Shown here piece by piece: positions 1 through 34,726 of a stretch of DNA of 34,726 nucleotides; the stretch's first letter is position 1, and each line of letters opens with the position of its first letter. A program made the position numbers and the translations under genes. Origin of the DNA: a virus; the IMG/VR virus record IMGVR_UViG_3300046808_000420, positions 1 through 34,726 of that record; one strand, given 5' to 3'. The notes beneath the pieces are model-generated. The model was given only the letters and a program-made list of their open reading frames with translations. It did not search any database and was not told the DNA's origin.

Positions 1-322
1 TCAGTTTCTTCTGTAGGTCCATAAGTTTGTCAGTTATATCGCCAACATTTTTAATCAACTGACCAGCGACTTCATATGCTCTGGGCATCTCACTTTCATG
101 TGCCAATTCAAGAATACCATTTATAGCCTCTTGTCCCTTTTCAATCAGAGAGTATAAATGACTTCTTGTATACTTGTAGTCATCATCAATATCATTCAAA
201 CTCTTTGGATCTTTCTGTGGTACAATATCCGCTGGTTTGACTTCAACTTCACTTACAACTTCCATTTCACCACCTATATTAAATGTCCTATCGATAGAAT
301 CAAATTTTCCCGTATCAGTCAT
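1..322 (-). CDS. 16: Terminase small subunit gp16 (3' end outside window)
   Basis: The first 107 residues are visible; the reading frame runs off the window edge. The small terminase subunit recognises phage DNA and stimulates the large subunit (gp17) during headful packaging. The visible part has an acidic N-terminus, then a helical stretch containing YKYTRSHLYSLIEKGQ and ESEMPRAYEVAGQLIK, the conserved core of T4-type gp16 as I recall it. The start is the ATG at 322, preceded by a good AGGTGG ribosome site; the upstream gp15 stop lies 8 nt away. Position directly after gp13-gp14-gp15 is the canonical T4 order and supports the call. The gp17 gene would be expected just outside the window, below position 1. 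Confidence 0.85.
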   Translation of the reverse strand, partial: MTDTGKFDSIDRTFNIGGEMEVVSEVEVKPADIVPQKDPKSLNDIDDDYKYTRSHLYSLIEKGQEAINGILELAHESEMPRAYEVAGQLIKNVGDITDKLMDLQKKL

Positions 323-330
323 AAACCACC

Positions 331-1326
331 TCAATCATTAAATCCAAAATTATCACCATACTCAATCGCAGCATCATCTGCGGTTGTGAGTAGTTTAATT
401 TGGGATCCAGAAACGTGTGTGGATGGAGTGGTTTTATCAGCACCCCTCTTAACAAAGATTGTACCTGCTATTACGTTCTCAACATACATCTCTTCTTCAT
501 CAATAGTAATATAGGATTCTTTGGTAATGTATGCGGGATCATCTACGGTAAAAGATCCAACACGATCATCAATATCAACCACAAGTAATGCCACAACATT
601 ATCAGTATAACTTTGAATTGCTCTTGGTTCAACTGAATATGAGTATTCTTTAGTTGCGAGTGGAGAACGTGATCCTGAGACGTAACCAATAGAAGCCTTC
701 TTGATAATGTCTCTGTCGATATTGCCAGATACGGGACCAAAGAGGTATAACTTTGCTACGAATCTTAACTTATATACTAATGCTCTTCTAGTTACAAAGT
801 CACCTTCATAACTATCGTCCATCGTCATTCCTTCAAGAACAATTGGAACATCCCGCTGTTCGCCAATTTGACTGACAAGATCCAGGGTTACAGTATATGC
901 TGGTTGAAAATAAGGAAGAATTTGCTCAACAATCTGAAGCATATCCTCATTCAACTTGGTCATAATGCTTAACTCAAATTCCATATTGTATGGAACTGGC
1001 ATAAATGTTTTTCTTATTTGTGTACCATCCTCAACCAATCCAGACAGAAATGACTGTGTACTTGTAACCTTTCTTGAGGAGTCGTATGTCAAATTGACAT
1101 ACTCAAATGACATTCTTGGAAGAGTAATTTGGATTGGTTTGCTTGGATCTGGCGATTGTTCCAATCTTGCCAAGAACTTTTGTGTTGGTCCATAGGCAAT
1201 TGGAACTTTCTGGAAACTCGTTGTGTTGTTTTGAGTATCCACATGTTTGATTTGAATATCATTAAACAAAGATCCGAAGGCAACTACGGTCTTTCTTAAG
1301 ATTTCGTGATAGAAATATTCAAACAT
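331..1326 (-). CDS. 15: Tail sheath terminator/stabiliser gp15
   Basis: Caps the contracted-tail tube and sheath at the head-proximal end and joins the tail to the neck. The N-terminus (MFEYFYHE, then GSLFNDIQIKH at residues 18-28) and the central LQIVEQILPYFQPAYT segment match T4 gp15 closely. At 331 residues it is longer than the 272 of T4. The extra C-terminal part (about 265-315) holds a module with SYITIDEEEMYVENV followed by VKRGAD and HVSG, which recurs in the giant baseplate proteins of this window. It lies between gp14 and gp16 as in T4. A TTAAATAA motif 22 nt upstream may be its own late promoter. No strong ribosome site is visible before the ATG. Confidence 0.92.
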   Translation of the reverse strand: MFEYFYHEILRKTVVAFGSLFNDIQIKHVDTQNNTTSFQKVPIAYGPTQKFLARLEQSPDPSKPIQITLPRMSFEYVNLTYDSSRKVTSTQSFLSGLVEDGTQIRKTFMPVPYNMEFELSIMTKLNEDMLQIVEQILPYFQPAYTVTLDLVSQIGEQRDVPIVLEGMTMDDSYEGDFVTRRALVYKLRFVAKLYLFGPVSGNIDRDIIKKASIGYVSGSRSPLATKEYSYSVEPRAIQSYTDNVVALLVVDIDDRVGSFTVDDPAYITKESYITIDEEEMYVENVIAGTIFVKRGADKTTPSTHVSGSQIKLLTTADDAAIEYGDNFGFND

Positions 1327-1347
1327 AATAGATTACTCTTATTAATA

Positions 1348-1355
1348 TTATTTAA
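1348..1355 (-). promoter_or_regulatory. Possible late promoter before gp15 (TTAAATAA)
   Basis: The minus strand carries TTAAATAA in the 34-nt gap between gp14 and gp15. It resembles the T4 late -10 consensus TATAAATA and ends 22 nt before the gp15 start, the same distance as the motifs before gp8 and gp25. AT-rich context makes a chance match possible. Confidence 0.35.
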
Positions 1356-1360
1356 CAGAT

Positions 1361-2752
1361 TTAAAAGGGCATCCCAAATGGATTGTCTTCGCTGAAATCT
1401 ATAATTTGCGCTGCCTCAGTATCAAACTCACTATTCTGTGCGTATGGATCTGTTAAATCGTCGCCGCCATTATCGAAGAATAGTGTGAACGATGCGTTTG
1501 AAGTCTGCCCTATAATCTGCTCACCTTCAATAAATTCTCCAGAAATAATAGCAACCTCAAGAGTTCCAGTATTTACATTATAACTTCTAACTCGTGCCGT
1601 AGTGCTGCTGCTACTTCCAACAACAACCTCATTAAATGTATATGTTCCAACTCCACTTACACTTGGTCCGGTAAGTGTAATTGTTGGAATGCTGGTATAT
1701 CCAGAACCACCATTATATATTCTAATTCCAGCAACAGTTCCACTAGCATCTAAGTAAGCAACACCTGTAGCGGTAATACCAATTCCACCCGGTGCGCTAA
1801 ATGTGACTGTTGGTGGATAGTTGTATCCAGATCCACCATTTGTAATAGTTATTATACCAACCGTCCCATTTGCCACAGTTGCTGTTGCTGCTGCTCCCGC
1901 ACCTCCACCACCAAGAATAACCACAGCTGGAGGTTTTGTCATCGAATATCCAGAACCTGCATTAACAACTTCAATTCCCTGAACCTTATCAGTTGCTACA
2001 CCATCACAATCAATTAGACCTTCAATCAACGTCGCAATACCAACTGCCTTTATTCCCCCAGTTGGTGAGGATGATATTGCGACTGTTGGGGGATTTTTAT
2101 AATCATGACCGCGATTATTGACTGTGAAGAATTGAATACCCCCATTCACATAACTTGCTGTAGCAGTTGCTGTTGTGCCAATACCAATAAGTTTGAGAGT
2201 CTGAATAAATCCTGCTGCCACCACATTATCATCAATTTCTTCAAGTGAAGTGTCAATAACTTCATCTTGGTATCTGAAGAGTTCACATCTCAACTCATAG
2301 ACATAATTCTTTTTGAGTTGATAGAATGGCTTTTCGTGCTCTACAAATTTAATCTCAAACAATCTATCTCCAAGTGGGAAATAGATCAAATCACCCTCTT
2401 TTGGTCTGGATGCTAGTTGAATATTTGGAGCATCCTTGATGAGTGGGGCAATATAAGACTCATATCTCTCTTTGGAGATGACAAGAACAATTTCGTTTGT
2501 TGCTTGAATGCCAAATTTTGAGAGAATTTGGGTATTATCCCCATATCCATCAAAGTTACTTACATATGCTTCTATTGGGTAGGCATTATTGAACTTGGAC
2601 TCAATAACCTCCTCAATAATAGTATTTTTCGTTACATACTGTCTGGGAAGATAGTGAACATCCACCCCATATATTTTCAACTGTTCGTTAATGAGGTCTT
2701 GTATAAGTCCCTGCTCTCCTGAAGACCCTTGAAGAAAAAATGGATTAAGCAT
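1361..2752 (-). CDS. 14: Neck protein gp14 with inserted GSGY repeats
   Basis: gp14 forms the neck with gp13 and joins the portal-filled head to the tail. The N-terminus (MLNPFFLQGSSGEQ, then QLKIYGVDVHYLPRQY) and the segment RPKEGDLIYFPLGDRLFEIK followed by VEHEKPFYQLKKNYVYELR are the conserved gp14 core of T4-like cyanophages. The start is placed at the ATG at 2752. A longer reading frame begins at a TTG at 2764, but the family starts at MLNPFF. At 463 residues it is far longer than T4 gp14 (256). The surplus is an insertion at about residues 205-365 with four copies of a Gly-rich motif (NAGSGY or NGGSGY, then a PPTVT-like strand and G/A-rich turns). The gene begins just after the gp13 stop. 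Confidence 0.9.
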   Translation of the reverse strand: MLNPFFLQGSSGEQGLIQDLINEQLKIYGVDVHYLPRQYVTKNTIIEEVIESKFNNAYPIEAYVSNFDGYGDNTQILSKFGIQATNEIVLVISKERYESYIAPLIKDAPNIQLASRPKEGDLIYFPLGDRLFEIKFVEHEKPFYQLKKNYVYELRCELFRYQDEVIDTSLEEIDDNVVAAGFIQTLKLIGIGTTATATASYVNGGIQFFTVNNRGHDYKNPPTVAISSSPTGGIKAVGIATLIEGLIDCDGVATDKVQGIEVVNAGSGYSMTKPPAVVILGGGGAGAAATATVANGTVGIITITNGGSGYNYPPTVTFSAPGGIGITATGVAYLDASGTVAGIRIYNGGSGYTSIPTITLTGPSVSGVGTYTFNEVVVGSSSSTTARVRSYNVNTGTLEVAIISGEFIEGEQIIGQTSNASFTLFFDNGGDDLTDPYAQNSEFDTEAAQIIDFSEDNPFGMPF

Positions 2753-2756
2753 AATA

Positions 2757-3584
2757 TCAACCAATCATATCTAGAGGTGGAAGTTCATATGTGCTGGACA
2801 TCTTATCCATAATCATATCAATCTCTCTCTGTCCATCATCATATAGTTGACGACCATTAAGTTCAACACCACCAGGAAGTTTTACTCCTTGGAACTTGAT
2901 GAGATTTTGTCCCCACTGGCGCTTAATTAGTGCTGTTAGATATGGTTTTAAGAATGAATCGTTCCAGACCCTAGCATAGTCATTTGGATCCAGAACTTTA
3001 TAAGTATCAAACACAAGAAAATTTCCTGCCGTCACAGAACCCCAATCAATATCAAGATAGAGTCTATCCATTCTCTTATTGAACCTAATCTGCTTCTGGG
3101 TTGTAAGTAAGAAATTAATATCCTCAAGATATGTTTTTGTCATCGCATAGGAAAGAAGTTCAATTGCTCCCCAGTAATAAACATCATTCAGGAATAACTG
3201 ATATTTAACACTAAACATGTTATTTGTAATAGTGTTAGTTCCATCAAAGTGGAAACACTTTGTTACTCCAATAACATCAGGTGGGATTTGAAGATAGTTT
3301 CCAGTTTCTGTGAAATTGAATGCTGTGGTTAAACCAACGTTGTGGTTGACTGTGGTTGTTACAATTCCAACCTTTGACTTACCACGATCAATATCATCCT
3401 GAGTGATTTGATATTTTAAAAATGCTTGAGAGACACCATCAAAGTGCCTCTCTTGAAAGAATTGAATGGCATCATCTACCAAATCGTCAATTTGCTCATC
3501 AGCAACGTTGATCTCTAGAACAGGTGCTCCTAGCTTTCTTTTGCAGTAATCGACTAGTTCTTGTCTGGTAGATGGTTGTGCCAT
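2757..3584 (-). CDS. 13: Neck protein gp13
   Basis: Head-completion/neck protein that binds the portal and receives gp14. The 275 residues begin MAQPSTRQELVDYCKRKLG, followed by VLEINVADEQIDDLVDDAIQFF, the typical gp13 opening in T4-like cyanophages; T4 gp13 is 309 residues. The middle has YYWGAIELLSYAMTKTYLED and a KQIRFNKRMDRLYLDIDWG segment, also conserved in the family. The start codon overlaps the stop of the 66-residue gene upstream (TAATG), which suggests translational coupling, and the stop is followed at once by gp14. Order gp13-gp14-gp15-gp16 is as in T4. Confidence 0.9.
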   Translation of the reverse strand: MAQPSTRQELVDYCKRKLGAPVLEINVADEQIDDLVDDAIQFFQERHFDGVSQAFLKYQITQDDIDRGKSKVGIVTTTVNHNVGLTTAFNFTETGNYLQIPPDVIGVTKCFHFDGTNTITNNMFSVKYQLFLNDVYYWGAIELLSYAMTKTYLEDINFLLTTQKQIRFNKRMDRLYLDIDWGSVTAGNFLVFDTYKVLDPNDYARVWNDSFLKPYLTALIKRQWGQNLIKFQGVKLPGGVELNGRQLYDDGQREIDMIMDKMSSTYELPPLDMIG

Positions 3585-3784
3585 TATTCTTCTACGTCGG
3601 GAGAAAGTAAGTGGTGAAGAGGATTTTGACTTAGCAACTCTTGTTGTGCAAGATACAGCTTAACTGCATTTTTTGCGATTATTCTAAGAGTTTCAATATC
3701 ACTAATACTATCTATACTCCTAGAAATCTTTTCATATTCAAAGGCATTACTAATAGAATCAAAATTAATATCAACAAGTTCCAT
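3584..3784 (-). CDS. Small conserved-type phage protein, function unknown
   Basis: A 66-residue acidic, helical protein beginning MELVDINFDSISNAFEYEKI with no domain I recognise. A central helix (SDIETLRIIAKNAVKLYLAQQELL) looks amphipathic. It overlaps the end of the preceding 76-residue gene by 14 nt, and its stop overlaps the gp13 start, so it is almost certainly co-translated with the neck genes. Small proteins in this position before gp13 occur in other T4-like cyanophages. A role in head or neck assembly is only a guess from position. Confidence 0.7.
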   Translation of the reverse strand: MELVDINFDSISNAFEYEKISRSIDSISDIETLRIIAKNAVKLYLAQQELLSQNPLHHLLSPDVEE

Positions 3785-4001
3785 CGCTTACAATTCTCCT
3801 CAAAAGATCCTTAATTTCACCCAAATCAGATTTTATGGTGGAAATTTCATCCTCCATGTTTTTTATCTTTTTGGCTTCCGCATATTTTCTCTTGTATGCA
3901 GCAATATATTTATTATATCCCTCAATATCGGAATTCACAATACCATTTGAATGTGAATCCCGAAGAAGGTGGTCTTTATCTTTTACCTTGATGTAGTCCA
4001 T
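3771..4001 (-). CDS. Small coiled-coil protein between DUF4815 protein and gp13
   Basis: A 76-residue, lysine- and glutamate-rich protein. Residues about 30-70 (YIAAYKRKYAEAKKIK, then MEDEISTIKSDLGEIKDLLR) show heptad-like spacing of hydrophobic residues, consistent with a short coiled coil. The ATG at 4001 lies just after the stop of the 2595-residue gene (4005), and the 3' end overlaps the next gene by 14 nt. It could be a small oligomeric whisker- or chaperone-like protein, because T4 has the coiled-coil fibritin (wac) here. There is no sequence evidence of homology to wac, so the function is left open. Confidence 0.7.
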   Translation of the reverse strand: MDYIKVKDKDHLLRDSHSNGIVNSDIEGYNKYIAAYKRKYAEAKKIKNMEDEISTIKSDLGEIKDLLRRIVSDGTC

Positions 4002-4004
4002 TTA

Positions 4005-7000
4005 TCACACCGATGGTTTGATTGTTGCGATTGCTCTGAGATCCTTGAGAATTGGTGGTTGTGCCTGATTGTCTGCTGCCATGACAATCTTGATTGCGAA
4101 ACCATTAAAGTCGGGCAGATCATCAACTGAGTATTCATAATCTTTGAATGATCTATCGGATGATTGGATAATTCTGGAGTCTTGTGATCCATCATTTCTA
4201 GATGCATCTACAACTCTCTTAATACCAGATCCATCGACTTCATAGTTTGCATAACCAGGAAACAGTTCAAAGTTTTGTGCTGCGTTTGGAGCATCATCTC
4301 TGAACAGTTGATACAGAACACGAACGTCATTTGGAATGCTTCTGCTTGCTGTAAGGAGAACCTTGAGTGAGTTTGCAGGAAGCTTCAATCTAACAGGTTT
4401 TGAAACGTAGATTGCTGCGTGCTTATCCTTATCAATTGACCTTACTGTATCATCATCAGCATATGTTGCTTCCGCACCGATTCCAAGAGGAGCATTTACG
4501 AGGTTTGATGTAAGAATTGTTGAGACCTGAATTGTATCAATTACAGGTGAAACTCTATCATCAGAAGTCTCCAGTAGGAATTCCATAGCCAGAGAGCGAT
4601 TTCCGGGAGAATTGGTAATGAATCTCTCCTCATTCACTCTTGAGCAGAGGAGTCTTGGTTTCGCAAAGTATGTTGGATCTGTTAAGGAAATATCAACAAA
4701 TCCTTGATCTTCAAATGACTTCTCTTCTCCACTAACGCTAGTTGCGCTGAATGTGCGGAGTCTTGTAGTCAGATCTGTCTTAGCAGGAACAATATTAGCA
4801 ACGTTTGGTATAAGCATCTCATACTGGACGTTGTTTGTGAGTACAGTTCCAGATCTTCCAGACTGAATGGATTGTGTCCAATATAGATCTGGACGATCCG
4901 AACCAATACCAACACCATCATAATCTGTGTCGCTTGTGTCAATCTTAATGTGGTAACTATTCAGTTCAATTGGGTGATTCGCACTAACTTCAGCAAAGTT
5001 GTGAATCTTATTGATTCTGCGAATTGATATGCCATTAAACTCATACTTGTAAACTGGGTTTCCAATAACATAGGATTGTGCCTGTGAACCATCAACTGAT
5101 GGACCTCTGGTGATTCCACTAAGTTGCCCACCACCAACTGTAGTATACTTGATGACTTCATTACCAATAAGTACATATCCGGGATTTGCTGCTGATACTG
5201 CTAATCCTTCAAACTGACTAAATCCAGTTGTTGAAGCAATCGAAATTGTTGTGGACTCTGCGGCAGTAACATTTGCAGAAAGAGTTGTAGATACTTCAGA
5301 CTGAAGAGGTCTAAATTGATCAATTTGAACATAATTCTCTGGTGAGTGCATCATGTGATTTGCATGATAGACCTTCATGTGACGACCATCAAAATACTGA
5401 TCTTCAGTAATCGATTTAATTGTAACTCCAGCACCAACGATCGTTGTAATTCCAGCAGAAGTAATATAACGTAATGTTGTCAAACCAACATTAAACGTTC
5501 CTTGAACCTTATCGAGAACGAAAGCATTATTTGATGCGATAGTTGAAACAACCACTCTTCCACCAAATCCAACGTTTTGTCCGAGTTCTGGAACAAGCAG
5601 AGAATCGCCAACCTGATATCCAAATCCAGCACTAGTAATTGTAACGCTGTTGATGGTGTTTCCGGTTACTACAACATTAGCAATTGCTCCTTGACCGTAT
5701 CCAGTCTCAGTTTCAAGTGCAATATTTGTGAATGTTCCATTAGTATATCCGGTTCCGGCATTAACAACTGTAACTCCGGTTCCAACTGTAATAGAACCAG
5801 CAACCCCAACCAGAAGACCCGTAGCAGTACCTTGAACAATATCTACGCCAGGAACAACATTTGAGCTGTAACCTGAGGTTTCAGCAATACCAATAACAAT
5901 CTTCTTAGAAAGAGGTACAAACTGGTTTGGACCGGTGACTGTTGTTAGTTCGTTATTTAGATCTAACTTTGGATTATAGAATCTAAGCAGACCTTCACTT
6001 ACAAAGGATGCTCTGTTGATTCTATACTTAAGATCCTCAATCTGAGCAGGAGACCATGTGGTTCCGTTTTGTGACTTAAACAAGCTTCCCAGAGTTGGTT
6101 GTTGTGAGATCTTAACTCCTGTGCCAATATCTGTTCCACCCAACTCAGCAATAAACACCCTATATGATGGACTTCCAGACTGAAGAACAATTGCAAATTC
6201 GGACGTTTGCTGACTTCCAATTGGTGCCTGTCTCACGTTTAGAGTTTGTGGTCCGGGTAGATATACTGGAGATGGTAGTGTGAAACGAGTTGGGACAGAA
6301 GCATCGATGCTCACATTAACTTGATCTGGTGTGAGAGAAACTTCGGAGAATGGAATAACAATATTGCTAGGTACACCAGCAATCATCGGACGTATTTGAA
6401 GAGTTACTGGAAGTGTCTCATCCTTTGTTTCGAAGAACACATCAACAGAAGTGATGAAGATGCCAGTATCGTCTGTGACGTAGAATGATTGTCCAAGAGG
6501 GTCTCTTGTTTCCCAACGAGGTGGATCCTGTTGTCTTGGTGTGGTTGCAGTAGTTGTTGTATTTGTAATTGTAGTTACATTTCTTCTTCTTTCTGGAATA
6601 ATAGTAATATTACGAGTTGTAATAATATTAATCTCAGTATTATTGGCAATACCACCAGAAGCATACTCTGCCTCTGCAGCACTCTCACTTACTCTAGTAT
6701 TGCTTATAAACTCCTGCCTATCATTAATCAAGTCAAGGGAAGGAACATCGACAACGGTAAATGTATTTTCCCCATTGATCCACTGTGGGTTTCCCTGAAC
6801 TGCTGGATCGGGAATAAACAGGGATCCAATCAGTCTTCCACCATTATCAGACACAAGGCGAATATTTGACTTAACTGTGGCAACAGCACCGGAGGTCTGT
6901 CCAATAAGTCTCATATTTCTCTTAACCAATCCATAATATTCAGTTTCTGATGGCAACTGTAGTGCTCTTGTATCAACATTAAGGAATGTTGAAGACTCAG

Positions 7001-10000
7001 TATAATCTGAGGGTGGTGTAGTTTGTGTGTATGGAATTAATTTATAAGTTTCTGTTGGATTGTTGTGTGGTCCAACTTTGTGGTTTGGTGTACACAGTCT
7101 GAATCTAATGTCACCGCCAGTAAAGTGTGGATCTACAGCAACTGTTTCACCAATCTGGAATCTTCCAGACTCCATTTCAACTTCAAGTAGTTTTGGTGTG
7201 ATGTACTCATTTACATCAATTCCCTCAAGGAATGCCCAGAATTTAGTTACTGGCTTCAGTCCATATACATCAAACTCAACATTTCTACTTCTAACAAATC
7301 TAATAATTTCAGACCATTTATTGATCTGCTCATCAATACTTTCCTCAACAATTACTTCTTCTGGAATGATAGTTGAAGTTGTATTGCTTGTTGTAGTAGT
7401 TGTTGTAGTAGTATCAACTTCCTCCGGAATCTGTTCATTTTGTACGGTTCTTACTGAACCAATCCAAACCCTATTATCTCCATTAGCAACGTCAATCGCA
7501 GTAGTAAATTCCTGTGTGGTATTGTCAACTGTTTGTGTTGATGTTTCTCTACCAACGAATACTCTACCATTATTTGTTGGAATATTAATTCCACGGCGGC
7601 TGGTTACTGTTCCTCCGGTTGGGGGCTGGAATGCTGCCAATTCATTTGCACCAGAACCAACAGCAACTCTATTTGGTGGGGATTCTACAAGAACACCACC
7701 AAAGAATCTACCTTGACCATTTCCGTTAGTTCTGACACCACCACCAACAACAACTCTATTGTCGCCACTTTGGACAGAAATGACCCACATTCTATTTCCA
7801 AGACCAGTTCTTGTTCTTGGGGGAAGTGTTCTTACTGGACCATCAACTACAACGTTTTCTGTGATTGTGATATTTTCGTCTGGAAGAATAGTTGTGGTTG
7901 TAGTTTCGTTTGTCGTGTGCTTGATAATCTCCCTTTCTTCAATCCAGTTGTCGATTGGGGGATGCAATTCAATCCAACCAAGCCAGAATTTAATCAAGAA
8001 CGGTGTTACTGATTCAGTCTTGGATGCAAGTGGTTGTTCAAAGTATAGTGTCTCATCATATGCCAAAGTAATCAGATCGCCAGTCTTTCTGATTGCGGTT
8101 GTACCAAAATCAGTAACAAAGCTATGGTCGGCATTTGGATCATATACTGTGGTCACACCATCAATAACTTCGGATCCAATTTGAAGATCTACGGATGTTG
8201 TGTGGTGAGTTGGTCTTAATGTATTGGTTGTTGGGTCAATACACGCTCTAAATTGTGTATTTTGAATATCATGGAAATCATGATTGTGGAAATTGTCAAC
8301 AAAGAATCCACACTTAAATCTATCAAGACCAGTCTCGGCATCTCTAATCTGGAAGTTTTCTGTCTTACTTTCCAACATGGTGAGAGTTGTATATCTCTCA
8401 ACTCTTTCAATTCGTCTTTCCAACAAGGCAATATCGGACATGCGATATCTCTTGTGAACGGACATATCCACACCGATGCTTGGCAGATTATATACGAAAG
8501 GTGGAATGTAAACTGTAGCAACATCCAGAGCATTTGCTTTCATTTGTGGTGGAACTGGATTATCTGAAGGAATGCCCTGAGATACTTCAAATGTTCCATC
8601 CTGATTTAGGAATACTCTATCAATTCTTCCGACATAATATGTCATAGAAGTGACCAGAGTTTCGTCAGGAGCAAGAATATACTTGGAATATTGGCCATCT
8701 TGGGCAAAATTCCTTGCTTTAAATTCAAATGGTGAAAGTGTGCTAGAAGTGTTATATGTAGCAACACGTGGACGAATATCAATAAAGTCTGTCAGTCTCT
8801 GTCCACTATAAAGAGGTACATCATGCTTAAAGTTCTCAGCAGAATAACTATTTGCGCTGATGAATTCGCCAGTATCATTAGCATCAATTACATAGTTTTG
8901 GTATATAATTCTCAGTTTTCCAGTTGGTGCCGTAATATTTTTCTTTCTTATAAGTCTTCCATAATCATAGAAAGTATCTCTGCTTCCAGTATCCAACATA
9001 AAGTTGCGGGAGACATTCTTACTGCCGGGGTTAATTGCAACAACTACCGCTTGTATTGAGCTGTCTACACCCCTAATAATCTCAGTTGTGGAGAACTTAA
9101 AGCTGTTTAAGTAAACGTATTCAAGTTTATCGGTATCAAGTCTGTTTACGACCAGAGCAGCTGCTCCGGAAGATGTGCCAACAATATATTCCCCAACTAT
9201 GAAATCTTGGTTATTGTTTGTTGGTCCACTAAATGAGGTTAGTTGTAAGGATGGTATGGACGGATCAGTAGTATCTGTGGATTCATATACTGCCAGAACC
9301 CTGACAACATCAGGAACATTCAGGCAAATCTCCTGATCCTGAACGCGAGTTCCATACACATTACTATATGTAAGACCATCATTAAGAGTAGTTGTTCCGA
9401 TACCTGATGAAGCAACGGTAGATCTATTGACTACCAAATTGCCAGTCTTATTCAGTTTCTTGGTCTTAGAATTTGGCTTAAGATTTTTGACTGTTGTGAT
9501 GACATCTGCTACTGCAGTTGTCTTTGACAATCCATAGAAAGTTAGAACCTTGCCATTAGCAGATAAGTTATACTTATCTCTTCTCATAGGCTCAATTGTA
9601 CCATCTGAGTATGTGATTACAAATCTATCCTCATCAAACGACTCAAAGTAAATATCTACATCCGCTGAATCAATTGTGATTGACAGAGAACTGGCAGTAA
9701 CATTAATATTACTATACAGTCTTCTTTGAATAACCTCACCTTCTTCAACACTTAGAGATACAATATTATTGGCATCAAGACGGGTCAGAAGAGATGATCT
9801 AAATGGTACAGATGGTGCCAACTTAATAATATTCTGTACAGTTCTTGTTGATGTTGGTAGAACACCATTACAAATTCCTGTTACGGTTGTAACACCAGTT
9901 ACAGTAAATGATGTGCCATCAGCAGCAATAGATGTGACCTTATTATAGATTGGATCGCCAGAGAATGTTGAAGATGGATATGTGATAATATCTCCAATCT

Positions 10001-11792
10001 TTACAATATTGGTAAATGTATTCTCAAGTCCTGATGTGACTGTGGAAATATTCCCAACACCAAGAGTAACTTGGAATTGTGTACCTGGCTTAGCAATATA
10101 GCTCTTTCTACCAAGAACAAGATCAGCATTAAATGTTGAAATGCCAGTTTTTCCATACACAGACTTCACATCTGATATGGTATAGTCCGTTGAACTTAGG
10201 ATAAGTCTTCCATCATCAACACCATTAATAATGATTTGCTCATTATCAAGGAAAGATCCACCAACTTGATAGAGTGTCAGTTCAGTTGCTGATGCAACAT
10301 TACTTACCAAATATCCAGTCGCTCTACTCTTCTTTCCAAGAATATGTGCGGGTGTTGTTAGGGTAATACTCTTATTTAAAGTTATTTTTGTGTAAGTTTG
10401 AACATCAATCAGTCTGAGGTGAAGTCTGCTTGTATCATCAACATAATCACTTTCAGGAATGAAGTCAAATACTCTTGCGACACCAATTGTGGTTCCAGTA
10501 GCAACGTGCGCAGATGCTCCGACTCTGGAGTCCATCAGACTGAGTGTTGCTGTGGTTCCAAGTCCAACAGCAGGAGAACCATATCCATTATTAAGGATGA
10601 ACAGGTTTCCGCCATTAAAATTAACTGCCTGATTTTCTACTGTCTTTGTAGTTCTTGTCTTTGGAACATCCAATAGACGAGCAGAAATAGTCTCTACATC
10701 ATATCCATTTACATATGCCTTTCCTGGACCAATCTGATACACCATCGAATCTTCTGATGGTGTGTTTCCATTTACTGTAGATTGTCCATTAAAGTAGATT
10801 CCATTAGATAGAATCTTATCATTCAAACTATCTCTAATCGCAAAACTGAATGGTTTTACAAAATAATTTCCAGATTCATCATAAGTTCTTCTTGCTAGTT
10901 CATCTCTAATAAGATTATACTGCGCATTCTTATCAAAGAAGGTTGGATGACCACCTTCCACGCGCATAATCTCAACGAAATTATCAGTATCAAGATCAGT
11001 AATAGATTTTTTGGCAAGTTCAAGTTCAATCTTGAATCTATCTGCGCCAGGTGCCGCATAGTTGGAATACCCCTGAGCATTATCAAATAGACTATCATCT
11101 TCACCTGCACTTACAATAGACTCAATAACATTAAATCCAACCCTATATGATGGTCTATTGCCATACTGATCCAGAAGAATCCTTTGCTCTTCAACTCTAC
11201 AAAAGTATCCGCGAACAAAATAAACACCATTAGCAACAACTACAGACGAACCTTCTGACGTTGCGTTTGTTGAAATGGTGTCACATACTCCCTGCCCAAC
11301 GGGAATTGTGTAATTACCATATGTCAACGAGGTCTCTAGAGACAGGGTTTCTCCACTAACAAACCTCTTATTGGTGAAATCGACACCACCACTTTCAACA
11401 TATCTAACATAAATTGTGTAATTTCCCCTTTCAGAATCTCTTGCGTTAAGGGTATAGAAGACCTCACCAACAACACCACTAATAGATCCTCTAACTTTTT
11501 TACCAAGCAATTCGCTAAAATATAATGAAATTGGAATTCCATTATATGAATCTTTCAATTCTACTGCTTCGATTGGATTGTCATACCTAAGTTGTCCTGG
11601 TATGACTACAGATCCTTCCTTGAAGATGTGGCGACCAAATTGTTCAGTCTGATTCTGTAGAATAGACTGTAATGTGGTTAGTTCTCTTGCCTGAATGGGA
11701 ACCCCAGGGTTAAAAAGAACCTTGTAGAAATTTTTGCTTGAGTCAAAATCGTCAAAATATGGCGATACATTAAGATTAGATTCTTGGGGCAT
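4005..11792 (-). CDS. Giant DUF4815 virion structural protein (2595 aa)
   Basis: Probable baseplate-peripheral or fibre protein. The N-terminus (NLNVSPYFDDFDSSKNFYKV, then GVPIQARELTTLQSILQNQ and GRHIFKEGSVVIPG) is the DUF4815 domain found in cyanophage structural proteins. The family-typical HNHDFHD and FWLGWIELHP segments follow around residues 1175-1270. Next come four GDNRV-type repeats (about 1335-1450) and three Thr-rich low-complexity linkers (near 1290, 1465 and 1745). A DPLGQSFYVTDDTGIFITSV domain follows (near 1770), then GxGY repeats and an E-V-I-K-Y / RG module. The gene occupies the place of T4 genes 9, 10, 11, 12 and wac, none of which is separately present here. It may therefore combine outer-baseplate and fibre roles (inference). 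It starts 7 nt after the gp8 stop. Confidence 0.85.
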   Translation of the reverse strand: MPQESNLNVSPYFDDFDSSKNFYKVLFNPGVPIQARELTTLQSILQNQTEQFGRHIFKEGSVVIPGQLRYDNPIEAVELKDSYNGIPISLYFSELLGKKVRGSISGVVGEVFYTLNARDSERGNYTIYVRYVESGGVDFTNKRFVSGETLSLETSLTYGNYTIPVGQGVCDTISTNATSEGSSVVVANGVYFVRGYFCRVEEQRILLDQYGNRPSYRVGFNVIESIVSAGEDDSLFDNAQGYSNYAAPGADRFKIELELAKKSITDLDTDNFVEIMRVEGGHPTFFDKNAQYNLIRDELARRTYDESGNYFVKPFSFAIRDSLNDKILSNGIYFNGQSTVNGNTPSEDSMVYQIGPGKAYVNGYDVETISARLLDVPKTRTTKTVENQAVNFNGGNLFILNNGYGSPAVGLGTTATLSLMDSRVGASAHVATGTTIGVARVFDFIPESDYVDDTSRLHLRLIDVQTYTKITLNKSITLTTPAHILGKKSRATGYLVSNVASATELTLYQVGGSFLDNEQIIINGVDDGRLILSSTDYTISDVKSVYGKTGISTFNADLVLGRKSYIAKPGTQFQVTLGVGNISTVTSGLENTFTNIVKIGDIITYPSSTFSGDPIYNKVTSIAADGTSFTVTGVTTVTGICNGVLPTSTRTVQNIIKLAPSVPFRSSLLTRLDANNIVSLSVEEGEVIQRRLYSNINVTASSLSITIDSADVDIYFESFDEDRFVITYSDGTIEPMRRDKYNLSANGKVLTFYGLSKTTAVADVITTVKNLKPNSKTKKLNKTGNLVVNRSTVASSGIGTTTLNDGLTYSNVYGTRVQDQEICLNVPDVVRVLAVYESTDTTDPSIPSLQLTSFSGPTNNNQDFIVGEYIVGTSSGAAALVVNRLDTDKLEYVYLNSFKFSTTEIIRGVDSSIQAVVVAINPGSKNVSRNFMLDTGSRDTFYDYGRLIRKKNITAPTGKLRIIYQNYVIDANDTGEFISANSYSAENFKHDVPLYSGQRLTDFIDIRPRVATYNTSSTLSPFEFKARNFAQDGQYSKYILAPDETLVTSMTYYVGRIDRVFLNQDGTFEVSQGIPSDNPVPPQMKANALDVATVYIPPFVYNLPSIGVDMSVHKRYRMSDIALLERRIERVERYTTLTMLESKTENFQIRDAETGLDRFKCGFFVDNFHNHDFHDIQNTQFRACIDPTTNTLRPTHHTTSVDLQIGSEVIDGVTTVYDPNADHSFVTDFGTTAIRKTGDLITLAYDETLYFEQPLASKTESVTPFLIKFWLGWIELHPPIDNWIEEREIIKHTTNETTTTTILPDENITITENVVVDGPVRTLPPRTRTGLGNRMWVISVQSGDNRVVVGGGVRTNGNGQGRFFGGVLVESPPNRVAVGSGANELAAFQPPTGGTVTSRRGINIPTNNGRVFVGRETSTQTVDNTTQEFTTAIDVANGDNRVWIGSVRTVQNEQIPEEVDTTTTTTTTSNTTSTIIPEEVIVEESIDEQINKWSEIIRFVRSRNVEFDVYGLKPVTKFWAFLEGIDVNEYITPKLLEVEMESGRFQIGETVAVDPHFTGGDIRFRLCTPNHKVGPHNNPTETYKLIPYTQTTPPSDYTESSTFLNVDTRALQLPSETEYYGLVKRNMRLIGQTSGAVATVKSNIRLVSDNGGRLIGSLFIPDPAVQGNPQWINGENTFTVVDVPSLDLINDRQEFISNTRVSESAAEAEYASGGIANNTEINIITTRNITIIPERRRNVTTITNTTTTATTPRQQDPPRWETRDPLGQSFYVTDDTGIFITSVDVFFETKDETLPVTLQIRPMIAGVPSNIVIPFSEVSLTPDQVNVSIDASVPTRFTLPSPVYLPGPQTLNVRQAPIGSQQTSEFAIVLQSGSPSYRVFIAELGGTDIGTGVKISQQPTLGSLFKSQNGTTWSPAQIEDLKYRINRASFVSEGLLRFYNPKLDLNNELTTVTGPNQFVPLSKKIVIGIAETSGYSSNVVPGVDIVQGTATGLLVGVAGSITVGTGVTVVNAGTGYTNGTFTNIALETETGYGQGAIANVVVTGNTINSVTITSAGFGYQVGDSLLVPELGQNVGFGGRVVVSTIASNNAFVLDKVQGTFNVGLTTLRYITSAGITTIVGAGVTIKSITEDQYFDGRHMKVYHANHMMHSPENYVQIDQFRPLQSEVSTTLSANVTAAESTTISIASTTGFSQFEGLAVSAANPGYVLIGNEVIKYTTVGGGQLSGITRGPSVDGSQAQSYVIGNPVYKYEFNGISIRRINKIHNFAEVSANHPIELNSYHIKIDTSDTDYDGVGIGSDRPDLYWTQSIQSGRSGTVLTNNVQYEMLIPNVANIVPAKTDLTTRLRTFSATSVSGEEKSFEDQGFVDISLTDPTYFAKPRLLCSRVNEERFITNSPGNRSLAMEFLLETSDDRVSPVIDTIQVSTILTSNLVNAPLGIGAEATYADDDTVRSIDKDKHAAIYVSKPVRLKLPANSLKVLLTASRSIPNDVRVLYQLFRDDAPNAAQNFELFPGYANYEVDGSGIKRVVDASRNDGSQDSRIIQSSDRSFKDYEYSVDDLPDFNGFAIKIVMAADNQAQPPILKDLRAIATIKPSV
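7375..7416 (-). repeat. Thr-codon microsatellite in the DUF4815 gene
   Basis: On the minus strand this is a run of ACT, ACA and ACN codons encoding an almost pure threonine stretch. It is the longest of three Thr-rich linkers in the gene. Length change in whole codons would alter linker length without breaking the frame. Confidence 0.6.
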
Positions 11793-11798
11793 GATACT

Positions 11799-13358
11799 TT
11801 AGAATTGCAAAATTACTTTAATATCTTCTTTTTGGTTTGATGATCTAGTAATAGAAGGTCTATTATCAACGTAGACAATATTTCCTGAGTGTGGTTTCAC
11901 CTCTGGGTCTGATAGACCACTTACAAAAGTTTGTCCAAGATAATATGTCTTATTATTTATTACGGAACTTGAACCACTAAATGATGTGTCAATATCAAAA
12001 TATGTAATCCCATCTGCTTGATAAATTCTTGTATTTCCACCTGCAGCAGCAACAGAGGAGAATCCAACCAAACTATATCCGTACTGTGGGGTCGTGTCTG
12101 CAGTACCATTAGTATTAAACCCAACCAGAGTTCTATCCTGCCAATACTTCAAAACGCCAGTATTTTGGTCGTAAGATACAACTCTTCCAACGGCAGTTAT
12201 TCCTGTTCCAACAGTTTGAGTGACGAAACTATCTCCAGAAAATGATGCTGAACTATATCCAGCACCAGTTAATTTAATTGCATGTACTGCTGATGCCTTT
12301 TCTGAGGTTAATACAGTTGCCGAATTATATGCTTCTGGTGACTCAACAATACCAATTCTTGCGATCTGGTTTCCTGTAATAAAGTCGGGGTTCTGTGTAT
12401 CGTTGGCAAGTCTTGAATAAATTAGTACGTTATATGCACCAAGTTCTCTGTAAATATCTGCCCCATGCCCTCCAGATGGCGGTATAATTACCTCAAATTC
12501 TGGTGATGTGGTTCCTGTTGGAACACCACCTTCAACCAAATCTATAGTTCCATATGTATATCCAGAACCACCATTAGAAATTGTTATACTCTCTACTGTA
12601 GAATCGTTGTTAATAACAATAGTTGCTTTAGCACCAGAACCATCACCATTAATGGGAACATCTGTATATGTTACGTTTGGACTTCCTAAAGCAACACCAC
12701 GATTCTTAACGATAATCGTTTTTAATTGTCCACTAGTTTCTGCGTTTTCCCTAACTAAAGAATTATCCGCGGCAGTTTTCCAATCCTTAGGAACTGGAAT
12801 ATAGTTAAGAGAGTCAAATTTTACAATATCTGATGGGCTAATTGTGTAAAGATATTTCCAAATATATCCATCACCACTATTACCAGCAGATCTTGGTTCT
12901 AGATCTGTGAATTTTGGTTCATCAAGAGAGGGCTTTCCTTGAGGGTTTTCTGGGTCTATGCCATTATTCAAACATATGTAAACCCTAAAATCACTATTAA
13001 TTACATAATAGTTTGACGAATATAGGCTAGTTGAACCAGAGGGCTGAGAGGGGTTAGTTCTTGTAATATTATGACGATATAGATCATATGTGACTCCAGA
13101 GCTCCATTGGTTTTTTCTAATGACCTGCTTAACATCTTCAGGCTTAATTTTGATCATGGAGATCATGGAATCCCAATAGTTATTCTCCTCATCAAAACTA
13201 TCCTTAGGTGCTGGGGGTGCATTATCCCAGTTTGAATCAACCTCAGTTGCGTTTGGCAGCCCTACAAACATATAATACGAATTGTCCGTAGATGAAACTT
13301 CATTTACGAACGTTTTCGCATTCAAAATTCTTAGTTGGTCGGTGATAATCGCAGACAT
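11799..13358 (-). CDS. 8: Baseplate wedge protein gp8
   Basis: Part of the baseplate wedge, where T4 gp8 dimers bind gp7 and gp10. The N-terminus (ITDQLRILNAKTFVNEV) and the segment GYIWKYLYTISPSDIVKFDS (about residues 165-185), followed by YIPVPKDW, identify the cyanophage gp8 family. At 519 residues it is much longer than T4 gp8 (334). The additional middle part (about 215-285) carries the Gly-rich GSGY type of repeat (ISNGGSGYTYG) also present in gp14 and the two giant proteins. It lies between the gp7-like giant and the DUF4815 gene, matching T4 order 6-7-8. A CTAAATA motif 21 nt upstream may be its late promoter. Confidence 0.88.
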   Translation of the reverse strand: MSAIITDQLRILNAKTFVNEVSSTDNSYYMFVGLPNATEVDSNWDNAPPAPKDSFDEENNYWDSMISMIKIKPEDVKQVIRKNQWSSGVTYDLYRHNITRTNPSQPSGSTSLYSSNYYVINSDFRVYICLNNGIDPENPQGKPSLDEPKFTDLEPRSAGNSGDGYIWKYLYTISPSDIVKFDSLNYIPVPKDWKTAADNSLVRENAETSGQLKTIIVKNRGVALGSPNVTYTDVPINGDGSGAKATIVINNDSTVESITISNGGSGYTYGTIDLVEGGVPTGTTSPEFEVIIPPSGGHGADIYRELGAYNVLIYSRLANDTQNPDFITGNQIARIGIVESPEAYNSATVLTSEKASAVHAIKLTGAGYSSASFSGDSFVTQTVGTGITAVGRVVSYDQNTGVLKYWQDRTLVGFNTNGTADTTPQYGYSLVGFSSVAAAGGNTRIYQADGITYFDIDTSFSGSSSVINNKTYYLGQTFVSGLSDPEVKPHSGNIVYVDNRPSITRSSNQKEDIKVILQF

Positions 13359-13378
13359 TACTTCAATAGTTTTTTATC

Positions 13379-13385
13379 TATTTAG
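13379..13385 (-). promoter_or_regulatory. Probable late promoter before gp8 (CTAAATA)
   Basis: The minus strand has ACTAAATAG in the 30-nt gap between the giant gene and gp8, ending 21 nt before the gp8 ATG. It fits the TATAAATA-like late -10 motif of T4-type phages. The spacing agrees with the motifs before gp15 and gp25. Confidence 0.45.
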
Positions 13386-13388
13386 TAA

Positions 13389-16300
13389 TCAAATAACATA
13401 CCCCCTATACCTAAGATTATTAAATCTTCTGATTACTGGGTAGGTATTTTCGTCAGTAACTGCGGTATTTCTATATACTGGTGTGTGAGTAACCTTGGAA
13501 TATGGAGTTAAATCAACACCACTTTCAACCTGAGCACCCCATACTACAAATGTGTTGTCACTTGTAGTATTATACACGATGAAGTTGTGTGCTGCAGATG
13601 CTCCTGCGTTAAATGTGAATGATGCCCTATACCACCCATTTTCCTGTGGAATCAAAGTTTCATTAGTTGTTGTTCCACTTCTATTTGTGATAGTTGGGAT
13701 TGATGCATCAAAGTCAAGAGAAACTGATGCTGTTGTGCCAGTATTACTTCCAAAGTAGATCTTTTTGGATCCGGAAATTGGTTTCACATAGATGCTGTAG
13801 GTATAATTTGTTCCGGAAACAAGTGATACTGTTGCGATTGTCAATCCAGTATCTGCTGCTGCGGTGGCAATTTTTGCACCATAAGTTTGTGTAAATGGAG
13901 AATCCTGAATATAAGAAACTGTAATGGTTCCAGTCTCTGTCCAACTCTGCTCAAATTCACTATATGTGATTAAGTTTTCACCTCTATACGCACCAAAGGC
14001 GGATCCACCAACTCTTTGAAGATTGTAAAGTCTTCCCCATGAATACTCACCGAAGAAATTGCTATGACCAAGACCAATAAAGTCAGTATAGTCATTAACC
14101 TTAGTTGTGACTCTTGCGACCCAAGTTAGTCCAAGTCCAATCGCATGTGTTTGAGCGATAGAAACTGCTTCTGCCTTAAAGATATTGTTAAGGAATGTGG
14201 TTCCAATTCCAATAGGAGTATTGTCACTTTCCAGAGAAATTACCTTATCTCCAACGTTGGAATTTGAAATCATGAAGTAGTAACCAGTTTGAATGCCACT
14301 TACTCCTGTGGTCGCAACTCCAACTGTACCACTTACATAAGTGTCGCGCAGGAATGAATTTTTTGGGATTACAAAGTCAAACACCAATCCGGTAGTGACA
14401 CCTGTATATGAGGTTGTACCAATACCAGAGATAATACCAAAGTCACCCTCATAAGTTACTGACATCAATTCTTTAGCAACCGTTGGTTCATTAATCAATA
14501 CTGGTGGAGCAGCAATAGAAGTAACCAATAGTTGTAGTGGAGTGGAGAGAACAACATTAGTTCCTTCGAAGTTTACAACATCAACATACAGATAATCATT
14601 AACTTGATATCCATACCCACTTCCGGTTATTTCAACTCTATCAACATCACCATTAATGATGGTGATGTCAACCAAGGCATTTGTTCCGCTGCCAGTTTTA
14701 TTCTTAAGTCTTACATTTGAGAATGTATATTCTGATCCAGTATTTGTCCACCCAGTCCCATTTGAAAGAACGGAGATCGCTTCAATAGCAGCAACCGAAT
14801 ATCCATCACCCGCGTTAGTAATACTCAGTGTGGTTACTGAACCGGAAGTTGTAACTCCAACCGTACCAGTTGCTCTTGATGTTGATGTAATTCCAGAAGA
14901 AATGCCGAAAGATATAGTGTGTGTTACATCCTCACTATAACCAACACCACCATTTGTGATGGTGACTGCAGTAATAGATCCACCAACAGAAACAGTACAA
15001 GTTGCAGCTGCTGCCACAACGTTCTTGTTGTCATGAACAAAAATATCATCTTGGTCGCCCTCAAGGACAGCAGTATATTCTCTATCATGGTCAAAGAATG
15101 TTCTAACATTATCAACAAAGATTTCTGTTGAAGATGCTGTAAAGTCCTTAATTGCTACGGTAGTTGGGAAGATGTTTGCTTCATAAAGTTCTCTATCTTT
15201 ACCAATTTCTTCACCATCAAGAATAATATCTTCAGTCTGACGTGTCCAAGATAGTGGTCTCACATAAGTTTCGTCTGGATTAATACCAGCACCAAAGTAA
15301 ATGTTTGTAGTGACAGCATCAGTCGCAACAACATCAGTAACAAGTCTAGGATCCTCTTGGTAAAGAATGTCACTATCATTTAGAGTAACTTTATCACCAA
15401 CTTTGATTGTATCAAGAACTTCAACATCAACCGTATCAATAGAACTTGTTCCTCTATAGAAAATGATCGAACATCTATCACCAAATCTTGGTGGGAATGA
15501 GAATGTTAGTGTAGAACCACCATCAAACTCATATGCCTCACCCGGAACTTGTAGGACGTTGTTTAGGAATACCAACAATAGAGCATCTTCGCGAACGTTT
15601 GAACCGGTTCTTGCGCGTATACTTGTTCTTTCACCATTAAATGAAAGTGGGAAAGTGACGTTGACATTATTGAATAGAGAATCTATGGAATCAAGAACTT
15701 GTAGATCTCCAATAGACCATCCAACAAAATCATCTGCTTGAATTGCTTCAATAGTTACTTGGAACTCTCTAAATGGTTTGGTGACATCTGTTGGAATTCC
15801 AGTAAGACCACCAATAGGAACTGTTAGAATTTCTCCATTACCATACGCATATCCAGCATTCAAAATCTCAAAGGAGATTACACTTGATCCCGAACCAACA
15901 ACAATTTCAATCAAAGTTTCTGTTCCAATCCCAGCAACAGCAGATTCGCTAGAATACTCCAAAGGAATGTTGGTATATGGGAGTGGATCATCGATAATAA
16001 CAACAGGTTCGTTAGTATTTGTATATCCAGATCCGGGATTTGTAATCACATAGTTTGGTGAAATTCTTCCGGCAACGATTGTTGTGAATCCAATAAATTC
16101 ACGATTATTAATATCAGTTTGCGCAACACTAATGTTCACCAATCCTGCTGTTGGAGAAAGTAGTTCAACATGTGCATATGTCCCAGCAGAAATTGCTGAG
16201 GATGGTCCACTACCAACACCAACTGTAATGAATGTATTTCCAACACTCACGATGGAAACATTAGTTAATGCAGTCCCAACACTAATTCTATTAGTTGTTG

Positions 16301-19300
16301 AATATGCAAGTTTATTTCTAACTGCTTCCGTATTTGCGAGATAGATTACTGTTGTTCCTACTCCAACTGGATGGTCAACAACAGCGAGAATCTCATACTC
16401 TGAACTTCCTCTATATCCACCGCCAGTATTTCCAATAGACAGACTTGAGATTGTTCCAAGACCGGAAACAGTTGCTGTTGCACCCGCAGACACCCTTGCC
16501 TGATAACCAAATCCTTCAGATGTTGCTACTGATACAATTGAACCACCCCTAGGTAGAGATGTGTTGTTTACATCGTAATTTGATGCATTAGTATCACCGG
16601 TGAATGTAATTGAAGTGATTCCAGAAACTTCGGTGAGTTTGTAGTCAATATTTTGTGGCGATTGGAACACACTATTCAGAAGAACAATTGCATTACTTGT
16701 AGAAAATCCGGTTACATCTATTTCATTAGACTTAAGTGAGAACTGACTTGTAATTCCATTAAATGTAGCAGAAAGATCATCAAATACGATGTTTGTTGAA
16801 TATGGTTCTTCTGTTCCACCGGGAATTCCAGATCTCAGGAATACTCTTCCACTAAATGATGAACGAACATCCAATCCAAAATAATCTTGCTCATCGGATC
16901 TACTGCCAGATAGTTGCAAATTGCCGTAGGGAGTTTCTGCAAAGTTAATGGTGTTTCCTACAATATTATAGTCACCATAAATTTTTCTAATTACAGATCC
17001 AACAGAATGACTTCCAACGGCAGAACCAAGTTGTGCTCTTCTCACAAGAACGTCGTTGTTGGCACCCAAATATCCAACAGATCTTATTACAATAATCTCA
17101 TTATTCACTTTAACAAAATCTCCAGCAAAGAATGAGGTAATACCAGCAAATGTCAATACCTCTTCAGCAACACCAACACCAACATCAAGAGATGTTGTGA
17201 CAGCAGTTGATACAATAGGAGATTGAATAACATTATCAAGTGTAACTATACACTTACTATTCTGTCCAGTTGATGTAATAACATGCTCTGTGCCAACTCC
17301 AACCCCAGTCAGCGTTAGATAATCATTCACAAGAGCATCTTCAACACTTCCAGCAACTTGGAATATAGTATCATCAATCTTAATTACATAGAATGTTGAT
17401 GGGAGTTTATCCGTCAAACCAATACCGGTGATTGTGGTTGTTGCAATACCAATTGGTTGTCCACCCAATCCAGTGTCATACACAACTTCTTCACCAGAAA
17501 CAAAGAAGTGGTTTGGTAGGAATAGAGTTGAATTGGTGAGTGATATTACTTCAGATGGGTCAACAATCTTCTCAAAGATGGGATAACCATCTTGATAAAG
17601 ATCAAAGTCCTTTCTACGTGCCAATTCGGTTCCCTGGAAGGTTCCATTAGCAAAGTCAACAGATCCAACGGATCCAAGATTTATAATATTTTCAGGAATA
17701 CCACTTCGAACAGCACCAAGAGAGAATTGCATAACTCTGACATCAACATTTATACCTGGAGCAGGAACAAATGTAAGTTCTGTTGATGTTGTTATTCCAG
17801 CACTAATAGTTCCAAGACCAGAATTTGTATACATCGGAGCAAACTCTAGGATTTGAGCATCAGTATCGTCGGTGGTCAGCAGAACTTCAGATAATTGATG
17901 TTCATTATTTGTTGTGTCATGTATCGCAACAATAAAGTATGCACCACCATAAACTTCAGTATACTCTGCAATCTTAGTATCTGCAGTTGTTGAAGCAATA
18001 GATGTATATGAAGATACTACAGCAGCACCTGGGAAGAAGGTTGCTCCAGTGCCAGTATTTGTGGCAGAAATTGATACTACATCAACATTAAAATCATAAT
18101 CTTCAGTCGTTGTTACATATGGACTAAACCAAAGATCTAATCCAGTTGCAGATAGATTTGCAGTAAATGTTCCCAATCCACTAAACGCAGGATCATTTGA
18201 TGTCGTCAGTTTATTATACTCCAGAACAGAAATATCTGTATCGTTGTGTAGAACACTAACTTCAGTATATTCGTGGTAAGTATTTGCTGCGTTTGAAATT
18301 GCAATATGATATTTTGCAGCTCTATATGTTGACGCAATTCCAACAACTGTACTTGTTGTTCCAGCACCAGTTCCACTACTAATTGTTGTAGTTGTGGACC
18401 TAATATCCAAACATCCTAATCCAAAATAGTTTGTGGATGTGGTGGAATCTGTGAGAGAGAATGACAATCCACTCATCTCATAGTCATTAAGTTCAGATTT
18501 AATTGGATAGAAGAGGAGTTCTGCTTGAGAATCGACGAATCTAAAATCATAATCACCAAGATCCTCAAAACTCCAAACCTTACCAAATTGATTAATAAAA
18601 CCAGTACCATTATACTGAAGAATCGTTGCAAGTTGAACTTGTCTCTGGTTTCCGTAGTTTTGAGATCTATCTCCAACCCATAACGCATACTTTTTGATTG
18701 TGGTTGCAGCAGAATATTGATCCGCAACACCATAATTCTGAATACCAGCAGCAACTGTAAATTCATCACTAATATCGTCAATAATCAAGACTCTATTACC
18801 AACTGCCTCAACATAATCTTGAATAATTCTGGTATTGAATAGAATTTGATCGGATTTAAGGGTGCCATCAAAATTAAGAACAGTTTCGGTCGCAAGATCG
18901 AAATCATACACAGTATTAGTGTCTACTACTGATGCCAAGTCCGCAAGAATTGATACGTCACCAAAATCTTGTGTTGTGTCAATCCCACTAGAAACATTTA
19001 GTCCAAGGGAAGATTCTACAACCAAATCACTAAATTTCTTAAATCCTGCTGTGTGATTGAGGTTACTTACAGCATCATCCCACTTATCAAGTTCAATCTC
19101 TGACTTGAGAGCATATGAGAAATATTGGTAATAATCACTATCATGAATTCTCTGTAGAGAATCATTTAAGAATCCAGTATTTCTGTTCCACCCCTTAGTT
19201 ACGGTTGATGAAGCATCAATATTGAAATTGGAATCATAAGATCTTACATCTTGAATTACACTCTCAAGACCACTAACTGTCGAAACAATAGTTTCTCCAA

Positions 19301-22300
19301 CTTCAAAATTCCTGGTTCCAGTAGATTTGAGAATATTATTTTTGGAATCCCAGTATATTACTTTTCCAACGTTATTTGATGCCTTTATACTTTCGCCAAT
19401 TGAGAATTCCCCCTTCTTCAGAGTCCAGTTTAAAATTGGGAAATGATCCTCAAGAACAACCTTTCCATATGAAATTGTTGGGTTGAAGAATCCTGGGGTT
19501 TCAGACTCTGAAATATAATTTGTTAAATTATATGTAATTGAAGGATCAGATCCACCCAAATCAGGGTCAACCGCTGTGATTGTGAATAGTGCGTAGTTGT
19601 AATTTGCGGAATTGTATCCCAAACCAGTATTTGTGGTGATAATATTGCCATCTCTATCTTCTGTTGTGATTCCAACACTTGTATTTTCAATTAGAACTCT
19701 CTTACCAACAGCAAATGGGAATTGTGATGAGAGGCTATATGTTGATGCTAGAGAAACAACAACGTCTTTTGTTAGGGCATCATATGAAATTGTTCTAATT
19801 TTTGTTCCAATAATATTATCTACTGGGATAATCTGTGGTTCACCATATAATCTTGTTGTATTGTTAACAATATCTACTTTGGTGTTTCCAAGAGTATATT
19901 CGAGTTCAACTTCATCTAGGTGGAGTCCGGTCTTAGTATCAAGAACAACAAAATTTGGTGCCAGAGTATAATTTCTTCCTGCAGAAGATATTCCAACACT
20001 AGTGAAAGAATATGCTGTATTGACTCTTAATGTATTTGGAAGAACTGTTGTTGGTCTGAGTGAGAGGTCTGAGAGGTAATCATATCCAATATTGGATAGT
20101 GATGTTCTACGAAGAGAACCGATCCCATTACCAACAACGATCAAATTGGAATCAATACCTGAAGATTCGATTGAATCTATCTTTGGAAGTTTCTTGTAGT
20201 TCTTTCCTTCGGAATCAATTCTAATAGAAGCAATTGAACCAATACCAGTTGTGGCATTTGTTGTATATCTAATGAAAGAGGATGTTGATGTATATGTATT
20301 ACTCTCAGGACTTCTTTGGATATTAAAGTCAAAACTTGTTGTTGTGGGAGTGTCTTTAATAGCATATGTGCCATTATACAGACTGTTTACCACAGTAATG
20401 CTGTTATTACCAGCAACTTCAGTATCAATCTCTACGGGAATTTTTGTTAATGTGTTGTCTGTAATATCAATCGTTTCGAGAGAGTAGTAAATGGTCTTCG
20501 GAATTTCACTATTTAAAGTTAGAGTACATTTTGCGTTAATATCAACACCAACAGATCCAGAATACTCAACTTCAAATTCGGTTGTTGATTGAGTCGAATT
20601 AAACTCATTTCTGAGTTGATTGTCCCCGTATAGATTGAAGTCAAACGCACTTAACTGCGACAAACCAAGATAATATGCCAAAGATGAATCCGATAGGTCA
20701 AATTCAACTACGCTATTAGATGTTACTGTCAACGGTGGATTGATTGGGGACAGAGTTCCAATATCGGCAGATGTTATGTCTACCGCAATATTATTTGTGG
20801 AATTATAAATTGTATTTGCAAGTTTAATTTTATTGTTGGTTACTACAATCACATAATAGATTGTATCATCAGACAATCCTCCAGATGGTGATAGTGAATC
20901 ATGAATAACCTTCTGGGATGTAACAAATCCATGATTGGGAATAGTAATCTCATTTGTTACTGTATTAACATCAGTAGCAACGAAATCAATTGGATTTGTG
21001 ATCATTCTATTGTGTGTTGCGTTGTACTTAATAACAACGTTTGTTGTTACACCAGAGACAACAGAAAGATCAATTTTATCTCCAACATTCAATCCGTGAG
21101 TTTGTCCAGTTGAAACTGTAACAACTCTCTTAGTGATGGATCCCTCCAGAGAATTGTCATATCCAATAAAGAGGCTGTGATATACATCACTTCCAATACC
21201 AGTAAAGTATAGAAGACCAGATGCTGTTAGTCCTGTACCAACATAAGTACCAACAGAGTTTAATCCAACTCTTACAGTAGATAAACCAATCAAATCCTTA
21301 GATAATTTTGCAACATACAACTCTGTTCCACTAGTAAGAATTGATGTTGTAATACCTGGATCATGTCTAACTACAATTCCATCTCCACCATTTGTGGAGT
21401 AAACTACCTTGTCCCCAGTAACAAGACTGTGCCCAGGAAGATAAACAGTTCTGGTTGGAATTGTGATTTGAGTAATGCCAGCGCCAGGAGTTGAGAAGTA
21501 TAATGTTGAATTAATTCCAACGCCAGCGGTTGTTCCCAATCCAACAGTCTCTATTGGATTAAAATAATACTGCCTATGTAGATTTTGTGAGTATGATGTT
21601 GATATTCCAAATGTGACTCCAAACTTTCTACTTCTTTCTGTAAGTGCAAATCCAACCGGAAGAGAAGCAACACCAACTGTGCCATTTTGGTTGCGCAGAA
21701 CTCTAATTCTCTGTGAGAATGGATCCACATTTAGAATCTTAACTTGTTCCGCACCAAATTGATAAATATCATTCTCTCTAACTGTTGGATACTTCAAATT
21801 GCCCACAACATTCAGATAAGTCACTATCCCGGATACGGATGTAGTATCTGATTGTGAAGAAAGGAACAGACGATTCTCATTATATGAGATTGAGTCGAAT
21901 GTGGTAGATTCGCCTTCAATATCAATTTGAACCTCATCAAGATTTGTTAGATTATGAATGGTAGTTGAGAATCCAACATATGTGTATGGAACTCTACCTT
22001 CTGCCTTGATAAATTGAATATTATTGATAGTTGTGGATGATGTGCTTACTTGAGTTACATCCTTACCATATACCCTTTCAATATGGGCAGCTGCTCCAGA
22101 ACCACCACTATCACTCTCATCAAAGACTAGATTTTGGTTTGGAGAGTATCCACTTCCACCATCAATAATAGAAACCGAATCAATCTTTCCGGATCCAATA
22201 TACTCAACCTTTGCGAATGCTGATCTGATGATATCGAGCGATGGAATAAACTCATATTCGCTATTCTCTTCTAAAATATGATATGGAGTTGTATTTCTCA

Positions 22301-25300
22301 GTAGACGATTTTCATTAATATCAAAAGAATCTTGATTGCTTATCGAAACGTAGTTAAATTCAATTGGTTCTGAATGATATGTGTTTCCAATCACATACGG
22401 GAACTGTGGTTGTCTGTAGAATTTGAATGGCCCACTATTTGCAAGATTTCCAACAGTACAGAAATACGCATATGTTCCGTTTGGATATTCCGGAGTTACA
22501 CAGAATCTTCCATTATGATCATCTAAATCACCACTAGCAACGTAAGAATAATCTTCTACAAAAAATCCTTCTGGATATTGTGATGGTCTAACAACACTTG
22601 GCACTAAGGAATAACTAGACTCCATTCTCTTGATTGTACTTGGAGAAGATGGATTTGAATATCCATATGGACCGTAAATTGGGTTTCCGTCATATGCCCA
22701 TCCAACAATCGGAGAGTGGAAGGTTGAATTTTGCTCATATCCATTTGTTCCAACTGTAAGATCTGGAGTATATGTTAATTGTCCAGCAACAACAGACTCA
22801 GAAAGAACACTTCTTCGAAGAGATCTTGGGAGATATGCATGACAATATTGAAGACCATACTCTGAATTAAGTCCCGTGTCAAGGATTCCATCGTCATCAG
22901 TAATGTTTTGCTTTTGAATTAATCTCTGAACAACATTAATCGTCCAAGATTTAATTAAAGCTTGGAATTTTGCTCCAATACCTGTGGTTGAGACAGTAAT
23001 AGATGTGTCATTAGATTCATATCCGGCACCAGGATTGACGATGATTACACTAACAATCTGCCCATTTTCCACAACCGGAGTCAATAATGCCCCAGATCCA
23101 GAGATTGATTGAACTGTTAGTAGTGGATTTGTGTTATAATTCTTTCCTTTGTTTGCAATAATGACCTGAACAATTTGTCCGTTGGAAATAATTGGAGAAA
23201 TTTGTGCGTTTTGTCCAGACTGTACGTTAAATTCTGGTTGTCTGTTGTGATTAATAATATCTGCGGAACCATAATTCGATCCCTGATTTGTAACAAATAC
23301 GCCATTAACGGAACCTGAGAAGATTGGAACCAAAATTGCGTTAAAATCTTGTCCAGATTCTGTAGATACACCAATCCTACCCTTAATTGATAGTGAAATT
23401 GGTTCATAATTAAATGTATGTGTCCCAGATCCTGTTGATGTGATGTCAATATACTTCTTAGAAGTGTAGTAGAACTGCTTGGCAGTAACCCCAACACCAA
23501 CCTCAGACAACCTGAATTGAGAATCACTCAGTTTTGTAACGTAATATGTTTGATTAGAAGTTAATCCACCCACAGAGGTTCCTGTTGTGGTGTAGATCAA
23601 TATATCTCCACTTGAGTATCCATGTGAATCAATATTGAAAATATTTGCTGTTGTGTCAATATCTGCCGACACAAAATCGACCTGCCTTGTTTTATACCCA
23701 GAACCTGCGTTTGAGATTGAAATTGATCCAATCTTTTTCTTTTTCGTTGCTGCTTTTAGTTCTTGGATTCCATATCCATATGAACCCAACGAAATTGTAT
23801 TAATTCCAGCAGCTGCGTCAGCAATAGATTTGTGAAGTCTAATCTTCGTTCCATTATGACCGGATGGGAATGAGATGAAATATGTACCATTTGTAGTCAA
23901 TCCACTTATAATTTGTTGTTGCTGTGGATTGTAAATTACTCTATCACCATTTCTAAATCCATGATATGTGGAAAATCCGATAGTATTTGCAGACAAATCA
24001 ACACTAGATGTTGATTGGGAATTAAACTTAACAATATGATCAAAGTCAATCAGGTTGGCGATTGCTAATGCTCCACTTCCACCGCCACCAGTAATTTCAA
24101 TTACAGGATCTTCAACATAATCGAATCCTGGATTTTTAATATCAATTCTTTGTAGCGAACCATCAATTGACAGATGGCCTGTTGCTCCAACACCAATAGC
24201 ATCGCTGATAATTAGACTTGGTGGATTAATAATATCATATCCACTACCGGATGCTGTTGGAACAACCGATTGAATTGGACCATGATATACGAAATTTCTT
24301 GACTTATAGTTAAGAATTTCTACACCATTAATGAACATCCCAATTTGGCCAGATTTTGTTTCAATATCCGCTTCACCAAATGTTGGTGCTGAGAATCTTC
24401 GGATCAGTTTTTGCGATTCTAGGCTTTGCTTTTCAAGATTTCTAAATGAATAGGAAGTTAATTCAATTGTACTTTCATAACCCGAATTGATTGTTCCAGT
24501 GAAAGAAACATAAAAACTATCATCACCAGTAATATCAGCATTAAAGATATTGTCTCTTGACTTTGATAGACGAATTGATTTAGAGGAAATTACCTTTACA
24601 AAGTAAATCCCCTCCGGGGCAATAGAATTATCATCATCAAATGGTCTGTAGATTACAGAATCACCGGTATAGAATGAGTGATCGTTTGTAAAAACAAGAT
24701 CTTTTCCATTAAATGTTCCGGAGAATGATACTGATCTATCATCAATATCCAAATCTTGGCCATAATATGTTGGAATTGATGAAGATGTTACATAAATCTC
24801 ACTCTTATCAGTCTCACTACAGTATACATTCTGTACGTTGGTTGTATACTTTAATACACTAGAAAACCTTTCAGAATCCCTTACGGATGGTTTGAGTAGG
24901 TCCTTCTTAACATATAAGACAAGATTCTTATTTGGAATAACACTACCTTGAGTTACAAGGAATGTATTCTTATTTCTAATCTCAGATACTACTCCACCGG
25001 TAAAAACGTCTCCCGTTGAAGCAACAAAAGTTACTTTGTTTCCAATATAGAATGTATGCTGATCTTTTGTGGTTACAGTATAGATGTATGATGAACCTGA
25101 TGGATCAGATATTGATTCTATATCATAAATTGTTGGAATGTTGAAGAACCAATTGTTTGCCTTGGCACTTGTTAGGTCCTGCCCAAGAGTTTTGATGTAA
25201 ATTCTGTCCTCTTTGGACATTTCAACGGGGGTTTCTGATGGAAATTCTAGATCAGAGATTACACCATTAACTCTTAATTTGACTAATTCTCTCTCAATAC

Positions 25301-26486
25301 CGCCATATCCATAAACATATATTTCTTGATCTTCTACAGCATGTAGTTTAACTTCATATCCACTTTCAAATGAATCATCAATACCGGTACATCCATAGAA
25401 TTGTGTGGATGATTTTGAAGTATAGTCAATATAAAGAACTGTTCCATTCTCAAGATCAACTCTAAGTGTTCCCTCAGATGGGAATGATACTGTGGAATCA
25501 ACGTCTAGTGTTTCTGTACCAACAGTTACGTCGGTTGTATTCTTTGTTTTGGGGTGAACTGTAAACTTACCAGCAATAGTACCGCTGGTGAGGTTGATAT
25601 CCCTGTTATAGTCGGAGTCGAGACTTAGAACATAAAACTCCCTATCTCCCCTCAGGATCCTCTCTACGGACGTTACAGCACCACTTGCTCTAAAGAGGAA
25701 GTCAGAGGTTTCATCTTGGTATATGGTGGCATTAACGAGTTTCTCAGGGTCTCCGGAGACTGCTTCTACAACTAGGTCGTTTGTAATTCTGTACTCAGCA
25801 TCCGATGGCTCAATCAAGAAATCTCTGGGGCGAATCAGTTCAACGTTCTTGCCATACAAAGCACCAAAAAGAATCTTGAAAGATGTTTCAGTTCCCTTTG
25901 ACGAATAGAAATCCTTGGTGCGTGATAGGAAGATCTCCTCATTTAGACCTTCATAAAACTCTCTCTTTGTAAAACCGGGTGCAATAAGTGCCTTAACCTT
26001 AGTCAGAAATTCCTTTAGGAATAAAACACTAAGATTTTTTACTTCTGCTCCAGAAGTGTGTGTAGATGCTTCTGTCTCAGAAAATACTAATTGATCTGGA
26101 ACACTGGATTGCAGAGACGAAACACCACTAAAACCACGTGTGCATCCATAGAAATGATCACTCTCTTTGCCCTCATAGAGAATGATTTCATCATCAATTA
26201 GAATCAGTCCATGACGTTGGACAAATCCACCTGTGTTAGAAACGTAAATTATATCACCCGAAATAGTTAAATCGGATGAAAGTGTTGTACTCTCAACAAT
26301 ATTTGATACCGCATCCAAAGACACATACTTATCAATATTATGGAGAAGATCTAATGGTCCTCCAGAATATTCATTCGATATGTAATACTGTCTGAGGAAT
26401 TCCTCAGCGTATGGAAATTCTGCCTTAATAAAGTCAGGAAGTTGACTTTCAAGGATGGAGCTTATCTTAACTCTAGTATCGTTCAT
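13389..26486 (-). CDS. 7: Giant gp7-like baseplate wedge/adhesin protein (4365 aa)
   Basis: Probable wedge initiator fused to a huge adhesin-like extension. Residues about 175-220 (EEIFLSRTKDFYSSKGTETS, then FKILFGALYGKNVEL) match the C-terminal part of T4 gp7 (1032 aa) from memory, and the position between gp6 and gp8 agrees. The remaining 4000 residues are mostly beta-type repeats. These include 15 or so GxGY modules, several D/N-E-I-I / RG modules, and a YHYH-like domain (about 1255-1345, with GWAYDGNPIYGPYG and HNGRFCVTPEYPNGTYAYF). There are also a tandem pair of about 85 residues (2720-2930) and fibre-type modules with VFLNNVLQVPG (about 3590-3690). The C-terminal jelly-roll-like domain (about 4170-4325, ENLITYSEFEQSW to VVWGAQVESG) resembles carbohydrate-binding domains at phage fibre ends. 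Wedge attachment by the N-terminus and host-surface contact by the C-terminus is inferred. Confidence 0.85.
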   Translation of the reverse strand: MNDTRVKISSILESQLPDFIKAEFPYAEEFLRQYYISNEYSGGPLDLLHNIDKYVSLDAVSNIVESTTLSSDLTISGDIIYVSNTGGFVQRHGLILIDDEIILYEGKESDHFYGCTRGFSGVSSLQSSVPDQLVFSETEASTHTSGAEVKNLSVLFLKEFLTKVKALIAPGFTKREFYEGLNEEIFLSRTKDFYSSKGTETSFKILFGALYGKNVELIRPRDFLIEPSDAEYRITNDLVVEAVSGDPEKLVNATIYQDETSDFLFRASGAVTSVERILRGDREFYVLSLDSDYNRDINLTSGTIAGKFTVHPKTKNTTDVTVGTETLDVDSTVSFPSEGTLRVDLENGTVLYIDYTSKSSTQFYGCTGIDDSFESGYEVKLHAVEDQEIYVYGYGGIERELVKLRVNGVISDLEFPSETPVEMSKEDRIYIKTLGQDLTSAKANNWFFNIPTIYDIESISDPSGSSYIYTVTTKDQHTFYIGNKVTFVASTGDVFTGGVVSEIRNKNTFLVTQGSVIPNKNLVLYVKKDLLKPSVRDSERFSSVLKYTTNVQNVYCSETDKSEIYVTSSSIPTYYGQDLDIDDRSVSFSGTFNGKDLVFTNDHSFYTGDSVIYRPFDDDNSIAPEGIYFVKVISSKSIRLSKSRDNIFNADITGDDSFYVSFTGTINSGYESTIELTSYSFRNLEKQSLESQKLIRRFSAPTFGEADIETKSGQIGMFINGVEILNYKSRNFVYHGPIQSVVPTASGSGYDIINPPSLIISDAIGVGATGHLSIDGSLQRIDIKNPGFDYVEDPVIEITGGGGSGALAIANLIDFDHIVKFNSQSTSSVDLSANTIGFSTYHGFRNGDRVIYNPQQQQIISGLTTNGTYFISFPSGHNGTKIRLHKSIADAAAGINTISLGSYGYGIQELKAATKKKKIGSISISNAGSGYKTRQVDFVSADIDTTANIFNIDSHGYSSGDILIYTTTGTSVGGLTSNQTYYVTKLSDSQFRLSEVGVGVTAKQFYYTSKKYIDITSTGSGTHTFNYEPISLSIKGRIGVSTESGQDFNAILVPIFSGSVNGVFVTNQGSNYGSADIINHNRQPEFNVQSGQNAQISPIISNGQIVQVIIANKGKNYNTNPLLTVQSISGSGALLTPVVENGQIVSVIIVNPGAGYESNDTSITVSTTGIGAKFQALIKSWTINVVQRLIQKQNITDDDGILDTGLNSEYGLQYCHAYLPRSLRRSVLSESVVAGQLTYTPDLTVGTNGYEQNSTFHSPIVGWAYDGNPIYGPYGYSNPSSPSTIKRMESSYSLVPSVVRPSQYPEGFFVEDYSYVASGDLDDHNGRFCVTPEYPNGTYAYFCTVGNLANSGPFKFYRQPQFPYVIGNTYHSEPIEFNYVSISNQDSFDINENRLLRNTTPYHILEENSEYEFIPSLDIIRSAFAKVEYIGSGKIDSVSIIDGGSGYSPNQNLVFDESDSGGSGAAAHIERVYGKDVTQVSTSSTTINNIQFIKAEGRVPYTYVGFSTTIHNLTNLDEVQIDIEGESTTFDSISYNENRLFLSSQSDTTSVSGIVTYLNVVGNLKYPTVRENDIYQFGAEQVKILNVDPFSQRIRVLRNQNGTVGVASLPVGFALTERSRKFGVTFGISTSYSQNLHRQYYFNPIETVGLGTTAGVGINSTLYFSTPGAGITQITIPTRTVYLPGHSLVTGDKVVYSTNGGDGIVVRHDPGITTSILTSGTELYVAKLSKDLIGLSTVRVGLNSVGTYVGTGLTASGLLYFTGIGSDVYHSLFIGYDNSLEGSITKRVVTVSTGQTHGLNVGDKIDLSVVSGVTTNVVIKYNATHNRMITNPIDFVATDVNTVTNEITIPNHGFVTSQKVIHDSLSPSGGLSDDTIYYVIVVTNNKIKLANTIYNSTNNIAVDITSADIGTLSPINPPLTVTSNSVVEFDLSDSSLAYYLGLSQLSAFDFNLYGDNQLRNEFNSTQSTTEFEVEYSGSVGVDINAKCTLTLNSEIPKTIYYSLETIDITDNTLTKIPVEIDTEVAGNNSITVVNSLYNGTYAIKDTPTTTSFDFNIQRSPESNTYTSTSSFIRYTTNATTGIGSIASIRIDSEGKNYKKLPKIDSIESSGIDSNLIVVGNGIGSLRRTSLSNIGYDYLSDLSLRPTTVLPNTLRVNTAYSFTSVGISSAGRNYTLAPNFVVLDTKTGLHLDEVELEYTLGNTKVDIVNNTTRLYGEPQIIPVDNIIGTKIRTISYDALTKDVVVSLASTYSLSSQFPFAVGKRVLIENTSVGITTEDRDGNIITTNTGLGYNSANYNYALFTITAVDPDLGGSDPSITYNLTNYISESETPGFFNPTISYGKVVLEDHFPILNWTLKKGEFSIGESIKASNNVGKVIYWDSKNNILKSTGTRNFEVGETIVSTVSGLESVIQDVRSYDSNFNIDASSTVTKGWNRNTGFLNDSLQRIHDSDYYQYFSYALKSEIELDKWDDAVSNLNHTAGFKKFSDLVVESSLGLNVSSGIDTTQDFGDVSILADLASVVDTNTVYDFDLATETVLNFDGTLKSDQILFNTRIIQDYVEAVGNRVLIIDDISDEFTVAAGIQNYGVADQYSAATTIKKYALWVGDRSQNYGNQRQVQLATILQYNGTGFINQFGKVWSFEDLGDYDFRFVDSQAELLFYPIKSELNDYEMSGLSFSLTDSTTSTNYFGLGCLDIRSTTTTISSGTGAGTTSTVVGIASTYRAAKYHIAISNAANTYHEYTEVSVLHNDTDISVLEYNKLTTSNDPAFSGLGTFTANLSATGLDLWFSPYVTTTEDYDFNVDVVSISATNTGTGATFFPGAAVVSSYTSIASTTADTKIAEYTEVYGGAYFIVAIHDTTNNEHQLSEVLLTTDDTDAQILEFAPMYTNSGLGTISAGITTSTELTFVPAPGINVDVRVMQFSLGAVRSGIPENIINLGSVGSVDFANGTFQGTELARRKDFDLYQDGYPIFEKIVDPSEVISLTNSTLFLPNHFFVSGEEVVYDTGLGGQPIGIATTTITGIGLTDKLPSTFYVIKIDDTIFQVAGSVEDALVNDYLTLTGVGVGTEHVITSTGQNSKCIVTLDNVIQSPIVSTAVTTSLDVGVGVAEEVLTFAGITSFFAGDFVKVNNEIIVIRSVGYLGANNDVLVRRAQLGSAVGSHSVGSVIRKIYGDYNIVGNTINFAETPYGNLQLSGSRSDEQDYFGLDVRSSFSGRVFLRSGIPGGTEEPYSTNIVFDDLSATFNGITSQFSLKSNEIDVTGFSTSNAIVLLNSVFQSPQNIDYKLTEVSGITSITFTGDTNASNYDVNNTSLPRGGSIVSVATSEGFGYQARVSAGATATVSGLGTISSLSIGNTGGGYRGSSEYEILAVVDHPVGVGTTVIYLANTEAVRNKLAYSTTNRISVGTALTNVSIVSVGNTFITVGVGSGPSSAISAGTYAHVELLSPTAGLVNISVAQTDINNREFIGFTTIVAGRISPNYVITNPGSGYTNTNEPVVIIDDPLPYTNIPLEYSSESAVAGIGTETLIEIVVGSGSSVISFEILNAGYAYGNGEILTVPIGGLTGIPTDVTKPFREFQVTIEAIQADDFVGWSIGDLQVLDSIDSLFNNVNVTFPLSFNGERTSIRARTGSNVREDALLLVFLNNVLQVPGEAYEFDGGSTLTFSFPPRFGDRCSIIFYRGTSSIDTVDVEVLDTIKVGDKVTLNDSDILYQEDPRLVTDVVATDAVTTNIYFGAGINPDETYVRPLSWTRQTEDIILDGEEIGKDRELYEANIFPTTVAIKDFTASSTEIFVDNVRTFFDHDREYTAVLEGDQDDIFVHDNKNVVAAAATCTVSVGGSITAVTITNGGVGYSEDVTHTISFGISSGITSTSRATGTVGVTTSGSVTTLSITNAGDGYSVAAIEAISVLSNGTGWTNTGSEYTFSNVRLKNKTGSGTNALVDITIINGDVDRVEITGSGYGYQVNDYLYVDVVNFEGTNVVLSTPLQLLVTSIAAPPVLINEPTVAKELMSVTYEGDFGIISGIGTTSYTGVTTGLVFDFVIPKNSFLRDTYVSGTVGVATTGVSGIQTGYYFMISNSNVGDKVISLESDNTPIGIGTTFLNNIFKAEAVSIAQTHAIGLGLTWVARVTTKVNDYTDFIGLGHSNFFGEYSWGRLYNLQRVGGSAFGAYRGENLITYSEFEQSWTETGTITVSYIQDSPFTQTYGAKIATAAADTGLTIATVSLVSGTNYTYSIYVKPISGSKKIYFGSNTGTTASVSLDFDASIPTITNRSGTTTNETLIPQENGWYRASFTFNAGASAAHNFIVYNTTSDNTFVVWGAQVESGVDLTPYSKVTHTPVYRNTAVTDENTYPVIRRFNNLRYRGYVI

Positions 26487-26489
26487 TGC

Positions 26490-28394
26490 TTATAATCTTA
26501 CGAGAGCACCGTTTGCGTAGCTTGAGGTAATTTGATATGTTGTTCCGGAAATATCCGATCCAGAACTAATAGGATCTGCCATCATAGTGACAGAAGTATT
26601 ATTAATATCTAGTTGCAAATATAAGTCCTGTAATCCGATCACATCGTTGGATTTTGGTGTAGTCGAAATCTGGACAATTGAATCTGCAGAATCAAATTTT
26701 GCAGTCTCAATAATATTTAACGGATACAAAAGAATCTCACCTTTCTCATAATCAACTGATCCAGCACTACTTCTAACTATGGTTGCCGAAGAACCTTCTA
26801 GTTTGAAGAATACGATCTTTCCCGTCTTAAGATCAGCGTTTGGAATATCAGTCAAGTATATAAAACTTGACACACCACTTACCTTAAACCCAGAAGACTT
26901 AATATTGTATCCATTAACATTCTTTACATGGAATGCATTACCATAACAGATTTCATAATCAGCATATTTACCTAGAGCAACTCTAAGGTCTCTTCTCATA
27001 GCAACTGTAGTGATGTTTGATGTTACTGAAGCATCACTATCATCAACAATCTTGAGAAACTTGGAATACTTAAATCTTGCACCATAACGATTCAGGTCCG
27101 AAGAATCTGCGTATCTCTGAATGTTGTTGACAATCTTAGTACGAACATCATTTGCACCCAAACTTGTGTTGGTGTTGTAATATGCAGTAGTGTCAAGTTC
27201 AACATAGATGTACTTCAGGTCAAGAATTTCTGGAACAATACCTGCAACAGAATACTTTCTAAGTGTTCTCTTCAGATTATCCTTAATCGAAGATGGAACA
27301 TATGAACCATTAATAGGTTTGATTGTAATGAAGACTTTTCCAAATTGTGGTGGATCCAGATCTTCTCCACCAAATACAGAGATTGATTCTGTTTCTGGGA
27401 AGATGGTTGGAATAATGGATTCGTAATCAGTTGCCGTTACTGCTCTGTTGTGTGCTTCATAGATCTTGGGAGCATACTTACGAATGGATTCTGTGCTTTC
27501 AATATCAGTACCGAATCTAGAAACAGTATCTGTGGTAAGATTTGAAATGCCACCAGAAATGACAGTATCGTTATTGTCTACCAGTCTTCCATTAAATGTA
27601 AATCCTGCAACACCATTTCCATCAGGACCGTTTGACAGGTGATATGTAATTACAATTGTGCTAGTGTTTTCTAATTTATAACCAAAGATGCCATCACCAA
27701 AGATAATTTCATATCTTTCATCACCAATTTCCTGAAGGAAATAAACTCTGGAATCTGGTCTAACATCAATCAGATTGTTTGAAAGTCTATAATTAACACC
27801 AACGTTTGAACCAGGAGCAAAGACAGTTACACGAATAAGTGATGTATCAACACCAGCGTTGTCTAGAAGAAATCTTTGATTTGGATCATTTTCATCTACA
27901 GTATACTCTGCAGTTACATATGATCCCTCATAGACATAAACGTTGGAGAAAGATGCCACTCCGTTGACCACAGGAACCGTCACATCATCCTGAATGGCAA
28001 AGGTATAACTCTGATTGCCGAAACGGGCATTAGAGGTGCATACAAGACCCTTTCTGAGGGTAATTGTGTTGGGATCGTTGGAGTATCCTGTTGTATCTAC
28101 AGTAAAGGATATTGCTGCTCTCGCTGCTCTTCTTGACCTTGGAAGATAACCAATTTGCTTTGCAAGGGAAACTACATTCTCCCTTAGAGTTGCACTATCA
28201 ATAAACACCTCATTACTCAACATATTGGCGTTATATGATGAGATATAGGTGTTATACGAAAGAACATCTATAATCGTTGACAGATTCGATCCTTCAAAAT
28301 CATAGTCGGAAAAGTCCGAATTTGATCTTAAATACTCTATGATTTGGGATTTAATCTGGTCAAAGTCCAGATTGGTGAAATTTACTAAGGCCAT
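26490..28394 (-). CDS. 6: Baseplate wedge protein gp6
   Basis: gp6 forms the continuous ring of the baseplate inner wedge; in T4 it interlocks with gp25, gp7 and gp53. The 634 residues (T4: 660) begin MALVNFTNLDFDQIKSQIIE and contain NTYISSYNANMLSNEVFIDS and LAKQIGYLPRSRRAARA (about residues 48-88), the baseplate-J/gp6 signature. The C-terminal half (about 295-420) has the RKYAPKIYEAHNRAVTATDY type of segment typical of the J family. The ATG overlaps the gp25 stop (TAATG), indicating coupled translation, and the giant gp7-like gene begins 4 nt after its stop. Confidence 0.93.
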   Translation of the reverse strand: MALVNFTNLDFDQIKSQIIEYLRSNSDFSDYDFEGSNLSTIIDVLSYNTYISSYNANMLSNEVFIDSATLRENVVSLAKQIGYLPRSRRAARAAISFTVDTTGYSNDPNTITLRKGLVCTSNARFGNQSYTFAIQDDVTVPVVNGVASFSNVYVYEGSYVTAEYTVDENDPNQRFLLDNAGVDTSLIRVTVFAPGSNVGVNYRLSNNLIDVRPDSRVYFLQEIGDERYEIIFGDGIFGYKLENTSTIVITYHLSNGPDGNGVAGFTFNGRLVDNNDTVISGGISNLTTDTVSRFGTDIESTESIRKYAPKIYEAHNRAVTATDYESIIPTIFPETESISVFGGEDLDPPQFGKVFITIKPINGSYVPSSIKDNLKRTLRKYSVAGIVPEILDLKYIYVELDTTAYYNTNTSLGANDVRTKIVNNIQRYADSSDLNRYGARFKYSKFLKIVDDSDASVTSNITTVAMRRDLRVALGKYADYEICYGNAFHVKNVNGYNIKSSGFKVSGVSSFIYLTDIPNADLKTGKIVFFKLEGSSATIVRSSAGSVDYEKGEILLYPLNIIETAKFDSADSIVQISTTPKSNDVIGLQDLYLQLDINNTSVTMMADPISSGSDISGTTYQITSSYANGALVRL

Positions 28395-28795
28395 TATCGT
28401 GTTGGCTGTAGTGCAAAGGTTAACTGTTGTGCCGGAACGTCAATTCCAACTATTTCATATACGATTGTAACGTCAAACTGATTATTATCGTAGTCAGGAA
28501 CTACTATAACTTCGTCTAATTTAACTCTTGGTTCGTAGGTATTGATTGTATCTTCAATTTCCTGCTGAATATACGCTGCAGTCATCTCATCCATGTTCTC
28601 AAATAGTGCAGCACTCACTCTGGAACCTAGACCTTCATTAAAAAACCGCTCTCCGGGAAGAGTAAGCACAAGATTTCTGACAGAACGTGCAATTGCACTC
28701 TCATTTTTGAGTCCAATCAAGTCGTGATTGACCGGATTGGACAAAAATGACATGCTTAAATCTTTAAATCGCTTACTAACCCTTTGAACCGGCAT
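28394..28795 (-). CDS. 25: Baseplate wedge protein gp25
   Basis: Small wedge protein of the GPW/gp25 family (133 residues, T4: 132) that nucleates sheath assembly at the baseplate. The core RSVRNLVLTLPGERFFNEGL, followed by GSRVSAALFENMDEMT, carries the conserved PGER and G-S-x-V-x-x-x-L-F pattern. It is the first gene of the late structural run and is translationally coupled to gp6. A GATAAATA motif 22 nt before the ATG is a plausible late promoter for the whole run. No strong ribosome site is visible. Confidence 0.95.
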   Translation of the reverse strand: MPVQRVSKRFKDLSMSFLSNPVNHDLIGLKNESAIARSVRNLVLTLPGERFFNEGLGSRVSAALFENMDEMTAAYIQQEIEDTINTYEPRVKLDEVIVVPDYDNNQFDVTIVYEIVGIDVPAQQLTFALQPTR

Positions 28796-28816
28796 GTACA
28801 GATAAGAAATCTGTCT

Positions 28817-28824
28817 TATTTATC
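28817..28824 (-). promoter_or_regulatory. Probable late promoter before gp25 (GATAAATA)
   Basis: The minus strand reads AGATAAATAAGAC, matching the late consensus TATAAATA at 7 of 8 positions. It ends 22 nt before the gp25 ATG, in the short gap after the 92-residue gene, and probably drives the gp25-gp16 late run. Confidence 0.55.
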
Positions 28825-28831
28825 TCTCTTC

Positions 28832-29110
28832 TCAGGACCAATTTTGGGATCCATAGATCGCTTCGGTGCCATAATCCCAATCATCATAGTCTTCATCGTT
28901 ACGAATGCGCTCATGAAGGTCATTTTGAGCCGCAAAATCGTGTTTTTTGGGTGTTTGGTCGTCTTCGTTGATTTCGCGAAGCATTCTTGCCTTGTGAAAA
29001 CCAGATCCATGAGCAAAATGATTGCCTTCAAGAGTAGTTGTATCTGCTTCTAGACTCTGAATTTCATTTTCAGACCACATTCGATGCATTTTTTTGGAAT
29101 TTTCTGACAT
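28832..29110 (-). CDS. Hypothetical acidic protein, 92 aa
   Basis: A charged, Asp/Glu/His-rich protein beginning MSENSKKMHRMWSENEIQSL and ending in a D/W/Y-rich tail (NDEDYDDWDYGTEA). No domain, membrane segment or signal peptide is visible. The frame could begin at an ATG at 29122, but the ATG at 29110 has a GGTGAA ribosome site at good spacing and lies 20 nt from an ATTAAATA late motif, so it is preferred. It sits alone between a terminator and the gp25 promoter. A virion-associated role is possible from the late-type promoter, but unproven. Confidence 0.65.
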   Translation of the reverse strand: MSENSKKMHRMWSENEIQSLEADTTTLEGNHFAHGSGFHKARMLREINEDDQTPKKHDFAAQNDLHERIRNDEDYDDWDYGTEAIYGSQNWS

Positions 29111-29129
29111 ATTTTTCACCATTTATAGG

Positions 29130-29137
29130 TATTTAAT
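29130..29137 (-). promoter_or_regulatory. Possible late promoter (ATTAAATA)
   Basis: Directly follows the T-run of the terminator and ends 20 nt before the start of the 92-residue gene. A second partial match, CTATAAAT, lies at 29121-29128. The motif sits in AT-rich sequence, so confidence is limited. Confidence 0.35.
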
Positions 29138-29159
29138 AAAAAACCGGGTTTCCCCGGTT
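29138..29159 (-). terminator. Intrinsic terminator
   Basis: On the minus strand a perfect 7-bp stem AACCGGG/CCCGGTT with a GAAA tetraloop runs directly into a T-rich tail. It lies 10 nt after the stop of the 46-residue gene, so it ends the glycosyltransferase/basic-protein transcript. Confidence 0.88.
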
Positions 29160-29168
29160 CATTTTCAC

Positions 29169-29309
29169 TCAACCTTGTCCACGATAGCGCTTTTTCCTAC
29201 CATTTCGGGAGGTTGCACTCAGTTTTGTGTGAGGACCACGCCCTTGGCGAGACTTTTTTGGTCGGGATTCAATCTTGTGATCACCAGTAAACGAGGGACG
29301 TTTTGCCAT
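29169..29309 (-). CDS. Small, very basic protein (46 aa)
   Basis: An open frame of 46 residues beginning MAKRPSFTGDHKIESRPKKS and ending KKRYRGQG. About one third of residues are Lys, Arg or His, with few acidic residues, so binding to DNA or RNA is plausible. I recall very similar short proteins in other T4-like cyanophages, where they are unannotated. The ATG has an AGGAG ribosome site 9 nt upstream. It follows the glycosyltransferase gene by about 35 nt and is followed at once by a strong terminator, so it is the last gene of that transcript. Confidence 0.8.
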   Translation of the reverse strand: MAKRPSFTGDHKIESRPKKSRQGRGPHTKLSATSRNGRKKRYRGQG

Positions 29310-29343
29310 AATGTAGAACTCCTATAGAAACGAGAAAAAATAA

Positions 29344-30120
29344 TCAGATAATGCGAGTTTTTTCATGACCCACTCTAATACGAGGATCGCACCAGATCTC
29401 AAAGCCTTCATCCTTGGCATCAAGACAGAAGGACACATCTTCTCCACACATATCTTGAACTGCTCCAGACTCGAAGACTTGCATCTTGGGAGCAAACCAG
29501 GGGTATTCGAGATTCTCAAAGACACCCTTCTTGATGAGAACCCATCCAAATCCTGTGTAATCAACCGTGAAGGGCTTCTTGCGGTTTGCCATGGTCTCTG
29601 TGGTCTCATGATTCATGACTCCACCGTTGTTGCGGAAGTCTTCTTCTTCCAACCAGTGTGCTACTGAGGTTGTGTGACCATCCTCTGTGGCATACCATCC
29701 TGCGACAATCTCACGTTCCGTGCCATCTGCAGAAAGTGCCAGATCGCACAATTGCCAGAATTTTTCTGTGTTGAAAACAATATCACTATCAATCCAGAGT
29801 TGATAATCATATGGAAGTTTTCCATCCCACGGAATTTGCTTAGGACCACGAAGGACGTTTGCGCCCAGACACTTGCAACGTGCAAAGTTTACCATGGACG
29901 AGTAATCCTGAGAGATCTGAATGCTCAGACCGCTCTGTACCATATCAAAGCAGAGTTGTACAAATGCTTTCAAAAATGTGAATGAACAACCGCGTCCTGG
30001 CAGGCAAAACACGATAGTTTTTCCACGCATACGCTCTTTAATGTCTGCGTAGTCCCAGGAAGTCTCTGGCTTCGCAGACGGGGCAGGTGGTTTCGCCTTA
30101 ACTCTAAATCCTTTTGCCAT
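29344..30120 (-). CDS. GT-A-type glycosyltransferase-like protein
   Basis: The 258 residues have a nucleotide-sugar transferase layout. An N-terminal strand (KTIVFCLPGRGCSFTFLKAF, residues 34-53) comes first. The metal-binding DxD motif DSD is at 111-113 in YQLWIDSDIVF, followed by an acceptor-side GFGWVLIKKGVFE (190-202). GEDVSF at 226-231 supplies the probable base, and the closing His is at 252 in RVGHEK. These are features of GT-A fold enzymes. The substrate cannot be read from the sequence; glycosylation of phage DNA, virion proteins or host envelope are all possible. The gene has a near-consensus sigma-70 promoter of its own and is followed by the 46-residue basic gene. Similar proteins occur in other cyanophages. 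Confidence 0.78.
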   Translation of the reverse strand: MAKGFRVKAKPPAPSAKPETSWDYADIKERMRGKTIVFCLPGRGCSFTFLKAFVQLCFDMVQSGLSIQISQDYSSMVNFARCKCLGANVLRGPKQIPWDGKLPYDYQLWIDSDIVFNTEKFWQLCDLALSADGTEREIVAGWYATEDGHTTSVAHWLEEEDFRNNGGVMNHETTETMANRKKPFTVDYTGFGWVLIKKGVFENLEYPWFAPKMQVFESGAVQDMCGEDVSFCLDAKDEGFEIWCDPRIRVGHEKTRII

Positions 30121-30144
30121 AACTGTTAGTACACTTCAAGTTCA

Positions 30145-30173
30145 ATTGTATCGCTCTATTTAGCGTTTGTCAA
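30145..30173 (-). promoter_or_regulatory. Near-consensus sigma-70 promoter
   Basis: The minus strand has TTGACA (30168-30173), a 17-nt spacer and TACAAT (30145-30150), 24 nt before the glycosyltransferase ATG. The -35 hexamer is perfect and the -10 matches 5 of 6. The spacer also contains CTAAATA (30157-30163), a late-promoter-like motif, so the site may be used both early and late. Confidence 0.8.
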
Positions 30174-30448
30174 GTTCACTCTGAGGGGGGTCTGCGGGAC
30201 TTTTTTACCTGCGGATTTTTTTATCTGCGGGGGTTTCGGAGTCCCTTTTATACCCTGGGAATTTTTAAAGAGAGTGATATCTCTCTCTCGATTTGTCACC
30301 TCTGGAGGTCATAGGGACCCTTGAATTTAGCTATAGGGACGCTATGCCCGCATATACGCGGCACATAAGCATCGGTATACTGCGGTTCACGAATGTCCCG
30401 AACGAATAGCATAAGGGGAGCAACTGTGCCCCCCGTTATACTCAAGAA
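30174..30448. other. Structured non-coding gap
   Basis: No credible gene lies between the glycosyltransferase promoter and the small-gene block. The gap holds three direct copies of CTGCGG (30192, 30209 and 30225), the first two each followed by a T-rich run, at a 16-17 nt period. It also holds a TATAAAAG motif on the minus strand (30245-30252) and an inverted repeat GAGAG/CTCTC (30270-30285). Two ATAGGGAC copies start 22 nt apart (30311 and 30333). A GC-rich 8-bp hairpin lies at 30415-30434. No tRNA fold was found. It may be a transcriptional boundary or encode a small RNA. Confidence 0.5.
30415..30434 (-). terminator. GC-rich hairpin after the small-gene unit
   Basis: On the minus strand GGGGGGCA/TGCTCCCC forms an 8-bp stem (one G-T pair) with a CAGT loop, 14 nt after the stop of the 57-residue gene. 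The following bases (TTATGC) are not a proper T-run, so it may be a weak terminator or an RNA 3'-end protector. Confidence 0.45.
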
Positions 30449-30622
30449 TCAGAACCCTGCCCACTCCAATAGATCTTGAGCATTCACTCTGTCACCATAA
30501 GAGCAGGCAGCAAATGTAGCAAGAAACTCATCATACCAGTCAAACCTTTGAGCAAATCTGTATGCTTGCTTCCAGGTAATGTAACCTTCAGAATCAGCAG
30601 AGTTGAGAAGAGAATGCTTCAT
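30449..30622 (-). CDS. Small hypothetical protein (57 aa)
   Basis: Begins MKHSLLNSADSEGYITWKQA and ends NAQDLLEWAGF; helical and aromatic-rich, with no known domain. It is the last of four short genes in one unit. It lies 3 nt after the stop of the 47-residue gene and is followed by a GC-rich hairpin. Consistent frame use and tight packing support it as a real gene despite its size. Confidence 0.62.
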   Translation of the reverse strand: MKHSLLNSADSEGYITWKQAYRFAQRFDWYDEFLATFAACSYGDRVNAQDLLEWAGF

Positions 30623-30625
30623 GAA

Positions 30626-30769
30626 TCAGAATCCAGGACCATTCAGTTGAGGAACACTTTCAGAAACTGTATTATCATCGTTCCCAACAGTAAGTGCGTC
30701 CAGAATCTCCAGAATTTGCTCACCATTTTGACCTTTGGAAAGAAGGGAAATCAGAACTTCGCGAGTCAT
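30626..30769 (-). CDS. Small hypothetical protein (47 aa)
   Basis: Begins MTREVLISLLSKGQNGEQIL; the SLLSKGxxGxxILxILDAL pattern is one I recall in unannotated small cyanophage proteins. It is helical at the N-terminus with a polar C-terminus. It is the third gene in the unit driven from cassette A, with its stop 3 nt before the next start. Confidence 0.65.
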   Translation of the reverse strand: MTREVLISLLSKGQNGEQILEILDALTVGNDDNTVSESVPQLNGPGF

Positions 30770-30827
30770 GTTAAATCTCAGAATGAATAGAGTGAGTGTA
30801 ACTTTAGGGCAAACACATTCCCATCAA

Positions 30828-31007
30828 TCAATTAATGCAGGAAGGCGGAATGTATGAAGAATCCACCTGAAGAATACCATCAACCACAAACTCTTGCACC
30901 AGATAGGGTATAGGCAACCCGTACTGAATGCTCATCGCTTCCAATTCACGTAGCACCTCTTGAGGATCAGTAAAAGGGCGAAAGTGTGTGGGGGTAAAGT
31001 CTTTCAT
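30828..31007 (-). CDS. Small hypothetical protein (59 aa)
   Basis: Begins MKDFTPTHFRPFTDPQEVLR and has a helix ELEAMSIQYGLPIPYLVQEF. No domain recognised. It is the second gene of the cassette-A unit, 21 nt after the previous stop. A weak CTTAAG-rich region precedes the ATG, and no strong ribosome site is seen. Confidence 0.58.
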   Translation of the reverse strand: MKDFTPTHFRPFTDPQEVLRELEAMSIQYGLPIPYLVQEFVVDGILQVDSSYIPPSCIN

Positions 31008-31028
31008 GATCTTAAGAGTTAGGGTGAA

Positions 31029-31205
31029 TCAGCGGTTGAAAGTGTTGAACAGAATGTCAGCAATCTCATCCATGGTGAGTGACACATCCGAAGAAATCTT
31101 CTTTGATTGTGCCGACAGGATTGCACCTTTGCACTGTGCCTCAATCTCCTTCAGGGAGAACTTAGAGGGAGTGTTGAGAGCGTTACGACGGGTCATTCCG
31201 GTCAT
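31029..31205 (-). CDS. Small hypothetical protein (58 aa)
   Basis: Begins MTGMTRRNALNTPSKFSLKE; basic N-terminus, acidic C-terminus (TMDEIADILFNTFNR). It is the first gene of a four-gene unit, and its start lies 45 nt from the -10 box of cassette A. A second ATG three codons in is equally possible, and neither has a clear ribosome site. Function unknown. Confidence 0.6.
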   Translation of the reverse strand: MTGMTRRNALNTPSKFSLKEIEAQCKGAILSAQSKKISSDVSLTMDEIADILFNTFNR

Positions 31206-31249
31206 GATTTGAATAGCGGTGGGGGTGGTTGTTTCCCCCTGACTCTTTC

Positions 31250-31287
31250 AGTATAGGGTCAGGGGAGTCGTTGGAAGGTTTTTCAGC
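31250..31287 (-). promoter_or_regulatory. Promoter/stem-loop cassette A
   Basis: Box GCTGAAAA (31280-31287), 24-nt spacer, -10 TATACT (31250-31255). Here an 8-bp inverted repeat CCCCTGAC/GTCAGGGG encloses the -10 box in its loop. It begins 10 nt after the stop of the 65-residue gene and heads the four-gene unit ending at 30449. Confidence 0.72.
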
Positions 31288-31296
31288 AGATCTGCT

Positions 31297-31494
31297 TCAC
31301 GCAGGAATGATGTTGTATTCGATGGACTTAATGCACCAACCTGTATTGTTGGTGATGCAATCTACCAATTCATCTTCACTCTCCGGAGTCCACAGACAGG
31401 AAGTTACACTCTCTACAATCTCTTGCTTTTCATCATCTGTGAGATCTTCATAATCAAAATCAAAGTCGATTGATGTCACTTCGTAATAGTTCAT
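31297..31494 (-). CDS. Small acidic protein (65 aa)
   Basis: Begins MNYYEVTSIDFDFDYEDLTD and contains SEDELVDCITNNTGWCIKSI. Very acidic, with two Cys in the C-terminal half. I recall similar short proteins in cyanophage accessory regions, without an assigned function. Strong acidity could fit a DNA-mimic or inhibitor role, which is a guess. It is the third gene of the cassette-B unit, starting 3 nt after the previous stop. Confidence 0.7.
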   Translation of the reverse strand: MNYYEVTSIDFDFDYEDLTDDEKQEIVESVTSCLWTPESEDELVDCITNNTGWCIKSIEYNIIPA

Positions 31495-31497
31495 GAT

Positions 31498-31662
31498 TCA
31501 GTCAACGACAGAGTACCAAGCAACGGATCCAGGAATACCACTCAACCAGAGAGAATCATTCCGGGAATCGCAATAGTCTTGTGCTTCATCTTCGGTAGAA
31601 AAAGGTCCGATGTATTCGGGGGATTCCAGATACTCGGACCAGAAGCAAACGGTATAGGTCAT
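31498..31662 (-). CDS. Small hypothetical protein (54 aa)
   Basis: Begins MTYTVCFWSEYLESPEYIGP and contains FSTEDEAQDYCDSRN, a short beta-alpha pattern seen in many tiny phage proteins. The open frame extends upstream to 31734, but that would overlap the preceding gene. The ATG at 31662 has GAGG at good spacing and lies 2 nt after the upstream stop. Function unknown. Confidence 0.65.
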   Translation of the reverse strand: MTYTVCFWSEYLESPEYIGPFSTEDEAQDYCDSRNDSLWLSGIPGSVAWYSVVD

Positions 31663-31664
31663 GA

Positions 31665-31988
31665 TCAGAACCTCATGCCAGAAAAGAAAGGAACAGTGGT
31701 CAAACCTTGAACGGAGTTTAACTGAACGAACCACTTACCTGCCTTTTGAAAGACACGATCGCCAGTCTCACCGTTGCCAGAAAGAATAGCGTTCAGGCGG
31801 GATTTGGTCGTTGCAGACTGATATCCACCGTCAAAGAGTTCGATCCAGGTTTCACCAATCCGGGCAATCTGATTGCCATGGAGAAAGACATCAGAAACGT
31901 GAGAACAGCAGATGACTTCAGTGTTGTCACACTTCCAATCGCGACCTGCTTTGATCGCGGCATTCATTTGGGATTCGATCTTACGCAT
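31665..31988 (-). CDS. Conserved phage hypothetical protein (107 aa)
   Basis: Begins MRKIESQMNAAIKAGRDWKC. The central part has VFLHGNQIARIGETWIELFD followed by GGYQSATTKSRLNAIL, and the C-terminus has VFQKAGKWFVQL. This pattern (a name-less family of about 100 residues starting MRxIExQM) is common in cyanophages and other phages or plasmids, with no known role. It is the first gene of the cassette-B unit, with an unusually long leader of 58 nt from the -10 box and no clear ribosome site. Confidence 0.78.
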   Translation of the reverse strand: MRKIESQMNAAIKAGRDWKCDNTEVICCSHVSDVFLHGNQIARIGETWIELFDGGYQSATTKSRLNAILSGNGETGDRVFQKAGKWFVQLNSVQGLTTVPFFSGMRF

Positions 31989-32045
31989 GGTTCGGGAAGC
32001 GAAGGGTTGAAGGTGGGAGGGAGGTCTCTCCCCCCTGGTATCTTC

Positions 32046-32083
32046 ATCATACCCTGCCGGAGGTCTCTGGCGGGTTTTTCAGC
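32046..32083 (-). promoter_or_regulatory. Promoter/stem-loop cassette B
   Basis: Box GCTGAAAA (32076-32083), 24-nt spacer containing a GCC/GGC-based dyad, -10 TATGAT (32046-32051). The leader GATGAAGATACCAGGGGGGA is nearly identical to cassette F. On the plus strand the dyad followed by GGGTTTTTC looks terminator-like. It drives the three-gene unit 31988-31297. Confidence 0.78.
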
Positions 32084-32097
32084 ACTTGTGCAGCAGA

Positions 32098-32481
32098 TCA
32101 GAATGCGATCTCCCATCCATGGCGGGCGCTGCACTTGGCATAAGGTGGCGTCACACCGATGATAAGTGCTTCCTTGGCAAGTTTCACAACTTTATCAACA
32201 GGAATTGTGGACTCGCTGCAGTATTCTTCCCAACCATTAGGAGTTACAACTGCGAAACCTTTTGCGGTGTCACTGTAACGCATAATGTCATCTTCAGTGA
32301 AAGTAACTGCGGTTCCATCATAATTCACTCCATGAGCAATCTTACCATCTTTGATGATAATCATGTCAGGATGATGACCATGAGTTGTGTAATACGTTCC
32401 ATCAGGAACTTTTACGGTTTGAGCACAGGCAGTGAGCATCAAACTCATGAGTGCTAGAGTAGCGGTGAAGAGTTTGGTCAT
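32098..32481 (-). CDS. Small predicted lipoprotein
   Basis: The 127 residues begin with a classic bacterial lipoprotein signal: MTK, a hydrophobic stretch (LFTATLALMSLM) and the lipobox L-T-A-C with Cys at residue 19. It should be lipidated and tethered to a host membrane. The mature part (VPDGTYYTTHGHHPDMIIIK and onward) is a small beta-rich domain I do not recognise, with three further Cys. The start at 32481 has AAAGGAG 7 nt upstream. A longer frame from 32523 would destroy the signal peptide and run over the promoter, so it is rejected. It is the only gene of the cassette-C unit. Superinfection exclusion is one possible role (inference). Confidence 0.75.
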   Translation of the reverse strand: MTKLFTATLALMSLMLTACAQTVKVPDGTYYTTHGHHPDMIIIKDGKIAHGVNYDGTAVTFTEDDIMRYSDTAKGFAVVTPNGWEEYCSESTIPVDKVVKLAKEALIIGVTPPYAKCSARHGWEIAF

Positions 32482-32509
32482 GGGTTGGCTCCTTTGCCTC
32501 TCTGATATC

Positions 32510-32547
32510 AGTGTATCCCCCACCAGAGCAATGGCAGGGGTTTCAGC
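32510..32547 (-). promoter_or_regulatory. Promoter/stem-loop cassette C
   Basis: Box GCTGAAAC (32540-32547), 24-nt spacer, -10 TACACT (32510-32515). The spacer folds as CCCC, a 2-nt internal loop, then CCA, paired to TGG and GGGG. The box begins 9 nt after the stop of the 50-residue gene. It drives the lipoprotein gene, which starts 29 nt from the -10 box. Confidence 0.7.
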
Positions 32548-32556
32548 GTATCTGCA

Positions 32557-32709
32557 TCAAACTGCACGAAGGTGCTTCCGGGTGTCAAATCCCTTAGCGT
32601 GCTCTTCCTTGCGCAGTTTAGCAGCAAGTTCAGCAAGTGAAATAGGTTGTGAGTTCTCAACCATCACCAGCAGATGAGACTTCAGATCACAAGCAAGTTG
32701 GTAGGACAT
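32557..32709 (-). CDS. Small hypothetical protein (50 aa)
   Basis: Begins MSYQLACDLKSHLLVMVENS and ends in a basic helix (LRKEEHAKGFDTRKHLRAV). No domain recognised. It is the last gene of the cassette-D unit; its ATG nearly touches the preceding stop (TGAAATG). Start and frame are supported by packing only. Confidence 0.6.
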   Translation of the reverse strand: MSYQLACDLKSHLLVMVENSQPISLAELAAKLRKEEHAKGFDTRKHLRAV

Positions 32710-32710
32710 T

Positions 32711-32830
32711 TCAGTTAGCAAGAACGTGACAGGAATTCAGTGAACCATACACATTGAAGGCATAATAGTATCCTTCAACTTTAGTGAAAAAGCAGCAAAC
32801 GGGATAACCGTTATGATAAAGAGTGAACAT
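32711..32830 (-). CDS. Very small hypothetical protein (39 aa)
   Basis: Begins MFTLYHNGYPVCCFFTKVEG and contains a YYY run. It looks like a short beta-hairpin protein. It lies between two tightly packed genes: the previous stop is 3 nt upstream and the next start 1 nt downstream. That makes it probably real, though it is too short to classify. Confidence 0.55.
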   Translation of the reverse strand: MFTLYHNGYPVCCFFTKVEGYYYAFNVYGSLNSCHVLAN

Positions 32831-32833
32831 GAT

Positions 32834-33013
32834 TTACATTCCGTTGAGAAAGTCAGCAAGTGCCTCATCATACTCTTCTTGAGAGTTGTAGACACGACCA
32901 TGAATGTTGAGAGGGAAAGTCTTTTTGAGACCAGCAACTGCCACCGTCTGACAGTCTGCCTCATCGTATCCCATCTCCATCAGGGTCTGCACGTAAGGGT
33001 TGCGGTGGGTCAT
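32834..33013 (-). CDS. Small hypothetical protein (59 aa), UBA-like pattern
   Basis: Begins MTHRNPYVQTLMEMGYDEAD and continues CQTVAVAGLKKTFPL; the C-terminus is acidic and helical (NSQEEYDEALADFLNGM). LMEMGYDEADCQTVAVAG loosely resembles a UBA-type three-helix pattern, but this is weak. The ATG at 33013 follows AAGGAAAGAGACCTC and lies 25 nt from the -10 box of cassette D. The longer frame to 33145 crosses the promoter and a terminator and is rejected. Confidence 0.68.
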   Translation of the reverse strand: MTHRNPYVQTLMEMGYDEADCQTVAVAGLKKTFPLNIHGRVYNSQEEYDEALADFLNGM

Positions 33014-33037
33014 GAGGTCTCTTTCCTTGGTATCTTC

Positions 33038-33076
33038 ATAATACCCCCCTGGCACCCCCATGGCAAGGTTTTCAGC
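33038..33076 (-). promoter_or_regulatory. Promoter/stem-loop cassette D
   Basis: Box GCTGAAAA (33069-33076), 25-nt G-rich spacer with a weak dyad, -10 TATTAT (33038-33043), then GAAGATACC. Upstream of the box it shares about 30 nt with cassette F, with one difference. Unlike the other copies, a terminator rather than a gene stop precedes it. Confidence 0.74.
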
Positions 33077-33102
33077 GGTTCTGCAGCATATCTTCACAAT
33101 AT

Positions 33103-33131
33103 AAAAAAACCTGGGGCACCACCCCCAGGTT
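33103..33131 (-). terminator. Strong intrinsic terminator
   Basis: On the minus strand a perfect 9-bp stem AACCTGGGG/CCCCAGGTT with a 6-nt loop is followed by a T-run. It lies about 95 nt after the CyAbrB-ArdA gene and just before cassette D, so it separates those two units. Confidence 0.9.
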
Positions 33132-33224
33132 CGATAACCCAACACTCACCTAATCGATACAATTATCTCCACTCTACTTGGGTGACTTTTCTTATAGCAG
33201 CGGCAAACCCTTTCCGCTCTTCAA

Positions 33225-33695
33225 TTAAAAGTTACGATCGAACACGTAACCATCTTGGAAGTCGAAATCGTAGCGAAGATTTGCATCCCAGGTTGCTTGC
33301 CAATCGACAACAACGTAGGAAGGAATATCACCATGAATTTCGGTGGTGAACTCTTCAGCAAAGTCTGCCTCAGAATCATATGCACCACGATAGGCATCTT
33401 CAAACGAATCCAGATAGTCTTCTCCGTGAAGTTCGATGAATGCATCAACAGCATTCACGTGATACTCATCAGTCAGACGATCATAGAGAGACTGATTCTC
33501 TTCGCTCACAACGGGTTCATCATCGGGCAGATTCAGACCCTTTGCTTCAAGCAAAGCAGTGTAGAAGTCAGTATATTGACCTTTGCCATTCTCTTTCACG
33601 TAACCACATGCTACCACAACTTGAGTGGCAGTCTTACCCTCTGCCCGAAGGGCATCAACGCGGGCGATGAGATCGGGTCCAGTGAGACGGGTCAT
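33225..33695 (-). CDS. CyAbrB-ArdA fusion, probable anti-restriction protein
   Basis: The 156 residues appear to join two domains. Residues 4-55 (LTGPDLIARVDAL, then VVVACGYV and FYTALLEAKGLNL) match the cyanobacterial AbrB-like (CyAbrB) DNA-binding domain, whose family pattern is LTGxxLxxxVxxL...CGY...F..ALLEAKG. After an acidic linker, residues 78-156 (FIELHGEDYLDSFEDAYRG, then YDSEADFAEEF, IPSYVVVDWQATW and VFDRNF) match the C-terminal part of ArdA, a DNA mimic that blocks type I restriction enzymes. ArdA is usually about 165-170 residues, so its N-terminal domain is replaced here. The start has GAGGA 8 nt upstream, 25 nt from the -10 box of cassette E. A strong terminator follows. Confidence 0.72.
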   Translation of the reverse strand: MTRLTGPDLIARVDALRAEGKTATQVVVACGYVKENGKGQYTDFYTALLEAKGLNLPDDEPVVSEENQSLYDRLTDEYHVNAVDAFIELHGEDYLDSFEDAYRGAYDSEADFAEEFTTEIHGDIPSYVVVDWQATWDANLRYDFDFQDGYVFDRNF

Positions 33696-33719
33696 GAGTG
33701 GGTCCTCTTGAGTAATTTC

Positions 33720-33758
33720 ATCATATCCCCCAGGAAGGGGGTTGGAAGGGTTTTCAGC
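33720..33758 (-). promoter_or_regulatory. Promoter/stem-loop cassette E
   Basis: Box GCTGAAAA (33751-33758), 25-nt spacer with a perfect CCCCC/GGGGG stem and 5-nt loop, -10 TATGAT (33720-33725). The leader GATGAAATTACTCAAGAGG is shared with cassette G. The start codon of the CyAbrB-ArdA gene lies 25 nt from the -10 box. Confidence 0.8.
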
Positions 33759-33777
33759 GAATGTGATGCAGATGTGT

Positions 33778-33966
33778 TTACCAGAGTTCGTAGGGTTCAG
33801 AGTAATATTCGATCACGTCTTGAAATTCAGCAAAGCGATTTAACGCTTTTGCTTTCATTCCAGGATCCATGAAATCATAATAGAACCCCAGAGCACACTT
33901 CGAACGGGTTTCAGGTTGGGCAAGAACACGATCACGCTCTGCCTGGACTTCTTGGATTGTACGCAT
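33778..33966 (-). CDS. Small hypothetical protein (62 aa)
   Basis: Begins MRTIQEVQAERDRVLAQPET and contains LGFYYDFMDPGMKAKALNRF; helical, with no domain recognised. The open frame reaches 34053 but would then start inside the cassette-F promoter region, so the ATG at 33966 is used. No ribosome site precedes it, and a non-ATG start further upstream cannot be excluded. Function unknown. Confidence 0.6.
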   Translation of the reverse strand: MRTIQEVQAERDRVLAQPETRSKCALGFYYDFMDPGMKAKALNRFAEFQDVIEYYSEPYELW

Positions 33967-34048
33967 GATCGATTTAGCAATTGGGTTGGGGTGAGCAGAC
34001 CACAACTCTGCTCTTGGGGGGTCCTCCTTCCTCCCCCCTGGTATCTTC

Positions 34049-34086
34049 ATCATATCCCCTCAGGGGACCTTGACGGGTTTTTCAGC
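34049..34086 (-). promoter_or_regulatory. Promoter/stem-loop cassette F
   Basis: Box GCTGAAAA (34079-34086), 24-nt spacer with a TCCCC/GGGGA stem and TGA loop, -10 TATGAT (34049-34054), then GATGAAGATACCAGGGGGGA. It begins about 17 nt after the stop of the 101-residue gene. The leader to the 62-residue gene is long (83 nt). Confidence 0.8.
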
Positions 34087-34103
34087 GATTCTGCAGCATA
34101 TCT

Positions 34104-34409
34104 TCACACTCCGTAGATCTTCACACTTTGATCGACAAAGAACGCTTCAAATTCATGCTCTTGCACGTGATCTTTGCAGTAACCTACACTCCAATCCGAA
34201 GTCTTACCTTCGAGTGCAACTTCATCTTCAATATGCCAGAAATCTTTATCATAAGAGATCAGCACTTGATAAAAGTAACGACCGGAATCCAGAATGTCGT
34301 TGAATGCAATACGTGCTTCGAATTCATCAGCATAATCAAACTGATCATTCCAGACACTATCATCAACTGCAAGGAATCCTGCGCCAACGATCACGAAACG
34401 CTCAGACAT
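34104..34409 (-). CDS. Acidic hypothetical protein (101 aa)
   Basis: Begins MSERFVIVGAGFLAVDDSVW and is rich in Asp, Glu and aromatic residues, with an internal FDYADEFEARIAFNDILDSG helix and YFYQVLISYDKDFWHIEDE strands. VIVGAGF superficially resembles a nucleotide-binding GxGxxG loop, but it lacks the third Gly and the protein is too short for a Rossmann enzyme. The ATG at 34409 lies 25 nt from the -10 box of cassette G; the open frame to 34445 runs into the promoter. Strong acidity would fit a small inhibitor or DNA mimic, which is a guess. Confidence 0.7.
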   Translation of the reverse strand: MSERFVIVGAGFLAVDDSVWNDQFDYADEFEARIAFNDILDSGRYFYQVLISYDKDFWHIEDEVALEGKTSDWSVGYCKDHVQEHEFEAFFVDQSVKIYGV

Positions 34410-34433
34410 GGTGTGGGTCTCTTGAGTAATTTC

Positions 34434-34471
34434 ATCATACGGCACCAGATGCCCCTAGAAGGGTTTTCAGC
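34434..34471 (-). promoter_or_regulatory. Promoter/stem-loop cassette G
   Basis: Box GCTGAAAA (34464-34471), 24-nt spacer with two short hairpins (CCCT/AGGG and GGCA/TGCC), -10 TATGAT (34434-34439), leader GATGAAATTACTCAAGAG as in cassette E. It begins 3 nt after the stop of the partial gene at the window end. Confidence 0.78.
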
Positions 34472-34474
34472 ACA

Positions 34475-34726
34475 TCAGCTGCCGCACAGCATCATCCGTG
34501 CAGCACGACCGCTGTTATACGTCCAAAGAACGGCAGATGCGAATCGATTCTTTACATCTTCACCATTAACTTCCCACCATAGTTGTACAGCAGCGACTGC
34601 ATCTTTGGAGAACGTGTATACCTTACGAAGAAATGCAATTATATCATCACCATGCTCATTCCAGAATTTACGAATAGAGCTATACACAAAGATTACAGTT
34701 GCAACAACAATAGCAACTAGTTCAGC
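34475..34726 (-). CDS. Membrane-anchored small protein (5' end outside window)
   Basis: The frame is open to the window edge, so the start lies beyond 34726. The visible 83 residues begin with a hydrophobic segment (LVAIVVATVIFVYSS) that should span a membrane. A soluble, charged and helical tail follows (RKFWNEHGDDIIAFLRKVYT, then AVAAVQLWWEVNGEDVKNRF). A GTG at 34687 is in frame but lies inside the membrane segment and is an unlikely start. Function unknown. Its stop is followed immediately by cassette G. Confidence 0.68.
   Translation of the reverse strand, partial: AELVAIVVATVIFVYSSIRKFWNEHGDDIIAFLRKVYTFSKDAVAAVQLWWEVNGEDVKNRFASAVLWTYNSGRAARMMLCGS

Follow-up and report, generated by a model that had tools for sequence, protein, structure and literature searches.

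The window, a 34,726-nt stretch of DNA from a T4-type cyanophage, carries seven copies of an intergenic cassette that probably serves as an early promoter of the promoter-early stem-loop (PeSL) type and doubles as a recombination joint, with an added phage-specific box upstream. This is a version of the PeSL-type strategy of T4-type phages of E. coli, new here in a cyanophage with a box of its own. The proposed cassette comprises the upstream box TGMTGCASATSTGCTGAAAA, ending at about -37, a fixed spacer of 24 or 25 nt that lies over a degenerate -35 and in most copies contains a hairpin rich in GC, and a putative sigma70-type -10. From this layout we infer that host RNA polymerase would read every cassette as an early promoter, so that each small accessory unit would be transcribed on its own. 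Homologous recombination between copies could delete, insert or reorder units and, because box, -10 and leader are common to all copies, would do so without breaking expression. For the question of how T4-type cyanophages acquire and shed genes for host interaction, a dense, sequence-defined cassette with gain or loss junctions inside it offers a searchable signature of modular gene exchange; it is found in the lineage of the window and, in a form with a different box, in many cyanomyoviruses. The cassettes also help to delimit accessory units and to correct start codons, and they form a candidate promoter set directly comparable with existing cyanophage transcriptomes.

All seven minus-strand copies of the original prediction were found, five with 24-nt spacers and two (copies 33758 and 33076, named by the position at which the box starts) with 25-nt spacers (Table 1). 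Each runs from the stop of one accessory gene to the start of the next, in a block adjoining the baseplate genes gp25 and gp6, and the full pattern reads [GCASATST]GCTGAAAA–24/25 nt–TAnnnT. With relatives included, the spacer measures 24 nt in 19 of 23 copies, 25 nt in three and 23 nt in one. The upstream box of 16–20 nt is strongly conserved, more so than any other part upstream of the -10, and spans about -52 to -37 when placed by the position of the -10. The GCAGA-like element described earlier in front of it is real and forms part of this extended box, which TGMTGCASATSTGCTGAAAA fits better. The -10 varies solely at its middle bases, T1, A2 and T6 being fixed by the search pattern, and is followed by a conserved stretch, TATGATGAAGATACC. 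A leader of about 25 nt ends in a ribosome-binding site and ATG, the latter usually 21–28 nt 3' of the -10. A stop or terminator just upstream of each copy had also been claimed, and in the window stops do lie 6–22 nt before the box, except at copy 33076, which is preceded by an intrinsic terminator (33132–33107). Copies in the relatives are likewise intergenic, and over the whole set the upstream stop lies at -6 to -23 or inside the box.

Table 1. Cassettes and associated features in the window; positions are those of the window.
Feature	Position	Strand	Box	Spacer	-10	Following gene or remark
Cassette 1	34434..34471	-	GCTGAAAA, 34464-34471	24 nt; GGCA/TGCC hairpin	TATGAT, 34434-34439	Unit 34104-34409
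Cassette 2	34049..34086	-	GCTGAAAA, 34079-34086	24 nt; TCCCC/GGGGA hairpin	TATGAT	33778-33966 (phrog_15469)
Cassette 3	33720..33758	-	GCTGAAAA, 33751-33758	25 nt; CCCCC/GGGGG hairpin	TATGAT	ArdA-like gene 33225-33695
Cassette 4	33038..33076	-	GCTGAAAA, 33069-33076	25 nt; TTGCCA at 17 nt	TATTAT	32834-33013 (phrog_649)
Cassette 5	32510..32547	-	GCTGAAAC, 32540-32547	24 nt; 9-bp stem (-15.6 kcal/mol)	TACACT	Lipoprotein-like ORF 32098-32481
Cassette 6	32046..32083	-	GCTGAAAA, 32076-32083	24 nt	TATGAT	Kyanoviridae Gp96 (31665-31988)
Cassette 7	31250..31287	-	GCTGAAAA, 31280-31287	24 nt; no hairpin of its own	TATACT	31029-31205
Intrinsic terminator	33107..33132	-				10-bp stem then T-run; sense strand; directly upstream of cassette 4
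ArdA-like antirestriction protein, 156 aa	33225..33695	-				Homologous ORF in relative L139 lies behind a GTG-type cassette

The exact pattern GCTGAAAA-N20-28-TATGAT matches four times in the window and not once in 100 shuffles, and a relaxed pattern gives six matches on the minus strand, none on the plus strand and none in the reversed control. A motif scan of other genomes had been proposed; the cassette recurs in four other IMG/VR contigs, and the 154-kb contig G003 holds ten copies against none in its reversed control, with GCTGAAAAMCC occurring within those 154 kb in cassettes only. The cassette was absent from all 50,697 phage records searched, and BLAST of the consensus cassette against phages returned short chance matches only. 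No GTDB genome matched the strict cassette, and Rfam gave no match at the gathering score for the window and three relatives. A loose pattern run over viral contigs hit at least 120 stretches, nearly all with a single match, so a stricter pattern was adopted; the extra matches L204–L208, which are single and lack a CC-rich spacer start or an upstream box, were set aside as chance. The idea that the cassette itself arises by chance or from base composition, as a frequent octamer falling near AT-rich stretches ahead of start codons, can be almost wholly discounted. GCTGAAAA alone occurs six times against a shuffle mean of 1.4, but box plus -10 is absent from shuffles and reversed controls, strand-specific, intergenic and present in the four further contigs, and the copies in G003 refute a chance origin.

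The spacer varies in sequence, is nearly fixed in length and usually folds. Folding energies of -6.6 kcal/mol or better are reached by 17 of the 20 distinct spacers, an excess over dinucleotide shuffles (Fisher p 7e-5, with partly orthologous copies counted as independent) that gives statistical support to the earlier view that structure is kept while sequence varies. The companion statement that most copies can form a hairpin holds for the set, with little or no spacer hairpin in three of the 20, and fails for copy 31287, in which the arms, as read from the sequence, are CCCCTGAC/GTCAGGGG on either side of the -10. PeSL cassettes of RB49, phi1 and other T4-type phages were reportedly described by Arbiol in 2010 and Comeau in 2014. 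They are described as promoter-terminator motifs, in which a sigma70-type promoter, repeated between genes and carrying a GC hairpin placed between its core elements or across them, lies in hyperplastic regions among small novel ORFs and recombination between copies moves genes. In the window, too, a stem-loop is joined to the predicted promoter, and the surrounding ORFs are small, mostly unknown and next to gp25/gp6. The analogy with PeSLs drawn at the outset thus stands: a cassette-to-cassette recombinant exists, and RB49 hairpins sit at the same place, either overlapping the -10 or in the stretch from TTGAC to the -10. The -35 of RB49 is a good TTGACA at 17 nt, and the RB49 sequences examined have no common upstream box, whereas the window cassette has a degenerate -35 and a conserved upstream box as a feature of its own. 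Unlike the PeSL description, the hairpin in the window family does not appear to be a sense terminator, a sense-strand T-run following it in one of 20 distinct copies.

Traces of recombination lie within the cassettes themselves. In the relative G005, cassette L191:7414 is a hybrid: its upstream flank is that of window copy 34086, its downstream half is that of copy 33076, and the two meet inside CGCTGAAAA, within the box; the roughly 1 kb of genes between these two copies is not present in G005, a difference that either a loss or a gain would produce. Homologous accessory units stand in a different order in G003. These observations support recombination of the copies with each other, which would give insertions and deletions or a shuffling of units.

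A sister cassette with the same layout occurs in many cyanomyoviruses (ACG-2014f, S-CRM01, S-SRM01, S-PM2, Syn9 and P-SSM2). Its box is a different one, a TGTGnCAGT-nn-ACTGGCACA dyad separated by 30 nt from the -10 (TATACT/TACATT). The dyad has no match in the window, and G003 carries both cassette types. As in the window, the order is stop, box, hairpin, -10, leader and ATG, with a spacer of fixed length and variable sequence; the sister type differs in its box, in a spacer of 30 rather than 24 nt, in a -35 (TTGGCA/TAGGCA) that sits in the loop of the hairpin at 17 nt, and in a sense T-run in some copies. Its cassettes in ACG-2014f take the same genomic position as those of the window, before gp25/gp6, and breakpoints fall within them, 18 of 54 alignment ends lying in cassettes against 8–9% expected at random (the ends are not independent). 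No published description of the sister cassette was found in the literature searched. S-PM2 likewise has an accessory ORFan cluster, the 'ORFanage' region, with a stem-loop reported at 11369-11391, and PeSLs were judged too sparse there to account for shuffling (PMC4503421). In contrast with that verdict, S-PM2 has 11 sister-type matches against none in reversed controls, and one of these (11364-11405) encloses the published stem-loop.

The hairpin is unlikely to be a terminator, either of antisense transcripts (stem then TTTTTC on the plus strand) or of upstream read-through as in PeSLs. The antisense terminator of the original prediction fared unevenly: the antisense strand is terminator-like in nine of the 20 distinct copies, but a strict scan passes only one window copy (plus strand 32053-32074, cassette 6), and many hairpins of the freshwater relatives have no T-run on either side. 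Since these relatives keep the hairpin without a T-run, the antisense T-run probably arises only incidentally, from the AAAA in the box, and antisense termination is disfavoured as the main role. On the sense strand, some sister-type hairpins are followed by T-runs (ACG-2014f; G003 at 125451 and 134830), but the scarcity of such runs in the window family leads us to reject a sense-terminator role, and the genuine sense terminator is a separate element upstream of cassette 4. It is quite improbable that the hairpin acts as a DNA-level recombination hotspot, a cruciform that a resolvase like T4 endonuclease VII, or gp46/47, would cleave, making the cassette an active joint. Hairpins are kept despite variable sequence and breakpoints concentrate in cassettes, but homologous recombination between the repeated boxes would suffice, and the hybrid junction in CGCTGAAAA lies outside the hairpin.

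A related question is what reads the box. The -10 is strong and clear in all copies, and the earlier statement that there is no -35 was too strong, a degenerate YYKCCA lying at 16–17 nt (TTGCCA-17-TATTAT in copy 33076). This hexamer peaks at 16 nt in the window family and 17 nt in the sister type, and scores on average a weak 2.35/6 in the former and a good 3.93/6 in ACG-2014f. This hexamer, together with a box that stops at about -37, weakens the strict form of the class II-type promoter suggested at first, which would need an activator site near -41.5 in place of the -35. A broader activator-dependent reading is possible though doubtful: the GCASATSTGCTGAAAA box, and with it the sister dyad, would bind an activator, encoded by the phage or carried in the virion, that stands in for a good -35, and the promoters would be delayed-early, not host-driven early. 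It would account for a box that is so well conserved at a fixed distance from the -10 despite free intervening sequence, for the distance of exactly 30 nt between the end of the sister dyad and the -10 in most copies of ACG-2014f, and for the weak -35 of the window family. The perfect sister dyad is, moreover, absent from picocyanobacterial genomes, its matches being 14 scattered contigs of unrelated taxa. Against this, cyanomyoviruses lack motA and asiA (PMC2984593), and ACG-2014f has its good -35 and still carries the dyad, so the dyad is not simply a -35 replacement. Somewhat unlikely, too, is a family-wide cyanomyovirus accessory promoter whose box is read by a putative phage-specific factor. 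At least two box 'alphabets', GCTGAAAA and the GTG dyad, would have replaced one another among lineages while the hairpin-promoter chassis was kept and the genes behind it were exchanged, so that box identity would limit which gene pools recombine.

Repeated promoter cassettes ahead of many ORFs, as in the window, are also found in the haloarchaeal HGTV-1 and HF2. The conserved motif of HGTV-1 joins a TATA-like box to an inverted repeat and has been likened to PeSLs, and HF2 has intergenic repeats (PMC3950731, PMC8707807). These are archaeal promoters, however, and the comparison with the window cassettes is one of layout.

Pattern matching in the window confirmed seven minus-strand cassettes at the predicted positions and spacing, and a strict 14-letter pattern gave four matches compared with none in 100 shuffles. 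Among 20 distinct copies the consensus order is TGMTGCASATSTGCTGAAAA, MCCYKCCA, a hairpin and TAnnnTGAAGATACC; the search itself demanded the box and −10 letters, and their invariance therefore cannot count as separate evidence. The TGA of the consensus frequently serves as stop codon for the upstream gene; in 9 of 23 copies its first base precedes the box by exactly 12 nt. An ATG usually follows the −10 by 21–28 nt. The spacer is 24 nt long in 19 of 23 copies while its sequence varies. A constant length combined with unconstrained sequence is what a promoter spacer would call for, and would not be expected from mere copying. Mechanical ORF starts at 34053, 33145 and 34445 fall in or upstream of cassettes (e.g. 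the ATG within TATGATG), and the true starts are likely 33966, 33013 and 34409. Long-leader units (Table) also carry, by reading, another inverted repeat rich in G/C (GGGGGG..CCCCCC type), close to where the mRNA 5′ end is expected and possibly an mRNA-stabilising hairpin.

The original prediction that structure rather than spacer sequence is conserved was upheld: the mean folding energy is −10.2 kcal/mol, whereas dinucleotide shuffles average −7.6. The combined p of 7e-5 is to be read with caution as some copies are orthologous. Three copies sharing one corresponding position (window 31287, L190:8034 in contig G003 and 172 in contig G002) have little or no hairpin; in 31287, CCCCTGAC/GTCAGGGG arms read from the sequence span the −10 instead. 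The proposed plus-strand terminator look holds, as antisense terminator geometry, for 9 of 20 copies; sense geometry occurs in 1 of 20.

A TTGACA-like −35 at 17 nt had been said to be missing. The match is indeed weak (2.35 of 6), but a weak −35 is present, peaking at 16 nt; the peak is at 17 nt in ACG-2014f (3.93 vs 1.34 shuffled) and in freshwater relatives (2.45). The upstream box is thus an addition to a weak −35, not a clean replacement. Intergenic sequences of RB49 contain TTGACAGGGGATCGGTGATCCCCTATACT and variants with a hairpin across the −10, a hairpin-promoter chassis common to both phages, which bears out the suggested analogy with promoter-early stem-loops (PeSLs). Judged from sequence, the window cassette would function like a PeSL, yet by sequence the terminator feature described for PeSLs is not borne out (sense geometry in 1 of 20), and where PeSLs have a good early promoter these copies pair a clear −10 with a weak −35 (2.35 of 6 at 16 nt). 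For these reasons, it is best described as a putative PeSL-like variant.

The window belongs to a T4-type cyanophage (Kyanoviridae), and its cassettes are confined to an accessory cluster adjoining baseplate wedge genes; very long ORFs occur among the tail/baseplate genes. In ACG-2014f a separate cassette cluster occupies the equivalent locus, directly upstream of gp25–gp6. The strict pattern found the window-type cassette in only four further IMG/VR contigs, plus one chance match: G004/L137 (near-identical to the window), G005 (24 kb), G002 and G003 (154 kb). Like its closest relatives, the window is a metagenomic contig. G003 has 10 cassettes on a single strand (reversed-pattern control, 0), and all 8 of its GCTGAAAAMCC occurrences lie within cassettes. 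BLAST with the consensus cassette found none in 50,697 phage records, nor did the strict pattern in GTDB genomes.

Relatives reached through the ArdA-like protein of the window contain repeated intergenic cassettes whose box differs, being a TGTGnCAGT..nn..ACTGGCACA dyad about 30 nt before TAnnnT. Their hairpins far exceed shuffles (p 1.6e-15; ACG-2014f alone, just 0.005). In the genomes listed with dyad cassettes in the Table, dozens of intergenic copies keep the dyad at a fixed ~30 nt from the −10 and have the −35 inside a hairpin loop. This sister cassette is apparently a widespread cyanomyovirus promoter type (Table); RB49 gave 0 matches and 0 controls on both strands. Few PeSLs were found in S-PM2 (PMC4503421), and the stem-loop listed there at 11369–11391 is enclosed by a sister-cassette match at 11364–11405. 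G003 combines two clear sister cassettes with ten GCTGAAAA cassettes. An ArdA-like ORF stands behind a sister cassette in the relative L139 and behind a GCTGAAAA cassette in the window; one kind of gene thus follows different cassette types. The window's ArdA-like antirestriction gene is of a kind required early after entry.

On either side of a gap, the window and G005 align at ~92%. Cassette L191:7414 of G005 agrees with window copy 34086 until GCAGAATC and copy 33076 from GCTGAAAAC onward, which places the joint within CGCTGAAAA; G005 is without the two intervening genes, one of them ArdA-like. In G003, homologous units are arranged in a different order. When two ACG-2014f isolates are compared, cassettes contain 18 of the 54 alignment ends, where random positions would give 8–9% (the ends are not independent). 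Beside the cassette cluster lie long, repeat-rich intergenic stretches in which CTCGTCGAGAT or CTAGAT-type short repeats are numerous.

Table. Features of the window and related genomes. Sister matches are for TGGCACA-N28-31-TANNNT on both strands, given as matches/reversed control; some matches are due to chance.
Record	Feature	Position	Strand	Detail
Window	ArdA-like antirestriction protein	33225-33695	−	PHROG 36653, E 2.9e-16; Pfam ArdA just below cut-off
Window	Kyanoviridae Gp96	31665–31988		
Window	Baseplate wedge protein	28394–28795		
Window	Baseplate wedge protein	26490–28394		
Window	Very long ORF	13389-26486	−	4365 aa
Window	Very long ORF	4005-11792	−	2595 aa
Window	Second leader repeat	copies 34086, 32083, 31287		
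G003	Second leader repeat	L190:10319, 9740, 8034		
L194 (KJ019045)	Dyad cassettes	1302-22236		
G006-G010	Dyad cassettes			
ACG-2014f	Sister matches			34/0
P-SSM2	Dyad cassettes, sister matches			19/0
S-CRM01	Dyad cassettes, sister matches			15/0
S-PM2	Dyad cassettes, sister matches			11/0
S-SRM01	Dyad cassettes, sister matches			11/0
Syn9	Dyad cassettes, sister matches			10/0
L140	Repeat-rich stretch	8700-10560		CTCGTCGAG
L145	Repeat-rich stretch	5170-16390		CTCGTCGAG
L190 (G003)	Repeat-rich stretch	~12777		CTAGAT-type
L191 (G005)	Repeat-rich stretch	~8629		CTAGAT-type
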